In this document: positions 1-64,000 of the stretch, in pieces
Numbering within the stretch: position 1 is the stretch's first letter
Layout of the letters: each line of letters begins with the position of its first letter
Assembly (NCBI RefSeq): GCF_000172795.2
Contig: NZ_CP020952.1
Coordinates: 496,001 to 560,000 of the forward strand
Length of the DNA stretch: 64,000 nucleotides
Direction: 5' to 3'
Source: Rhizobium sp. CIAT894
GTDB lineage: Bacteria > Pseudomonadota > Alphaproteobacteria > Rhizobiales > Rhizobiaceae
Notes under the pieces: generated by a model
Database searches by the model: none
What the model was told of the DNA's origin: nothing
Seen by the model: the letters and a program-made list of their open reading frames with translations, nothing else
Made by a program: the position numbers and the translations under genes

Positions 1-2088
1 CTTGAGCAGATCGTCATGGCTGCCGACTTCCACGATGCGTCCGTCAGCCATGCCGATGATCCGGTTGCAAGGCCGTACGGCAGCGAGCCGATGCGCGATG
101 ATGATAACCGTACGGCCGGCGGCGATCTGGTGCATATTGGTTTGCACAACGCGCTCGCTTTCATAGTCCAGCGCGCTGGTCGCTTCATCGAAAATCAGGA
201 TCGGGGGAGCGGTGGCCAGCGCCCGGGCAATGGCGATCCTCTGACGCTGGCCACCGGAGAGGTTTGCGCCGCGTTCTTCGATCATCGTGTCGTAGCCGTG
301 CGGCAGTCGCAAGATGAATTCGTCCGCCCCGGCGAGCTTGGCGACCGCAATCACCTGAGCGCGCTGCATCGCCGGGTTTGAGAACGCGATATTGTCGTGG
401 ATCGTCCGGTTGAACAGCAGGTTCTCCTGGAGAACGACGCCGATATGGCTTCGAAGCCAGGCGGGATCGAGCTGGGAGAGATCCATGCCGTCGAGAAGGA
501 CCTGCCCCTCTTCGGGGATATAAAGACGCTGCACCAGTTTCGCGAGCGTCGATTTCCCCGAGCCCGAAGTTCCGACAATACCGATGACCTCTCCCGGCTT
601 TATTTCGAGCGATATGTTTTTCAGGACCTCGGGTGAGCCTGGCCGATAACGGAAGGTGATGTTTCGAAAATCGATTTTTCCCTTCGGTGCAGGCAACGAC
701 AACCGCGCGGCTGGCTGACGCTCCATCGGCGTGTTGAGGATATCGCCGAGCCGGTCGACCGAGATCTGCACCTGCTGAAAATCCTGCCAGAGTTGCGACA
801 GCCTCAAGATCGGCTGGGTAACCTGGCCGGCAATCATGTTGAAGGCGACGAGAGAGCCGACGGAAAGTTCGCCTTCGATGACCGCCCTCGCACCGAAAAG
901 AAGAAGGGCGGCCGTCGAAAGCTTGCTCACATATTGAATGGCGTTTTGCCCGCCGACGCCAAGCAGTGTCGTATCGAAGGCTGTTCGCACATAAGCCGCG
1001 AGCTTGTCCTCCCACTGCGCCTGCATCACCGGCTCCACCGCGGCGGACTTTACCGTGTGGATACCGACGATGGCTTCGACCAGGAACTGCTGGCTTGCCG
1101 CGCCCCGATTGAACTTCTCCTTGACGAATTCGCGCAGCGGCGGTCGCACCACGGTTCCGATCAGGATGTAGATCGGGATGGCGGCAATGACGATCAGCGT
1201 CAGGCTCCAGGAATAAGCGAAAAGAACCGCAATGAAGACGAATGTGAAAACGACATCAAGGGCCGAAAACAATCCCTGGCCGGTCAAGAATGCGCGGATG
1301 GTTTCCAGTTCGCGGACGCGGGCAACGGTCTGGCCGGCAGATCGCGTCTCGAAATAATCCAGCGGCAGCCGCAGCAGATGATGGAACAGGCGCTGGCCGA
1401 GCTCGACATCGATCCGGTTCGTCGTGTGAGCCAATGCATAGGCTCTCAGATATTGAAGCATGACATCGAAGAGGCCGATGATCGCAATACCGGCAACGAG
1501 CACAAACAGCGTCGAATAGCCTTTATGCGTCAAGACCTTGTCGACCACGACCTGAAAGAACAAAGGTGTGATGAGTGCGAAGATCTGCACAAACAGCGAT
1601 GCCAGCAAGACATGCGCGAGCGGCTTTCGATAACGCCAGATCGACGGCAAAAACCACTTGAAGCCGAATTCCCGCGGGTCCGACCCTTCTCCCCTGATCC
1701 GCCGGCCCACAAGAATAACGCGCGCGTCGATTTCGGCCAATATATCCGACGGAGCAATCTCGCGATCAGCACGCGTTATGGGATCGACAAGACGGTATTT
1801 TCCAGAGGGATTCAGCCCGCCGAGCACCTGGAAGGATCCGCTGCGAACCTGGACGATAGCGGGGACGGGCATGGTTCGAAGGCGTTGCTCCGTGACCTTT
1901 TCGACCACACGTGCTTTCAGTCCGATGATTTTGGCTGCGCGCTGAATGTCGATGGGCTGGGACACGCGCCCCTTCAATGCCAGATCATGTTGCAGCTGAA
2001 CCGCATCCGCAGCGATCCGATAGAATGCGGCGATACCGCAGAGCGCACGAAGACCGGAGTCCAGCTGCTGCGAAACGGCGCCATCCAT
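1..2088 (-). CDS. Type I secretion ABC exporter (HlyB-like permease/ATPase), 3' end beyond window
   Basis: Inner-membrane ABC exporter of the HlyB/RTX type, which would pair with a membrane-fusion protein and an outer-membrane channel to export an unprocessed substrate. The reading frame is open from ATG at 2088 to the window edge (696 residues), so only a short C-terminal tail is missing. Order: an N-terminal C39-peptidase-like domain (about 1-125), six-helix membrane domain (about 150-440), nucleotide-binding domain with Walker A GTSGSGKST near residue 508, signature LSGGQRQR near 611, Walker B ILIFDEATS near 630 and H-loop AHR. In the C39-like domain the catalytic Cys position is Ser11 and the His is lost, as in HlyB, so it should bind rather than cleave substrate. 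The start is supported by the N-terminus aligning with HlyB. Its partner genes would lie left of the window. Confidence 0.9.
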   Translation of the reverse strand, partial: MDGAVSQQLDSGLRALCGIAAFYRIAADAVQLQHDLALKGRVSQPIDIQRAAKIIGLKARVVEKVTEQRLRTMPVPAIVQVRSGSFQVLGGLNPSGKYRLVDPITRADREIAPSDILAEIDARVILVGRRIRGEGSDPREFGFKWFLPSIWRYRKPLAHVLLASLFVQIFALITPLFFQVVVDKVLTHKGYSTLFVLVAGIAIIGLFDVMLQYLRAYALAHTTNRIDVELGQRLFHHLLRLPLDYFETRSAGQTVARVRELETIRAFLTGQGLFSALDVVFTFVFIAVLFAYSWSLTLIVIAAIPIYILIGTVVRPPLREFVKEKFNRGAASQQFLVEAIVGIHTVKSAAVEPVMQAQWEDKLAAYVRTAFDTTLLGVGGQNAIQYVSKLSTAALLLFGARAVIEGELSVGSLVAFNMIAGQVTQPILRLSQLWQDFQQVQISVDRLGDILNTPMERQPAARLSLPAPKGKIDFRNITFRYRPGSPEVLKNISLEIKPGEVIGIVGTSGSGKSTLAKLVQRLYIPEEGQVLLDGMDLSQLDPAWLRSHIGVVLQENLLFNRTIHDNIAFSNPAMQRAQVIAVAKLAGADEFILRLPHGYDTMIEERGANLSGGQRQRIAIARALATAPPILIFDEATSALDYESERVVQTNMHQIAAGRTVIIIAHRLAAVRPCNRIIGMADGRIVEVGSHDDLLK

Positions 2089-2335
2089 ATGCGGAACTTA
2101 TCCCTCTAAGCCGCGGATTCTCCGCTTGCAACACCACTCGACCGACCGCATGCGGCGGTTCTCTGCCGACATGTAGCTCACTCGGAAATACCGCGCCACG
2201 GGGATATTGGGGCTCACCGCAATTCGGCTCGGTTGTGACGAAGAAGCAACACTGCACCGCCGGTAGCATGTTTAGTTTGACGCTCGGCAATCGAGTCGAA
2301 CCAGACCGATCTCTTAACGTGCATCATCAGTCGAA

Positions 2336-2617
2336 ATGCTCTCTTTACGAGAACAATTCCGCAAGACCATCCTGTTCGTCACGCATGATATCGAAGAGGC
2401 GCTCCTGCTGGCGGACCGGATCATCGTGATGAAGGCGCGGCCAGGGCGCATTCACGAAGAGATCACCGTCCCCTTCCCGCGACCGCGAGCGACCGACATC
2501 GTCGCGTCATCGGAGTTTTCACGGCTGAAGCGTCACTGTCTTGCGCTGCTCCATGAAGATGGAGGCGCCGACACCCTTCCTCGCCTGACACCGCTTGGGT
2601 TGGGCAGATCAGTCTAA
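2336..2617 (+). pseudogene. C-terminal stub of a nitrate/sulfonate-type ABC ATPase
   Basis: The frame encodes only the last third of an SsuB/TauB/NrtD-type ATPase: the H-loop region (TILFVTHDIEEALLLADRI) followed by the usual C-terminal tail. Walker A, Q-loop, signature and Walker B are all absent, and an in-frame stop sits just upstream at 2315-2317. No permease or binding-protein gene is next to it. It cannot hydrolyse ATP and is best read as the remnant of a lost importer operon. About 250 bases on its left (2089-2335) hold no gene I can support; they would contain the promoter of the exporter gene. Confidence 0.7.
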
Positions 2618-2652
2618 CCGCCCTGCCGGCGCGGGGGTGAAGGCGTTACTTC

Positions 2653-5190
2653 TCAGGAAGCCAGCGACATCGACGGGCCGGCTGCCCTGCGGCCATCGGC
2701 GACAGCGGTCTGGAAGTGCGAGATTCTTTCATTCAGGACTTCCACCTGGTGGCGGAGCCTGTGAATTTCCGCGGTGTTCTCCTCAACCATGGCGGCGTTG
2801 TGCTGGGTGATGTGCTCGACGTCCCGCACGGCGTTGTTCACCTCATCGATGCCCTTATACTGCGTCGTCGTGGCCGACGAGATCACCTGCACCAGCCCGT
2901 TGATCGAGGTGAAGTGCTCCATGATCGCCGAAAGCGCCTCACCGGTCTCTTCGACGAGCTTGACGCCCGTGCCGACTTGCGATGCGCTGTTGGAGATCAG
3001 TTCCTTGATCTCGCGGGCCGCCTTGGCGCAACGCTGCGCAAGCTCGCGAACCTCTTGTGCGACGACGGCAAAACCTCTGCCGGCCTCGCCCGCGCGCGCA
3101 GCTTCCACGCCGGCATTGAGCGCAAGAAGATTGGTCTGGAAGGCGATCTCGTCGATCACGCCGATGATGCTGCTGACCTTTTCGGACGACCGGTTGATGG
3201 CGCCCATGGCGTCGACGGCCTTGGCGACGACGGCTGCGGAATGCTCGGCCTGGCGGTGTGCTTCGGCGACCGAACGCGACGTCTGGCTCGCATTTTCGGC
3301 CGTCGTCCGCACGCTGGCTGTGAGTTCGCCGAGCACGCGCGAACTGTCTTCGAGGGCCGCGGCCTGCTGCTCCGTGCGGCGGGCGAGATCGTCGGCGGCA
3401 CCCGAAAGATTGGTGCTGCCCTCGGCGATTTCATAGGTCGTATTGCGAACCTCGGCGAGCGTCAGGCGCAATGCGTCGATGGCGTGATTATAGGTGCGGG
3501 CCATGGCGACATAGTCAGCGGCCAGATCCTCGCTCATCTCCGCGGCGAGATTGCCGTTGGCAAGCTTGCCGAGCATATCCGACAGAGCGTTCAAAGCCTC
3601 GCTCTGTTCAGCCTCGATGCGCGCCTGCTCGGCCGCGCGGCGGGCCTGCTCCCGTTCGTCCCGCGCCCTGTTTGCTTCGGCAAGCTCTTCCAGCCTGGTC
3701 TTCTCCAGCGCCTGGTCGCGGAAGACGGTCACCGATCGGATCATGTCGCCGATCTCGTCGCCGCGCTTGCCGTCGCCGATGGAGATGTCGAGATCGCCGT
3801 CGGCCAGTCTCATCATCGTCTGGGTGATCCGCTTCAGCGGTCCGCGCAGGGTTTCGATCAGCATGAGACCGCCGATGATCGCAAGCACCGTGCCTGCAAT
3901 CATTGCCGCAAGCGACATTGTCGCCGAGCGCTGGCTGATTTCCTTGCCGCTCTCCTGCGCCGTGCTGACGAACTGTTCGAGCGTGTGGCTTGCGTCGGCC
4001 ACCAGTGCCGTCGCCGCCTCCTTATTGGCGCGCCACCTGTCGGCGATCGATATCAGAAGCGAACTATCCTTTTCGATCGAGGCAAGCGACGGCTCGATCT
4101 TCTTGGCAAGATCCTGCAAGGCGGCGTTTTTTCCGCTCAAGGGTACGAGCTGTGCGGCGCTTTCGCGCAGTGCCTTGAGATCGGCGAGAACAGCATCCCG
4201 CGCCTCGGCATCGACCCGCCTGTTCAATTCGCTTAAGTGCAGGCGCAGATCGTCAATCGATTTGAACGCGGTATTGACGATCACCACCATCGAGCGAAGC
4301 GTCGATATGCTTGCATCCATGCCGACAAAACGCTCGATCGCAGTATCCGCATTCCCTGAGGCAAGCTTTCCGAACGTCTCCTCGAAGCCCTGCAGGTCCT
4401 GGTCGAGAGGAGCATAACCGTCGAGTGTCAGGTTTGCACTGTCCTTGGCCATCCCGGCGAGCTTGTCCAATACCGGCTTCAGCGCGGCAATCTGGCTTTG
4501 GGCTTTGTCGGAGGCGAGTGCGGCGCTCCCGCCGACCTCCTTGACGAGCGGCGGCAGGAGGCTGCCGAGAGCGCCGGCGATATCGGCGGGGGCAGTTGCC
4601 TGCGCGGTCGCCTTGCGCAGCTTTGCGATGCGCTGCGCGAGATTCTTGTAGACAGAGGCATCGAGGAGCAGCGCCCGGACGAAGGCCTCTTTTCCGTTCG
4701 CCTGGTCCTGGAGAACGTCGAGTTGCTTGCGGGCGGTCTGGCTTTCCTTGAACAGCTGCGTCACAGCATCGTCGATCGCCTTTTCGGTATTGGCGCGCTC
4801 CTGCGACACAGCCCAAAGCGCATCGGCGCCGCTCTGCATCTTGGCCCCGAGTTCGCGCACCACGGCGATCTGCTGCTTTTGGGCGGGATCGATCAGCATC
4901 GCGTCGAGCGTCGCAGCCCCCTTCTCCTGATCGGAGATGCTGGCAACCAGCCGATCGCGCGTGGCGGCCGCCGGAAGATCGGTAAAGGCCGTCAGCGAAG
5001 ACCGCAGCTGCTGGAAACTGGAAAGAGCATCGATCGTCTGCCGCGTCAGCGTCATCTGGCCTTTGAGCGTACCGGCGGTGAAATAGCCGAAAAGCCCGAT
5101 GCCCGCGATGAGAACGATCAGCGGCACCAGGAAGAAGAGGACCTTCGTCACGATCCGCATGCGCTGCAACAGTCGATCAATCAATGCCAT
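2653..5190 (-). CDS. Methyl-accepting chemotaxis protein with long helical sensor region
   Basis: Transmembrane chemoreceptor of 845 residues. A membrane segment near residues 18-40 (VLFFLVPLIVLIAGIGLFGY) is followed by about 390 mostly helical, coiled-coil-like residues, a second membrane helix, a HAMP linker and a cytoplasmic signalling domain with the conserved hairpin (EIAFQTNLLALNAGVEAARA). The sensor region lacks obvious Cache motifs and could be a PilJ/helical-bimodular type. No C-terminal CheR/CheB-binding pentapeptide is present. ATG at 5190 was preferred over an upstream TTG at 5262 because it begins directly before the first membrane helix. It lies downstream of putA on the same strand; its ligand is unknown, with proline or betaines a guess from context only. 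Confidence 0.9.
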   Translation of the reverse strand: MALIDRLLQRMRIVTKVLFFLVPLIVLIAGIGLFGYFTAGTLKGQMTLTRQTIDALSSFQQLRSSLTAFTDLPAAATRDRLVASISDQEKGAATLDAMLIDPAQKQQIAVVRELGAKMQSGADALWAVSQERANTEKAIDDAVTQLFKESQTARKQLDVLQDQANGKEAFVRALLLDASVYKNLAQRIAKLRKATAQATAPADIAGALGSLLPPLVKEVGGSAALASDKAQSQIAALKPVLDKLAGMAKDSANLTLDGYAPLDQDLQGFEETFGKLASGNADTAIERFVGMDASISTLRSMVVIVNTAFKSIDDLRLHLSELNRRVDAEARDAVLADLKALRESAAQLVPLSGKNAALQDLAKKIEPSLASIEKDSSLLISIADRWRANKEAATALVADASHTLEQFVSTAQESGKEISQRSATMSLAAMIAGTVLAIIGGLMLIETLRGPLKRITQTMMRLADGDLDISIGDGKRGDEIGDMIRSVTVFRDQALEKTRLEELAEANRARDEREQARRAAEQARIEAEQSEALNALSDMLGKLANGNLAAEMSEDLAADYVAMARTYNHAIDALRLTLAEVRNTTYEIAEGSTNLSGAADDLARRTEQQAAALEDSSRVLGELTASVRTTAENASQTSRSVAEAHRQAEHSAAVVAKAVDAMGAINRSSEKVSSIIGVIDEIAFQTNLLALNAGVEAARAGEAGRGFAVVAQEVRELAQRCAKAAREIKELISNSASQVGTGVKLVEETGEALSAIMEHFTSINGLVQVISSATTTQYKGIDEVNNAVRDVEHITQHNAAMVEENTAEIHRLRHQVEVLNERISHFQTAVADGRRAAGPSMSLAS

Positions 5191-5498
5191 AAGAACCCCA
5201 ACCCCAGGAATGGTCACGCCTGATGGCGCGACGATAGCCGCAACTGCTAAAAAAATGGTCAATGGTGTCGAGTTTTATTCAGACCCCCTGGAAGGGTGAT
5301 CGAGGCATCGCATTTTCTGCATCTTCAGGCTGCCAATAAAGCTCGCTTTTTTGCTCGGCGTATCCTCGGCCCTGTGCCGAGGAACTGTTGCCTTGCCGAC
5401 GAGGTGCCGATGCTCAAGAAAGTCCCGAGCATAACGAAAGAGAACGCGGCAGCGCACATCAGCGGCCTGGAGGACGCTGCCTGCCCCTCACTGGCCGC
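5191..5498. other. Intergenic region between putA and the chemoreceptor gene
   Basis: 308 bases without a supported gene. They contain one perfect 8-bp inverted repeat (TCCTCGGC at 5363-5370 and GCCGAGGA at 5376-5383, 5-base loop). No T-run follows it in the direction of putA transcription, so I do not call it an intrinsic terminator. The promoter of the chemoreceptor gene should lie here. Confidence 0.4.
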
Positions 5499-8400
5499 TC
5501 AGCCGATGGCCATCAGGCTTGCATTGCCGCCGGCTGCCGCGGTGTTGATCGATGTCGACACCTCCTCCAGCAGCCAGTTCAGGCAATAGGCCTCGGGATC
5601 GCTCGCCAACTCCTCGCTCGTCGCGGCCTGGACCAGCAGAAGCGGACCCGGCAGAGCGGCGATCTTTCGATTGACGAGAAGAACCCTGTCACGATCCCCT
5701 TCGACGAGTGCGCCCGAGAACGGCCCGTCCTTTTCCCAATCCGACGTCCAGGAAACCCGGCTGGCGACGGCGGCCGGCAGATCCGCCAAGGTCGATTTCG
5801 GCAGGGAGCCGGCGTCCACGACGATGTGGTTGCCCGTGGACAACGCTGCGGCAATCTGGCGATGGAGGCCGCTTTCGGTCTCAGGCACCGCAAGAATGCG
5901 GCCGCGGGGATGGAGCGCGTAGAGATTGCGCTCGCCGACCGGACCGGTGAGTTCGCGTTCGAGCCCGAGCGCCGAGCGGCTCGCATATCCGCGCGCCGCT
6001 TCCCCTTCGGCCGGCAAACCCTTCTTGTCGAGCCAGACGATATAATCGCGAAGGGCGAGGTCCGTATGAATGGAATCCTGCTGCGGCGGCACGGGAGCCC
6101 GCTGCACCAGCCGGCCGATATAGAGCGGACCGCCGGCCTTCGGGCCGGTGCCCGACAGGCCGCGGCCGCCGAAAGGCTGCACGCCGACGACAGCGCCGAT
6201 GATGTTGCGGTTGACGTAGAGATTGCCGGCCTTGATGCGGCTCGTCACATGCGCGATCGTTTCGTCAAGCCGGGTGTGAAGCCCGAATGTCAGGCCGTAG
6301 CCCGATGCATTGATGTCGTCGATGAGGCGGTCGAGGCCGTTCCGCTTGAAGCGCACGACATGCAGAACCGGCCCGAAGATCTCCCTCGTCAGGTCCGACA
6401 GCGACTTGATCTCGATGATCGTCGGCGGAACGAAGGTCCCCGCCGCGGCACTTTCGGGCAGCGGCAACTGATCGACCTTACGGCCGCGGCCGCGCATCTG
6501 CTCGATATGCTGGTCGATCTCGGCCTTTGCGCCATCATTGATGACAGGACCGACATCGATGCTCAGCCGGTCGGTGCGACCGATCGTCAGCTCGCGGAAG
6601 GCACCCTTCAGCATGTTGAGGGTCCGGTCGGCCACATCGTCCTGCAGGCAGAGAACGCGCAGCGCCGAGCACCGCTGGCCAGCGCTGTCGAAAGCCGAGG
6701 CAATAACGTCGGCCACGACCTGCTCGGCCAAGGCCGAGGAGTCGACGATCATACCGTTCTGGCCGCCGGTTTCGGCAATCAGCGGGATCGGTTTGCCTGA
6801 TGAAGACAGGCGTTCGGCCAGTTGCGCCTGGATCATGCGGGCAACTTCGGTCGAGCCGGTAAACATGACGCCCGCTGTTTCCTGAGCGCCCACCATACCG
6901 GCGCCGAGGCGGCCGCTGCCGGGCACGAACTGCAAGGCACCCACAGGGACGCCCGCCTCATGGAGGATCTTGACGCTCTCCGAAGCGATGATCGGCGTGA
7001 CGCCGGCGGGTTTGGCAAGCACGGGATTGCCGGCCACCAGAGCGGCAGCAACCTGCCCGGTGAAAATCGCCAGCGGGAAATTCCATGGGCTGATGCAGAC
7101 GATCGGGCCAAGGGCCGCATGAGACGGCCCAAGCGTCTTGCGCGCCTGTTCGGCGTAATAACGCAGAAAGTCGATCGCCTCACGCACCTCGCCGACGGCA
7201 TTGGCCGCCGATTTGCCGGCCTCACGCATGATGATGCCCATCAGCGTCTTGATGCGGGCCTGCATAATGTCGGCCGCCCGCTCCAGGCAGGCCGCACGCT
7301 CGGCCGGCGGCACCGCCGCCCATTGCGGCGCATGCTCGGCAGCCATCGCGACGATCCGGGCGGCGTCTTCGACCTTCAGCTCGGTGACCGTGCCGACGAC
7401 ATCGCGGTGATCGGCAGGATTGAGGACGTCACGGGTCACCCCGTCCGTCGAGCCATCGGCCAGGATCGGCAGCGCATGCCATGGGCTTGCGGCCGAGGCG
7501 GCGAGCACCTGCGCCAGATCGGAAAGGGTCGCTTCGTTCGACAGGTCGAGACCGTCGGAATTGGCACGGGCACTGCCGTAAAGCGCCTTCGGCGAGGCGA
7601 TCTGCGCGTGGGGAGCGCCGACGACAGGCATGGCGGCGACCGTCTCGGCGGGATCGGCGATCAGCGCCTCGACCGAGACGGTCGGATCGGAGATGCGGTG
7701 CACGAAGGAGGAATTGGCGCCGTTTTCCAGAAGACGACGGACGAGATAAGCAAGCAGCGTCTCATGCGTTCCCACAGGCGCATAGATCCGGCACGGGCGA
7801 TCGAGCTTTTCCTTGCCGACGACTTCATCATAGAGAGGTTCGCCCATGCCATGCAGGCACTGGAATTCGTATTTGCCGACGGCGAAATCGGGACCGGCGA
7901 GGTGATAGATCGTCGCCAGCGTCTGCGCATTGTGGCTGGCAAACTGCGGAAAGACGGCATCGGGTGCGTTGAGAAGCTTGCGCGCGCAGGCGATATAGGC
8001 AACGTCGGTGTAGATCTTGCGGGTATAGACCGGATAGTCGTCGAGACCATCGAGCTGAGCGCGCTTGATCTCCGCGTCCCAATAGGCGCCCTTGACCAGA
8101 CGCACCATGACGCGGCGTCCAGAGCGCCGTGCGAGATCGATGACATAGTCGAGCACGAAGGGGCAACGCTTGCCATAGGCCTGCACGACGAAGCCCAGGC
8201 CGTTCCAGCCTGCAAGATCCGGGGCAAAGCAAAGCTCTTCGAGCAGATCCAGCGAAAGCTCCAGCCTGTCGGCCTCCTCGGCATCGATGTTGAGGCCGAT
8301 ATCGTAGGACTTGGCGAGAACGGCCAGCGCCTTTACCTTCGGCAGCAGTTCGCCCATCACCCGGCCGGCCTGGGCCCTCGCGTAACGGGGATGCAGAGCC

Positions 8401-9206
8401 GAAAGCTTGATCGAAATGCCGGGGCCATCATAGATGCCGCGCCCATCCGACGCCTTGCCGATCGCGTGGATCGCCTTTTCATAATCCTTGAAATAACGTT
8501 CGGCGTCGGCGGCCGTCGTCGCCGCCTCGCCCAGCATGTCGTAGGAATAGCGAAAGCCGCGCGCTTCGAGCGGTCGGGCGCGCTTCAGCGCCTCCTCGAT
8601 CGTTTCGCCGGTGACGAACTGCTCGCCCATCATGCGCATCGCCATATCGACGCCGCGACGGATGACCGGCTCGCCGGCGCGCGCGATCAGCCGCGTCAGC
8701 GCCGCCGACAGGCTGCGGTCGTTGACCGTCGAGGTGAGCTTGCCGGTGACGACGAGACCCCAGGTGGCGGCGTTGACGAACATGGATTTGCCGCCGCCGA
8801 TATGTGAGGTCCAGTTGCCTTCGGCGATCTTGTCGCGGATCAGCGCGTCGCGGGTGTCGGTATCGGGAATGCGCAGCAGCGCTTCGGCAAGGCACATCAG
8901 CGCGACGCCTTCCTGGCTGGAAAGCGAATACTCCTGCACCAGCCCTTCGACGCCGGTGCCTTTATGCTTGGCGCGCAGTGCCTCGATCAGCGTGCGGGCG
9001 GTGCTGCGGATGTCATAGCGCTTCGCCTCCGAAACACGCGCGGCGGCGACAAGCGGCGGCAGGCATTCGGTTTCCGGACGGCGATAGGCTGATGTGATTG
9101 CCTGGCGAAGCTCGGATTGCGGCCGGATCGGCGGCGCGAAGGCGGCGAATGGCGCGCCCTTGGCGGGATCATTGGAAGAGTCGGCGTCGATCGCTGCGTT
9201 CAACAT
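5499..9206 (-). CDS. putA: Bifunctional proline dehydrogenase / L-glutamate-gamma-semialdehyde dehydrogenase
   Basis: Oxidises proline to glutamate in two FAD- and NAD-dependent steps. The 1235-residue length and the lack of an N-terminal ribbon-helix-helix domain fit the long rhizobial PutA, which is not a repressor. The N-terminal half carries the proline dehydrogenase barrel (about 170-480, with GVDMAMRMMGEQFV and the FAD-site region MVRLVKGAYWD); the second half is an aldehyde dehydrogenase with Glu in AETGGQNG (near 811) and the nucleophile Cys in AGQRCSALR (near 845); a C-terminal ALDH-like extension follows. ATG at 9206 has the Shine-Dalgarno AGGGA. It is the last step of the betaine-to-glutamate route encoded further right and is divergent from putR. 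Confidence 0.97.
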   Translation of the reverse strand: MLNAAIDADSSNDPAKGAPFAAFAPPIRPQSELRQAITSAYRRPETECLPPLVAAARVSEAKRYDIRSTARTLIEALRAKHKGTGVEGLVQEYSLSSQEGVALMCLAEALLRIPDTDTRDALIRDKIAEGNWTSHIGGGKSMFVNAATWGLVVTGKLTSTVNDRSLSAALTRLIARAGEPVIRRGVDMAMRMMGEQFVTGETIEEALKRARPLEARGFRYSYDMLGEAATTAADAERYFKDYEKAIHAIGKASDGRGIYDGPGISIKLSALHPRYARAQAGRVMGELLPKVKALAVLAKSYDIGLNIDAEEADRLELSLDLLEELCFAPDLAGWNGLGFVVQAYGKRCPFVLDYVIDLARRSGRRVMVRLVKGAYWDAEIKRAQLDGLDDYPVYTRKIYTDVAYIACARKLLNAPDAVFPQFASHNAQTLATIYHLAGPDFAVGKYEFQCLHGMGEPLYDEVVGKEKLDRPCRIYAPVGTHETLLAYLVRRLLENGANSSFVHRISDPTVSVEALIADPAETVAAMPVVGAPHAQIASPKALYGSARANSDGLDLSNEATLSDLAQVLAASAASPWHALPILADGSTDGVTRDVLNPADHRDVVGTVTELKVEDAARIVAMAAEHAPQWAAVPPAERAACLERAADIMQARIKTLMGIIMREAGKSAANAVGEVREAIDFLRYYAEQARKTLGPSHAALGPIVCISPWNFPLAIFTGQVAAALVAGNPVLAKPAGVTPIIASESVKILHEAGVPVGALQFVPGSGRLGAGMVGAQETAGVMFTGSTEVARMIQAQLAERLSSSGKPIPLIAETGGQNGMIVDSSALAEQVVADVIASAFDSAGQRCSALRVLCLQDDVADRTLNMLKGAFRELTIGRTDRLSIDVGPVINDGAKAEIDQHIEQMRGRGRKVDQLPLPESAAAGTFVPPTIIEIKSLSDLTREIFGPVLHVVRFKRNGLDRLIDDINASGYGLTFGLHTRLDETIAHVTSRIKAGNLYVNRNIIGAVVGVQPFGGRGLSGTGPKAGGPLYIGRLVQRAPVPPQQDSIHTDLALRDYIVWLDKKGLPAEGEAARGYASRSALGLERELTGPVGERNLYALHPRGRILAVPETESGLHRQIAAALSTGNHIVVDAGSLPKSTLADLPAAVASRVSWTSDWEKDGPFSGALVEGDRDRVLLVNRKIAALPGPLLLVQAATSEELASDPEAYCLNWLLEEVSTSINTAAAGGNASLMAIG

Positions 9207-9233
9207 GGGAGTCCCTGTTCAATCAAAATCTGT

Positions 9234-9440
9234 TTAGCGGATAAATGGAACACCTGGCTCGTCATCCCAGAGTGCATCATCCAGAAAAGCGGGACCGGAA
9301 TATTCCGTCTCGCGAAGCGGGCGCGCATTCGGCTTGTTGCGCTTGACGGTGAATGCGGCCGCAACCGCTCTTATCGCCACCGGCCTGTAGTGAACGAGCA
9401 AGTCGGGTTTCCGATCGTCATCCGCTTGTTTCTGGTGCAT
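9234..9440 (-). CDS. Small protein (68 residues), probable putA leader gene, function unknown
   Basis: A short frame ending 27 bases before putA, on the same strand. ATG at 9440 is preceded by the good ribosome binding site AAGGGG at 7-base spacing. The product is basic at first and acidic at the end (GPAFLDDALWDDEPGVPFIR closes the protein), has no membrane segment or signal peptide, and has G/C-rich third codon positions like the neighbouring genes. I do not recognise a family. Co-directional spacing suggests co-transcription with putA and possibly control by PutR. It may be a real conserved small protein or a chance frame in the 405-base putA/putR gap. Confidence 0.5.
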   Translation of the reverse strand: MHQKQADDDRKPDLLVHYRPVAIRAVAAAFTVKRNKPNARPLRETEYSGPAFLDDALWDDEPGVPFIR

Positions 9441-9611
9441 CCGTGATCCCCTTTTGGTGCGGCGGCGCTGCCGATCCCGGCAATACGCCAGGCGCTCGCA
9501 CCTTCCTCCCATTGCCGACGCACAATCTACCACAGCCGCAAATCGTGATCTCACTTGATTTTAGCGGTTTTCAAGCTGTATGAACTTATAAAGTGATCAA
9601 CGAGAGTTCAA

Positions 9612-10106
9612 ATGGCTGGCGAAACCGACGTCTTTAGTGAATTGGACCAGTTCGACAGAAAGATCCTCGCGGCGCTCGCCGAGGACGGCAGACTGTCGAT
9701 CACCGATCTTGCCGCGCGCGTCGGGCTTTCGAAGACGCCCTGCCAGCTCCGCTTCAAGCGACTGATCAACGACGGCTATATCGAAGGCTTCAAGGCCGTC
9801 CTCAATCCTGCGAAAATGCAGCTCGACCACATCGCCTTCGTCGAGGTGAAACTCTCTGATACCCGCGAGGCAGCGTTGAAAAGCTTCAACGAGGCCATCA
9901 AGAAGATCAGGGAAGTCGAAGAATGCCATATGATCGCCGGCAGATTCGACTATCTCCTGAAGATCCGCACCCGCGACATCGGCCGCTACCGCCGCGTTCT
10001 CGGCGAACGCATCTCGACTCTGCCGCACGTTGCCAACACCTCGACCAACGTCGCGATGGAGACGATCAAGGAAGGCTGGGACAAGTTCGGCTCGAGCCTT
10101 TCGTGA
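9612..10106 (+). CDS. putR: Lrp/AsnC-family activator of putA (PutR)
   Basis: DNA-binding regulator of 164 residues with an N-terminal winged helix-turn-helix (LSITDLAARVGLSKTPCQLR, about 32-51) and a C-terminal RAM effector domain (about 75-150). Members of this family next to putA in rhizobia and Agrobacterium activate putA in response to proline. It is divergent from putA and the small gene, so the shared intergenic stretch before its ATG (9441-9611) should hold its binding sites; I see no unambiguous palindrome there. RBS GAGAG lies 6 bases before the ATG. It is convergent with the next gene, 12-30 bases apart. Confidence 0.92.
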   Translation: MAGETDVFSELDQFDRKILAALAEDGRLSITDLAARVGLSKTPCQLRFKRLINDGYIEGFKAVLNPAKMQLDHIAFVEVKLSDTREAALKSFNEAIKKIREVEECHMIAGRFDYLLKIRTRDIGRYRRVLGERISTLPHVANTSTNVAMETIKEGWDKFGSSLS

Positions 10107-10118
10107 TTGTGAAGCAGT

Positions 10119-10484
10119 TCAGCGATCTCTCGCTTTCCGCCCACGAGCGCCCGGCTTCACCGGCACGCTTTTGCCGTACTCGTTCCACCATGCGGTCAAA
10201 GCTTCCATCGTCGGGCCGAGGCCCCGCGCTTTTTGCGTGATCTCATATTCGACGCGCGGAGGAACCTCCGCGAAGATGGTGCGGGACACCAAACCGTCCG
10301 CTTCGAGTTCGCGAAGTTGCGCCGTCAGCATGTGTTGGGTGATGCCGGGAATAGCCTTTCTCAATTCGCCGAACCGATAGACCCGCTGATTGAGCAGCCA
10401 CATGATTTCCAGCTTCCATTTGCCGGAGAGCAACGCGAAGGCTCGCCGCATCTCTTCATGCATATTGACTTCGTCTTCTGCCAT
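10119..10484 (-). CDS. HxlR-family transcriptional regulator
   Basis: Small winged-helix regulator (121 residues from the chosen start) with the family hallmarks LLSGKWKLEIMWLL, FGELRKAIPGITQHMLTAQL and a C-terminal WW-containing helix. Such proteins often sense electrophiles or redox state through a Cys, but no Cys is present in this sequence, so sensing must differ. ATG at 10484 has AAGG 6 bases upstream; an in-frame ATG at 10499 would add five residues. It is divergent from the DoxX-like and SDR genes, with an inverted repeat between them that it probably binds. Confidence 0.88.
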   Translation of the reverse strand: MAEDEVNMHEEMRRAFALLSGKWKLEIMWLLNQRVYRFGELRKAIPGITQHMLTAQLRELEADGLVSRTIFAEVPPRVEYEITQKARGLGPTMEALTAWWNEYGKSVPVKPGARGRKARDR

Positions 10485-10506
10485 GGTCTGCCTTGCCATA
10501 CTAACA

Positions 10507-10528
10507 GCAAGTAAATCATCCTACTTGC
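10507..10528. promoter_or_regulatory. Probable HxlR operator
   Basis: Perfect inverted repeat GCAAGTA - 8 bases - TACTTGC in the divergent promoter region between the HxlR gene and the DoxX-like gene. The arm and spacer lengths fit sites bound by HxlR/YodB-type dimers. It starts only 8 bases from the upstream in-frame ATG of the regulator, so autoregulation is likely. Confidence 0.5.
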
Positions 10529-10653
10529 AAATATAAATGTTAGACGACATTTCTCTGCACGCACAAGAGGGCGCAGGAAAAGCGTTCCTCAAAACAAACC
10601 GACAGACTCGACGAGAGGGATGTTGCTGCGTGGGCAGCGACAGGGATGAACTC

Positions 10654-11046
10654 ATGCCTGAATATTACGTCTACTGGATCAGCACGGCACTTCTGTCCGC
10701 GCTCTACCTCGCCTCAGCCACCATCTATGTCATCAAGCGAGACTGGGTTCGCCAGGTTCTGGCGGAACTCGGATACAAGGCTTCCTACCTCATTCCATTC
10801 ATGATCGTCATCAAGGTTCTCGGCCCGGTCGCGATCCTTTCACGCATCAGCATGCCGCTCAGCGATCTCGCCTATGCCGGCATCTTCTTCCACCTGCTGC
10901 TGTCGGGCCTCGCACATATCGGCGTTCGAAAACCCGCCGGCGCCCTGCCCGCGGCGATCGGCCTGGCGCTGCTCGTCACCTCGTTCCTGACGCAGAACGA
11001 AGCCCGCATCGTCCCTTCCCCCTACGTTCAGACCACAGCGCGCTAA
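10654..11046 (+). CDS. DoxX-like integral membrane protein
   Basis: 130-residue protein with four predicted membrane helices (about 5-27, 45-65, 70-92, 100-116), matching the DoxX-like family found in short operons with HxlR regulators and dehydrogenases. Activity of the family is not established. ATG at 10654 (AGGGA 7 bases upstream) was preferred to a further upstream frame extension that adds 39 charged, Cys-rich residues without homology. It is 35 bases from the SDR gene and probably co-transcribed with it. Confidence 0.78.
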   Translation: MPEYYVYWISTALLSALYLASATIYVIKRDWVRQVLAELGYKASYLIPFMIVIKVLGPVAILSRISMPLSDLAYAGIFFHLLLSGLAHIGVRKPAGALPAAIGLALLVTSFLTQNEARIVPSPYVQTTAR

Positions 11047-11081
11047 CATCCGATAGCCCCAACCCAATCAAGGAGATAAAA

Positions 11082-11828
11082 ATGGGTCGATTCAATGGAA
11101 AAGTTGCCATCATCACGGGCGCAAGCCGTGGCATTGGCCGCGCCACTGCAAAGCTCTTTGCCGCCGAAGGTGCGAAGGTCGCAATTCTCTCGCGCACATC
11201 AGAAGGCGTCGAACGTGTCGTCGCTGATATCGTCGAAGCGGGCGGCACAGCACTCGGCGTCGTCTGCGATGTCGGGGAGACCGACCGGATCACGGCCGCG
11301 GTGGACCAGGTGGTAGCCGCATATGGCCGCATTGACATTCTCGTGAACAATGCTTTCGATGGTTCCGCGGTCTCGTCTTCGGTCATCGACCTCTCGGTCG
11401 AGCTGTTGCAACGAAACTTCGATACCGGGCCGATCGCCTATCTGCGGTTCATGCAGGCTTGCTATCCTCACCTGAGAGAAAGCGGAGAAGGCCGGATCAT
11501 CAACTTCGGCTCGATGGCCGCCACCAGCGGGCTTGCTGGTTATTGCCCGTACAATATGGCCAAGGAGGCGGTGCGCGCGTTGACCCGCACGGCGGCACGC
11601 GAATGGGGCGCAGACAAGATCACCGTGAACAACATCCTGCCGATCGCCGACACCTGGGGTGCTGCCGAAAAGGAGGTTCCTCCGCCAGCGAATGCGCTCG
11701 CTCGTTTCGGCTCGCCGGAAGAGGACATTGCGCCGGTGGTGCTGTTCCTTGCCAGCAAGGATTCGCAGTTCATCACCGGCTACAGTCTTACCCCTGACGG
11801 CGGCGCTATCATCGACAGCGCCCGGTAA
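11082..11828 (+). CDS. Short-chain dehydrogenase/reductase
   Basis: Classical SDR of 248 residues: cofactor motif TGASRGIG (about 13-20), structural NNA motif (NNAFDG near 91), Ser in FGSMAA and the catalytic Tyr-Lys pair in YNMAK, plus the C-terminal ITGYSLTPDGG motif. Substrate is unknown. The ATG is preceded by the strong Shine-Dalgarno AAGGAGA. It follows the DoxX-like gene and ends at a clear terminator, making a two-gene unit likely controlled by the divergent HxlR protein. Confidence 0.92.
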   Translation: MGRFNGKVAIITGASRGIGRATAKLFAAEGAKVAILSRTSEGVERVVADIVEAGGTALGVVCDVGETDRITAAVDQVVAAYGRIDILVNNAFDGSAVSSSVIDLSVELLQRNFDTGPIAYLRFMQACYPHLRESGEGRIINFGSMAATSGLAGYCPYNMAKEAVRALTRTAAREWGADKITVNNILPIADTWGAAEKEVPPPANALARFGSPEEDIAPVVLFLASKDSQFITGYSLTPDGGAIIDSAR

Positions 11829-11842
11829 TCGCCGATGAGCTT

Positions 11843-11867
11843 GGGGCGCAATAGGTTGCGCCCCTTT
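11843..11867 (+). terminator. Rho-independent terminator after the SDR gene
   Basis: Perfect 9-bp stem GGGGCGCAA / TTGCGCCCC with a 4-base loop (TAGG), followed by TTTGT. It lies 14 bases after the SDR stop codon and closes the DoxX-SDR unit. Confidence 0.75.
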
Positions 11868-12099
11868 GTCCAATCGAGCGGCCCGGCGTGCTTTTGGGAC
11901 TACCTACGACGGCCGCTGTTCGTCAGGGGAGAATTCCCGGTGCGCATCGAACGAGTCTGCCAGCCCCCATGCCAGAAGCGTTCGCCGACTGCTTGATCCG
12001 GTCTTGCTTTCGCACGAATGACACCATCTGATGCATTGCGGGGCAGGATCGCTGAAGCCGAGCGGATGTTCGGCGGTCGAAATCGACAATGAGGATCAG

Positions 12100-13752
12100 A
12101 TGGACCAAGCCAACAACCGGCAAGCATCGGCGAGCGAAGATCGGGAATCGCGCAGGCTGCAATATCTTCCCTGGGAACGCATCGCGTCTGACCTCGATCA
12201 TCCCGCTCACCTCGCCCGCAAGGCAGCGCTTCGGCACTCATGCGGCGCTGAATTGGCCGGGACGTCCTATATCGCTGGAGATGCCGCGATCTTCACCGAA
12301 AGCCTGGCGATGGGCGAGCGGTCGTGGATTGCCGGGCAGGCGCTCGTGCGGGGCGATGTGACCCTCGGCGACGACTGCAGCATCAATCCTTTTGCCTGTG
12401 TGTCCGGCAAGGTGACGTGCGGCAATGGGGTGCGGATTGCCTCGCACGCATCGATCGTCGGGTTCAATCACGGCTTCGACGATCCGGATCGTCCCATCCA
12501 TCGCCAGGGCGTCATCAGCCTCGGCATCGTGATCGGCGACGATGTCTGGATCGGCGCCAATTGCGTGATCCTCGATGGCGTCACGATTGGAAATGGCGCG
12601 GTGATCGCCGCCGGGGCCGTGGTCACGCAGGACATTCCTGCGCTAGCGATTGCCGGGGGCGTACCGGCAAAGGTGCTGCGGAGCCGAGGCATGATGGCCA
12701 GGAAATCGGGCACTGCAGATATCGAGGATCAGTTGGTCAGGCTCGGTCAGAAAGCGAAAGAGCAATGGCCGGATATTCTCGCACGCTGGAAAACACCTGA
12801 GGCCTATGAATCGCTGGAGGCGGACGGCGTCAGGAGACCGGCGATCCGGCATCTCTGCGATGCCATCGAGATCGCGGCTGGCTTCGGCCAACTGCCGCCC
12901 GGGCTCGATGCGCCGCAGACCATCGAGCGTCTCCAAGGTCTCCAGGACCGAGAGACAGGCCTTTTCCCGGAAGAGCATTCGCACCTGCATGGCCGAGCGT
13001 TGAGGGAGGATCCGAAAGCGCTCTACAATGTCCTTTCGGTCGGCTATGCGCTCGAACTGCTCGGCTCCGGGCCGCAGCACCCCATCCAAGCGGTGCAGTG
13101 CGATGCTGAAGAGCTGGAGCGCTGGTTAAGCGCCCTGCCTTGGTCGAGCCGGGCATGGCATGCCGGCAGCGTGATCGATGCCATCGGAACCGCCATGTAC
13201 TTCAATGCCAAGTCTTTCGGCATCAGGGATCCACGCCAGCAGCTCTTCGAGTGGCTGAGCCGCCATGCCGACAGCGTCTCGGGCCTATGGGGCGAGCCGA
13301 CGGCGCTGGAAGGATGGCTACAACCGGTGAACGGCTTTTACCGCCTGACGCGCGGCACCTACGCGCAGTTCGGCATGCCGATCCCGCACCCGCATGCCGC
13401 GCTCGAAACGGTTCATCTCAATTACCGCAACCACAAGGGCTTCGCGGCTCAGAAATACACCGCGTGCAACCTGCTCGATACGATTCATCCGCTGCTGCTG
13501 ATTGCTCGCCAGACCGATTACCGGCGGAGCGATGGCGAGACGATCGCCCGCAATCTCATCTCAAGGGCGCTGGACAGATGGCGGGACGGCGAGGGATTTC
13601 CTTTCGCCGACGGCGGTGAACCCAGCCTGCAGGGCACGGAAATGTGGCTTTCCGTCATCCACCTCGCGGCCGATTTCCTCGGCCTGGCAGAACGCTTCGC
13701 CTTCATCCCCAAAGGCGTGCACCGGACGGCAACCCCCGGGTTGGGTCTGTAA
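12100..13752 (+). CDS. Fusion: left-handed beta-helix acyltransferase plus alpha/alpha-toroid-like domain
   Basis: 550-residue protein. The first part (about 45-215) is a hexapeptide-repeat acyltransferase: repeats such as [35 protein letters not shown] and [12 protein letters not shown], the family's catalytic-type His in GFNHGFDD, and the ending [12 protein letters not shown]. The remaining 330 residues have no acyltransferase motif; spaced helices with aromatic and His residues ([36 protein letters not shown]) suggest an alpha/alpha-barrel like terpene-cyclase or glycoside-hydrolase toroids, but I do not recognise a family. Start chosen at 12100 for GAGGA just upstream; an upstream in-frame ATG at 12031 adds 23 residues. 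No signal peptide. It stands alone, convergent with the LysR gene. Confidence 0.7.
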
Positions 13753-13767
13753 CTTTGGCGTTTTCGA

Positions 13768-14655
13768 TCAACCGTGCAGCGATGCCGTCAGCCAGGCGGC
13801 GGCGAGGTCGCGGGCGTTGCTTCGCTTGGCTTTGACCGGCACGATCACGTTGTAACGCCCCTCCGCGGCAAGCTCGCTTTCCTCAGCGCGCACCAGCGTC
13901 CCGTCCTCGAGAAAGGTGCCGACCAGCATGCGCCATCCGAGCGCAATCCCCTGCCCGGCGCGCGCCGCGGCGATGCTCTCGGTATAATGGTTGAACCGCA
14001 GCGACGGTTTGACCTCGATACTGGAGCCGGTCAGGGCAACCCATTGCGACCAGTTGTACCAGGAACGGTCGACAACATCCGTTTCGATGAATTCGTCCGA
14101 CGAGCCGAGCGGACCATCTCCCCGACGCCTGAGGTAATCCGGAGAGCAGACGGGGGAGATGACGTCGCCGCGCGAGGCGATGACCGTCCCATCGCTGAAG
14201 GGAGGCAGACCGTAGCGGATCGCCACATCGACCTCTCCGCCGTCGAGAGCGATCGGACTGTCCTGGGATATCACCCGCACCAGAATGCCGGGATTGGCCC
14301 GGCGGAATTCGGCGAGCCGCGGCAGCAGCCAGAAGGAAGAGAATGCGACGGTTGCCCCGATCGTCACCACGTCCTGGCTGCGCGACTGGATCGCCTCCAC
14401 GCTCTCGGCGATATCGGCGAAACTCTTTGCCAGCGTCGCGCCGAGGCTGATGCATGCCGCCGTCGGCTCGATCGCCCGGTGCTTGCGCACAAACAGCGCC
14501 TGGCCGAGTTCCTCCTCCAGCAACGCAATCTGCCTGCTGACCGCCGCCTGGGTGACGCCGAGTTCAGTCGCTGCCAAGGTGAAGCTTTTCATGCGCAGCA
14601 CCGCCTCCAGCGTCACCAGTGCGGTCAGCGATGGAAGCCGCTTTCGAAATTGCAT
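13768..14655 (-). CDS. LysR-family regulator of the Rieske demethylase operon
   Basis: 295-residue LysR protein of the GcvA-like group: N-terminal helix-turn-helix (FTLAATELGVTQAAVSRQIA, about 25-44) and a two-lobed effector domain (about 95-290). It is transcribed divergently from the Rieske gene with 110 bases between the start codons, the usual layout for a regulator that controls the facing operon and itself. Effector is unknown; a betaine or its demethylation product is the natural candidate. Related regulators control glycine betaine or carnitine genes in other proteobacteria, but family membership alone does not identify the ligand. Confidence 0.88.
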   Translation of the reverse strand: MQFRKRLPSLTALVTLEAVLRMKSFTLAATELGVTQAAVSRQIALLEEELGQALFVRKHRAIEPTAACISLGATLAKSFADIAESVEAIQSRSQDVVTIGATVAFSSFWLLPRLAEFRRANPGILVRVISQDSPIALDGGEVDVAIRYGLPPFSDGTVIASRGDVISPVCSPDYLRRRGDGPLGSSDEFIETDVVDRSWYNWSQWVALTGSSIEVKPSLRFNHYTESIAAARAGQGIALGWRMLVGTFLEDGTLVRAEESELAAEGRYNVIVPVKAKRSNARDLAAAWLTASLHG

Positions 14656-14667
14656 CTTGGATGCCCT

Positions 14668-14692
14668 TTCACATGAGAAAATATTATGCGAA
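14668..14692. promoter_or_regulatory. Candidate LysR-type binding site
   Basis: Imperfect inverted repeat in the LysR/Rieske intergenic region: left arm TTCACATGA, right arm read on the other strand TTCGCATAA, with an A/T-rich centre. Its length and T-rich/A-rich outline fit a LysR T-N11-A type box. A related CACATAAGAG string lies just before the Rieske start codon. Confidence 0.4.
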
Positions 14693-14765
14693 CGTGATTT
14701 TTTATGCCGTTGAAAGCCCCGATCTGCAAGCGCAATCTAGGGAAACTCTCACATAAGAGGTTCTC

Positions 14766-16019
14766 ATGCTAAACAGGCTTCCATCTTCCATTTCAGCCCT
14801 TCTCGAAGCCCGTGCCGATGGCCACTCGCTGCCGGCCGGCCTCTATATAAGAGAAGACGTGTTCGAAGCAGACATCGACGTCTTCTTCCACAATCACTGG
14901 ATCTGTGTCGGCCTCGACTGTGACGTTGCCGAACCCGGCGACGCCACGGTGATCGACATCGGCAAGACGAGCCTGATCCTGCTGCGTGATGACGACGGCG
15001 AAATCCGCGTGCTGCACAATGTCTGCCGCCATCGCGGCTCCCGCCTTCTCAATCCGGGCAAGACGATCGTTTCGAAGCTCGTCTGTCCCTACCACACCTG
15101 GACCTATGAGCTGACGGGCGAACTCAGCTATGCCCCCCATATGGGCAAGGATTTCGACAAGGACTGCCGCGGCCTGAAACCGGTCACCTTCAAATCGATC
15201 GGCGGCCTGATCTACGTCTGCCTCTCCGACAATCCGCCCGAGGACATTGCCGGCCTCGAACAGGCGATGGTCGAGCGTCTGGCTCCCTATGACATCCGCA
15301 ATGCCAAGATCGCTCACCAGACCGACGTCATCGAAGACGGCAACTGGAAGCTGACGATGGAAAACAATCGCGAATGCTACCATTGCTCCGCCAACCACCC
15401 GGAACTCTGCGTCTCCTTCGTCGATCTCGACTTCGGCTTCGATCCCGAAACGCTGAGCCCGGAAGACCGCGAGCAGGCAGAGGAGCATTTCCGGCTGTAC
15501 GAGGAGCGCACGCAGGCGTGGGAGGCAGACGGTTTCCCCTCGGCTGCCATCGAGCAGCTCACCGACTGCGCCACGAACTTCCGCACACAGCGGCTGATCA
15601 TATCGGGCGCCGGCGAGTCCCAGACTCACGACGCCACCGCCGCATCCTCCAAGCTCCTCGGGCAGATGACCCGCAAGGATCTCGGCGACACGCATCTCTG
15701 GGGTCATAACAGCTGGAACCACTTCATGGGCGACCATGCGGTCGTGGCAACCGTCATCCCGCTCTCGGCCGGCAAGACGCTGGTCAGGACCAAGTGGCTG
15801 GTGCACAAGGACGCCGTCGAAGGGGTCGATTACGACCTCGACAAGCTGACGGATGTCTGGGTCGCAACGACGGACCAGGACGCCGACCTCGTCGCCCGTT
15901 CCCATGCCGGCGCTCTCGATCCCGCCTATCAGCCGGGCCCCTATTCCCGCTTCTCCGAGACGAACCTCGACAAGTTCGCCACTTGGTACATCGACCGGAT
16001 GCGCGCTCATGGGTATTGA
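14766..16019 (+). CDS. stc2: Rieske-type betaine N-demethylase (Stc2/GbcA family), probable proline betaine demethylase
   Basis: Oxygenase component (417 residues) that would use O2 and reduced ferredoxin to remove one N-methyl group as formaldehyde. The Rieske cluster ligands are Cys87-His89 (CRHRG) and Cys107-His110 (CPYHTW); the mononuclear iron site has His206 and His211 (ENNRECYHC, followed by ANHPEL) and an Asp near 373. Glu203 sits where most relatives have the bridging Asp; I recall Glu at this place as a feature of stachydrine demethylase Stc2. The next gene, overlapping by 11 bases, is the reductase. StcD, a ProC-like protein and PutA nearby favour proline betaine over glycine betaine, but the substrate is an inference. 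Confidence 0.85.
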   Translation: MLNRLPSSISALLEARADGHSLPAGLYIREDVFEADIDVFFHNHWICVGLDCDVAEPGDATVIDIGKTSLILLRDDDGEIRVLHNVCRHRGSRLLNPGKTIVSKLVCPYHTWTYELTGELSYAPHMGKDFDKDCRGLKPVTFKSIGGLIYVCLSDNPPEDIAGLEQAMVERLAPYDIRNAKIAHQTDVIEDGNWKLTMENNRECYHCSANHPELCVSFVDLDFGFDPETLSPEDREQAEEHFRLYEERTQAWEADGFPSAAIEQLTDCATNFRTQRLIISGAGESQTHDATAASSKLLGQMTRKDLGDTHLWGHNSWNHFMGDHAVVATVIPLSAGKTLVRTKWLVHKDAVEGVDYDLDKLTDVWVATTDQDADLVARSHAGALDPAYQPGPYSRFSETNLDKFATWYIDRMRAHGY

Positions 16020-17097
16020 TCTCACATCCATGCGTCTAGGTCAGAGCGCGCAGCAGGTCTGGGATCGGGAGACCGACGAGACCCTCGTCTGTCTCGATGT
16101 CCATCAGGAGACGCATGACGTGAAAAGCTTCACCTTCGCGTCGCCCGAAGGCAAGCATTTCCACTTCGATGCCGGCCAGTACTTTCTGTTCGACTTCCCC
16201 ACGGGTTCGGATGGCGAGGCGCGATGCTACAGCATCTCGTCGTCGCCCCATCGAACGAACGCCTTTACGGTGACGGTCAAGCGTGTGCCGGGCGGCAGGA
16301 TATCGAACTGGCTCCACGACCACATGGCGCCAGGTATGACCGTCAAGGGTCAGGGACCGCTTGGTCATTTCATCCGACCCAAGGGCGAGAAGATCAAGCT
16401 TCTGCTGCTCTCCGGAGGTTCGGGCATCACGCCCGTCATGTCGATCACACGTGATCTGGCAGACAGCTACGAAGCGTCGGACATTGTCTTCCTGCACGCG
16501 GCGAGAACGCCCGCCGATCTGATCTTTCGCCATGACCTTTCGGGGCTCGCAGCGAGGATGAAGCGACTGCGCCTCCAGTTTCTTCCCGAGACGGTCGCCG
16601 GCGAGTTATCTTGGCCGGGGCTGACCGGCCGGATCTCGCCGGAATTCCTCAAGCTTGCCGTTCCCGACATCGCTGGACGCGTCGTCATGTGCTGCGGTCC
16701 CGCGCCGTTCATGGCGGCGGCGCGTTCGATCACGGCGGCTCTCGGCGTCCCGGCAGAAAACTATATCGAAGAGAGCTTCGACGCCGCGGTCATCGACGAG
16801 CCAGGCCTCGACGTCGAAGCACAGCCGGCGACGAGGGCTTTCCAGGTCGAATTCTCGAAACAGAACAAGACATTGGCAGTCCCGTCAGACCAGACCGTGC
16901 TTTCAGCGGCAAAGAAAGGCAGCGTCCGCCTGCCTTCCTCTTGTGCGAACGGGGTCTGCGGGACCTGCAAGTCGAAGCTTGTCTCCGGTTCGGTGGAGAT
17001 GAACCACAATGGCGGCATCCGGCAGAGGGAAATCGACGCCGGCTTTTTCCTGCCCTGCTGCTCGAAGCCGCTCAGCGATCTCGTCATCGAACGCTGA
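16009..17097 (+). CDS. Ferredoxin reductase component of the Rieske demethylase (FAD, NAD(P)H and 2Fe-2S)
   Basis: 362-residue electron-transfer partner. FAD-binding motif RCYSIS (72-77), nicotinamide-binding GGSGITP (136-142) and a C-terminal plant-type 2Fe-2S domain with the Cys motif CANGVCGTC near 312-320 and a fourth Cys near 350. This layout matches GbcB and the reductases of carnitine and stachydrine demethylases. Its ATG lies inside the last codons of the Rieske gene (11-base overlap), so the two are translationally coupled. It passes electrons from NAD(P)H to the Rieske oxygenase. Confidence 0.9.
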   Translation: MGIDLTSMRLGQSAQQVWDRETDETLVCLDVHQETHDVKSFTFASPEGKHFHFDAGQYFLFDFPTGSDGEARCYSISSSPHRTNAFTVTVKRVPGGRISNWLHDHMAPGMTVKGQGPLGHFIRPKGEKIKLLLLSGGSGITPVMSITRDLADSYEASDIVFLHAARTPADLIFRHDLSGLAARMKRLRLQFLPETVAGELSWPGLTGRISPEFLKLAVPDIAGRVVMCCGPAPFMAAARSITAALGVPAENYIEESFDAAVIDEPGLDVEAQPATRAFQVEFSKQNKTLAVPSDQTVLSAAKKGSVRLPSSCANGVCGTCKSKLVSGSVEMNHNGGIRQREIDAGFFLPCCSKPLSDLVIER

Positions 17098-17137
17098 GCA
17101 ACGCTGCACTACCCACCGACAACAGGGGATCACTCAA

Positions 17138-18418
17138 ATGTTGCGAGACGAAAACGATTCCGTCGAGCTGAGCGGCTCGACGGTCTTCAAGGACGAGCGG
17201 AAGCAGGCTTATCTCAATCCCGATGGGGCCGACCGGCCTCTCATCAGCCCTGTGCCGGCCGAAACGCTCGACCGGGCGCGCCGCTATCGGCTGGAGCGGC
17301 TGCGCATGAAGATGCGCGAGTGGGATTGCGGCGCCCTGCTGCTCTACGATCCCGTCAACATCCGCTATGCCTTCGACTCGTCGAATATGAGCATCTGGAC
17401 GATGCACAATCCCTCGCGCTACGCATTGATCCTGGCCGACGGCCCGGCCATCATTTTCGAATTCGAAGGCGCAGAACATGTCAATGACGGGCTCCCCGGT
17501 ATCGACGAGGTCCGGCCGGCGAAGTCCTGGATCTTCTTCACCGCCGGCAACCTCATAGAACCCCGCCTGAAAGCCTGGGTGGACGAGATCGCCGACCTGG
17601 TGACGGAAAATGGCGGCAACAGGCGTATCGCCGTCGACAGGCTCGAACCATCAGGCGCGTTCGAACTCACGGAACGCGGATTTACCCTCCTCGACGGCCA
17701 GGAACTGGCCGAGCGGGCGCGGTCGATCAAGAGCGCCGAGGAAATCGAGCTGATGCGCTGGACGATCCGCGTCTGCGAAGCAGGCATGGCGCGGATATAC
17801 GAGGTTTCCGAGCCGGGCCGCACCGAGCGGGAGCTCTGGGCCGAGCTGCACTTCGAAAACGCGCGCAGCGGCGGCGAGTGGCTCGAAACCAAGCTGTTGA
17901 CCGCCGGTCCGCGAACCAATCCCTGGTATCAGGAATGTTCGGATTATGTCGTCAAGCATGGAGAGATGATCTCCTTCGACACCGATATGATCGGCCCCTA
18001 CGGCTATTGCGCCGACCTCTCGCGCTCATGGACGTGCGGCCATGTCGCGATGAACGCCAAGCAGAAGGAGCTTTACGCGGCGGCCAGGAACCAGATCGAA
18101 CACAATCTGTCGGTCATCAAGCCCGGCATGACGTTCCGCGAGTTCAACGCGCTGTCGTGGCGGATTCCGGAAAAATACCAGCCTTATCGCTACACGCTGG
18201 CCCTGCACGGAACGGGCATGGCGGATGAGTGGCCGGGAGTGCTGCTGCATCCGGATTTCGATCCCGATTTCACCGGCATCATCGAGGAAGGCATGGTGCT
18301 CAACGTGGAAAGCCTGATCGCCGAAGCCGGATCGGAAAGCATCAAGCTGGAAACCCAGGCCCTGATCACGGCAAAGGGCGCGGAGCGGCTGGACACGTTT
18401 CCGTGGGAAGAGATCTGA
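17138..18418 (+). CDS. M24-family metalloenzyme closely resembling DMSP lyase DddP
   Basis: 426 residues with a creatinase/aminopeptidase-P fold. Metal-ligand pattern Asp281, Asp283 (SFDTD), Asp293 (ADLSRSW), His357 (LHGTGMADEWP), Glu391 and Glu405; Asp363 follows the His by six residues. These spacings match what I remember for DddP (D295, D297, D307, H371, E406, E421 and catalytic D377) almost exactly, and the stretches YDPVNIRYAFDSSNM and GGEWLETKLLTAGPRTNPW also look DddP-like. DddP cleaves dimethylsulfoniopropionate; other M24 relatives hydrolyse creatine or ectoine. Sitting 40 bases after the demethylase reductase, it probably acts on a related onium compound. ATG chosen after AGGGGAT. 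True substrate is unknown. Confidence 0.75.
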   Translation: MLRDENDSVELSGSTVFKDERKQAYLNPDGADRPLISPVPAETLDRARRYRLERLRMKMREWDCGALLLYDPVNIRYAFDSSNMSIWTMHNPSRYALILADGPAIIFEFEGAEHVNDGLPGIDEVRPAKSWIFFTAGNLIEPRLKAWVDEIADLVTENGGNRRIAVDRLEPSGAFELTERGFTLLDGQELAERARSIKSAEEIELMRWTIRVCEAGMARIYEVSEPGRTERELWAELHFENARSGGEWLETKLLTAGPRTNPWYQECSDYVVKHGEMISFDTDMIGPYGYCADLSRSWTCGHVAMNAKQKELYAAARNQIEHNLSVIKPGMTFREFNALSWRIPEKYQPYRYTLALHGTGMADEWPGVLLHPDFDPDFTGIIEEGMVLNVESLIAEAGSESIKLETQALITAKGAERLDTFPWEEI

Positions 18419-18445
18419 ACTCTTCGCGCGATAGCTGTCCCTGCC

Positions 18446-18576
18446 TTAGAGCATGTCGCGCAAAAGTGTGCCGCGGTTTTGCCAGGCAAGCGCGAAGCGC
18501 TTTTGCCGCAACGACATGCGTAAAAACAAAAACCTAAAGCACCAGGAGCGAATCTGAAAGATCGCGACGCGCTTTA
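18446..18576. repeat. RIME-like double-palindrome intergenic repeat, copy A
   Basis: Two adjacent imperfect palindromes: one bounded by GCATGTCG and CGACATGC, the other by CTAAAGC and GCTTTAG. Nearly the same sequence occurs inverted at 41907-42015 (copy C); copy A carries about 25 extra bases inside the first palindrome. The element fills the gap between two convergent genes and supplies the stop codon of the GlxA-type regulator. This is the structure described for rhizobial RIME elements. Confidence 0.7.
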
Positions 18577-19587
18577 GTGCGCTCTCGAAGCCGCCGCGCG
18601 ATGCTGCGACGGCGTCTGCCCGAAGGTGCGCTTGAAGGTTCTCGTGAACTGCGAGGCGTTTTCAAAGCCGACATCGAGCGCGATCTCGATCAGCGGCGCC
18701 TTCGACTGCACAAGGATCGATTTCGCCCGCTCCATGCGAACACGATTATAGGCCTTGGCCGGAGACATTCCCGTCTTTTCGATAAATATCCTCTCCAACT
18801 GCCGCCTGGAAAGACCCACCATGGCGGCAAGCTTCTCGATCGGCATGCTGCCGTCGACGAACTGTTCCATCGTGATCATCGCCGCCTTGACGCGGGCGTC
18901 GCCATAATCGTCGTACAGCGGGCGTCGAGGCTGGATATCCGCCGGAGTTCGGGCCTTCTCGATCTGAAGCACTTCAAGCGCGTTCCGTTCGGCATCGCGG
19001 CTGATATATTTCCTGACCAGCAGCGCCGCCATGTCGGCCGAGCTGCTGCCGCCCGCGCAGGATCCGCGCTGACGATCGAGATTGAAAAGCCGATCGGAAC
19101 GGACACTGAGATCGGGAAACCGTTCGCGAAACTCCTTGTAATGCAGCCAGCTGACGCAGGAATCATGCCGTTTCATCAGGCCTGCCTCGGCAAGAATGAA
19201 GGAACCTGTGCAGACGCCGATCAGCGGCACCTTCTTGGCGTCCGCCTGCTTGAGAAAGGCGATGGTCTGCTGATCGACGGGCTCCGCCACCGTCAGCAGT
19301 CCGCCGACGACGGCGATATAGTCGAACTTCAACGGATCGAGGAAATCCGACGTTGGAGCAACCTGAACGCCGCAGCTCGAGGTGATGAGGTGCCGCGTGC
19401 TGCCGATCACCTGCCAGTCGGCAAGCACCCTTCCGGAGCGATCCTGTTGATCGCTCGCAAGCCGCAGCGTATCCACGAAGAGCGCGAAGGCCGATAGCGT
19501 AAACGATCGCGACAGCACGAATCCCACTTTGAGCCTGGCACCGGATTTCGCGACGCCGTCTCCCTGTCGATGCTGCTCCGGTCGCAT
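18574..19587 (-). CDS. GlxA-type AraC-family regulator (DJ-1/PfpI-like domain plus HTH)
   Basis: 337-residue regulator: an N-terminal class-I glutamine-amidotransferase-like domain (about 18-200, with IGVCTGSFILAEAGL) and a C-terminal AraC helix-turn-helix pair (about 235-330, with MPIEKLAAMVGLSRRQLER and IALDVGFENASQFTRTF). This architecture is shared by GbdR, CdhR, ArgR-like and SouR regulators of glycine betaine, carnitine, arginine and sarcosine catabolism, which fits the surrounding genes. ATG at 19587 has GAGGAG six bases upstream; longer in-frame starts exist. It is the last gene of a co-directional run and only 40 bases after the racemase-family gene. Confidence 0.9.
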   Translation of the reverse strand: MRPEQHRQGDGVAKSGARLKVGFVLSRSFTLSAFALFVDTLRLASDQQDRSGRVLADWQVIGSTRHLITSSCGVQVAPTSDFLDPLKFDYIAVVGGLLTVAEPVDQQTIAFLKQADAKKVPLIGVCTGSFILAEAGLMKRHDSCVSWLHYKEFRERFPDLSVRSDRLFNLDRQRGSCAGGSSSADMAALLVRKYISRDAERNALEVLQIEKARTPADIQPRRPLYDDYGDARVKAAMITMEQFVDGSMPIEKLAAMVGLSRRQLERIFIEKTGMSPAKAYNRVRMERAKSILVQSKAPLIEIALDVGFENASQFTRTFKRTFGQTPSQHRAAASRAH

Positions 19588-19627
19588 AGTCATCTCCTCG
19601 CCGTCTCTCAAACCTCGGAAAACGCGC

Positions 19628-20626
19628 TCATCGAATTTGAAAACCGTGTGCCAGCGGATCACGGTCGTCAACGAAAATGGTGTTGTGGCCGATGACCCGC
19701 GCCCAGCCGCCGATGCTTGGAAGGATCCCGCGATAGGATCCAATCCTTGCCTCGGCCTCGACCCGGCCCTCGAAAATGGTCCCGATCAGGCTTTCATGAC
19801 GGTATCTCGACCCGACGGCGAGCCGCCCCTTGCCATGGAGCTGGGCCATGCGCGCAGAGGTGCCGGTGCCGCCCGGCGACCGGTCGATGGCCTTGTCTCC
19901 GTAGAAAACCGCGCAGCGTCCGTCAGAGACGTCGTTCACGGGGCGGTCGCACCAGATCGCATGATGCACGCCTGATATTCTGGCGTCGTCGGGATGAACG
20001 GGATTGCAGACATCGGCAAGCGCCGATCTCAGCTTCTGGCTGCAGCCGACGATGTCGGAGGCGCTCATACCGTCGAGTCCACTCCAGTTCTCTTGCGGTT
20101 CGACGACCGCGTAATAATTGCCGCCATAGGAGATATCGACACGCAGACGGCCCATTCCGGGCACATCGACCTCGACATCGGCCTCATGGAGATAGCTCGC
20201 CACATTGTGGAGACGAACGGAATCGACATAACCGCCCTTCTCCTCATAGGTGACGTCGACCCTGCCGGCCGGCGTTTCGATCGCGACCCTTCCGGCTTCA
20301 CGCGGCTTGACCAGTCCCTCTTCGATCGCGGCAGTCACGGTGCCGATCGTGCCGGCGCCGCACATCGGCAGGCAGCCGCTGACCTCGATGAAAAGAACGG
20401 CGAAATCGCAGTCTTCCCGGTAGGGAGGGTAGATGATTGAGCCCGACATGATGTCATGCCCCCTCGGCTCGAACATCAGCGCCTTGCGGACCCAGTCGTG
20501 GTCGCGGACGAAGATTTCCCGACGTTCGCCCATTGGCGCGTGCGGAAGCAGCGGGCCGCCGCCGGCAACGAGACGGACAGGGTTGCCGCAGGTATGGGCA
20601 TCGATGCAGAAGAAGCTGTTTCTCAT
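19628..20626 (-). CDS. Proline racemase / hydroxyproline epimerase family protein with altered active site
   Basis: 332 residues with the diaminopimelate-epimerase-like fold of the proline racemase superfamily. The first catalytic Cys is present (Cys89 in MCGAG) but the neighbouring His of the usual MCGHG is Ala91, and the second catalytic Cys of DRSPCGTG is Gly252 (DRSPGGTG, confirmed in the DNA at 19871-19894). Racemases and 4-hydroxyproline 2-epimerases need two acid/base residues; 3-hydroxyproline dehydratases keep Cys plus Thr. Cys plus Gly fits neither, so a one-base reaction (dehydration, or an epimerase-like step on a betaine) or a non-catalytic role is possible. RBS AAGGA supports the start. 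It ends the importer operon. Confidence 0.85.
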   Translation of the reverse strand: MRNSFFCIDAHTCGNPVRLVAGGGPLLPHAPMGERREIFVRDHDWVRKALMFEPRGHDIMSGSIIYPPYREDCDFAVLFIEVSGCLPMCGAGTIGTVTAAIEEGLVKPREAGRVAIETPAGRVDVTYEEKGGYVDSVRLHNVASYLHEADVEVDVPGMGRLRVDISYGGNYYAVVEPQENWSGLDGMSASDIVGCSQKLRSALADVCNPVHPDDARISGVHHAIWCDRPVNDVSDGRCAVFYGDKAIDRSPGGTGTSARMAQLHGKGRLAVGSRYRHESLIGTIFEGRVEAEARIGSYRGILPSIGGWARVIGHNTIFVDDRDPLAHGFQIR

Positions 20627-20641
20627 TCCGTCATATCCTTC

Positions 20642-21493
20642 TCATCTCGCCTTCGGCAGCCTGCCGCGGTCGAGCAGACCGCGGGACAACCGGTCGAGCA
20701 GAAGGGCGACCGCGACGATCGCCAGGCCGGCCCTCAGGCCAAGCCCCATCTCCATGCGGGTCAGGCCACGCGTCACCTCGGCGCCCAGCCCGCCTGCACC
20801 GACGAGGCCGGCCAGCACCACCATGGCCAGCGACAGAAGAATGCACTGGTTGAGCCCGACCAGCAGCGTCTGCTTGGCCAGGGGGATTTCGATCTTCCAG
20901 AGGATCGAGCGCGGCGGCGCGCCGATGGCGCTGCCGAGTTCGATGAAGACCTTCGGCACCTGGTTGAAAGCCAGCGTCGTCAAACGCAGCATCGGCGGAA
21001 TGCCATAGACGATGGTGGCGATGATCGCCGGCACGCGCCCAAGGCTGAAAATCATCACCGCGGGAATGAGATAGACCCATGGCGGCACGGTCTGCATCAC
21101 GTCGAGGATCGGCCGAACCACCGCCTCCAGCGTCTTGTGGCGAGAGCACAGGACGCCGATCGGAAAGGCGATGAGCACCGAGATCATGACGGCGACGCTG
21201 ACCAGCGCAAGGGTCTGCATCGATGCCGTCCACAGCCCGACAAGCAAGCAGAAGCCGAGGCAAAGACCGGCAAGGATTGCGGCGCGCAGGCTGACGGCAA
21301 AGAATGCCAGCACGACGACGATCGCGATCAGCGCATAGGGCGGCACGAAGAGCAGCGCCGCCTCGATTGCCGAAAGCACCGTTTCCACCAGATAGCTGAT
21401 GGCCGCAAACAGCGGGTGAAGATTGGTATTGAGCCAATCGACCGATGGCGCCAGAAAGGCGCCGGGCGAAAACTGCAAGGTCGAAAGATTCAT
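20642..21493 (-). CDS. Glycine/proline betaine ABC importer, permease 2 (ProW type)
   Basis: 283-residue inner-membrane protein with about six to seven helices and the binding-protein-dependent permease signature (ELGSAIGAPPRSILWKIEIP, about 195-215). It overlaps the upstream permease gene by four bases (ATGA), so the two subunits are translated together and likely form a heterodimer with the ATPase encoded upstream. GGAGG-like RBS seven bases before ATG. Part of the OpuA/ProU superfamily that imports betaines as osmoprotectants or carbon sources. Confidence 0.92.
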   Translation of the reverse strand: MNLSTLQFSPGAFLAPSVDWLNTNLHPLFAAISYLVETVLSAIEAALLFVPPYALIAIVVVLAFFAVSLRAAILAGLCLGFCLLVGLWTASMQTLALVSVAVMISVLIAFPIGVLCSRHKTLEAVVRPILDVMQTVPPWVYLIPAVMIFSLGRVPAIIATIVYGIPPMLRLTTLAFNQVPKVFIELGSAIGAPPRSILWKIEIPLAKQTLLVGLNQCILLSLAMVVLAGLVGAGGLGAEVTRGLTRMEMGLGLRAGLAIVAVALLLDRLSRGLLDRGRLPKAR

Positions 21494-22338
21494 GCTTTCC
21501 TCCCTGTTCCCAAGCGAGCGGCACTCTGGGTTATCCGGTCAATCACCATGGTCAATACCACGATGGCGATCGCTCCATTGATTGAGGTGGCGATGTCGAG
21601 TGTCCTGATCGCGCCGTAGATGGTCTCTCCGAGCCCGCCGGAACCGACGATGCCGGCGATGACGACCATGCCGAAGGCCATCATCAGGCTCTGGTTGATG
21701 CCCGCCATGATGCTCGGCAGCGCAAAGGGAAGACGGATCTTGAAGAACATTTTTGCCGGCGTCATCCCGAGCGCCTCCCCGAGTTCGATGAATTCCTTGG
21801 GAGTCATGCGGATGCCGAGCGAGGTTAGGCGGATCGCCGGTGGCACGGCGACGATCACGGTCGCAATCAGCGCCGTCGCCGGCCCATAACCGAGCAGGGC
21901 GATCGCCGGCAGCAGATAGATATAGGGCGGCATCGTCTGGATCAGATCGAGGCCCGGCTCCATGAAACGATCGAGAGCAGTGAAAAAGCCGGCGGCGATA
22001 CCGATCGGGATGCCGATCGCCAAGGCGATCACGGTCGCGGTCAGGACAAGAGCGAGCGTGCTCATCGTCTCCGGCCAGAGCCCCATCGAAAAACAAAGCG
22101 CCAGCGCGACGCCGCTCACGAGGCCGAACCAGAGATTGACCGCCCGCCAGCCGATGAGCGCCACGACCAGGGCGATCACGTAGAAGGGCGGAAGCTGCAG
22201 GAGCCAGAGGATGCCGTCATAAAGCCCTTCGAGAACCTGTCTGATATAGTCGAAGAGGAACTCCCCGTTGTCGCTCACCCATTCGAGCGCTGCGTCCGTC
22301 CATTCGTCGAAAACATCGGTGAAGGCTGAACTATCCAT
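21490..22338 (-). CDS. Glycine/proline betaine ABC importer, permease 1 (ProW type)
   Basis: 282-residue permease with an N-terminal helix near 20-45, a central block of membrane helices and the coupling motif ELGEALGMTPAKMFFKIRLP (about 185-205). ATG at 22338 is placed nine bases after GGAGGTGA; a GTG at 22347 lies inside that ribosome binding site and is less likely. It is related to its neighbour permease but not close, pointing to an old duplication. Both lie downstream of the ATPase gene by 21 bases. Confidence 0.92.
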   Translation of the reverse strand: MDSSAFTDVFDEWTDAALEWVSDNGEFLFDYIRQVLEGLYDGILWLLQLPPFYVIALVVALIGWRAVNLWFGLVSGVALALCFSMGLWPETMSTLALVLTATVIALAIGIPIGIAAGFFTALDRFMEPGLDLIQTMPPYIYLLPAIALLGYGPATALIATVIVAVPPAIRLTSLGIRMTPKEFIELGEALGMTPAKMFFKIRLPFALPSIMAGINQSLMMAFGMVVIAGIVGSGGLGETIYGAIRTLDIATSINGAIAIVVLTMVIDRITQSAARLGTGRKA

Positions 22339-22359
22339 GTCAATCACCTCCAGTTGGGG

Positions 22360-23451
22360 TCACGCCGCCGTGAGATCGTGGGCGGAGGTCCCCTTGACAC
22401 CCATCAGCAGGCTGCGCGGCGTGACCACGCCGACGACCTGATCATTGTCGACGACGGCGATGGCGTCGCGCTCCGACTGCATCGTCAAAGAGATGAGCTC
22501 GTCGATATCGGCGTCCGGCGTCGTGCGCGCCAGCGAGGCAATGTCGAAGGTCGGCGCCCCTTGCTGGAATTCGGCGACACTGCGCATGACGGAATGCGCC
22601 TTGATCAGATGCAGGCGGGAGATGCCCGCGACGAATTCGGCGACGTAGGCGTCCGCCGGGTTGAGGATGATTTCCTCGGCCGTGCCGGTCTGGATGATGA
22701 CGCCGTCCTTCATGATCGCAATGCGGTCGCCGATGCGGATCGCCTCGTCGAGATCATGGGTGATGAAGACGGCGGACTTGCCGAGAGCTTTGGTCAGTTG
22801 GCGGAATTCATCCTGAAGCTGGCGCCGAATCAGCGGGTCGAGCGCGCTGAACGGCTCGTCCATCAGGATGATCTCGGGATCGGAGGCGAGCGCCCGGGCA
22901 AGCCCGACGCGTTGCTGCATGCCGCCGGAAAGCTCACTGGGATAACGGCTCAGCCAGTCGGCAAGGCCGACCTTCTCGAGCGCGGCGGCAGCGGTCTTGT
23001 TCCGCTCCGCCTTCGCAATGCCCTGGACCTCGAGGCCGAAGGCCGCATTTTCGAGGACGGTGCGATGCGGCAGGAGAGCGACGCTCTGAAACACCATGCC
23101 GATATTCTTGGCGCGCATCTGCCTGAGATCGACCGGCGACAGGCTGGCGAGATCGCGTCCCTTGACCAGGACCTTGCCGGAGTTCGGCGTGATCAGCTTG
23201 TTGAGAAGGCGGATGAGCGTCGATTTTCCGCTTCCCGACAGTCCCATGATACAGAAGATTTCGCCGCGCCGGACTTCGATGCTCGCGTCGGAGACGCCGA
23301 CGACGCAGTTGAATTGCTTGAGGACCTCTGTCTTGCCGAGGCCTCGCTCCTTGATCGATTTCATCGCGGCGGCGGATTTGCCTCCGAAGACCTTCCAGAG
23401 GGATTGGCAGTCGATCAGGACATCCGTGGCATCGATATTGGCGGTTTTCAT
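22360..23451 (-). CDS. Glycine/proline betaine ABC importer, ATPase (ProV type) with C-terminal CBS-like region
   Basis: 363-residue ATPase: Walker A GLSGSGKST, signature LSGGMQQRVGLARAL, Walker B EIILMDEPFSALD, H-loop FITHD. The 100 residues after the ATPase core (from about 265, ending in a VDNDQVVGVVTPRSLL stretch) look like CBS-type regulatory sequence, as in ProV/OpuAA where it senses ionic strength or nucleotides. RBS AAGGGGA lies eight bases before the ATG. It follows the binding-protein gene across an 84-base gap that contains a strong hairpin. Confidence 0.93.
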   Translation of the reverse strand: MKTANIDATDVLIDCQSLWKVFGGKSAAAMKSIKERGLGKTEVLKQFNCVVGVSDASIEVRRGEIFCIMGLSGSGKSTLIRLLNKLITPNSGKVLVKGRDLASLSPVDLRQMRAKNIGMVFQSVALLPHRTVLENAAFGLEVQGIAKAERNKTAAAALEKVGLADWLSRYPSELSGGMQQRVGLARALASDPEIILMDEPFSALDPLIRRQLQDEFRQLTKALGKSAVFITHDLDEAIRIGDRIAIMKDGVIIQTGTAEEIILNPADAYVAEFVAGISRLHLIKAHSVMRSVAEFQQGAPTFDIASLARTTPDADIDELISLTMQSERDAIAVVDNDQVVGVVTPRSLLMGVKGTSAHDLTAA

Positions 23452-23500
23452 AGCGATCCCCTTTGAGCCAATGGCGCTGGCTTCTTCATTCGGTTTGAAG

Positions 23501-23528
23501 GTGGCCGCCCGACGGATCGGGCGGCCAC
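23501..23528 (-). other. Strong hairpin between binding-protein and ATPase genes
   Basis: Perfect 12-bp stem GTGGCCGCCCGA / TCGGGCGGCCAC with a 4-base loop, 7 bases after the stop codon of the binding-protein gene. No T-run follows, so it is more likely a partial terminator or an RNA-stabilising hairpin that raises binding-protein levels over downstream subunits. Confidence 0.6.
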
Positions 23529-23535
23529 GATGCGA

Positions 23536-24387
23536 TTACTTCTTCTTGATGTTTTCCCAGCGCTTGATCAGGTCGGCATGGCTGCCGATCCAATCCTGCA
23601 CAGCCTGGTCCATGGTCTTGCCGTCCTTGACTTCGCCGTTGATGGTCGTGATGTCGGCAATCGGCACGTAGACGCTGGCCATGACTTCGCGGGCATGCGG
23701 ATATTCTTCGGAGAAGCCCTTATGGCCGATCCAGTAGTAGCTCTGCGGCGGCGGGAAGACGCCCTTCGGATCCTTGAGGTACTTGACCTCGTACTTCTGG
23801 ACCATCCACGACGGCTCCCAGATCGTGACCGCGATCCATTCCTGGCGATCGTAGGCAGACTTCAGCGCCGCCGTCATCGCGGCGGTGCTGCCTTCGACGA
23901 GCTGGAGTTTCAGGCCGTAATCCTTGACCGCATTCGCAGTATCGCGCATCAGGCCGGCGCCCGGTTCAATGCCGATGATCTTGCCGCCGAACTTATCGGC
24001 GTTTTCATTGAGCTGTTCGAGCGAGTCGATCGGAACGTATTTCGGAACGGCGACGCCCTGATAGAGGCCGTGCGAAACCGGAGAGATCTTCTCGAGACGG
24101 TTCTTGTTCTTGTCCCAATAATCCTGGGCCACGTAGTCGGTCTGCGAGGTCAGAGCCTGGATATCGCCCTTGGCAAGAGCGGCATAGGCGATGCCCCATT
24201 CGGAGAACTCGGTCACCTTCACGGTGTAGCCTGCGTCTTCGAGAACCTTCTTGGTGATGCCGGTGATGGGCGTCAGGTCTTCCCACGCCATCGTGCCCAG
24301 ATTGATGGTCTTTTCTTCCGCGCGGGCAGGCAGGATACTCATCCCGATCACCGCAGCGGCGCAAAGCGCCTTCCACAAAGTCTTCAT
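23536..24387 (-). CDS. Glycine/proline betaine ABC importer, periplasmic binding protein (OpuAC/ProX type)
   Basis: 283 residues with a Sec signal peptide (MKTLWKALCAAAVIGMSILP, cleavage likely after ARA at 23). The mature protein has the type II binding-protein outline and aromatic residues typical of a quaternary-ammonium cage (MAWEDLTP, TIWEPSWMVQKY, YYWIGHKG). The exact ligand cannot be read. AGGAG lies nine bases before the ATG. It sits between the FAD enzyme gene (76 bases upstream) and the ATPase gene in one co-directional run. Confidence 0.92.
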   Translation of the reverse strand: MKTLWKALCAAAVIGMSILPARAEEKTINLGTMAWEDLTPITGITKKVLEDAGYTVKVTEFSEWGIAYAALAKGDIQALTSQTDYVAQDYWDKNKNRLEKISPVSHGLYQGVAVPKYVPIDSLEQLNENADKFGGKIIGIEPGAGLMRDTANAVKDYGLKLQLVEGSTAAMTAALKSAYDRQEWIAVTIWEPSWMVQKYEVKYLKDPKGVFPPPQSYYWIGHKGFSEEYPHAREVMASVYVPIADITTINGEVKDGKTMDQAVQDWIGSHADLIKRWENIKKK

Positions 24388-24463
24388 TGTTCTTACTCCT
24401 GGTTTTCGTTCCCATTCTCATTGAAGTCTGCGGGCGGCAGTCTTCACATTGCGCGGCGACGGA

Positions 24464-25810
24464 TCATCCCTCGCGACCTGCACGCAACTCCTGCAAACGG
24501 ATCACCGCATTGATGCCCAGCCATGCGAACGGCTCGGGGGGGATCTTCGACGGTCCGGCGTGATCCATATATTCTTCGAGATGCCGGGAGGTGGTCCCGG
24601 TAGCCAGTTCGGCCGCCATCATACCGGCAAGCGTGCTCTTGACGGTTCCCAGTCCGTTCTCGCAGCACGCGGAGTAAAGTCCTTCTTCGACTTCGCCGAA
24701 GGCGGGCACATGGTTCAGGCTGAGGCATATGCGCCCGGCCCAGCTATGCTCGAACGGGATGCCCTTGAGGCCGGGGAAACGTGCATCCAGCGAGCGCCGA
24801 TGTTCCTCGGCCATTGCCCGTAGCCGACGCTCGGTCAACGCTATGGTCGTGTCATAGGTCCATCGCGTTCTGAGCACGATGCGCGACTGACCGCCTGATG
24901 TGATCTTGCGAACGGTCGCCCCCATGGCGTCCGCCGGAAGCAGCGCCCATCTGTCGCGGCCACTGGCCTTGCGTCCGAGGTCTTCCGCCGCGAAGGGAGC
25001 AGTCATCGAGGCATAGCCATAGAAGTGCATCAGACGGCGGCGGTAGTACCCGAAGTCGTTGATATGACCGTTGACGCCCACGATCACCTTGGATGCGGTT
25101 ACCGTGCCCTGCGGAGAAGCCGCCGTCCAGGTTCCGTTTTCGCGCTTCAGTGAAGTAACCGGCGAGTGTTCGAAAATGTCGACCTTGCCCGAGAGCCCGG
25201 CAGCAATCGCGCGGATATAATCGGCAGGCTGGATCAGAACGGCACCCGGCGTAAAGACGCCGCCGAAGTAATAATCCGATCCCGTGATCTCGCGCATCTC
25301 CGCCGCATCGAGGAAACTATGCTTCTCGCCGGCGCCCTTCAGTGACTCGCCGAAGCTCCGGTTCAGCTTCATGCCCCGTTCCGTGGCCGCCGCATTGATC
25401 TTCCCCGCGGGATCGAATGTCTCCCGCGACATGCAGTATTCCTCCGCGGCTTGTGCGGCAAAAGCGATCGCGGAGCGGTTTTGCGCCATCTCCAAGCGGG
25501 TCGCATCCACCTCTCCGCTCGAATATTCGCCGCCCGCCAGATTATGCGGGACGTCGATCATGAAGCCGGAGTTCCGGCCGGACGTGCCTTTGCCGACCTC
25601 GCTCGCATCGAGGACGACAATCTTGTCGTCCGGTCGAAGCTGGAGGAGACGGCGGGCCGTAGAGAGGCCCGCAAAGCCGGCGCCGACAATCAGCCAGTCT
25701 GCAGTAACGTTGCCTTCCAGGCTTCGGACCGGGAACGAACGCTTGCTGATCGCCTCCCAGCCCGAGATGCCATTCTCAACCGGCAGACGTTTGACCGGTC
25801 TCGTGATCAT
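24464..25810 (-). CDS. FAD-dependent amine/amino-acid oxidoreductase (DAO family)
   Basis: 448 residues with an N-terminal dinucleotide-binding motif (DWLIVGAGFAGLSTARRLLQ, about 38-57), the SGRNSGF flavin loop, and a C-terminal FAD-anchoring segment (ENGLGTVKSTLAGM). It resembles gamma-glutamylputrescine oxidase and D-amino acid or sarcosine-type dehydrogenases; which is not clear. In the operon it follows an ALDH (4-base ATGA overlap) and a DapA-family gene, as in 4-hydroxyproline catabolism where an FAD enzyme oxidises cis-4-hydroxy-D-proline. It would act in the cytoplasm on an imported amine or imino acid. Confidence 0.85.
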   Translation of the reverse strand: MITRPVKRLPVENGISGWEAISKRSFPVRSLEGNVTADWLIVGAGFAGLSTARRLLQLRPDDKIVVLDASEVGKGTSGRNSGFMIDVPHNLAGGEYSSGEVDATRLEMAQNRSAIAFAAQAAEEYCMSRETFDPAGKINAAATERGMKLNRSFGESLKGAGEKHSFLDAAEMREITGSDYYFGGVFTPGAVLIQPADYIRAIAAGLSGKVDIFEHSPVTSLKRENGTWTAASPQGTVTASKVIVGVNGHINDFGYYRRRLMHFYGYASMTAPFAAEDLGRKASGRDRWALLPADAMGATVRKITSGGQSRIVLRTRWTYDTTIALTERRLRAMAEEHRRSLDARFPGLKGIPFEHSWAGRICLSLNHVPAFGEVEEGLYSACCENGLGTVKSTLAGMMAAELATGTTSRHLEEYMDHAGPSKIPPEPFAWLGINAVIRLQELRAGREG

Positions 25811-27324
25811 CGGATCGTCTCGTCGATCGACCGCTCCGAGATATCGATCCAGATGGTCTTGAGCTCGCAGTAATTGTCGTGGGCGAAGACCGACTTGTCG
25901 CGGCCGCCGAAACCGGACTCCTTGTAGCCGCCGAACGGGGTCGAGGCATCGCCCTCGCCGAAGCAGTTGACGGTGACGAGGCCGGCGCGGATGTCGCGGG
26001 ACAGCCGGATCGCATTGCGCAGACTGCCGGTATAGATCGACGCGGTCAGGCCGTAATTGGTGTCGTTGGCAAGTGCGGTGGCCTCGGCCAGGTTTTCGAA
26101 GGTCGTGACAGAAAGGATCGGTCCGAAAATTTCCTCCTGGAACAGCCGGCTCTTCGGCGTGACGCCGTCGACCACCGTCGGCTCGATGAAGGCCCCTTCA
26201 AAAGTTTCGCCGCCATGGGCGAGCGAGAGTTTTTCGGTCTTCACGTCATCGAGGAAGGATTTCACCTTCTCGAAATGGCTCTTGCTGACCAGTGCACCGA
26301 TGCGGTTTTCCGGGTTCAACGGGTCACCCGTCTTCCATTCGCGCATATAGGCGCCGATACGCTGCAGCAGTTCGTCCTTGATGCTGGCATGGACGATCAG
26401 GCGCGACGTGGCCGAGCAGTTCTCGCCCATGTTCCAGAAGGCGCCGTTGACCACCTGCTCGGCGACGAGATCGAGGTCTTCGGCATCCGCCAACACCACC
26501 GCCGGGTTCTTGCCGCCGCATTCGAGCACGACCTTCTTGAGGTTCGAGTCCGCGGCGTAACGCAGGAAGCGGCGGCCGGTCGGCGTCGATCCGGTGAAGG
26601 CCACCATATCGACGTCCATGTGCAGGCCGATCGGTTCGCCGACCTCCCGGCCGGAGCCGGTAACAACGTTGAACACACCGGCCGGAATACCGGCTTCATG
26701 GGCAAGCTCGGCGACGCGCAGCGTCGTGAGCGTCGTTTCCTGCGCCGGCTTGACGATGACCGAGCAGCCGGCGGCGAGCGCCGGGCCGATCTTCCAGGCC
26801 AGCATCAGCAGCGGGAAGTTCCACGGCAAAACGCAGCCAACGACGCCGATCGGCTCGCGCACCACCATGGCCAACGCATTGGCGCCGACATTGTTGGTGT
26901 TGTCGTAGATTTTGTCGATAAGCTCGGCATGCCAGCGGATCGTATGAATGGTATCGGGAACGTCGACCGTCTGGCATTCGCGCACCGGCTTGCCGCTGTC
27001 GAGGCTTTCCAGGACAGCGAGTTCGTGCCTGTTCTGCTCCATCAGCTTGGCGAGCTTCAGCAGCACTTCCTTGCGCTCGCCCGGCGAGCGCAGCCGCCAG
27101 CGTCCGTCATCGAACGCATCCTTCGCCTTCTGCACCGCAAAGTCGACGTCGCTGGAATCGCAGGCTGCGATTTCGGCAAGGACCTCGCCTGTCGCAGGGT
27201 TCGTGGTGGTGAAAGTCTTGCCGGAATTTGCCGGACGAAATGCGCCGTCGATGAAGGCGTTCGTCGGAAACTGAAGTTCGGCGGCGATCGCCTTATATTC
27301 GGCGGCGGTCAAGGGTTCATGCAT
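25807..27324 (-). CDS. NAD(P)-dependent aldehyde dehydrogenase
   Basis: 505-residue ALDH with Asn in LPWNFPL, the general base Glu in LECGGKNP and the nucleophile Cys in NMGENCSAT. It is closest in feel to PuuC/betaine-aldehyde-type enzymes acting on amino-aldehydes. It overlaps the DapA-family gene by 8 bases and the FAD gene by 4, so translation is coupled. In a hydroxyproline-like scheme it would oxidise 2-oxoglutarate semialdehyde to 2-oxoglutarate; alternatively it would oxidise the aldehyde made by the FAD enzyme from an amine. Confidence 0.9.
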   Translation of the reverse strand: MHEPLTAAEYKAIAAELQFPTNAFIDGAFRPANSGKTFTTTNPATGEVLAEIAACDSSDVDFAVQKAKDAFDDGRWRLRSPGERKEVLLKLAKLMEQNRHELAVLESLDSGKPVRECQTVDVPDTIHTIRWHAELIDKIYDNTNNVGANALAMVVREPIGVVGCVLPWNFPLLMLAWKIGPALAAGCSVIVKPAQETTLTTLRVAELAHEAGIPAGVFNVVTGSGREVGEPIGLHMDVDMVAFTGSTPTGRRFLRYAADSNLKKVVLECGGKNPAVVLADAEDLDLVAEQVVNGAFWNMGENCSATSRLIVHASIKDELLQRIGAYMREWKTGDPLNPENRIGALVSKSHFEKVKSFLDDVKTEKLSLAHGGETFEGAFIEPTVVDGVTPKSRLFQEEIFGPILSVTTFENLAEATALANDTNYGLTASIYTGSLRNAIRLSRDIRAGLVTVNCFGEGDASTPFGGYKESGFGGRDKSVFAHDNYCELKTIWIDISERSIDETIR

Positions 27325-28228
27325 GATTGGCTCCCGACGTGATCTGGGCGACCGTGCGCTTCAATGTGGCGACGACGGTCTGAAGGGTTCGCTTTTCTTC
27401 GGAGTTGAGCGGGCGCAGCGGGGCACGGACCGATCCGACATTCAGCCCGATCAATTCGCAGCCGTGCTTGATCGACTGGACGAACTTGCCGCATTCGAGG
27501 AAATCCATGAGCGGCAGCATCGCGCTCATGATCGCCCGGCCCTTGTCGAAATTCTTCTCGATGACGCAGGCCTCGTAGAGGGCGACATGCTCGCGCGGCA
27601 GGAAGTTGGAGCCGGCGCAGACCCAGCTCTTTGCACCCCAGGCGAAGAATTCGAGCGCCTGGTCGTCCCAGCCGCAGGACAGAGAAATGTGCGGGAATTT
27701 CCGGGCAAGCAGATGAAGATTGCCCATATCGCCGGAGCTTTCCTTGATGGCGACGACGTTCTTCGACTTGCCGACGCGCGCGAAATACTCCTCGCCCATC
27801 ACCACGCCCATGCGGGCGGGATAGTTGTAGAGCATGATCGGCAGGTTGGCGGCGCGATCGACCGTCAGCGCATGGACCGCATTTTCGCGTTCGGTCGGCA
27901 ATGCGTATGGCGGCGACGACACCAGGATCGCATCCGCGCCGATTTCCTTCGCAGCCTTGGCATATTCGACCGAATCTTCGGTCCGCGTGGCGCCGGTACC
28001 GATGATGAGCGGCAACCGCGTCCCAATGACGTCCTTCGCATAGGCTGCAAGTTCGTACCGTTCCTGGCTGCTCTGGGCGTAGTATTCGCCCGTCGAGCCG
28101 CCGACGATGATGCCGTGGACGCCCGCTTCGATCAGCGACTCGAGCACGGCGGCAAATCCGGCCCGGTCGATCTGTCCGTTCTTATCGAGCGGCGTTACCG
28201 CCGGCGTATAGATCCCCTCAAATTTCAC
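27317..28228 (-). CDS. DapA-family lyase/deaminase (dihydrodipicolinate synthase superfamily)
   Basis: 303 residues, class I aldolase barrel. Schiff-base Lys in VVAIKESSG (near 160), Tyr in LYNYPAR (near 133) and the GGSTGEYYAQS phosphate-like loop (near 43) are all present, so it should be catalytic. Catabolic members include pyrroline-4-hydroxy-2-carboxylate deaminase (hydroxyproline pathway), keto-deoxysugar dehydratases and N-acetylneuraminate lyase. The first structural gene after the GntR regulator, joined to it by an ATGA overlap. It is not the biosynthetic DapA by context. Confidence 0.88.
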   Translation of the reverse strand: MKFEGIYTPAVTPLDKNGQIDRAGFAAVLESLIEAGVHGIIVGGSTGEYYAQSSQERYELAAYAKDVIGTRLPLIIGTGATRTEDSVEYAKAAKEIGADAILVSSPPYALPTERENAVHALTVDRAANLPIMLYNYPARMGVVMGEEYFARVGKSKNVVAIKESSGDMGNLHLLARKFPHISLSCGWDDQALEFFAWGAKSWVCAGSNFLPREHVALYEACVIEKNFDKGRAIMSAMLPLMDFLECGKFVQSIKHGCELIGLNVGSVRAPLRPLNSEEKRTLQTVVATLKRTVAQITSGANHA

Positions 28229-28941
28229 GATGACTTCTCCAATATTTGCGTGGCTGGACCGCCCACGAAGGCGTCAGCCTTGAGGCCTTGCGGAGCGATG
28301 AACATCTCCATGTTCTCGCGAGACAATTCCCAGTGTTCGAAAACGAGGTCGACGACGGCATCCTCGTCGTGAGCGCCGAGCGCTGCGATGAAGCCGTCAT
28401 GGTGGTCGACCGCCACCTGCAGCCGCCGCTTCATGTCCTCATTCCTCGGCCGGAAAAACGTGTGACCGATGCGCGCGTGGTCGATGAGCAGTCGGCCAAG
28501 GCTCGGCTGCATGTAGACGTTGCCCGACATCTCGCCGAAGATCTCGTGAAAGCGATTGTTTTCGAGGACCATCGCCAAGGCATCCATATTCTGGCTGGCG
28601 GCGCGGAACCGTTCCTGCGTCTGCTTCAGGTCCGACAGCTGGGCGGGCTTGAAGTTCTGCACCGCGAGACGGCCGATTGCAGCATAGATCATCGGCGCAA
28701 CGAGAAAGAAATTCCGAAGCGTAGAGTGGTTCATCGGAATGACCCGCGCACCCCTGTTCTCACGGATATCGATGTAACCCTCACCGGCGAGGCGACGAAA
28801 AATGTCGCGCACCGGCGTTCGGGAAAGCCCATACCTCTCGCTCAGACTGGCCTCGTCCAGATCGGCGTCCGGGTCCAGTTCCATCGTCAGAATCTGGCGC
28901 TTCAGGTCTTCGTAGAGATTGCTCTTCGGTGTCTTCGCCAT
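28225..28941 (-). CDS. GntR-family (FCD-type) regulator of the downstream catabolic operon
   Basis: 238 residues: N-terminal winged HTH (DEASLSERYGLSRTPVRDIF, about 32-51) and an all-helical FCD effector domain (about 90-225). It is the first gene of a ten-gene co-directional run and overlaps the DapA-family gene by 4 bases. ATG at 28941 is preceded by GGGAGA; an upstream start would add 15 residues. A perfect inverted repeat 64-94 bases upstream of its start is the likely operator, implying autoregulation and control of the whole run. Confidence 0.9.
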   Translation of the reverse strand: MAKTPKSNLYEDLKRQILTMELDPDADLDEASLSERYGLSRTPVRDIFRRLAGEGYIDIRENRGARVIPMNHSTLRNFFLVAPMIYAAIGRLAVQNFKPAQLSDLKQTQERFRAASQNMDALAMVLENNRFHEIFGEMSGNVYMQPSLGRLLIDHARIGHTFFRPRNEDMKRRLQVAVDHHDGFIAALGAHDEDAVVDLVFEHWELSRENMEMFIAPQGLKADAFVGGPATQILEKSS

Positions 28942-29004
28942 CGTCGATCTCCCGCCATTCGTTGCTCTACGCCCTGAAGATGGCACTCTTTTCCGGAGGA
29001 GTCA

Positions 29005-29035
29005 AATAATTGTGTACTTTGCGTACACAATTATT
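29005..29035. promoter_or_regulatory. Probable GntR operator
   Basis: Perfect inverted repeat: AATAATTGTGTAC (29005-29017), 5-base spacer, GTACACAATTATT (29023-29035). The core TTGTGTAC/GTACACAA resembles FCD-type GntR sites. A further half-site TACACAAT follows at 29046-29053. The sequence is A/T-rich against a GC-rich background and lies just upstream of the GntR gene. Confidence 0.7.
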
Positions 29036-29274
29036 ATTCCGTCGATACACAATCTCTCAGAGCGCTGCTGATGCGGGAATGCCGGATAACAATGGAGGAA
29101 CGCTCCGCAGCGGCAGCTATCGCGGAGTTGCGGTTATGAGGACAGGTGAGAGTTCTCTGCAGCCAGGGTCGGAGCCTGAAGCGCCGGCAAACCGGCGGCA
29201 CGCGGCCATCAGGATTATTTCGATCGGATGGCGGCGATGGTCGGGGAGCGCCGTGACCGGCGCTCCCCGGGATT
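29036..29274. terminator. Intergenic stretch ending in a hairpin after gfa
   Basis: Between the GntR promoter and the end of gfa. I see no gene. At 29243-29268 there is an 11-bp stem (GGGGAGCGCC / GGCGCTCCCC plus one inner pair) with a 4-base loop, 7 bases past the gfa stop codon. No clear T-run follows on the gfa strand, so termination there may be inefficient or Rho-assisted. Confidence 0.5.
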
Positions 29275-29847
29275 TTACGAGGCGAGGACGCCGCTCTTCT
29301 TGGCGGTCCAGGTGGCGATATAGTCCATCAGGCCAGGTGACAGGCAGTCATAGGGCTCCAGGCCCGACGCCTTCAGCTGCCCCCTGACGGCGTCCATCTT
29401 TGACGGATCGAAGCCGCTTTCGATGATCGATGATACGAAGGCCGCAAAGGTCGGCTTTGCCCAGCCGCCCTCCTGAAAACGCTCAGGATGAACGAACGAC
29501 AGCCCCTGAAAGGGATGTTCACGCTCGACGGGCCCGTACATATGCACGCCGCACTGCTTGCAGGCATGCCGCTGGATCAGGGCCGCGGGATCGACGACGG
29601 CGAGCTTGTCGCCGTTCTCGAGCACTTCGACGTTTTCCGTCGGCGCTACCGCCACGACCGAGAAGACTGCTCCCTCGGGCTTCCAGCATTTGGTGCAGCC
29701 GCAGGCGTGGTTGTGGGCGATGTCGCCCTTGATTTTCACCTTGACCGGATTGCTCGTGCATTTGCACACGAGCGTCCCGCCCGCGAAAGCAGCGTCAGTC
29801 GCTCGAAAGCCTGAATCCACTGCTGGATGAATGGCGATGCTACTCAT
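29275..29847 (-). CDS. gfa: Glutathione-dependent formaldehyde-activating enzyme
   Basis: 190-residue zinc protein that promotes condensation of formaldehyde with glutathione to S-hydroxymethylglutathione. The zinc-binding Cys motifs are present: CKC (28-30), CGCTKC (49-54) and CKQCGVH (near 96-102). Length and motifs match Gfa of Paracoccus and rhizobia. ATG at 29847 was chosen because it begins the conserved N-terminus and has GGAGAG upstream. It ends the adhC-fghA-gfa set, which removes the formaldehyde released by the two demethylases encoded nearby. Confidence 0.93.
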
Positions 29848-29902
29848 TGCTTCTCTCCTTCCCTCCCTGGCCGTTTGCGATATGCCCGGCCGAGCTCTGC
29901 AA

Positions 29903-30739
29903 TTACTTTCCCAGCCTCTGCGCATGCCAGCGCAGATGGTCCTCCATGAATGTCGAAATGAAGAAGTAGGAATGGCCGTAGCCTTCCTGCATGCGCAGCG
30001 ACAATCCGATGCCCGCCGCCTCGCAGGCCTGCCGAAGCTCGTCGGGACGCAAGCCATCCTCCAGGAAGCTGTCCGCCGTTCCCTGATCGACAAACAGTTC
30101 GGGGAACCGATGCCCGTCCTCGATCAGCGAGCAGGCGTCATAGGCCCGCCAGGTCGCCTCGTCGGCGCCTAGATATTTCCGCAAGGCCGGCTTCGACCAG
30201 CCGGAGACCGAGGGATGGCTGATCGGCGCGAAGGCTGAGCAGCTCCGGAAGAGGTCCGGATTCTTGAGCGCGATGGTGATCGCACCATGGCCGCCCATCG
30301 AGTGACCGAAGATCCCCTGGCGGTCCATGTCGGCGGGGAAATGTTCGGCGATGAGCCGCGGCAACTCGTCGACGATGTAGCTGTACATGCGATAATTCGC
30401 CGAATAGGGCGGCTCTGTAGCGTCGACGTAGAAGCCGGCGCCCTTGCCGAACTGCCAGTTGTCGGGCTCGTCGGCAACATGGTCGCCGCGAGGGCTGGTA
30501 TCCGGGCAGACGATGATCAGTCCGAGTTCGGCGGCAAGCCGCCGATACTCGCCCTTGTCCATGACATTGGCATGCGTGCAGGTCAGGCCGGACAGATACC
30601 ATAGAACCGGCAGCTTGCCCTTAGCGGCCTGCGGCGGCACGAAGACCGCAAAGGTCATATCGCAATCGCAGGCCTCGGAGCGGTTGACGTAAACCCCTTG
30701 GGTGCCGCCGTAGGACTTATCGGTCGAGATCGTCTTCAT
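29903..30739 (-). CDS. fghA: S-formylglutathione hydrolase
   Basis: 278-residue esterase-D-type alpha/beta hydrolase releasing formate and glutathione from S-formylglutathione. The nucleophile is Ser147 in GHSMGG; Asp in VDQGTADSF and His in GYGHSYFF complete the triad. The ATG at 30739 lies two bases after the adhC stop codon, so the two genes are coupled; a TTG at 30745 inside adhC is unlikely to be used. Product formate has no clearly assigned formate dehydrogenase in the window. Confidence 0.95.
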
Positions 30740-30741
30740 TC

Positions 30742-31869
30742 TCAATAGACCACCACGCCGCGGATGCTTTCACCCCTGTGCATCAGCTCGAAGCCCTTGT
30801 TGATGTCTTCGAGCGGCATCGTATGGGTGATCATCGGATCGATCTGGATCTTGCCCTGCATGTACCAGTCGACGATCTTCGGAACGTCGGTGCGCCCGCG
30901 CGCGCCGCCGAAGGCCGTACCCATCCAGTTGCGGCCGGTGACCAGCTGGAACGGACGCGTCGAGATCTCCTGGCCGGCGCCGGCCACCCCGATGATGACC
31001 GATTTGCCCCAGCCGCGGTGGGATGCTTCCAGCGCCTGGCGCATCACCTTGGTGTTGCCGGTGCAGTCGAAGGTATAGTCGGCGCCGCCGATCAGGTCGC
31101 CGTTGCGCTTGGTCATGTTGACCAGATAGGGCACGATGTCGTCGCCGACCTCCTTCGGATTGACAAAATGCGTCATGCCGAACTTCTCGCCCCATTCCTT
31201 GCGATCCGGGTTGATGTCGACGCCGATGATCATGTCGGCGCCGGCAAGGCGCAGGCCCTGCAGCACGTTGAGGCCGATGCCGCCGAGACCGAAGACGATG
31301 GCGGTCGATCCGATCTCCACCTTGGCGGTGTTGATGACGGCGCCGATGCCTGTGGTGACGCCGCAGCCGATATAGCAGACCTTGTCGAACGGCGCGTCGG
31401 GATTGATCTTGGCCAGCGCGATCTCCGGCAGCACGGTATAATTGGCGAAGGTCGAGCAGCCCATATAGTGATGGATCTTGTCCTTGCCGATCGAGAAGCG
31501 GCTCGTACCATCCGGCATCACGCCCTGACCCTGGGTAGCGCGGATCGAGGTGCAGAGATTGGTCTTGCGGGAGGTGCAGGAGTAGCACTCGCGGCATTCC
31601 GGCGTATAAAGCGGGATGACATGGTCGCCCTTCTTGACCGAGGTGACGCCGGGACCGACATCGACGACGATGCCGGCGCCCTCATGGCCGAGAATGGCCG
31701 GAAACAGGCCTTCCGGATCGGCGCCCGACAGGGTGAAATCGTCGGTGTGGCAGATGCCGGTCGCCTTGACCTCCACCAGAACCTCGCCGGCCTTCGGCCC
31801 TTCCAGCTGCACGGTCATCACTTCAAGCGGTTTGCCGGCCTGAACGGCAACAGCGGCGCGAACGTCCAT
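30742..31869 (-). CDS. adhC: S-(hydroxymethyl)glutathione dehydrogenase / class III alcohol dehydrogenase
   Basis: 375-residue zinc medium-chain dehydrogenase that oxidises S-hydroxymethylglutathione with NAD. Catalytic zinc ligands lie in ATGICHTDD and GHEGAG, structural zinc Cys in [17 protein letters not shown], and the Rossmann motif is [12 protein letters not shown] with the NAD-specific acidic residue in [11 protein letters not shown] is preceded by GGAGGGA. It starts the three-gene formaldehyde set and lies 75 bases after the degenerate cupin gene, so it may be co-transcribed with etfBA. Confidence 0.96.
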
Positions 31870-31944
31870 TTGATAATCCCTCCAATTAAATTGAATTCAG
31901 TGACTGCATATGCGGATACACGATCTGCCCCGGCCGCGGCTCGG

Positions 31945-32637
31945 TTATCCCGGCTCGACCTGGCACCAGACCGCCAGCAGCGGCTGAGCCGTGCATCTTA
32001 TGGCGAAAGATTGCCCGGCGTCGTTGGCGAAGACTGTACCGGTAGCGGCAGAAAACCATTGGGAATCGCCAAGGCAGATTTCAGCCGGCGAAAACAAAAG
32101 GAAGGCCCGGGGCTGCGTCTGAACATGATCGGGGAAGCGGCTGTAGCGATCCATATAGATCACACCAACCCTGAGATCGGCGCGTTCTTCCAGGCCCCCC
32201 GGACCAACTATGACCGCATGGGAATGCGTGTTGCCGAAATTGAGGCTTGCAAACGGACCGGAGCGGCCGCGTCTCCAGAGCAGCTTATCGGCGAGGCTAT
32301 GGAATTGGCTGGCGATCGCCTCGTATTTCCGTCCTGATTTTGCAAGATGACCAATCACGTCATCAAGCCCCTCCGGCACGCCAGGAAGAGGCCCACCCTC
32401 CGGCCGCACTTTGCCCGTTTTGAGCAGCCTTTGCAGGACCTTGCCGGCAACGAAGCTGGCGACGGCAGGGGCGTCGGCCGACAGCATCAATCCGCCGACG
32501 TCATTCAGGAATTCCTGCAGCGGCCCGGGCCGCCTTTCCCTTCCGATATCGTGCAGCCGAATATATGCCGGCTTTTCGTCATCGTTGAGAAGAAGGTCGG
32601 CACCAGGTTTGATTGGACGTCCCACCGCGCGCGCCAC
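31945..32637 (-). CDS. Degenerate DddQ/DddL-like cupin (metal ligands lost)
   Basis: 230 residues with a GTG start and a good RBS (GAGGGGGA). The C-terminal half aligns with the intact cupin at 34506: GPGGLEERADL, RFPDHVQTQPRAF and the W/VW-rich end are recognisable. Of the cupin metal ligands only His171 remains; the second His is Gln173, the Glu is Arg177 and the late His is Phe211. The fold is probably kept, but metal-dependent DMSP-lyase chemistry is not expected. The intact reading frame and the N-terminal 40-residue extension argue for a maintained, perhaps binding or partner, role. It is 15 bases after etfA. Confidence 0.7.
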   Translation of the reverse strand: MARAVGRPIKPGADLLLNDDEKPAYIRLHDIGRERRPGPLQEFLNDVGGLMLSADAPAVASFVAGKVLQRLLKTGKVRPEGGPLPGVPEGLDDVIGHLAKSGRKYEAIASQFHSLADKLLWRRGRSGPFASLNFGNTHSHAVIVGPGGLEERADLRVGVIYMDRYSRFPDHVQTQPRAFLLFSPAEICLGDSQWFSAATGTVFANDAGQSFAIRCTAQPLLAVWCQVEPG

Positions 32638-32652
32638 GTTCGATCCCCCTCG

Positions 32653-33582
32653 TCAAATCGCCTTCTGCAATTCCGGCAGGGCTTCGAACAGATCGGCGAC
32701 CAGACCATAGTCGGCAACCTGGAAGATCGGCGCCTCCTCGTCCTTGTTGATGGCGACGATCACCTTCGAATCCTTCATGCCGGCCAGATGCTGGATGGCG
32801 CCGGAGATGCCGGCGGCGATATAGAGATCGGGCGCAACCACCTTGCCGGTCTGGCCGACCTGCCAGTCGTTCGGCGCATAACCGGCATCGACGGCCGCAC
32901 GGCTGGCGCCGACGGCAGCCCCGAGCTTGTCGGCAAGCGGCAGGATGACTTCGCGGAACTTCTCCGCCGAACCCAGCGCCCGACCGCCAGAGAGGATGAT
33001 CTTCGCAGAGGTCAGTTCCGGACGGTCGGAAGCCGACAGCGCATCCTTGACAAAGGTCGACAGGCCCGGATCGGAAGCCGCCGGGATCGCCTCGACGGAG
33101 GCAGAGCCGCCTTCAGATGCCGAGGCAAACGAGGCGGTGCGCACGGTGATGACCTTCCTGGCATCACTTGCCTGCACCGTCTGAATGGCATTGCCGGCAT
33201 AGATCGGCCGCTTGAAGGTATCGGCGGAGACGACTTCGATGATTTCCGAGACCTGGGCGACGTCAAGCAGGGCTGCGACGCGCGGCAGCACGTTCTTGCC
33301 GACCGAGGTGGCGGCCGAGATGATCGTGTCGTAGCCGGCAGAAAGCGAGACGATCAGGTCGGCCAGCGGCTCGGCCAGATTGTTGGCGAGTGCATCGCTT
33401 TCGGCGAGCAGCACCTTCGAAACGCCGGAGAGTTTGGCCGCCGCATCGGCCGCCGCCTTGGCGCCCTTGCCGGCAACGAGGATGTGCACGTCGGGGCCGA
33501 TCTGGCTTGCCGCGGTCAGCGCCTTGGCGGTCTGGTCGGAGAGGCTCGAATTGTCGTGGTCGGCCAGAAGAAGAATGGTCAT
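32653..33582 (-). CDS. etfA: Electron transfer flavoprotein, alpha subunit
   Basis: 309 residues; the C-terminal FAD domain is clear ([48 protein letters not shown]). With EtfB it carries electrons from flavoprotein dehydrogenases to ETF-ubiquinone oxidoreductase. In other bacteria dedicated Etf pairs serve dimethylglycine or N-methylproline demethylases, so StcD is the natural donor here. RBS AGGAG eight bases before the ATG; 25 bases after etfB. Confidence 0.95.
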
Positions 33583-33607
33583 GATGGTTGCTCCTGTTCC
33601 AACCCGA

Positions 33608-34357
33608 TTACAGCACGCCGGCTTCGTTCTTCAGTCTGTCGACCAGCTCGGCGACCGACTTGACCTTGACGCCGGCCTTGCGGCCACCCGGCTCCTCGGT
33701 CTTCAGCACCTTCAGCCGCGGTGTGGTATCGACGCCGAAATCGGCCGGGCTCTTCTTGTCGAGCGGCTTCTTCTTCGCCTTCATGATGTTCGGCAGCGAG
33801 GCATAACGCGGTTCGTTCAGGCGCAGGTCCGTGGTGACGACCGCCGGCAGCTTGATCTCGATCGTCTGCAGGCCGCCATCGACCTCGCGGGTGACGGTCG
33901 CCTTGCCATCCCCAATCTCGATCTTCGAGGCGAAGGTCGCCTGGGCAGAACCGAGCAGCGCCGCCAGCATCTGGCCAGTCTGGTTGGAATCGTCGTCGAT
34001 CGCCTGCTTGCCGACGATAACAAGGCCCGGCTGTTCGGCATCGGCCACGCCTTTAAGGATCTTGGCGACCGCCAGCGGCTCGACGGCATCCTCGGTCTCG
34101 ACCAGGATCGCCCGGTCGGCGCCCATGGCGAGCGCCGTCCTCAGCGTCTCCTCGGCCTTGGCGGGACCGATCGACACCACCACCACTTCCTCGGCCTTGC
34201 CGGCTTCCTTCAGACGCAGCGCCTCTTCCACCGAGATCTCGTCGAACGGGTTCATCGACATCTTCACATTGGCTAGCTCGACACCCGTGCCATCCGGACG
34301 AACCCGGATCTTCACGTTGTAGTCGACAACCCGTTTGACGGGCACGAGAATCTTCAT
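33608..34357 (-). CDS. etfB: Electron transfer flavoprotein, beta subunit
   Basis: 249 residues beginning [15 protein letters not shown], with the family's AMP-binding and recognition-loop region ([20 protein letters not shown]) and the acidic [13 protein letters not shown] segment. Start at 34357 (the internal ATG of the family N-terminus) rather than a TTG six bases upstream. First gene of a probable etfB-etfA-cupin-adhC-fghA-gfa unit. Such a second Etf set beside a catabolic locus is usually distinct from the housekeeping fatty-acid pair. Confidence 0.95.
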
Positions 34358-34379
34358 GGGCAACCCCCCTTTAATTTCT

Positions 34380-34501
34380 AAATTGCTAGAACAGGATGAT
34401 TTTAGGCCGGGTCGGCCTAAAATCTGAATCCTGTTCTACATCATATAGTTAGAGCATGATGTCGTCCGAAAACCGGTCACACTTTTCGGCATCATGCTCT
34501 A
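34380..34501. repeat. RIME-like double-palindrome intergenic repeat, copy B
   Basis: Two palindromes in tandem: AGAACAGGAT...ATCCTGTTCT around a TTTTAGGCC/GGCCTAAAA core, then AGAGCATGATG...CATCATGCTCT around CCGAAAA/TTTTCGG. About 120 bases between the etfB start and the end of the cupin gene. It shares the two-palindrome plan with copies A and C but a different sequence, as for another RIME subfamily. It separates the stcD unit from the etf unit. Confidence 0.7.
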
Positions 34502-34505
34502 GTCG

Positions 34506-35108
34506 TCAGTGCGGCCGTTCGGCAAGCAACACCCAGAAGGCGAAAAGCGGCGCATCGACCGACCTCATGGCATGTCTGATACCGGGAACATTGTAGAACG
34601 ACCCGCTGATGCCGGGCGAAAACCACTCCCCGTCGCCTTGCTGGAACTCTCCCTTGGACAGCACGAGATAGACCTCCTCCGGCGCATGATCGTGATCAGG
34701 ATAGCGCACATCGGGCGCCATCAACGTCACCCCGAACCACAGATCGCTCCGCTCCTCCAATCCACCCGGGCCGATGATCATGGCATTGGCATGCCCATCG
34801 ACAAAATTATCGCTGGCCGTGTGGTCATACTTGGTGCGCCGACGCCATTCAAGCATTGGTTCGATGCCTTTGAACGTCTCGATCAATCGCGTCAGCGAAG
34901 CATAGGAGGTATCCACCGCCAGCGCCGGATCGAGGTGATCACACACAGACAACCGGCTTCCCTCTCCCGCACGGGCGCCCCCCGGGCGCTCCAGCGCCGC
35001 AAAAAACTGGCGGACCGAGCGGCGGGCCTCCGGGGCTGTCGCGAATTGATCGAAAGCCAGAGACGCCGCATCCACGAAAAGCTGGAGGCTTTCCCCGCGT
35101 AAACTCAT
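34506..35108 (-). CDS. DddQ/DddL-like cupin (DMSP-lyase family), metal motif intact
   Basis: 200 residues, the usual length of DddQ. The C-terminal cupin carries both motifs: His139, His141 and Glu145 in YPDHDHAPEEVY, and His179 in VPGIRHAM; Tyr136 and Tyr147 match tyrosines used in DMSP-lyase chemistry. DddQ/L/W/K enzymes split DMSP into acrylate and dimethyl sulfide, but many terrestrial homologues have no shown activity. Downstream of stcD by 46 bases and so probably co-expressed with N-methylproline demethylation; an onium or betaine substrate is an inference. ATG chosen for GGGAGGGA upstream. Confidence 0.75.
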   Translation of the reverse strand: MSLRGESLQLFVDAASLAFDQFATAPEARRSVRQFFAALERPGGARAGEGSRLSVCDHLDPALAVDTSYASLTRLIETFKGIEPMLEWRRRTKYDHTASDNFVDGHANAMIIGPGGLEERSDLWFGVTLMAPDVRYPDHDHAPEEVYLVLSKGEFQQGDGEWFSPGISGSFYNVPGIRHAMRSVDAPLFAFWVLLAERPH

Positions 35109-35154
35109 ATCATCCCTCCCGAGACGATCGGCCGACAAATGGCCGCTCCAGCAA

Positions 35155-37191
35155 TCATATATCCTTGGCGATGCGCAGACCGTCATAGATGGCGGCATGC
35201 GTGTTGCGCGCAGCGACAGCATCGCCGATCCGGAACAGCTGGAACTTGCCTTCGGGATTGCGAATGACGGACTGCGGTTCCCCGGAAAGAAGCTGGTCGT
35301 GCGACATCTCGCCGAGATTGCTCGAATGCGGCTTCAGCTCGAAATAAAGTTCGTCGAGCGGGATGGTCCCATGATTGACGACGATCTGGTCGAAGCTGCT
35401 CTGTCTGGCAATGCCGCCGTAATCGCTGCCGACATGGGCGACGAGCTGGTTGCCGCTCTTCTCGACGGCCTCCAGCCGATAAGTGACGGTGAAGGTAACG
35501 TCATGTTTCTGCAGAGAGCGCATATAGGGCACCAGGTTCATGGCCATGACTTCGGGCGCGAAGGACCGGTCCGGCGTCATGATCTCGACCTTGGCGCCCG
35601 CCTTGGCGAGAAACTCCGCCGCCTGAAGACCGGCATGGTCGCCGGCATCGTCGAAAACAAGCACGTTGGCGCCAGGCTTCACGTCGCCGGAAATGATGTC
35701 CCAGGAGGAGACCACCAGCTCGTTGCCGCGCGCGAGAACCTCTGTATGCGGCAAGCCGCCGGTCGCGATGATGACGACGTCGGGGCGTTCGGCTTCGATC
35801 GTGTCGGCTTCGGCCCAGCTATTGAAGTGGAACGTGACGTCGTATTTCTCGCACTGGCTCATGCGCCAGTCGATGATGCTGATCATTTCCCTGCGGCGCT
35901 CGCTCTGGGCGGTGAGCCGGATCTGGCCGCCGGCATCGTTCGCCGCTTCGAAGACGACGACCTTATGGCCGCGCTCCCCGGCAACGCGCGCCGCTTCCAG
36001 ACCGGCCGGGCCGGCGCCGACGATGACGACCTTCTTCTTCGCCTCGGCCTTCGGCAGAATATGCGGCATGGTCAATTCGCGGCCGGTGGCGGCATTATGA
36101 ATGCAGTAGGCGGCCCCGCCCTGGTAGATGCGATCGAGACAGTAATTGGCGCCAACGCAGGGCCGGATATCCTCTTCCCGCTTCTCGATAATCTTGCGGA
36201 CGATGTGCGGATCGGTCATGTGGGCGCGGGTCATGCCGACCATGTCGACCTTGCCGGCCGCGATCGCATGGCGGGCGGTGGCGACGTCGGGAATTTTCGC
36301 CGCATGGAAGGTCGGGAAGTCGGTCGCGGCACGGATTTCGCCGGCGAAATCGAGATGCGGCGAATTCGCCATGCCCTGGATCGGGATCACGTCGGTCAGG
36401 CCGGCGTCGGTATCGATGTGGCCGCGGATCACATTAAGGTAATCGATGAGGCCGCTTTCCTTCAGGCGCTTGGAGATTTCAATGCCTTCGGCTTTGCCGG
36501 TGCCGCCGGGGAGACACTCGTCGGCGGTATAGCGCAGGCCGAGAATGAAATCGTCGCCCACCCTCTTCCGGATCGCCTTGAACACGTCGAAACAGAAGCG
36601 CAGACGATTGTCGAGCGAGCCGCCATAGGGGCCATCGAGCTCGTTGGTGAGCGGAGACACGAACTGGTCGATCAGGTGACCATAGGCCTCGAGTTCGACA
36701 CCGTCCATACCGCCCGCCTTCATGCGCTCGGCCGCGTCGGCGAAGTCCTTGATGATGCGCTCGATATCCCAATCTTCCATCTTCTTCGGGAAGGCGCGGT
36801 GCGAAGCCTCGCGATGATGAGATGGGGCGACGACCGGCAACCAGTCGCCTTTGTCCCAGCGGGTGCGCCGGCCGAGATGGGTGAGCTGGATCATGATCGC
36901 CGCACCCTCTTCATGCACGGCATCGGTCATTTCCCTGATCCAGGGCACGATCTCGTCCTTGTAGGCAAGCAGGTTGTTGAAAACCGGCGGGCTATCCTTG
37001 GAAACGGCGGCCGAGCCCGCCGTCATCGTCAAGGCCACCCCACCCTTTGCCCGCTCCACGGTATAGGCGCGATACCTCTCCTTCGGCATGCCGTCTTCGG
37101 GATAGGCCGGCTCGTGAGAGGTCACGATGATACGGTTGCGCAACTTCAAATGCTTGAGCTGATAGGGCTGCAGAAGGGGATCATTCGACAT
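35155..37191 (-). CDS. stcD: N-methylproline (or dimethylglycine-type) demethylase, StcD family
   Basis: 678-residue flavoprotein of the trimethylamine-dehydrogenase family: an old-yellow-enzyme barrel (1-370), an iron-sulfur segment and an ADP/FAD-binding domain (VVIVGAGPAGLEAARVA, near 388). Iron-sulfur ligands are Cys345, Cys351 and Cys363, but the position of the remaining ligand is Ala348 (CVGANYC), so the cluster may be three-iron or absent. StcD removes the second methyl group of stachydrine, making proline and formaldehyde. Etf, a Rieske demethylase and PutA in the same window support this over dimethylglycine demethylation by DgcA, its close relative. Divergent from a TetR gene. Confidence 0.85.
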   Translation of the reverse strand: MSNDPLLQPYQLKHLKLRNRIIVTSHEPAYPEDGMPKERYRAYTVERAKGGVALTMTAGSAAVSKDSPPVFNNLLAYKDEIVPWIREMTDAVHEEGAAIMIQLTHLGRRTRWDKGDWLPVVAPSHHREASHRAFPKKMEDWDIERIIKDFADAAERMKAGGMDGVELEAYGHLIDQFVSPLTNELDGPYGGSLDNRLRFCFDVFKAIRKRVGDDFILGLRYTADECLPGGTGKAEGIEISKRLKESGLIDYLNVIRGHIDTDAGLTDVIPIQGMANSPHLDFAGEIRAATDFPTFHAAKIPDVATARHAIAAGKVDMVGMTRAHMTDPHIVRKIIEKREEDIRPCVGANYCLDRIYQGGAAYCIHNAATGRELTMPHILPKAEAKKKVVIVGAGPAGLEAARVAGERGHKVVVFEAANDAGGQIRLTAQSERRREMISIIDWRMSQCEKYDVTFHFNSWAEADTIEAERPDVVIIATGGLPHTEVLARGNELVVSSWDIISGDVKPGANVLVFDDAGDHAGLQAAEFLAKAGAKVEIMTPDRSFAPEVMAMNLVPYMRSLQKHDVTFTVTYRLEAVEKSGNQLVAHVGSDYGGIARQSSFDQIVVNHGTIPLDELYFELKPHSSNLGEMSHDQLLSGEPQSVIRNPEGKFQLFRIGDAVAARNTHAAIYDGLRIAKDI

Positions 37192-37236
37192 GGGCCGTGG
37201 TTCCGGATTAAAATATCGAGGGAGACGCTAAGCGCA

Positions 37237-37297
37237 ATGTACATATGTGTCAACGATGAAAACAATTAAGTCATTACTTTATACACTGATGTACATT
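37237..37297. promoter_or_regulatory. Pair of inverted operators between stcD and the TetR gene
   Basis: Two copies of the palindrome ATGTACAT (37237-37244 and 37289-37296) lie 52 bases apart. Each is extended by a GTGT element on the inner side (AATGTACATatGTGT on the plus strand, AATGTACATcaGTGT on the minus strand), giving a symmetric pair that overlaps the likely divergent promoters. TetR dimer binding is the simplest reading. Confidence 0.55.
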
Positions 37298-37337
37298 TTT
37301 CTTGTGCGGGGCTTCATAATTTGATAGGAGATAAGGC

Positions 37338-37967
37338 ATGGATCAGGCTTTGAACGACACTGGCTGGCGCGGATCGCAGGAGGGATGGTTGGAAGCAGCT
37401 TACCACTCCCTTCTCGAATCCGGCGTGGATTCGGTGAAAATTCTGCCGCTGGCGAAGAAGCTCAATCTCTCGCGCACGAGCTTCTACTGGTTCTTCAAGG
37501 ATCGGGAGGAACTGCTGGATGCGCTCGTGGCGCGCTGGCGCGACAAAAACACCGGCAGCATCGTCAAGCGGTCCGAAGCCTATGCGGAATCGCTGACCGA
37601 GGCGATGCTCAACGTCTTCGATTGCTGGCTCGACACCGATCTGTTCGACGCGAAATTCGAGTTTGCCGTGCGCAGCTGGGCGCTGCAATCCGACGAGCTT
37701 CTCGCCGAGGTTCAAGAGGCTGATCAGATCCGGATGGAGGCGCTCAAACGCATGTTCATGCGGTTCGGGCTACCAGAAACGACATCGGATGTCAGAGCGC
37801 GAACGACTTACCTCGTTCAGATCGGCTACATTTCCATGCAATCGATGGAGGAACTCGCCGTCCGCATGAAACGGATTCCGGAATATATCGCGATCTACAC
37901 GGGCGTCGTGCCGCAGCAGAGGGAGCTCGACCGCTTCTTCTCCCGGCATGGCTACAAGCCTGGCTAG
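37338..37967 (+). CDS. TetR-family regulator
   Basis: 209 residues with an N-terminal TetR helix-turn-helix (VKILPLAKKLNLSRTSFYWF, about 33-52) and an all-helical ligand domain. RBS GGAG before the ATG. It is divergent from stcD and followed after 11 bases by the proC-like gene. Context suggests it represses stcD and its own unit, including the second betaine importer, and responds to a betaine or demethylated product. Confidence 0.9.
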   Translation: MDQALNDTGWRGSQEGWLEAAYHSLLESGVDSVKILPLAKKLNLSRTSFYWFFKDREELLDALVARWRDKNTGSIVKRSEAYAESLTEAMLNVFDCWLDTDLFDAKFEFAVRSWALQSDELLAEVQEADQIRMEALKRMFMRFGLPETTSDVRARTTYLVQIGYISMQSMEELAVRMKRIPEYIAIYTGVVPQQRELDRFFSRHGYKPG

Positions 37968-37978
37968 AGGAGGCCCGG

Positions 37979-38773
37979 ATGAGCGTTTCCCTGAGGATCG
38001 GCATCATTGGCGGCGGTGGCTGGCTGGGCGGAGCAATCGCCGGCTCGATTATCGATGCCGGCCTGGTCAATGCTCGAAATCTCTCCTTCTCCTATCGCAG
38101 TCAGCGGCCGGATCGTTTCCCGAATTCTTTCTGGACTCCCGACAATCAGGCGCTTGCCGACCGCTCCGATGTGGTCCTTCTGTCCGTCCGCCCGGACGAC
38201 TGGCGCCCCATTGATGTCGATGCCGGCGGCAAGCTGGTCATTTCGGTCATGGCGGGCATCGGTCTCGACGCCCTTTCGCAGCGGCACAAAACCGGCCGCG
38301 TCGTCCGTGCCCTGCCGAATGCCGCCGCCGAAGTGGCAAAGTCCTATACGCCCTGGATTGGCGCGAGCGATGTCACGGAAGATGACCGCACTGTCGTGCG
38401 CGCCATTTTCGATGCCTGCGGATCTGAGGACGAGGTCGCAAAGGAAAGCGACGTCGATTACCTGACAGGCCTTTCCGGCTCCGGACCGGCCTTCCCGGCG
38501 CTGCTTGCGGCAGCCATGATGAACGATGCCGTCGCCCGCGGCCTGCCGGCCGAGATTGCGCGTCGCGCCGTCAATACGGTGATATCAGGCGCCGGCCGCC
38601 TTCTGGAGCGCCATGGCGAAAATCCGGACGACGTCGTCCAGACCTTTCTCGATTATCGCGGCACGACAGCGGCTGCCATCGAAGGCATGCGCGCGGCAGG
38701 GTTTGACGCTTCGGTCGCCAAGGGTTTGTCCGCAGCATTTGAGAGATCGGTGAGTATGGGAAAGGCTTCCTGA
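37979..38773 (+). CDS. proC: Pyrroline-5-carboxylate reductase family protein (ProC-like)
   Basis: 264 residues: N-terminal Rossmann motif GIIGGGGWLGGAIAGSII (7-24) and the family signature near DYLTGLSGSGPAFPALLAAA with the substrate-binding helix. A strong RBS (GAGGAGG) precedes the ATG, 11 bases after the TetR gene. A housekeeping ProC is expected elsewhere, so this copy probably has a catabolic role: reducing a pyrroline or N-methylpyrroline-type intermediate, or recycling P5C. Slightly diverged N-terminal dinucleotide loop (GGGGWLG). Confidence 0.8.
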   Translation: MSVSLRIGIIGGGGWLGGAIAGSIIDAGLVNARNLSFSYRSQRPDRFPNSFWTPDNQALADRSDVVLLSVRPDDWRPIDVDAGGKLVISVMAGIGLDALSQRHKTGRVVRALPNAAAEVAKSYTPWIGASDVTEDDRTVVRAIFDACGSEDEVAKESDVDYLTGLSGSGPAFPALLAAAMMNDAVARGLPAEIARRAVNTVISGAGRLLERHGENPDDVVQTFLDYRGTTAAAIEGMRAAGFDASVAKGLSAAFERSVSMGKAS

Positions 38774-38840
38774 CAACCGTTGGGGCGGGCACTGCGGCAC
38801 CCCGCTCGGCAAGATCAGCCGCTAAACAGAGGGAACGAGA

Positions 38841-39842
38841 ATGAAGAAATTACTTGCATCCACGTGTTTGACGTTCGGCCTGATCGGCGGCGCGTCATTC
38901 GCCAGCGCCGCCGAATGCGGCAGCGTCACCATCGCCAGCATGAACTGGCAGAGCGCCGAAGTTCTCTCCAACCTGGACAAGTTCATCCTGAACGAAGGTT
39001 ATGGCTGCAGTGCTGACATCACCGTCGGTGACACCGTCCCGACGATCACCTCCATGGCCGAGAAGGGCCAGCCGGACATCGCGCCCGAAGCCTGGATCGA
39101 CCTGCTGCCGGACGTCGTCAAGAAGGGTACTGAAGAAGGCCGCATCGTTCAGGTCGGCTCGCCGCTGCCGGACGGCGGCGTGCAGGGCTGGTGGATTCCG
39201 AAATATCTCGCCGACGCCCATCCCGATATCAAGACCATCGGCGACGTGCTGAAGCATCCGGAACTCTTCCCCGATCCCGAGGATCCGAAGAAGGGCGCCA
39301 TCTTCAACGGCCCGCAGGGCTGGGGCGGCACGGTCGTCACCTCGCAGCTCTACAAGGGCTTTGAGGCCGAGAAGGCGGGCTTCACCCTCGTCGACACCGG
39401 CTCTGCCGCCGGCCTCGACGGTTCGATCGCCAAGGCCTACGAACGCAAGGAAGGCTGGGCCGGTTACTACTGGGCACCGACCGCGCTGCTCGGCAAGTAT
39501 CAGATGGTCAAGCTCGAAGCCGGCGTGCCGGAGGATTCAGCCGAATGGAAACGCTGCATCACCGTCGCCGACTGCCCCGACCCCAAGCCCGCTTCATGGC
39601 CGGTCGATCACGTCGTCACCCTGGTTGCCAAGCCCTTCTCGGAAAAGGTCGGGCCTGAAGTCATGGACTACCTGGCGAAGCGCTCATGGAGCAACGATAC
39701 GGTCAACAAGCTGATGTCGTGGATGACCGACAACCAGGCGACCGGCGAAGACGGCGCCAAGCATTTCCTGAAAGAAAACAAGGACATCTGGTCTAAGTGG
39801 GTTTCGCCTGAGGCAGCCACGAAGATCGAAGCTGCCCTTTAA
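38841..39842 (+). CDS. Betaine ABC importer 2, periplasmic binding protein (ProX/HutX type)
   Basis: 333 residues with a Sec signal peptide (MKKLLASTCLTFGLIGGASF, cleavage after ASA near 23). The mature domain is of the OpuAC/ProX type with aromatic residues suited to a quaternary ammonium head (MNWQSAEVL, GWWIPKY, GYYWAPTALLG, NGPQGWGG). Two Cys pairs may form disulfides (Cys26/Cys55 and Cys245/Cys252 by rough count). RBS GAGGGA. Not closely similar to the binding protein at 23536, so the two importers may differ in ligand. Confidence 0.92.
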   Translation: MKKLLASTCLTFGLIGGASFASAAECGSVTIASMNWQSAEVLSNLDKFILNEGYGCSADITVGDTVPTITSMAEKGQPDIAPEAWIDLLPDVVKKGTEEGRIVQVGSPLPDGGVQGWWIPKYLADAHPDIKTIGDVLKHPELFPDPEDPKKGAIFNGPQGWGGTVVTSQLYKGFEAEKAGFTLVDTGSAAGLDGSIAKAYERKEGWAGYYWAPTALLGKYQMVKLEAGVPEDSAEWKRCITVADCPDPKPASWPVDHVVTLVAKPFSEKVGPEVMDYLAKRSWSNDTVNKLMSWMTDNQATGEDGAKHFLKENKDIWSKWVSPEAATKIEAAL

Positions 39843-39853
39843 CACTGACTATC

Positions 39854-39876
39854 GCGGTGCGCCAAAAGCGCACCGC
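39854..39876 (+). other. Hairpin between binding-protein and permease genes
   Basis: Perfect 9-bp stem GCGGTGCGC / GCGCACCGC with a CAAAA loop, 12 bases after the binding-protein stop, followed by TTCTC. A partial terminator or mRNA-stabilising element that would favour expression of the binding protein over the membrane subunits. Confidence 0.6.
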
Positions 39877-39937
39877 TTCTCACTCGCCGATAAAAACAAA
39901 AAGACTGCCGCGGCTCTTTGAAGAAAAGGGGAACCGA

Positions 39938-40825
39938 ATGGAATGGTTTTATAAGTTTCCACATATGGATGACGACGCGCTTCGCAATCTGAAGAAGGCG
40001 ATCGATGACGGTTTTCGCGGCTTCACCCGCGCCTATGGCGACGGCATCGAAAGCCTGTTCGTGCCGCTGCAGCATTTCCTCATCGCCGCCGAGCGTTTCA
40101 TGACCCAGACGCCATGGCCCATCATCACCCTGATCGTCCTTGCCATCGCCTGGTTTGCGAGCCGCAGCCTGAAGATCGTCGTCGGCTGTCTGGTGACGCT
40201 GATGCTGATCGGCTATTTCGACATGTGGGACGATACGATGCGGACGGTCTCGATGATCTTCGTCTGCACGATCCTGTCGATCGCTATCGGCATTCCGATC
40301 GGCATCCTGATGGCCCGCTCCGACCGCCTGCAGCGCATCGTCAATCCGATCCTCGACGTCATGCAGACGATGCCGAGTTTCGTCTACCTCATCCCCGTCG
40401 TCATGCTGCTTGGCATCGGCAAGGTGCCCGGCCTGATCGCCGTCGTCATCTACGCCATCCCGCCGATGATCCGCCTGACCGATCTCGGCATCCGGCTCGT
40501 CGACAAGGACGTGCTGGAAGCCGCCGACGCCTTCGGCACCTCGCGTTCGCAGAAGCTGTTCAAGGTACAGCTGCCGCTGGCGCTGCCCACCATCATGGCC
40601 GGCATCAACCAGACGATCATGATGGCGCTCGCCATGGTGGTCATCGCCTCGATGATCGGCGTCCAGGGCCTCGGCCAGCCGGTGCTCAAGGCGATCGCCA
40701 ACCAATATTTCACGCTTGGCATTTTCAACGGTCTTGCCATCGTCGGCATCGCCATCATCTTCGACCGAGTCAGCCAGGCATATGGCAAAAGGCTCCAGAA
40801 GCATCGGGAGACCGTCCATGGCTGA
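39938..40825 (+). CDS. Betaine ABC importer 2, permease (ProW type)
   Basis: 295 residues, with an N-terminal cytoplasmic or periplasmic stretch, then about six helices from residue 60 and the coupling motif EAADAFGTSRSQKLFKVQLP (about 195-215). Only one permease gene exists in this set, so it should act as a homodimer, unlike the first importer. ATG at 39938 follows AAGGGGA; its stop overlaps the start of the ATPase gene by 8 bases. Confidence 0.93.
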   Translation: MEWFYKFPHMDDDALRNLKKAIDDGFRGFTRAYGDGIESLFVPLQHFLIAAERFMTQTPWPIITLIVLAIAWFASRSLKIVVGCLVTLMLIGYFDMWDDTMRTVSMIFVCTILSIAIGIPIGILMARSDRLQRIVNPILDVMQTMPSFVYLIPVVMLLGIGKVPGLIAVVIYAIPPMIRLTDLGIRLVDKDVLEAADAFGTSRSQKLFKVQLPLALPTIMAGINQTIMMALAMVVIASMIGVQGLGQPVLKAIANQYFTLGIFNGLAIVGIAIIFDRVSQAYGKRLQKHRETVHG

Positions 40826-41900
40826 GCATCGTTTCGGCGGCATCAAGATCCACCACCTCTACAAGATCTTCGGTCCCAACCCCACCGCTTATGTCGATGC
40901 TGTTCAGAAAGGCATGACCAAGGCCGAACTCAACGAAAAGCACGGCCATGTGTTGGGGCTGAGGGATATCAATGTCGAAATCCCTTCCGGCCGCATCCAG
41001 GTCATCATGGGCCTTTCGGGATCGGGAAAATCGACGCTCATCCGCCACATCAACCGGCTGATCGATCCGACTGCCGGCGAAGTGCTGGTCGACGGGGTCG
41101 ACGTCGTGAAGATGAACGAGACCGAGTTGCGGACGTTTCGCCGGCAACAGACGGCGATGGTGTTCCAGAAGTTCGCGCTTCTGCCGCACCGCAACGTGCT
41201 CGACAACACCATCTTCGGCCTCGAAGTGCAGGGCATGGAGCGCGCCAAAGCCGTCGACGTCGCCATGCGCTGGCTGGAGCGGGTCGGGCTGAAGGGCTTC
41301 GAACAGAGATATCCCAACCAGCTATCCGGCGGCATGCAGCAGCGGGTCGGCTTGGCCAGGGCTCTCTCCAACGACGCCCCGGTCCTTCTGATGGACGAAG
41401 CCTATTCGGCACTCGACCCTCTGATCCGTACGGACATGCAGACGGTGCTTCTTGACATCCAGAAGGAGATCAAGAAAACCATCGTCTTCATCACCCACGA
41501 TCTCGACGAGGCGCTGCGCCTCGGCGACCAGATCGCCATCCTGCGTGATGGCGAAGTCATCCAGCAGGGCACCAGCCAGGACATCGTTCTGCGGCCCGCC
41601 GACGACTACATCGCCAACTTCGTCAAGGAGGTCAATCGCGGCCGCGTCATCCATGTCGAAGCCGTGATGACGCCGCTGCATTCCGGTGCGGCGCCGGTTG
41701 GACTGGCGATTGTGGCGGGAACGACGGTCGAAGAAGCCGTCCGCATGCTGTCATCGGCGCCGGAGGGCGACGCTAGAGTGGTTTCGCCTTCCGGGGAAAC
41801 CTTGGGGCTCGTCACCTTCCGCCAGCTCGCCAGTGCGATGGTGAACTCACAGGAGGGGATGGCCACCCGACGCGACAGCACCCTCTCGGTCGCTCTCTGA
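40818..41900 (+). CDS. Betaine ABC importer 2, ATPase (ProV type)
   Basis: 360 residues: Walker A GLSGSGKST, signature LSGGMQQRVGLARAL, Walker B VLLMDEAYSALD, H-loop FITHD. The long N-terminus (LYKIFG...MTKAELNEKHGHVLGLRDI) is typical of ProV/HutV/ChoV. The last 100 residues form a diverged CBS-like region. The ATG sits inside the last codons of the permease gene, so translation is coupled. A RIME-like repeat begins 7 bases after the stop. Confidence 0.93.
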   Translation: MAEHRFGGIKIHHLYKIFGPNPTAYVDAVQKGMTKAELNEKHGHVLGLRDINVEIPSGRIQVIMGLSGSGKSTLIRHINRLIDPTAGEVLVDGVDVVKMNETELRTFRRQQTAMVFQKFALLPHRNVLDNTIFGLEVQGMERAKAVDVAMRWLERVGLKGFEQRYPNQLSGGMQQRVGLARALSNDAPVLLMDEAYSALDPLIRTDMQTVLLDIQKEIKKTIVFITHDLDEALRLGDQIAILRDGEVIQQGTSQDIVLRPADDYIANFVKEVNRGRVIHVEAVMTPLHSGAAPVGLAIVAGTTVEEAVRMLSSAPEGDARVVSPSGETLGLVTFRQLASAMVNSQEGMATRRDSTLSVAL

Positions 41901-41906
41901 AGCCTG

Positions 41907-42015
41907 CTCTAAAGCGCGTCGCAATCTTTCAGATTCGCTCCTCGCGCTTTAGGTCTTTGTTTTACGCATGTCGTTCTCGCAAAACCGCTGCACACTTTTG
42001 CGCGACATACTTTAA
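41907..42015. repeat. RIME-like double-palindrome intergenic repeat, copy C
   Basis: Inverted relative of copy A (18446-18576): it opens with CTAAAGCGCGTCGCAATC and continues through TTTCAGATTCGCTCC, GCGCTTTAG and ACGCATGTCG to GCGACATAC. About 109 bases, matching the size known for RIME1. It lies directly after the second betaine importer, so copies A and C face each other across the 23-kb catabolic block. Confidence 0.7.
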
Positions 42016-42110
42016 ATGCGGCCGTGTCTCCGTTTCGCCGGTGACGGCGATATCGGGCACGCCGCCTTTTGGGAACTGAAAATCGGTCGCCTGACGCCTG
42101 AGGAACCGCG

Positions 42111-42510
42111 ATGTCGGAACTCTTCCCGCGTCTGTTTTCGCCCGTCAGCCTGCGCGGTCACATCCTGGGCAATCGGATCGTCTTCGGGGCGCATACGGCA
42201 AATACGGCGAGCAATGGTGTGCCGGGCGACCGGCATATCGCCTATTCCGAGCGCGCGGTGGATGGCGCCGGAATAATCGTCGTCGAAAGGTCACAACCTC
42301 GATCAAGCAAAACGGGGCGATCGCGATCCAGCAGCTCTACCATATCGGTGCGCACGGCGGCTCCGACAATTCATACCACCCACATTGGTCGCCATCCGGC
42401 TCGCCCAGCCATCACGACAGCGACGGCTCGCATTCGATGAGCGAGGCGGAGTCTGGGACACGATCGAAGGCCTCGTGCAGCCAGCGCGCCGCTGCCGCCG
42501 CGCGAACATG
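42111..42510 (+). pseudogene. Decayed NADH:flavin oxidoreductase (OYE/TMADH-type) gene
   Basis: The N-terminus of an old-yellow-enzyme-type dehydrogenase is clear from 42111 (SPVSLRGHILGNRIVFGAHT, GDRHIAYSERAVDGAG). After GIIVVE a deletion shifts the frame: the homologous reading resumes from 42290 in another frame (IKQNGAIAIQQLYHIG, HPHWSPSG) and again from about 42450 in a third frame (DTIEGLVQPARRCR). The rest of the gene is missing. At least two frame changes and a loss of about 80% of the coding length make it non-functional. It resembles the barrel domain of StcD/DgcA-type demethylases, so it may be a lost extra demethylase. Confidence 0.75.
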
Positions 42511-43323
42511 CTTAGCCAGCGTCTGCCTATACATTTTGCGCAGAACCAGTCCAGACTGCGTCGCGAAAAACCGATTGGCGAATAATATCGTAACCCGACA
42601 ATTGCTCCATGGCTGCGGAACAATAAAATGAACTTCGACCGGGACCATGATGGTTTGCGGTCCCAAAGCCAAGCCCGTTCATCCATCACCCCCAAAAAGG
42701 ATGGAAGGGATCATACATCCGCACACCATCCCGTGCGTATGCCTGCATGCATGTCTGCCTGCCGAAGGCAATCTTAAGCGGTCCACTATAGAACCTTCGG
42801 CAGGCGACTGCGCGGCTCGCGACCGCGGCACATCCTCACAGCGTCAGGCAAGATATGCATCTCGGCGCCGCCGCCGCATTGGTTGGTGACCTTCCGGCCA
42901 CACGCGAAAATTTTGCCCTTCAGCGTAATCGTTCATCATATTGCCAATTGTCCCGTGTTCTGCCAGTTCGTCCGTCAGGCTGCGAAACCGGACGTGATGG
43001 GAACTGTCGACAATCTATGTACGGCTTGAATTTTTGACATTTGCCGCGCCCGACCTCGGCCTGCATCGGTTTGCGCAAGGGCCAGGTTTCGATGCCGATA
43101 TCAGGCGGAAATCCAGTCGCACGTACGCCTGCGCCCGGCGCCCGGATCGACTATACGGCCCATCAACCGGCCCTGATGAGCCCGAAGCGAAGAACGATGA
43201 TCTGGATGATTGGCCGAGGTACGTGCGTCAAGCCCACCGCCACGAAGCTCGCCCTTCGTTCCGTCGTGCGCGGGCAATCGAACAGGGCAAGTCGAAGCAA
43301 CCGAATTGCACAACGGGAGCAGC
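42511..43323. other. Gene-poor stretch with an isolated inverted repeat
   Basis: About 800 bases between the flavin-enzyme remnant and the AraC gene. Codon use looks unlike neighbouring genes in every frame and I support no gene. It holds a perfect 12-bp inverted repeat, GCCTGCCGAAGG (42757-42768) and CCTTCGGCAGGC (42794-42805), separated by 25 bases without a T-run. It may be the scar of a rearrangement. The promoter of the AraC gene lies at its right end. Confidence 0.5.
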
Positions 43324-44322
43324 ATGACAGACAGTAGCACTCCGCAATTCTCATTTCGATTTCGCGGCTCGTCCTTCGACAATATGGTCGAAACCCTCGG
43401 GGGCGCTTTTGGCGCGTTCGATGCCGAGCCTGTCGGCCGGGCTCAACAGTTCGACTGGGGATTGGACTTTTCTGCGGCTGACAGCGCTGTCCTGCTCACC
43501 GGCTATCACGAGGCGGGATTTCAGTTCAATATCGAGCCGACCGTCGATACGACAGAGTATTTGTCGATCGTCGTGCCACGCAGCGGCGGCATGGGGGTGG
43601 CTTATGGATCCCGCCTCGCCGAGGCGGGGCAGGGAAAATTGCTTCTCTACAATAATTTCGAACCAGACAGCGTCATCATGCACGGGCAGTCGAACGTCAT
43701 CGACGAATTGCTGATCAACTGGTCCGTGATCCTCCAGACGATCGGCCAGACGTTCGAAATACCGTTCAGCGGCTCTCTCGACCTATTGCCTGAACTGGAT
43801 CTGTCGACCCCGGTCGGCCGGACGATCGGCAATCTGACCGAAACGATCGCCATCGGCATGCGCGACGACGGCCCTCTGCTGCAGTCGCCGATCGCCATGG
43901 CGCATATGACGCAGGCGCTCGCCGATCTGGTCGTGCGCCTGGTGCCGAACCGGCTGTCGCATTTTCTCGATAAGGGGCCGGCTCTCATTGCTCCCCGGCA
44001 TGTGCGCAAGGCGATCGAATTCATGCAGGCCAATATCGATCAGCCGATCACTATGCCGAAGGTCGCCGAAGCAGCCGGCGTCTCCAGCCGGGCGCTCGAG
44101 ACCGGCTTTCGCGCCTTCAGGGGCACCTCTCCTGCCGCCTACCTGCTGACGCTTCGCCTGCGCGCGGCCAGGCAGGACCTGCTCGACCCCGAGAGCACCG
44201 AGACCATGAAGGCGATCTGTCTCAAATGGGGCTTCTTTCATTTCGGCCGGTTCTCCGCGGTCTATAAGTCGACCTATGGGGAATATCCTTCCGACACCAG
44301 GAAGCGCGTCTGCCGTCGATAA
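43324..44322 (+). CDS. AraC-family transcriptional regulator
   Basis: 332 residues: an N-terminal AraC-binding-like domain (about 15-215) and a C-terminal double helix-turn-helix (about 225-330, with TMPKVAEAAGVSSRALETGF and AICLKWGFFHFGRFSAVYKS). The FHFGRFSAVYK ending is typical. ATG at 43324 is preceded by GGGAG. The frame is open further upstream but without homology. Not obviously linked to a neighbouring operon; its target is unknown, and the degraded flavin-enzyme gene upstream may once have been one. Confidence 0.88.
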   Translation: MTDSSTPQFSFRFRGSSFDNMVETLGGAFGAFDAEPVGRAQQFDWGLDFSAADSAVLLTGYHEAGFQFNIEPTVDTTEYLSIVVPRSGGMGVAYGSRLAEAGQGKLLLYNNFEPDSVIMHGQSNVIDELLINWSVILQTIGQTFEIPFSGSLDLLPELDLSTPVGRTIGNLTETIAIGMRDDGPLLQSPIAMAHMTQALADLVVRLVPNRLSHFLDKGPALIAPRHVRKAIEFMQANIDQPITMPKVAEAAGVSSRALETGFRAFRGTSPAAYLLTLRLRAARQDLLDPESTETMKAICLKWGFFHFGRFSAVYKSTYGEYPSDTRKRVCRR

Positions 44323-44347
44323 TGCCCGTCATCAGCAAGTGCGGCGG

Positions 44348-44655
44348 TCAATGCGAAGCGCTTTGCCGGCCGTGCTTACGGCGAGAAGCAGGAGGCAAGG
44401 TGTAGTGCATTCTCATCGTCTTCGGATCCCGCTTGACGATCTCGATCACGCCGTTGCGCTCCGTCAGGGCGTTGAGCTCCCGCAGCACGAGGGAGTGCGC
44501 GATCCCCAGCCTGCGTGCGAAGGAGCGGCTATCATGCGCAATCCCGAGCTCGGCTGCGACGAGAAGACCCGCCTGTATGGTTGTCAGCCTGCCATCCCCG
44601 GCTTGCGCGGCCGCGACGAGGGCAAGAAACCGATCGATCTCGGGCGCCTTTTCGC

Positions 44656-44659
<4 letters not shown>
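44348..44659 (-). CDS. Small winged-helix-like protein coupled to the YdeP-type oxidoreductase
   Basis: 103 residues. Residues 25-85 read as a helix-turn-helix followed by a beta wing (AHDSRSFARRLGIAHSLVLRE, then GVIEIVKRDPKTMRMHYTL), similar to short MarR/ArsR-like domains; no ligand domain. Its ATG overlaps the stop codon of the oxidoreductase gene (ATGA), so it is made together with that enzyme. It could be a small regulator of the operon or an accessory factor. I do not recognise a named family. Confidence 0.65.
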
Positions 44660-46953
<2,294 letters not shown>

Positions 46954-47062
46954 GCGCTCCTCTATTGTCGAAGCGGGAAAAACATCAAGGCCACAGCAAC
47001 GATGGTTCGATAGAAAAAACCTATCGAAGCCGGATCGGATCCAGCTCGATCGGGACGGTGAC

Positions 47063-49000
47063 CTAACCGACTTCCTTCATGGCATGCCGTTCGCCAGTGA
47101 GCGAATGGGCCAAAATGCGGTTGCGGCCTTGGGTCTTGGCGTCGTAGAGCGCCGCGTCGGCCTCGGTCAGGAGGCGGTTCGGATTGGTTCGCAGAACAGC
47201 CCCGGTTGCGCAGGCCAGGCCGATGCTCGCCGTCACCCGCGAAAATTCGCTGCCGGAATGGGCGATATTTTCCTTGGCGAGGCGACGCGCGAATTGCTCG
47301 GCAACGATCATTGCCCCTTTGGCGCTGGTGTCAGGGAGAAACACCACGAACTCCTCGCCGCCATAACGCGCAACGATGTCGGCCGGCCGGCTGACCGATT
47401 GGCGCAGGCATTTGCTGACGACCCGCAGGCACTGGTCTCCGGCGGGATGGCCATACGTGTCGTTATAGGCCTTGAAGCGGTCGATATCGACCATCAGCAG
47501 GCTGAACGGCGTGTTTTTCCTGGCGCTGCCCGCGGTTTCGCGCGCGAAGGCTTCGTCGAAGGCGCGACGGTTGACGATGCCGGTGAGGCCATCGGTCTCG
47601 GCCAGGCTCTTCAACTGCTCGGCCGACAGCCTGAGCGCGATTTCCGCCTGCTTCGTCGCCGTGATATCCGAGACGACGGCCATCGCCATGCCGTCTTCCG
47701 CAAGCCTTGTCCGGATGCTGCGCCAGTCGCCGTTGTGAAGCTGAACCTCTTCGTCCTTGTTGCTGTGCAGTGAGACCGCGGCAGCCTTGATCCAACCTTC
47801 CACATCATCGGGGATACCGGGCCGTTCGCCGGTTTCTGCGACGCGGCGCAGGATATCGCTGATATGGGCACCGATCACGCGAGCATCTGCGGAGAGCGGA
47901 AACGCGTCGCGATACTGGTCATTGCAAAAAACAAGAAAACCCTTGCCGTCGTACATGGCGATGCCATCGGACATGCCCGCCATCGCATGCGACAGCAGGT
48001 TCTTGCTTTCGCGCAACTCCCGCTCCAGGGCGACACGCTCGGTAATGTCACGCGTTACGCCGGCCAGGCCGATCACCCGCCCCTGCCTGTCCCGCAATGG
48101 AACCTTGGAGGCGAGCAGGGATTTGCCCTCGATCTGCTCGGCCGAGTCGATCAGCGGCATGCCGGTGTCTATGACCTGCTGCTCGAGATAATATAATTCT
48201 TCGGCCAGCGGCCGCGACATCAGATTGAAGTCCGACAATCCGATCATCTCGGCCGTCGTCCGGAAACGAAAGAGACGAGTCATATTCTCGTTGACGGTAA
48301 TGAAGCGGCTGTTTCGGTCCTTGACATAGAGATAGTCGGGCGACTGCGAAAATGCGGTCACCAATATGCTTCGTTCCAGCTCCCATTCCTGCGTCTTCAG
48401 GAGAACGAGGCCGCCCAGAACGGTCGCGACGCAATTCAGCGAAATTAAGGGAAAACCGACGCCGGCGAGCACATGGGCGTTCACCAGGGTGGGAAGCGTC
48501 GCCATCGAGATGACAAGTGCAACGCCAAGGGCGAGGCTCAACATCGCAACGTCCAGAAATCCGGGAGATCTCTTGCGGACGCAGAAATGCGCCGCCAGGC
48601 CGATACCGGTCGCGGCGACGATTGCCACGATACCATCGATCATTGCCGCGCCGCCGACAGCAAAACGAAAGGCGATCGCCAGTGCGGCGGCAAAAGCCGC
48701 CGCGATCGGCCCGCCAAACATGCCCGCCAGCGCAAGCGGTGAAAAACGCAAGTCGATATAGATGCCCGGATGGAATTCGACCGCCAGCAATATCGATCCG
48801 ATGGAAGCGCAACCGGTTATGATACCGAAGGCGATTTTCTCCTGCCGAAACGAGCGATGCTGAACCTGGATCGAAAAATGCGCCCAGAGCGAGATCGCCA
48901 GGCAGACGAATGAAAGGTTGCCACCGAATTGCGCCCAGATGCCGTTCACCGCGTTAGGTCCACCTTCCACTACGTGTAAGAGCCCATCATAGGGCAGCAC
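47063..49000 (-). CDS. Diguanylate cyclase with 5TM-LYT-like sensor and two PAS domains
   Basis: 645-residue membrane protein, GTG start. Six or so hydrophobic segments (about 25-210) with an RFSPLALAGMFGGP block like the 5TM receptors of LytS type, then PAS domains (about 218-335 and 345-460) and a C-terminal GGDEF domain. The active-site motif is GGEEF and the RxxD product-inhibition site is present (RPAD, five residues before it), so it should make cyclic di-GMP with feedback control. It is separated from neighbours by 100-260 bases and appears to be a single-gene unit. Confidence 0.9.
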   Translation of the reverse strand: MLPYDGLLHVVEGGPNAVNGIWAQFGGNLSFVCLAISLWAHFSIQVQHRSFRQEKIAFGIITGCASIGSILLAVEFHPGIYIDLRFSPLALAGMFGGPIAAAFAAALAIAFRFAVGGAAMIDGIVAIVAATGIGLAAHFCVRKRSPGFLDVAMLSLALGVALVISMATLPTLVNAHVLAGVGFPLISLNCVATVLGGLVLLKTQEWELERSILVTAFSQSPDYLYVKDRNSRFITVNENMTRLFRFRTTAEMIGLSDFNLMSRPLAEELYYLEQQVIDTGMPLIDSAEQIEGKSLLASKVPLRDRQGRVIGLAGVTRDITERVALERELRESKNLLSHAMAGMSDGIAMYDGKGFLVFCNDQYRDAFPLSADARVIGAHISDILRRVAETGERPGIPDDVEGWIKAAAVSLHSNKDEEVQLHNGDWRSIRTRLAEDGMAMAVVSDITATKQAEIALRLSAEQLKSLAETDGLTGIVNRRAFDEAFARETAGSARKNTPFSLLMVDIDRFKAYNDTYGHPAGDQCLRVVSKCLRQSVSRPADIVARYGGEEFVVFLPDTSAKGAMIVAEQFARRLAKENIAHSGSEFSRVTASIGLACATGAVLRTNPNRLLTEADAALYDAKTQGRNRILAHSLTGERHAMKEVG

Positions 49001-49262
49001 TGGTTTGAGCTTGGTTAAACCGCAGACCTGTCGGCTTCCTTGTTCGCCGACGCGCCTCGGAGCAGACCGGCAGGAGACATCATGTCGGCGACGCGCTGCA
49101 GTTCAACTGCTAGCACCGGATGAATAAGGCAGGCTTAACAACCGCGTCTCAAGCGTCACGACAGGTATTTAACCGACACAAAACTGCGCCTTCCGGACAG
49201 GATTGCGCAATCGGGCTAGCTGTCGCGTGCTTGTGGATCGTCGTTTGCCTTGCGGCGTTCGA

Positions 49263-50192
49263 TCAACTTGAGGACAACAAGGCGTCGATCTCCGCGCGCG
49301 AGGGCATGGCGGGGGCCGTGCCCGGCCGCGTCACCGCAATTGCCGCGGTGGCACAACCGAAGCGCACCGCTTCGGCCGGGGCATATCCTTCCGAGATCGC
49401 CGTCGCGAAGCCGCCCAGAAAGGCATCGCCGGCGCCCGTGGTGTCGACGACGTTGCCCGCAGAAAATGCATGCACGAATTCGCTCCGATCGGCTGCGTGG
49501 TAATAGGCGCCGCGTGCGCCGAGCGTCAGGATCACCGCTCTTGCTCCGCGATCCAGCAAGGTGCGCGCCGCCGCCTGTGCCTGCTCATCCGTTTCGATCG
49601 CATGTCCCACCAATTCGGCTGCCTCCACTTCGTTCGGGACGATGAAATCACACAAGCCATAGACACTGTCGGGTATGGCGCGGGCCGGCGCGGGATTGAA
49701 AATCGTGGCGACCCCTGCCCTTTTCGCCATCGACAGGGCATGTATGGCCGCCTCGAGCGGCTGTTCGAGCTGGGTCATGAAGATAGCCGCGCTTTCGATC
49801 ACCGCCCGGTTCGCACCGACGTCTTCAATGCCGATGAGACCGGCAGCACCCGGCGCGACGATGATGGCATTGTCCCCGGTCACTTCGTCGACGAAGATGA
49901 AGGCAGCACCGCTGGAAACGCCGTCCATCTTCATCACATTGGCTTTGACGCCCGCCGCCGCATAGGCGGCAAGGGCCATTTCGCCGAACGGGTCGTTGCC
50001 GACCCGGGAGATAAACGTCACTTTCCCGCCGGCCTTGGCCGCGGCGATCGCCTGGTTGGAGCCCTTGCCTCCCGGCCCAAGCGTGAAACCCGAGCCCATC
50101 AGCGTCTCGGCAATATGCGGCAGGCGCTTGGCCTTATAGGCTGTGTCGGCGGCAAAAATACCCAGAATGACGATTCCGCTTTTCCCGCTCAT
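49263..50192 (-). CDS. PfkB-family sugar kinase (ribokinase-like)
   Basis: 309 residues from the chosen ATG. RbsK hallmarks: GPGGKGSNQAIAAAK near the N-terminus and the anion hole/catalytic Asp in DTTGAGDAFLGGF near the C-terminus. The start overlaps the stop of the mutarotase gene by 4 bases (ATGA) and has GGAGGAGG upstream. It should phosphorylate the sugar brought in by the importer encoded upstream. Ribose is not assured: the importer is of the CUT1 type, not the usual RbsABC. Confidence 0.92.
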   Translation of the reverse strand: MSGKSGIVILGIFAADTAYKAKRLPHIAETLMGSGFTLGPGGKGSNQAIAAAKAGGKVTFISRVGNDPFGEMALAAYAAAGVKANVMKMDGVSSGAAFIFVDEVTGDNAIIVAPGAAGLIGIEDVGANRAVIESAAIFMTQLEQPLEAAIHALSMAKRAGVATIFNPAPARAIPDSVYGLCDFIVPNEVEAAELVGHAIETDEQAQAAARTLLDRGARAVILTLGARGAYYHAADRSEFVHAFSAGNVVDTTGAGDAFLGGFATAISEGYAPAEAVRFGCATAAIAVTRPGTAPAMPSRAEIDALLSSS

Positions 50193-50650
50193 CGCAGAGC
50201 CTCCTCCGCCGGGATGACGCCCTTGGTCAGAAGGAAGCATCCGTAGAAACGCAGTTCCCCGGTTGCAATCACGCAATAGGCCTTTTTGGCAATCTCATAA
50301 AACGCCATCCGTTCGACTGGATACATCGGCGACGGCTTGCCTTCGGCGCGGTCGACAACGGCCTGGACTTCCTGTTGAAGCGGCGGAATTTCGTTGGGCT
50401 TGCCGATCACCTCCATGCGGCCCACCGAAGGCTGGATGGGAGTGTCCAGCGGAAAGACGGAAAGGATCGCATCGATCGCCTGCGGCGCCGGAATGTTTTC
50501 CATGCTCAGCAGCTTGCCCAGACGCGTCTGGCGCGCGATCGACTCCGATGGAAAATTCATGTCGGAGATGACGAGATAGTCGCCATGCCCCATGTTGCAA
50601 AGTGCTTGAAGAATATCGCCGTTGAGTTCGGCCCTGATTCCCTTGAGCAT
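50189..50650 (-). CDS. RbsD/FucU-family sugar mutarotase
   Basis: 153 residues matching the FucU branch: MLKGIRAELNGDILQALCNM, GHGDYLVISDMNFPSES with the active-site His and Asp, and ERMAFYEIAKKAYCVIATGE. The enzyme interconverts sugar anomers so that the kinase or an isomerase receives the right form. ATG at 50650 is preceded by GGAAGGA. It lies between the LacI regulator and the kinase in one run. Confidence 0.92.
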   Translation of the reverse strand: MLKGIRAELNGDILQALCNMGHGDYLVISDMNFPSESIARQTRLGKLLSMENIPAPQAIDAILSVFPLDTPIQPSVGRMEVIGKPNEIPPLQQEVQAVVDRAEGKPSPMYPVERMAFYEIAKKAYCVIATGELRFYGCFLLTKGVIPAEEALR

Positions 50651-50701
50651 TGATCCTTCCATCCCTTTCTCGTGGCCGGAGCACCGGCCGTGCTGCAATT
50701 C

Positions 50702-51724
50702 TTAATGTTTGCTGATATCGGGCTTCGGCTTCGGGCACGGGCCGGTCGACCCCCGCACGACCAGAGACCCATCGACCATCTCGTCTCGCCTGCCCGAGGG
50801 TTCCTCGAGGAGAAGGCCGACCGCGCGCCGCGCCAGCATGTCCGCCGGCTGGCATATGGTCGTCAGCCTGGGAACGACGAGATTGGCGAGCGAAATATCG
50901 TCGAAACCCGTCACCGACAGTTTGCGCGGCACATCGATCTTGAGGTCGCGCGCCGCACGCAGCGCGCCGATTGCCTGCTGGTCGCTGGCTGCCGCAATTG
51001 CCGTGGGCCGGTCCTGCGGCGGGCGTGAAAGCAGATCGCGAGCAATTCTTTCGCCGGATTCGTAATCGAATTTGCCGTAGGCAATTTCCAGTTCGACCGG
51101 CTCGCCTGTTTTGCCGAACCTATCGATGCGACCGACGAAGCCTTGCCTGCGCATGCGCCCGGCCTCGGTGTCAGGCGGCCCGGCGATATAGGCGATGTGT
51201 CGGTGCCCGAGCTCGTAGAGATGGTCCGCCATCAGCGCTGCCGCCTGCGCATGGTTGGTCGAGACCAGGGGAAAGGCGCCGAAGCGTCGGTCGAGCGAGA
51301 TGACCGGAACCGCGGCCTCCAGGTGGAGCCCCGGACTGTCGCTCGAAGCCACCACGATGATGCCGCGCACCGACCGGTCGAGAAACGCCAGGACGTGGCT
51401 CTGCTCCGCTTCGCGATCGTCATGCGAACTTGCCAGCATCAGGCTATGCCCGCGTTCGAGCGCCGCGCGCTCGACGCTGGCTGCGAGCTGCGCGAAGAAC
51501 GGGTTGGTGATGTCGGGAACGATGAGGCCGATGACATCGGTTTTGCTGGTGCGCAGCGCTCTCGCGGTGACGTTCGGCCGGTAACCGAGCGCTGAGATGG
51601 CGTCGTTGACCTTTTCGCGCAGCATGGGCTTGACCGCCGCTTCGCCCGACAGCACGCGCGACACAGTGCCCACGGATACGCCCGCATATTCGGCGACATC
51701 CTTGACTGTGGGCATCTTTGACAT
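50702..51724 (-). CDS. LacI-family repressor of the sugar operon
   Basis: 340 residues: N-terminal LacI HTH (VKDVAEYAGVSVGTVSRVLS, about 6-25), hinge helix near 50-60 and a periplasmic-binding-protein-like effector domain. ATG at 51724 (or 51715, three residues shorter) begins the HTH; neither has a strong RBS. It lies within the operon, 17 bases after the second permease. Two identical palindromes in the promoter region at 55585-55690 are its probable operators. Confidence 0.92.
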   Translation of the reverse strand: MSKMPTVKDVAEYAGVSVGTVSRVLSGEAAVKPMLREKVNDAISALGYRPNVTARALRTSKTDVIGLIVPDITNPFFAQLAASVERAALERGHSLMLASSHDDREAEQSHVLAFLDRSVRGIIVVASSDSPGLHLEAAVPVISLDRRFGAFPLVSTNHAQAAALMADHLYELGHRHIAYIAGPPDTEAGRMRRQGFVGRIDRFGKTGEPVELEIAYGKFDYESGERIARDLLSRPPQDRPTAIAAASDQQAIGALRAARDLKIDVPRKLSVTGFDDISLANLVVPRLTTICQPADMLARRAVGLLLEEPSGRRDEMVDGSLVVRGSTGPCPKPKPDISKH

Positions 51725-51741
51725 TTTCGACCGTCCCGCAG

Positions 51742-52653
51742 CTATTTTACCGCTCCAGCGGTCATCCCGGCAATGATGTGCTTTTCCAACATGACGCCGA
51801 CAGCGACCAGCGGCAGGATGCCGGCGGTGGAAAGGGCGGCCATCGACCACCAGTTGATGCCCTGGCTGCCCGTCTGGCTCGCAATCATCACCGGCAGCGT
51901 GTTGGTGTTGGTCGAGGTCAGCAATGCCGCGAAGAAATATTCGTTCCAGCACAGGATCAGCGCCAGCAGGAAGGCTGCGACCATGCCCGGCAGAACGAGC
52001 GGCACGATGATGCGGGCAAAGGCGCCCCAGATCGATAAGCCGTCGACCAGCGCCGCCTCCTCGAGCTCGACCGGTATGGTGGCGAACTGGTCACGCATGA
52101 TCCAGACGACGATCGGCAGGACCATCAGCGTATAGACGGCGATCATGCCCACATAGGTATCGAGCAGCGCCAGCTCCTTATAAAGAACCAGGAACGGCAA
52201 AGCGAGAACGACGGGCGGCATGATGAGCTGCGACAGGAAGAAAAAGGAAATGTCGGAATTGCGCATATGGCCGAACTTGTAGGAAAAGCGGCTGAGGCCA
52301 TAGGCCGCGAGCGATCCGAGCACAACCGCCAGGGCCGATGCCGTGACCGAGATGATGACGCTGTTCCAGAGCCGGCGCATAAATTCCTCGCGCACCGTCG
52401 AGATCTCGAAAATCGTATCCGGAGAGAGCCCGAGCGAGCGCCAGCCGAGCCAGCTGGGCGCGAAGTTGAACCAGGGGATCAGATTGCCGCGCATGACGTC
52501 GGCGGCTGTCTTGAATGAAGTGGACACCGTCCAGAACAGCGGGAACACACAGACAAATGCCCAGGTGACGAGCAGGCCATAGACGACGAAACGCATGGCC
52601 CACCAGCGAATGCGCTGGCCGCGCGCGTATTTTTCGAAATCGATCCCAACCAT
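51742..52653 (-). CDS. CUT1 sugar ABC importer, permease 2 (MalG type)
   Basis: 303 residues with six membrane helices and the coupling motif EEAALVDGLSIWGAFARIIVP (about 205-225, EAA loop). The ATG overlaps the stop of permease 1 by one base (TGATG). Much of this stretch is also open in another frame that runs into permease 1, but that frame lacks membrane character and homology. Inner-membrane component for an oligosaccharide, polyol or monosaccharide. Confidence 0.93.
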   Translation of the reverse strand: MVGIDFEKYARGQRIRWWAMRFVVYGLLVTWAFVCVFPLFWTVSTSFKTAADVMRGNLIPWFNFAPSWLGWRSLGLSPDTIFEISTVREEFMRRLWNSVIISVTASALAVVLGSLAAYGLSRFSYKFGHMRNSDISFFFLSQLIMPPVVLALPFLVLYKELALLDTYVGMIAVYTLMVLPIVVWIMRDQFATIPVELEEAALVDGLSIWGAFARIIVPLVLPGMVAAFLLALILCWNEYFFAALLTSTNTNTLPVMIASQTGSQGINWWSMAALSTAGILPLVAVGVMLEKHIIAGMTAGAVK

Positions 52654-53771
52654 CAGAGCCTTCCCGTCATGCGCTTCACGACACGGTCGGACGCCTTCAT
52701 CAGCCCCGTCATGCCGACGACGATGATGACCAGATAGACCAGCGCGAGCAGGGTTCCATATCCGACATTCGAACGGTCGCGATATTCTCGATAGATGAAA
52801 CTGGTGACGGAATCGGTCGCCCCGCCGGGGCCTCCCGACGTCACGGTGATGATGATATCGGCGAGCTTGAGCTTGAAGATGATGCGGATCATCACCGCCG
52901 TCACCGACACCGGCAGCATCAGCGGGAAAATGACCTGCCAGAAGCGCTGCCATTTGGTGGCGCCATCCACTTCGGCCGCCTCCAGCACCTCCCTGGACAA
53001 AGCCTGCAGTCCGGCGAGCAGCATGATCATCATGAAGGGAATGAAGGTCCAGGCATCCATGATCATGATCGAAAGCCGCGCCGTCAGCGGATCGCCGAAG
53101 AAGGAGGGATTTTCCCAGCCGAGCCAGCGGGCAAAGCGCGCGACCGGGCCGAAACGGGTCTCCAGCATCGACTTGCCGACCATCCAGCTGACCGCGACCG
53201 GCGACAGCATCAAGGGCACCAGGAAGGTCACGCGCCAGAATTTGCGGGCGACGATTTCCTGGTTGAGGAGCAGCGCCAGGCCGAAGGCGATTGCGTATTC
53301 GACGGCAATCGCCAGGCAATAAAGGATCATGTTGATGAGGGCATTGGCATAGAACGGATCGGTGATCATCCGCCTGACATTGTCGAGCCCATTGAAGCGC
53401 CTGCCTGCCGAAGAGGCGAGGTTCCAATCGGAAAAACCGATCCACAGCGCAAAGAGCAGCGGGAACACCACCATCGATACGACGAAAAGTGCGGCCGGCA
53501 GAACAAAAAGCGCCTTCTTGCCCGCCTCGCCATGAATGACGACACGGGTGACGCAAAGAACGGCGGCCCAGAGAAAATAGGCATAGAGCACCGGGCGCCA
53601 GTTGGCGAAGCCCCAATCGCTCCAGCCCAGTTCATGGACACCCTGCAGGACGAACGATGTTATGAACCACAGGGCGCTCAGCCACAGGGCCGTGCGGCCC
53701 CAGAAACGTCGGCTCGCCGAAATGGAGCCGGCTTCGACCGTGTGGAGCAGGTCGCCTTCGACTGTCGACAT
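52653..53771 (-). CDS. CUT1 sugar ABC importer, permease 1 (MalF type)
   Basis: 372 residues, longer than usual because of about 95 N-terminal residues with two extra hydrophobic helices before the typical six-helix core. EAA loop EVLEAAEVDGATKWQRFWQV (about 275-295). It is coupled to permease 2 by a TGATG overlap and follows the binding-protein gene after 72 bases that contain a hairpin. Confidence 0.92.
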   Translation of the reverse strand: MSTVEGDLLHTVEAGSISASRRFWGRTALWLSALWFITSFVLQGVHELGWSDWGFANWRPVLYAYFLWAAVLCVTRVVIHGEAGKKALFVLPAALFVVSMVVFPLLFALWIGFSDWNLASSAGRRFNGLDNVRRMITDPFYANALINMILYCLAIAVEYAIAFGLALLLNQEIVARKFWRVTFLVPLMLSPVAVSWMVGKSMLETRFGPVARFARWLGWENPSFFGDPLTARLSIMIMDAWTFIPFMMIMLLAGLQALSREVLEAAEVDGATKWQRFWQVIFPLMLPVSVTAVMIRIIFKLKLADIIITVTSGGPGGATDSVTSFIYREYRDRSNVGYGTLLALVYLVIIVVGMTGLMKASDRVVKRMTGRL

Positions 53772-53796
53772 GATATTCCTCGCCCGGACAGAAAGG

Positions 53797-53829
53797 GCGC
53801 TGGCGAAATCGCTTCCGACCCGCCAGCGC
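53797..53829 (-). other. Hairpin between sugar-binding-protein and permease genes
   Basis: 9-bp perfect stem GCGCTGGCG / CGCCAGCGC with a 15-base loop, starting 15 bases after the binding-protein stop codon. Same position as the hairpins after the two betaine-binding-protein genes. Confidence 0.5.
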
Positions 53830-53843
53830 GTTTGGTCAAAAGA

Positions 53844-55484
53844 TCAGAGCCCGAGGCTCGCCCGATAGAGTTTCAGCTGGCTGTCGCGGCCGATCTGGTC
53901 GGTGATCTTTTCCCAGGCGGCGGCAATCGCATCCGCAGTCTCCTGTGCCGACTTATACTGCCCGGCAAAACCCTTCGCCAATTCGTCCTCGGCGACGGAA
54001 TAATATTGGAAGATACCGGGGATGCGCGGTTCGATGGCGGCGTTCGGATGGTTATAGCTGTCGGCGTTCGAACCCAGGTAGTCCTCGATATAGGCGCGGT
54101 CGTAACCTGCCTTTTCCCATTCGTCGTAGTTGAAGTTGGACTGGCGGTAGGGCTGGAAGCCGGAGGGATAGGCCGACGTCCACAGCGACAGATCCTTGCC
54201 GCCGAGATGGGCAGCGGCGGACCAGGCGGCCTTGCGCTTCTTCTCGTCGCCGGAGACCTGCTTGGTGACATAGATGCCCCAGCCGAGATAGGCCATATTG
54301 GGCGCTTCGTTATACTTGTCTTCCCATTGTCCGGTCTTGCGGTTGTAAACGCGGTTGGAGCCGCGGTTGATGCCGAAACCGACCACGTCGCCGACGACCG
54401 AGGTGTCCGAGGTGCGGGCGCTGGAGCCGACGTCGCCCCACCACATCAGCATGGCGCCGGTGCCTGCCAGGAACTGCGAGAAGGCCGTGGTGCCGGGATC
54501 GGCATTGATCTGATCGGCGGGATAGGCCTTGGCGGCAATCAGATCCAGGACGTCCTGGATCGCCTGAACCCAGGCGGGGTTATTGACCAGCGGCTTCATG
54601 TTTTCAGGATCGAACAGCCAGGCCGGGTCGCCCGGATATTTGGCATAGGCGGTCGCGCGGTTCTCGATGAAATAGAAGCCGAAGCCGCCCCAGCCCTTGA
54701 GCGGATCGAGATAGCCGTAGGCTGGCTGACTGGTCAGCGGATCGGTCTTGCCGATCAGCGCCTTGGACACTGCGTTGACTTCCTGCCAGGTCTTCGGCGG
54801 CTCGGCCATGCCGCTGATCGAGCCTTCGCCGAAGTAATCCTTGCGATAGGCGAAGGTGTGGCAGTCGCCGTCGATCGTGACACGGTAAGTCTTGCCGCCC
54901 CAGGTGCCGACCGGCGGCTTCAGGTAGCTGACCAGGTCGTCGGCCTCGATCTGCTTTGCAGCCCAGTCGGGCATTTCATCCAGGAGGCCGCGCCCGGCGG
55001 TGTCGCCTTCGAAGGGGGCGCCCATTTCCAGGATGTCGAAATCGACAGTGCCGGTTGCGATCGACTGCTGAAGGCGGGCGTTGTAATCGGCCTGGGCAAG
55101 ATCGATCCAATTGATCTTGGCGCCGGTATAGGCTTCCCACGGCTTCAGGAAACCGCGGAACAGGAAGTTGTGCAGATTCTGGTTGTTGAGCCCCATGAAG
55201 GTCAACTCGACGCCGGCGAATTCGCCCTGTTTGACATTGCTCTTGGTCGGACCGAGGCAGAGTTCGCCGACCTTCTGCCAGTCCGCATCCGTCGGCGATC
55301 CCTTACCGACGCCGGGGATTTGCAGGATCTGGGCGCGCACGTCATCAGCGGCGAACGCCATGCCGGGAATCCCGCCGATCGCGCTCGAGACGCCGAGCAG
55401 AGCCGCGGCACTTGCCGTTCCGCGCAACACGTCACGGCGGCTTGCCTGACGGCGCATCAATGCATCGTAAATTTCAACTTTCAT
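53844..55484 (-). CDS. CUT1 sugar ABC importer, periplasmic binding protein with Tat-type signal
   Basis: 546 residues, long for the family. The N-terminus has a twin-arginine motif (SRRDVLRG near 16-23) followed by a hydrophobic stretch and AFA cleavage site near 45, so export through Tat is likely. The mature part has the extracellular solute-binding type 1 outline with many Trp/Tyr residues (MWWGDVG, GWGGFGFYF, NMAYLGWGIY) suited to sugar stacking. ATG at 55484 is preceded by the strong GGAGGAGGA. First gene of a six-gene run ending with the kinase. Sugar unknown. Confidence 0.9.
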   Translation of the reverse strand: MKVEIYDALMRRQASRRDVLRGTASAAALLGVSSAIGGIPGMAFAADDVRAQILQIPGVGKGSPTDADWQKVGELCLGPTKSNVKQGEFAGVELTFMGLNNQNLHNFLFRGFLKPWEAYTGAKINWIDLAQADYNARLQQSIATGTVDFDILEMGAPFEGDTAGRGLLDEMPDWAAKQIEADDLVSYLKPPVGTWGGKTYRVTIDGDCHTFAYRKDYFGEGSISGMAEPPKTWQEVNAVSKALIGKTDPLTSQPAYGYLDPLKGWGGFGFYFIENRATAYAKYPGDPAWLFDPENMKPLVNNPAWVQAIQDVLDLIAAKAYPADQINADPGTTAFSQFLAGTGAMLMWWGDVGSSARTSDTSVVGDVVGFGINRGSNRVYNRKTGQWEDKYNEAPNMAYLGWGIYVTKQVSGDEKKRKAAWSAAAHLGGKDLSLWTSAYPSGFQPYRQSNFNYDEWEKAGYDRAYIEDYLGSNADSYNHPNAAIEPRIPGIFQYYSVAEDELAKGFAGQYKSAQETADAIAAAWEKITDQIGRDSQLKLYRASLGL

Positions 55485-55584
55485 ATCTTCCTCCTCCACG
55501 TTTCCCGGCGTTTTCGCCCGCCGACCTCGCCGGCCGGCTCCTGCCCAATTTTAAGACTGGCTCGATGCAGAACTATCTGGTAAG

Positions 55585-55604
55585 CAAGAAATGAAACGTT
55601 TCAT
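55585..55604. promoter_or_regulatory. LacI-type operator O1
   Basis: Perfect 14-bp palindrome ATGAAACGTTTCAT at 55591-55604, preceded by CAAGAA. The 20-base string is repeated identically at 55671-55690. It matches the general LacI/GalR operator shape with a central CG and lies 101 bases upstream of the binding-protein start. Confidence 0.8.
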
Positions 55605-55670
55605 ATCCTGCTTGAAACCGCTCCTCCCGGTTTCGCCGGCGAGCATCAGACGGCCGGCTGGAAAAGTCAA

Positions 55671-55690
55671 CAAGAAATGAAACGTTTCAT
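55671..55690. promoter_or_regulatory. LacI-type operator O2
   Basis: Second identical copy of the 20-base operator with the palindrome ATGAAACGTTTCAT at 55677-55690. Centre-to-centre distance to O1 is 86 bases, near eight helical turns, which suits looping. It is 131 bases upstream of the ATPase start on the other strand, so one repressor can close both divergent promoters. Nothing else is evident in the 336-base intergenic region. Confidence 0.8.
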
Positions 55691-55820
55691 GGAGGAGGTT
55701 CGACGGGTGCTTTTGAGGAGGCGCGCGGCCGGTTTTGCCCTGCCGCATCCTCTCGGACACACGGCAAGACATGCAGACCCCTGAGGCAGCTCGGGGGCGC
55801 CGAAAGCAAGTGGGAGGCAC

Positions 55821-56888
55821 ATGGCTGAGGTCAATATTTCAGGGGCGCAGAAGGCTTACGGCGCCGTCAATGTCCTGCACGGCGTGGATATAGATATTCG
55901 CGACGGCGAGTTCGTTGTGCTCGTCGGCCCGTCCGGTTGCGGCAAATCCACTCTGTTGCGCATGGTCGCTGGGCTGGAAAGCATCACCGGCGGCACCATT
56001 TCGATCGGCGACAAGGTCGTCAACAACCTGCCGCCGAAAGACCGCGACATCGCCATGGTCTTCCAGAGCTATGCACTCTATCCGCACAAGACCGTTGCCG
56101 AAAACATGGTCTTTGCGCTGCGCCTGCAGAAACAGCCGGCCGAACTCATCAAACAGCGCCTGCAGGCAGCGGCCGAAACCCTCGACCTCCTGCCCTATCT
56201 CGACCGCTATCCGCGCCAGCTGTCGGGCGGCCAGCGGCAGCGCGTGGCGATGGGCCGAGCCATCGTCAGATCGCCGCAAGTCTTCCTGTTCGACGAACCC
56301 TTGTCGAACCTCGATGCCAAGCTGCGCGTGCAGATGCGCAAGGAAATCAAGGAACTCCATCAGCGGCTGAGAACCACCACCATCTACGTCACCCACGACC
56401 AGGTCGAAGCGATGACCATGGCCGACAAGATCGTGGTGATGCAGGGCGGCAAGGTCGAACAGATCGGCACGCCGCTGAAACTTTACGACCGTCCCAACAA
56501 CACGTTTGTGGCAACCTTCATCGGCTCACCGTCGATGAACCTGCTGAAAGGCCGCTACAAGGCCGATGGCGCCATCTTTGTCACGGAGACCGGCGACGAG
56601 ATCGCACTTGGTTTCATCCCGGAAGCAACCGACGGGCAGCCCGTCCTGCTCGGCATTCGGCCCGAACATCTGTCGCTGGCCGAACATGGCTTGAAGGCAA
56701 CCGTCAGCGTCACCGAACCCACCGGCCATGAAACGATGGTGTTCCTGCGCTACGGGCCGGGCGAGCTTGTCGCCGTATTCTCGGAACGCCACGAGTTCGA
56801 GCCCGGACAAGTGGTCACTGTCGCTCCTCGCACCGACAAGCTCCATATATTCGATGCCGGCTCGGGCAAGTCGCTGCGGCTCGATTGA
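55821..56888 (+). CDS. CUT1 sugar ABC importer ATPase (MsmK/UgpC type)
   Basis: 355 residues: Walker [10 protein letters not shown], signature [15 protein letters not shown], Walker [14 protein letters not shown]-loop YVTHD, and a C-terminal TOBE/OB regulatory domain (about 235-355). RBS GGGAGG. Divergent from the other importer genes, with the two operators between them. It energises the two permeases at 51742-53771 and may serve other CUT1 systems, as MsmK-type ATPases can. Confidence 0.94.
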
Positions 56889-57286
56889 GCCCGCCACTGC
56901 CCTTAAGTTTTGGTTTTCTTCGAATTCGGCGAGATCTCCTGCACGAGGAGGGTTCATCCGGTGGACGGCACTCATCTGATCGAAGCATTCATGCCGGTAT
57001 ACCACCTGCCGCCAATCAGCGTCTCGCACATTGCAGGATTAAAGAGAATATAAAGCGCCCCAAGAATTCACGCATCGATTCCCGTTCACATTGAGGGAGA
57101 TGGCATCAGGTTGATGCCGTCTCCTCTGCGCCAGGATCTCCATCAGCTCGCGCGTTCTTTGATCTCTTCGGCGCTGAGGTGATAGTAAATCATTGAGTCT
57201 TCTGAGGAATGCTGGTGCTTGTTCCCTCCAAATGAACTAAACTCATGCGATAGTTTTATCTAGCTGACATTCATCGGATCATCATC
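56889..57286. other. Intergenic region with a hairpin and a recombinase trace
   Basis: 398 bases. At 57096-57124 there is a 13-bp stem (GGAGATGGCATCA / TGATGCCGTCTCC, one wobble pair, 3-base loop) without a T-run. To its right is a short trace of a tyrosine recombinase described separately. No complete gene is visible; the MscS promoter lies at the right end. Confidence 0.5.
57143..57228 (-). pseudogene. C-terminal trace of a tyrosine recombinase/integrase
   Basis: On the minus strand one frame reads HQHSSEDSMIYYHLSAEEIK followed by ERAS and a stop. The HSS...YYHLSAEEI arrangement looks like the C-terminal box of phage-type integrases, with the nucleophilic Tyr. Nothing of the upstream catalytic domain is recognisable. 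If correct, it marks an old integration or excision event. Short, so uncertain. Confidence 0.3.
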
Positions 57287-58579
57287 ATGAATATCAGGCA
57301 GATGACCGACTTCGCCGAGCAGTGGCTGACGACGTTCATTCTGAACGAATGGACGTTCTTTCAGCTTGCGATCATCGTCGCCGGCTACAGTTTTGCGTCC
57401 TTGCTTGCGTCACGCACGGAGCCTGCGATGGAGGCAAAGGCGCGCCAGATCAAGGGCAATCCAGACCTGCTTCGGGTCATCATTGCTCCTATGCGCCGGA
57501 TGATGTGGCTTTTCCTTGTGGGGTGGTTGTGGCTCGCAAACGTCGTGTTGAGCAAGAGCGCGTGGCCCTCGCAACGCTGGCTTGTGTCCACGGCTCTGAC
57601 GCTGGCAGCAGCATGGTTCGTCATCTCCGTCCTGACCAAAATCATCCGCAACCCTACCCTGTCACGCGCCGTCGCGATCGTCAGCTGGAGCTATATCGCT
57701 CTTTATGCGGTCGGTCTGGACGGCCCGGTTCTATCTGCTCTTGACGAGCTCGCGATTAATTTAGGTGCGGTGAGACTCTCACTTCTGCTTGTGCTCAAAG
57801 CCCTCGCGTTGGCGATCGCCTTGATCTGGATAGCCGTCCTCATTGGCAATATGCTTTCCCACTGGGTTCAGCAGTCGGCCGATTTGTCGCCTTCCATCAA
57901 GGTGTTGATCAGCAAATTCATCAAGATCAGCCTGATCATAATCGCGGGAGCCATCGCGTTGTCGGCGACCGGGGTCGACCTTACGGCGCTGACCATTTTC
58001 TCAGGCGCAGTCGGCGTCGGAATCGGCTTCGGCCTTCAAAAAGTGGTATCAAACTTCATATCCGGCATTATCATCTTGATCGACAAGTCAATCAAGCCGG
58101 GTGACACGATCACACTTGGCGACACGTTCGGGTCGATCCGTGACCTGCGCTCGCGGTTTGTTTCTGTCATCACCCGCGATGGCAAGGAGTACCTCATTCC
58201 GAACGAAGACTTTATATCGCAGCAGGTGGTCAACTGGTCGTTCTCGAGTGATTATGTACGAATAGACGTCGACTTCGGAACGTCCTATGACAGCGATCCC
58301 CATCAAGTCGTGAGGATCGCCATTGCGACGGCATCGACGGTACCCCGGGTCGCAAATCAGTATAAACCGCCCGTCTGCTGGCTGACCGGCTTTGGCGCGT
58401 CGTCGCTCGACTTTCGGCTTCGCTTCTGGATCTCGGATCCAGCGAACGGGCTGACAAATGTTCGTGGGCAAGTCCTGATGGCGCTGTGGGATGCCTTCAA
58501 GAAAGCTGGTGTCTCTATCCCGTTCCCGCATCATGAAATCATCATGAAAAGCCCTATCGAGATCAAACAACCGGACTGA
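57287..58579 (+). CDS. MscS-family mechanosensitive channel
   Basis: 430-residue inner-membrane protein with about five membrane helices. The pore-lining TM3 and the start of the beta domain are clear (TIFSGAVGVGIGFGLQKVVS, then IDKSIKPGDTITLGDTFGSI), followed by the alpha/beta vestibule domain with the conserved DFGTSYDSDP stretch. Such channels release solutes on hypo-osmotic shock, which suits a cell that accumulates betaines, although linkage to that region is loose. Weak RBS. No operon partner. Confidence 0.93.
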   Translation: MNIRQMTDFAEQWLTTFILNEWTFFQLAIIVAGYSFASLLASRTEPAMEAKARQIKGNPDLLRVIIAPMRRMMWLFLVGWLWLANVVLSKSAWPSQRWLVSTALTLAAAWFVISVLTKIIRNPTLSRAVAIVSWSYIALYAVGLDGPVLSALDELAINLGAVRLSLLLVLKALALAIALIWIAVLIGNMLSHWVQQSADLSPSIKVLISKFIKISLIIIAGAIALSATGVDLTALTIFSGAVGVGIGFGLQKVVSNFISGIIILIDKSIKPGDTITLGDTFGSIRDLRSRFVSVITRDGKEYLIPNEDFISQQVVNWSFSSDYVRIDVDFGTSYDSDPHQVVRIAIATASTVPRVANQYKPPVCWLTGFGASSLDFRLRFWISDPANGLTNVRGQVLMALWDAFKKAGVSIPFPHHEIIMKSPIEIKQPD

Positions 58580-58745
58580 TCTTTCCAGATTTCATCACCA
58601 CAGTCGGTTCATTGTTGGGCATCCGCGCAACCGTCGACAGCCCATGAAGGATTGGCGCGCTCAAGAACAGCGCCCACGCAATCGATAAATATTGTGCGGT
58701 CGCGTTTCACAAGGTGCGCAATTTGGCAATTGAACGGATCCGAAC

Positions 58746-60752
58746 CTACGGCCCATTCCGAGACAGGCGTTTCGAATCAAGGTTCCTGGCCATGCTGAAC
58801 GGCAGCACGTTATCCGTTTCAAGCCGAGCAGCCGGCGCGGGCCGTCCGATGTAATATCCCTGGATGTGGTTGATTCCATATTGCTGCATCAGCAACTGAT
58901 GTTCGATCGTCTCGACGCCTTCAACGAGGATCTTCACGCCGCGATTGCGCAGCAGGCTGATGATGTCGAGCAGCATCCTCTTGCCTCTCTCCGTATTGCT
59001 GTCATGGAGGAAGGACCGATCGATCTTGACGGTGTCGAAGTCTATCAGGCGAAGCCACGAGAGCCCGGCGAAGCCTGTGCCGAAATCGTCGAGCCAAACT
59101 TGAGCGCCGAGCGCCCTCAGGTCGCTGATGCAGCGAACCAGGTCCTGGTCGATTTCCAGCTCGACCCCTTCGGTAATTTCGAAAGCAAGCCTGGCGCCCG
59201 CCACGTCGAATTCTGCCAGCGTTGCTGCGATATAGCTGGCGAAACCCGGCGTCTTCAGTTCGATCGGCGAAACGTTGACGCTGGCAACCTCCACCAGGTC
59301 GGTTGCCAGCAGGTCTCGGCAAACAGTGCGAATGGCCCACCGGCCGAGTTTAACGATCGAACCCGTCCTTTCCGCAACCGGGATAAATCTGTCAGGCGGC
59401 ACCGCGGTTCCGTCCAGCATCCTTAAACGCATCAAAGCTTCAACACCGTCCGTCTTGCCGGTCTGGACGTTGCGGATCGGCTGATAGACGAGGTGGACGA
59501 GGCCGTGTTCAAGCGCGATCTTCAGGGTCGCGGCGATATCCTCGCTGTCGTCGCTGCTCTGCGGGTCGTCAGGATCGAAGACCACGACGGTGTTGCGACC
59601 CGTTGCCTTGGCGGCATAAAGTGCGCGATCGGCTTCATGAATGACCTTGTCGACCTGCTTGGTCTGGTCTCGCGTGTAGGAGACGCCGACACTGACGGTG
59701 ATGACAGTGGTCCCGTCCCGCCGGTGCTCGTGCGGCCAGGCCAGCGCGCGGACGGCGGCACACATTGCTTCTGCGAGTGCGGACGCTCTTTCCGAATTTT
59801 GCATGGGCGCGATGACGATGAATTCCTCGCCGCCGTATCGCCCGATGATCGATCCGTAGGACGAGGCCACGCTCTGGAGAAGCTGGGATACGGCCACAAG
59901 GCACCGATCACCTTCCTGGTGACCATAGCAGTCGTTATAGTGCTTGAAGTAATCGACATCGATGAGCAGGACGGCAAAGGGCGCCCTCTGGTCCTGCCAG
60001 CGTTGCCAGTGATCACGCAGGCGTTGATCGATTGCCCGGCGATTTTCCAGGCCCGTCAACGAGTCCGTGTTCGAGAGGTGCAAGAGCGCCTTGCCCCTTT
60101 CCTCGGCGGCCGCTTGCTGCAAACTGGCTTCAAGGGCATTCAGGAAGACCTTATAGCGCTCTCTGTTGAGCTGAAGGTTCACGTAAGACGTGAAAATAAA
60201 ACAGGAAATACAGAAGGCGCCGAGGATCAGCTTGTGCAGAAGCAACATAGGCGCGAACAGATAAAGAGCGCCGACGAAGATGAGCACGTTGGTGACGGAG
60301 GCCGCAAGCGCAAGCGGAAACCGGAAACTGAAGAACAGGTTGACGCTCATCATGAAGATCGCGCCAAAAACCATATAGTATGAGAACGCTTCCCTGACCG
60401 TGGTCATCTGGGCGGTGAGAAGCCAGACAAGATAGGCTGCCAGCACGGATACCGCCGCGGCCATGTCGACCGTGTCGGCTTTTGCCTTGCGATAGAGCAG
60501 GAGCTCCAGCATGCACAGCGCGCCGGCGCCTACCGCCAACCGGCCGGCGATGGTGTATTGGACGACATCGCCAATAAAAAGATAGTCCGTGAAGGCATAG
60601 GCCAAGTAAACAGCGACGGCGATCCAGAGGCCGCTGCGCGTCGCGCACTTTCGGCTGCTCTCGCTCCGCTGCTTATAAAGCCGACGCAGCCGTTCTGGCG
60701 ACAGCGTTGGCCGCATTGTGGCGACTGCGGTCTCGGCTAACACGTGCATCAT
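58746..60752 (-). CDS. Membrane-bound GGDEF-EAL cyclic di-GMP protein
   Basis: 668 residues: about six membrane helices (50-195), a GGDEF domain (about 215-385) and an EAL domain (about 405-655). The cyclase motif is GGEEF, but the RxxD inhibitory site is absent. EAL residues are all kept: EAL, the Asn in VNVSP, EITE, DDFGTG, the Lys in VKIDRSF, EGVET and QGY, so phosphodiesterase activity is expected; net direction is unknown. ATG at 60752 (AGGGG upstream) was preferred to a TTG at 60767. Stands alone between MscS and the methyltransferase gene. Confidence 0.92.
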   Translation of the reverse strand: MMHVLAETAVATMRPTLSPERLRRLYKQRSESSRKCATRSGLWIAVAVYLAYAFTDYLFIGDVVQYTIAGRLAVGAGALCMLELLLYRKAKADTVDMAAAVSVLAAYLVWLLTAQMTTVREAFSYYMVFGAIFMMSVNLFFSFRFPLALAASVTNVLIFVGALYLFAPMLLLHKLILGAFCISCFIFTSYVNLQLNRERYKVFLNALEASLQQAAAEERGKALLHLSNTDSLTGLENRRAIDQRLRDHWQRWQDQRAPFAVLLIDVDYFKHYNDCYGHQEGDRCLVAVSQLLQSVASSYGSIIGRYGGEEFIVIAPMQNSERASALAEAMCAAVRALAWPHEHRRDGTTVITVSVGVSYTRDQTKQVDKVIHEADRALYAAKATGRNTVVVFDPDDPQSSDDSEDIAATLKIALEHGLVHLVYQPIRNVQTGKTDGVEALMRLRMLDGTAVPPDRFIPVAERTGSIVKLGRWAIRTVCRDLLATDLVEVASVNVSPIELKTPGFASYIAATLAEFDVAGARLAFEITEGVELEIDQDLVRCISDLRALGAQVWLDDFGTGFAGLSWLRLIDFDTVKIDRSFLHDSNTERGKRMLLDIISLLRNRGVKILVEGVETIEHQLLMQQYGINHIQGYYIGRPAPAARLETDNVLPFSMARNLDSKRLSRNGP

Positions 60753-61011
60753 GCCCCTGCCACCCAAACAACTTGCAGCCGTTGCCCTACGCAGACCGCC
60801 CGCTGAAACTGGATACCCCTACGCCCACTGCACATCAACCGATAAGGCGCAAACAACCCCTAAGCCGGCAGGGTATCTCTCGGTTTCACTAATATTTTCT
60901 AAAATTAAGTGGCGCGGTGGCGACTACTGCCGCGGACCTTGACTTGACGTTAAGAAATTGCTGAGGATTTTATCTTATCTCTTAAGTTGTTATTTACCAG
61001 TGTGAGGTTCC

Positions 61012-62055
61012 GTGGCACAGCCGCTCTTTTCCCTTGATGGCCAAAGCTTGATCACCCCGCAGTCCGTCAGCAATAACTTCCTCTCACCCAGCCAGGATCA
61101 CGAAACAGGCCTGCTTCGCACCGCGGAGGCCGAGTTTGCGATTGTCATCAGCCTTGCAATGCAGCGGTTCGCCGCCGGCAAAGACCTGCCTGAGGCCGTC
61201 AGGTGGCTGATTGGTCAGCTCCACGACGTCCGCCAGAAATGCGGCGCGGCCGTGTGGCAGAAGCTCATCCCGCTGATTCAGGCCCATCCCTCGGCAAAGA
61301 TCCTGCAGCAGTGCCCGTTCACGCGCTGGTCCTTCGAAAAGCCGCGCGGTTATTCCGGTGATGCCAGTCTGATAGACTTTATTTATGGACATCCGGCGGT
61401 GGCCGAAGAGGTGGCCAGATCCACCCATCTCGGTCTCGATATCTTCGAATACACGATCAACGCGCCCGGCCCGGTGGCCGTCAGGGAACGGCGCGACATC
61501 CTGACCCGCTACGTCGATGACACAGCCGCGCGGACCGGTTCGGATACCGAGGTTCTGGCCATCGCCGCCGGTCACCTTCGCGAAGCGGAGGCATCCACAG
61601 CACTGGCGGAAGGCCGCCTGAAACGCTGGGTGGCTCTCGATCAGGATCCGCAAAGCATTGGCTCGATCTCGAGCCAGTTCCACGGGACCCGTGTCGAGCC
61701 TATCGATGGATCTGTGCGCGGCCTGCTCGCGCGAAAGCATCACATTGGCACATTCGATCTGATCTACGCCGCAGGCCTGTACGATTATCTCACGGATAAG
61801 GTCGCAATCCGGCTCACGCAGATTTGCATGGAAATGCTCAAACCGGGTGGCATCTTTCTGTTTGCCAACTTCTCCGATGAGATGGCGGATGACGGATATA
61901 TGGAATCCTATATGAACTGGGAGCTTCTCCAGCGTTCCGAGGCAGACATGTGGCGTATTGCCAATGCCAGCGCGGCGGAAAACACGGTCGACAAGAGGGT
62001 CTGGTTCGGCACCAACCGCAACATCATTTACAGCACCATCAGGAAGCTGCCGTAA
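61012..62055 (+). CDS. Class I SAM-dependent methyltransferase (PhcB-like group possible)
   Basis: 347 residues, GTG start preceded by GAGG. The C-terminal half is a Rossmann methyltransferase: motif I region EVLAIAAGHLREAE (near 180), acidic loop VALDQDP (near 203), and MLKPGGIFLFANFS. The N-terminal 120 residues contain FTRWSFEKPRGYSGDASLID, a stretch I associate with proteins annotated as making 3-hydroxypalmitate methyl ester (PhcB) quorum signals; this link is from memory. Substrate is unproven. Convergent with the ALDH gene, a hairpin between them. Confidence 0.75.
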   Translation: MAQPLFSLDGQSLITPQSVSNNFLSPSQDHETGLLRTAEAEFAIVISLAMQRFAAGKDLPEAVRWLIGQLHDVRQKCGAAVWQKLIPLIQAHPSAKILQQCPFTRWSFEKPRGYSGDASLIDFIYGHPAVAEEVARSTHLGLDIFEYTINAPGPVAVRERRDILTRYVDDTAARTGSDTEVLAIAAGHLREAEASTALAEGRLKRWVALDQDPQSIGSISSQFHGTRVEPIDGSVRGLLARKHHIGTFDLIYAAGLYDYLTDKVAIRLTQICMEMLKPGGIFLFANFSDEMADDGYMESYMNWELLQRSEADMWRIANASAAENTVDKRVWFGTNRNIIYSTIRKLP

Positions 62056-62064
62056 GCCGCAACG

Positions 62065-62093
62065 GCCGGGCGTAACAAAATCTCACGCCCGGC
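62065..62093. terminator. Bidirectional terminator-like hairpin
   Basis: 9-bp stem GCCGGGCGT / ACGCCCGGC with an 11-base loop, located in the 53-base gap between the convergent methyltransferase and aldehyde dehydrogenase genes. No long T-run on either side. Confidence 0.5.
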
Positions 62094-62108
62094 TCCGGCG
62101 ATGTCGCT

Positions 62109-63548
62109 CTACTTGCAGATCGCCGCGGCCAGAAAGCCGCGCATCGCCTCGCCGAAGGGCGGCCGCATCATATATTCCGCTTCCACCATCCTGCTCTGGT
62201 GATAGACGGCGCGCGGATGCGAGAAGGCGAGGAAACCGAACTTGCCGTGATAGGCGCCCATGCCGGAATGGCCGACGCCGCCGAAGGGCAGGCCTTCCGC
62301 CGTGACGTGGCTCATGCAGTCGTTGACCGTCACCCCGCCGGAGGTCGTATTGTCGAGAACACGGCGCTCCTCTTCGTGATCCCCGCTGAAATAATAGAGG
62401 GCAAGCGGGCGCGGCCGGGCATTGATGCGATCGATGACGTCGGCAATATCACGATAGGGAAGAACCGGCAGCACCGGCCCGAAGATTTCCTCCTGCAGCG
62501 CGCGCATAGCGTCGGTGGGATCGAGGATCAGGGTCGGCGGCATGCGGTGGGCCGGCTGCTGCGAGAAATTCTCCCCCGCCGGATTGATCTCGACGATGCG
62601 GGCGCCCTTGGCCCTGGCGTCTTCGACCAGGCCCTGGACGCGGGCATGATGGCGGCCGTTGACGATCGACGTGTAATCAGGATTTTCCTTCAGCGTCGGA
62701 TACATCGCGGCGACCGCCGCCACCGCATGTTCGGCAAAGGCTTCGACGCTTTCCTCGGGCACGTAGACATGATCAGGCGCCAGGCAGATCTGGCCGGCAT
62801 TCAGCGTCTTGACGGTCATGACGCGGCGCGCCGCGTCTGCGAGATCGGCCGAGCGGCCGACGATGACGGGCGACTTGCCGCCGAGTTCGAGCGTCAGCGG
62901 CGTCAGGTTTTCGGCCGCCGCCCGCATGACGTGATGGGCAATCGCCGTGCCGCCGGTGAAGATCAGATGGTCGAAGGCAAGTGATGTGAAGGCCGTGCCC
63001 GTCGCCGGTCCGCCCTGAACCACTGATATTTCCGTTTCGTCGAAGGCGCCGGCGATGAGTTCCGCCATCAGAGCTGATGAAGCCGGCGTGACCTCCGACG
63101 GTTTGATCATGGCGCGGTTGCCGGCGGCAAGAATGCCGGCAAGCGGCGCAAGGGCGAGCTGATAGGGGAAATTCCAGGGGCTGAGAATCCCCACGACGCC
63201 TTTCGGCTGATAGACCACTTTGGCGACCGCATCCGGGAACAGTGCCTCGTGTTCTTCCGGCTTCAGCCATTCGGGCAGATGGGCCTTGGCATATTTGAGC
63301 GAACCGATGCAGGTGAAAACGTCGAGAAGCAGGCTTGCCTCGACGCTGCGGCTGCCGAAATCCTCCGACAGAGCCGCGGCAATCGCATCCTTATGATCGA
63401 CGAGAAGGGCGATGACGCGGTCGATGCGATCGATGCGGGTCTCGATATCAGGCGGCCCTTCCTTCACGAAGGATGCCCTTTGCCGCTCGAGCAGCGCCTT
63501 CATGGCATCGGGGCTGGTATCGCTGGCGATCGGGGTCATGGTGTTCAT
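62109..63548 (-). CDS. Coniferyl-aldehyde-type aldehyde dehydrogenase
   Basis: 479-residue ALDH of the class-3-like group that includes coniferyl aldehyde dehydrogenase (CalB): SPWNFPYQLAL, the general base Glu in LELGGKSP and Cys in NAGQICLAPDHV, and a C-terminal YHGKFGFLAFSHPRAV segment typical of the group. It oxidises aromatic or long-chain aldehydes to acids with NAD(P). It follows an alcohol dehydrogenase gene by about 20 bases on the same strand, giving a two-step alcohol-to-acid pair that fits use of plant phenylpropanoids. Confidence 0.88.
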   Translation of the reverse strand: MNTMTPIASDTSPDAMKALLERQRASFVKEGPPDIETRIDRIDRVIALLVDHKDAIAAALSEDFGSRSVEASLLLDVFTCIGSLKYAKAHLPEWLKPEEHEALFPDAVAKVVYQPKGVVGILSPWNFPYQLALAPLAGILAAGNRAMIKPSEVTPASSALMAELIAGAFDETEISVVQGGPATGTAFTSLAFDHLIFTGGTAIAHHVMRAAAENLTPLTLELGGKSPVIVGRSADLADAARRVMTVKTLNAGQICLAPDHVYVPEESVEAFAEHAVAAVAAMYPTLKENPDYTSIVNGRHHARVQGLVEDARAKGARIVEINPAGENFSQQPAHRMPPTLILDPTDAMRALQEEIFGPVLPVLPYRDIADVIDRINARPRPLALYYFSGDHEEERRVLDNTTSGGVTVNDCMSHVTAEGLPFGGVGHSGMGAYHGKFGFLAFSHPRAVYHQSRMVEAEYMMRPPFGEAMRGFLAAAICK

Positions 63549-63569
63549 TCTTTCCTCCCTTGAACGGTG

Positions 63570-64000
63570 TCAGACGGCCGGCTGGCGCACGACCGGTTTC
63601 AGCACGATGCCTTTTTCCGAGTCCTCCACCGCCCGGTTGATATCGGCGAAATCATAGAAGGTGACGAGCCTGTCGAAGGGGAAGCGGCCCTGCCTGTGAA
63701 GGTCGATCAGCAGAGGGATCAGCACGTCCGGATTGGAATCGCCTTCGACGATGCCGCGCACCCGGCGTCCGCCGGAGAGGATATGGGTGAGGTCGAGCGT
63801 CAGCGTTGCGCCGTACGGCGAGGCGCCGACGATGCCGCAAGTGCCGCGCGGCGCCAGCACGCGCACGCATTGATCGATGACGGCGGGCACGCCGGAGGCA
63901 TCGATCGCATAATCGACCCCGGCGCCGGTCAGCGCCATGATCGCGGCGACCGCATCGCCCGCCTTGCCGTTGACGATATCGGTCGCGCCGAGTTCGGCGG
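63570..64000 (-). CDS. Zinc-type alcohol dehydrogenase, C-terminal part (5' end beyond window)
   Basis: The frame is open to the right window edge, so only about the last 143 residues are seen. They include the end of the Rossmann domain (GAGVDYAIDASGVPAVIDQC, RGTCGIVGASPYGA) and the C-terminal catalytic lobe (DFADINRAVEDSEKGIVLKPVV) of NAD-dependent medium-chain dehydrogenases, close to aryl-alcohol dehydrogenases. Catalytic and structural zinc regions lie outside the window. Upstream of and co-directional with the coniferyl-aldehyde-type ALDH. Confidence 0.85.
   Translation of the reverse strand, partial: AELGATDIVNGKAGDAVAAIMALTGAGVDYAIDASGVPAVIDQCVRVLAPRGTCGIVGASPYGATLTLDLTHILSGGRRVRGIVEGDSNPDVLIPLLIDLHRQGRFPFDRLVTFYDFADINRAVEDSEKGIVLKPVVRQPAV

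Follow-up and report, generated by a model that had tools for sequence, protein, structure and literature searches.

A DddP-like M24 protein on a branch separate from DddP, encoded beside a Stc2-like Rieske oxygenase in Rhizobium

The M24 protein encoded in a Rieske oxygenase operon of Rhizobium sp. CIAT894 is a member of a branch separate from DddP, in which the catalytic residues of DddP are kept. The best reading of our analyses of the window, i.e. the whole 64,000-nucleotide stretch of DNA that contains its gene, is that it is neither a DMSP lyase nor a peptidase. With confidence somewhat short of even, we propose that it might be a di-metal enzyme whose substrate is a small onium carboxylate from the proline-betaine route, beside the Stc2-like Rieske demethylase. 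Among bacterial DMSP lyase genes, DddP is described in PMC5395565 as the most widespread. The residues by which its cleavage of DMSP is explained in the literature are common to a large family found in soil and marine bacteria. Thus, the origin of DddP is directly testable, and DddP-like matches in surveys need not mean DMSP cleavage. The window protein is a concrete candidate for new chemistry in plant-betaine breakdown by root-nodule bacteria.

The M24 protein and its family

The reading frame (Table 1) is open, and its orthologue in the related locus L036 is annotated with an identical start and length. The protein harbours a PF00557 domain (M24 peptidase-like superfamily, pita-bread fold) above the gathering cut-off. 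In the PDB, it is closest to DddP, with 4rzy (RlDddP; E 7.3e-88, 37.6% identity over 383 columns) and 4b28 (RdDddP; E 6.9e-85) as the best matches, and a GPRTNPW stretch is common to the window protein and DddP. An earlier, sequence-only reading of this DNA had noted long DddP-like stretches. However, its score with the DddP model NF043017 is 361.5 bits, below the equivalog cut-off of 600. Window residues Asp281, Asp283, Asp293, His357, Asp363, Glu391 and Glu405 align with RlDddP Asp295, Asp297, Asp307, His371, Asp377, Glu406 and Glu421, so that all six metal ligands and the catalytic Asp of DddP are indeed present, as had been claimed. Furthermore, Tyr352 and Trp87 are the counterparts of DddP Tyr366 and Trp95. 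In the passages of PMC4108388 on RdDddP, Asp377 is favoured as the base, with Tyr366 as the alternative.

For the phylogeny, we drew on 385 alphaproteobacterial genomes including the window's own, of which 78 have a DddP-like M24 match at E <= 1e-60 and 12 have one above the DddP cut-off, as well as on plasmids and 80 further loci (the best 80 of 464 relatives). The 202 proteins collected were reduced to 181 by removing exact duplicates and to 113 by clustering at 82% identity, which together with the window protein gave 114 rows; loci L001-L005 (the M24 genes of the window's genome) and L128-L129 were excluded. In the tree, built by a quick search with SH-aLRT support, the two DddP proteins of known structure and the high-scoring DddP rows fall within a 28-row clade with support 89, whereas the window protein belongs to a separate 39-row clade with support 98, the rhizobial part of which has support 99. 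A topology uniting ten DddP rows with five rhizobial rows in one exclusive clade was rejected (p-AU 3.9e-44). The sequence-only reading had proposed an M24 phylogeny as a check. The window protein lies outside DddP in ours, yet it is also far from the DoeA-like rows and the one prolidase, which are found across a long branch (support 100). These DoeA-like rows are themselves under the DoeA cut-off, above which 0 of 61 genomes have a match; the window protein scores 46.9 bits with that model (cut-off 575).

The metal ligands are kept in 113 or 114 of the 114 rows, the Tyr366 position in 113, Asp at the Asp377 position in 104 (Gly in eight) and Trp at the Trp95 position in 95 (Phe in 14). Each of the seven residues named by the earlier reading thus occurs in 104 to 114 rows, mostly from non-DddP branches. 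As the DddP catalytic residues are common to the whole family, the residue match alone is no argument for DMSP cleavage. Together with the tree, this describes the DddP-like M24 proteins as a broad family of which DddP is one twig; we know of no tested member outside DddP. The two groups differ at 44 positions (one of them a gap) when at least nine of ten DddP rows are set against at least 85% of 38 window-clade members, for example Arg258/Ser244, Phe122/His114 and Phe416/Glu400. The window gene also differs from DddP in its genomic neighbourhood.

Two observations on the distribution of the family can be added. One 2.7-Mb genome (G086, loci L073 and L079) has four DddP-like M24 matches, of which three fall within 14 kb. 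The actinobacterial assemblies of Streptomyces sp. B-S-A6 (L164) and Mycobacterium sp. 141 (L168) encode M24 proteins that share about 70% identity with the rhizobial one, which may reflect gene transfer or contaminating contigs.

The operon, its surroundings and their conservation

Table 1. Features of the window around the M24 gene.
Feature	Coordinates	Strand	Basis
LysR-type regulator, divergent from Rieske gene	13768..14655	-	L036 orthologue annotated LysR substrate-binding
Rieske oxygenase, Stc2/GbcA type	14766..16019	+	NF058607 408.3 bits, cut-off 670; PDB 4qup E 8.2e-102
Reductase, GbcB type (FAD, NAD, 2Fe-2S domains)	16009..17097	+	NF058606 298.9 bits, cut-off 500; Pfam
DddP-like M24 metalloenzyme	17138..18418	+	426 aa; residues, profile score, domain, tree
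GlxA/GbdR-like AraC-type regulator	18574..19587	-	GbdR model 198.7 bits, cut-off 480; start as in L036, 1014 bp
4-hydroxyproline epimerase	19628..20626	-	NF010578 584.6 bits, above cut-off 376
Betaine-type ABC importer: two permeases, ATPase, OpuAC binding protein	20642..24387	-	Profile and Pfam; permease 20642-21493 named from L036
FAD oxidoreductase (DAO), aldehyde dehydrogenase, DHDPS family	24464..28228	-	Pfam; remaining trans-4-hydroxyproline route
Gfa, S-formylglutathione hydrolase, class III alcohol dehydrogenase	29275..31869	-	GFA and ADH domains; names from L036 orthologues
Cupin, Pfam DMSP_lyase, divergent copy	31945..32637	-	PF16867 80 bits
EtfA and EtfB	32653..34363	-	Named from sequence
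Cupin, Pfam DMSP_lyase, intact copy	34506..35105	-	PF16867 185.7 bits; DddQ alignment
OYE-family flavoenzyme, StcD-like N-methylproline demethylase	35155..37191	-	Pfam; S. meliloti pSymB match
P5C-reductase-like gene and second betaine ABC importer	37979..41900	+	169.4 bits, cut-off 196.75; permease and ATPase named from sequence

As the earlier reading had it, the M24 gene directly follows genes for an N-demethylase, of the Rieske type, and its reductase. The gap after the reductase gene, whose start is that given by the simple gene caller used in the analysis, is 40 bp. The pair resembles the Stc2 and GbcAB systems in joining an oxygenase with a reductase, and the iron-site motif is the same in the window Rieske protein (ENNRECYHCSANHPELC) and in 4qup (ENNRECYHCSSNHPALC), which we take to be Stc2 of S. 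meliloti. Nevertheless, the Rieske protein is below the cut-off for GbcA (glycine betaine monooxygenase), and a better GbcA match, at 508.7 bits, is found elsewhere in the genome. To our knowledge, neither the Stc2 nor the GbcAB system includes an M24 protein. Besides that of the window, the genome has three GbcA-family Rieske genes (C1:932840-934069, C3:51325-52575 and C1:3727051-3728235); the first is a better candidate for glycine betaine monooxygenase than that of the window.

Based on its gene content, the region around the M24 gene reads as one of proline-betaine and hydroxyproline(-betaine) catabolism. The enzyme set for the catabolism of trans-4-hydroxyproline and its betaine, as given in the relevant part of PMC4113996, has the same composition as in the window. 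The three genes following the DHDPS-family group are predicted to provide glutathione-dependent formaldehyde oxidation. The OYE-family gene matches a gene of S. meliloti pSymB in two segments, at 94% and 85% identity. According to a passage of PMC12239276, that replicon carries stcD, the N-methylproline demethylase gene, to which the match probably corresponds. In S. meliloti ml21, the StcD-like OYE gene (L220:6916-8948) matches as two segments, in different frames and with an overlap of a few bases, which a frameshift or sequencing error would explain.

The triad is well conserved among rhizobia. In 36 of the 37 rhizobial loci with at least 75% identity, the reductase gene is at most 300 bp and the Rieske gene at most 2.5 kb from the M24 gene, although these are close relatives and not independent events. 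The LysR gene is kept in 35 of them, and an epimerase-family gene lies within 9 kb in 22, two of these at about 30% identity only. The M24 gene itself is patchy, with any match at E <= 1e-40 in 51 of 150 relatives. In one locus (L157), the Rieske and reductase proteins are only 36-40% identical to those of the window. Farther away, at about 50% identity, Paraburkholderia again has LysR, Rieske, reductase, M24 and hydroxyproline-type genes together. In Neorhizobium alkalisoli, genes for formaldehyde oxidation, Etf and OYE lie next to the triad, and the locus in view harbours an enolase-family gene and a weak (29%) proline-racemase-family match, with no match to the DHDPS, FAD-oxidase or aldehyde-dehydrogenase genes.

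At 60-75% identity the neighbourhood is different. Of these 52 loci, mostly from roseobacters and metagenome bins that are partly close relatives, 33 have a gene for a HalD-like, Fe/2OG-type oxygenase on the same strand within 150 bp of the M24 gene, directly upstream of it in both loci inspected (L170 and L173). Thus, two unrelated types of oxygenase seem to occupy the position next to the M24 gene, Rieske in the rhizobial loci and HalD-like in these. Among representatives, the HalD-like gene is the only neighbour clearly tied to adjacency, being found on 17 of 197 sides within 600 bp and on one of 611 in the bins covering 600 bp to 8 kb. A separate test set its count in the distant set to 0, a value that a capped list of families does not establish. 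Its conserved WHFD (HxD) motif, where HalB has WHWG, suggests hydroxylation or demethylation and not halogenation. The motif is present in L173:9195-9989 and in 32 further loci, where the gene is often about 12 bp from an M24 gene of the sister clade.

Other branches of the family have corrinoid methyltransferase or folate-dependent flavoenzyme genes as neighbours. We rejected an enrichment of such demethylases as proof, because the difference between adjacent genes and those 5.5 kb away is not significant (MTTB, 10/194 versus 3/140, p 0.25; GCV_T, 10/194 versus 4/140, p 0.41). In the pooled sets, Rieske domains are no commoner near M24, with 3 of 121 next to it (and no place among the families listed for the other 73) versus 5 of 140 far from it. 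These pooled counts cover the 25 commonest families of each set. Neighbour genes were taken from the simple gene caller, which in a test on the window failed to call the genes for the hydroxyproline epimerase and the divergent cupin. In Loktanella salsilacus (L042:9785-16941), about 1.5 kb separates a DddP-annotated gene from a Rieske gene whose product is 55% identical to the window's; reductase and OYE genes follow.

Proposed function and alternatives

The substrate of the M24 enzyme might be stachydrine, betonicine or a demethylation intermediate. The metal pair (Asp281, Asp283, Asp293, His357, Glu391 and Glu405) would hold the carboxylate, Trp87 and Tyr352 would grip the methylated cationic nitrogen as an aromatic cage, and Asp363 would remove the C-alpha proton. 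Beta-elimination could follow if the substrate has a beta leaving group; otherwise, proton exchange at C-alpha would take place. DddP would then be a twig of the family specialised on DMSP. Recruitment of the M24 fold for small non-peptide substrates is seen in the ectoine hydrolase DoeA/EutD (6twj) and in creatinase (7yto, 1chm). As the nitrogen of stachydrine and betonicine sits on C-alpha, DddP-type beta-elimination does not fit them, and as they have no beta leaving group, one would need another substrate that bears one, reprotonation of the enolate, or hydrolytic chemistry. The chief weakness of this explanation is that the annotated route, with its importer, two demethylases, epimerase, oxidase, deaminase and dehydrogenase, leaves no step unfilled that an M24 enzyme could take. 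The Trp87 loop, modelled with pLDDT below 50, also weighs against it, as does the lack of a clear excess of demethylation genes beside the M24 gene across the family. Searches of the openly licensed literature found no paper naming DddP together with Rieske enzymes, none joining DddP with glycine betaine and the M24 family, and none joining hydroxyproline betaine with Rieske, demethylase and epimerase.

We regard as unlikely the alternative that the protein is an imidodipeptidase or amidase of the cytosol, releasing proline or hydroxyproline, N-methylated or not, from small conjugates to supply the neighbouring hydroxyproline and PutA pathways. It shares the pita-bread fold and core metal ligands with Xaa-Pro dipeptidase and aminopeptidase P (1pv9, 5cnx, 1a16), its orthologues carry the RefSeq label Xaa-Pro peptidase family, and hydroxyproline genes are found within 10 kb of it. 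3-Hydroxyproline dehydratase-like genes, both below the cut-off, also neighbour the M24 gene in L168 and a DddP-annotated gene in L039. However, two active-site histidines of the M24B peptidases, catalytic according to work on aminopeptidase P, are replaced in the window protein, where Tyr264 and Asp363 align with those of P. furiosus prolidase. DddP has Phe and Asp at these places, and in the part of PMC5395565 that bears on this, RlDddP has no measurable activity on Val-Pro. Moreover, no epimerase-family gene lies within 9 kb in 15 of the 37 rhizobial loci, in some of them because the contig ends.

A working DMSP or DMSOP lyase, with betaine as an ecological neighbour because betaine importers may also import DMSP, is improbable. 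Every DddP catalytic residue is present, and an intact cupin of a second DMSP-lyase-type family is encoded 16 kb away. Nevertheless, those residues are family-wide, and the profile score under the DddP cut-off and the position outside the DddP clade both argue against it. The interpretation given in the sequence-only reading is partly supported: of its options, a separate DddP-like branch stands, and a real DMSP lyase is disfavoured. A milder point is that a search of the window's genome found no YhdH/AcuI equivalog above the cut-off. We did not retain as evidence the statement, in a portion of PMC10686828, that Rhizobium is unable to catabolize DMSOP, because plasmids pRL9-pRL12 of strain 3841 have no M24 orthologue, only two weak matches at 28-29% identity. 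No openly licensed paper was found that joins Rhizobium leguminosarum with J391, DMSP and 3841.

We give equally little credence to a C-alpha epimerase or racemase of proline-type betaines, in which an enolate formed as in DddP would take a proton back, Asp363 and Tyr352 acting as the acid/base pair. Its appeal lies in the proposal, found in a section of PMC4108388, that DddP chemistry begins with C-alpha proton abstraction, and in the enolase-family 2-epimerases for proline-type betaines reported in an excerpt of PMC5144071. Such a step would be redundant, however, as the cluster already has a 4-hydroxyproline epimerase and enolase-family genes occur near some M24 family members. Lastly, an M24 protein that is catalytically idle, or no enzyme at all, and is retained for some other function would suit a pathway with no vacant step, but is highly improbable given intact, nearly invariant metal and base residues and a tight operon kept in nearly all rhizobial loci.

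DMSP_lyase-family cupins in the same region

The di-metal onium carboxylate reading can be extended to the cupins of the window, although this is a doubtful generalization. In rhizobia, both steps of proline-betaine demethylation might have an accessory enzyme of a DMSP-lyase superfamily: the Rieske enzyme would be paired with the DddP-like M24 protein, and the StcD-like flavoenzyme with the DMSP_lyase cupin. The marine DMSP lyases DddP and DddQ/DddL would then both descend from enzymes acting on nitrogen betaines, for which chemistry at the C-alpha proton would be ancestral. If true, two unrelated folds would serve nitrogen betaines.

In the intact cupin, scored as 34506-35222 with its start then set by the 600-bp length of its orthologues, the His, His, Glu, Tyr and His of DddQ, which have ligand roles, are all aligned. 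In S. meliloti, its counterpart adjoins the OYE gene on pSymB. The divergent copy has lost the second His, Glu and Tyr of this motif and has no PDB match at E 0.01.

The cupin family is found above the cut-off in 43 of the 78 genomes with a DddP-like M24 gene, the window's own included, versus three of 78 without, the latter being the lowest-numbered of 307 M24-less genomes; these counts carry no correction for shared ancestry and lifestyle, and one of the three cupin-positive genomes passes only together with neighbours in frame. The association is also seen among genomes of at least 3 Mb (36/57 versus 3/28) and after removal of the 12 genomes with DddP above the cut-off (37/66 versus 3/78). 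The cupin gene is not a usual direct neighbour of the M24 gene: the two are within 25 kb in four of the 78 genomes, while short contigs hide others. Their distance is less than 1 kb in genome G355, about 13 kb in the window's genome and G274, and about 21 kb in G034.
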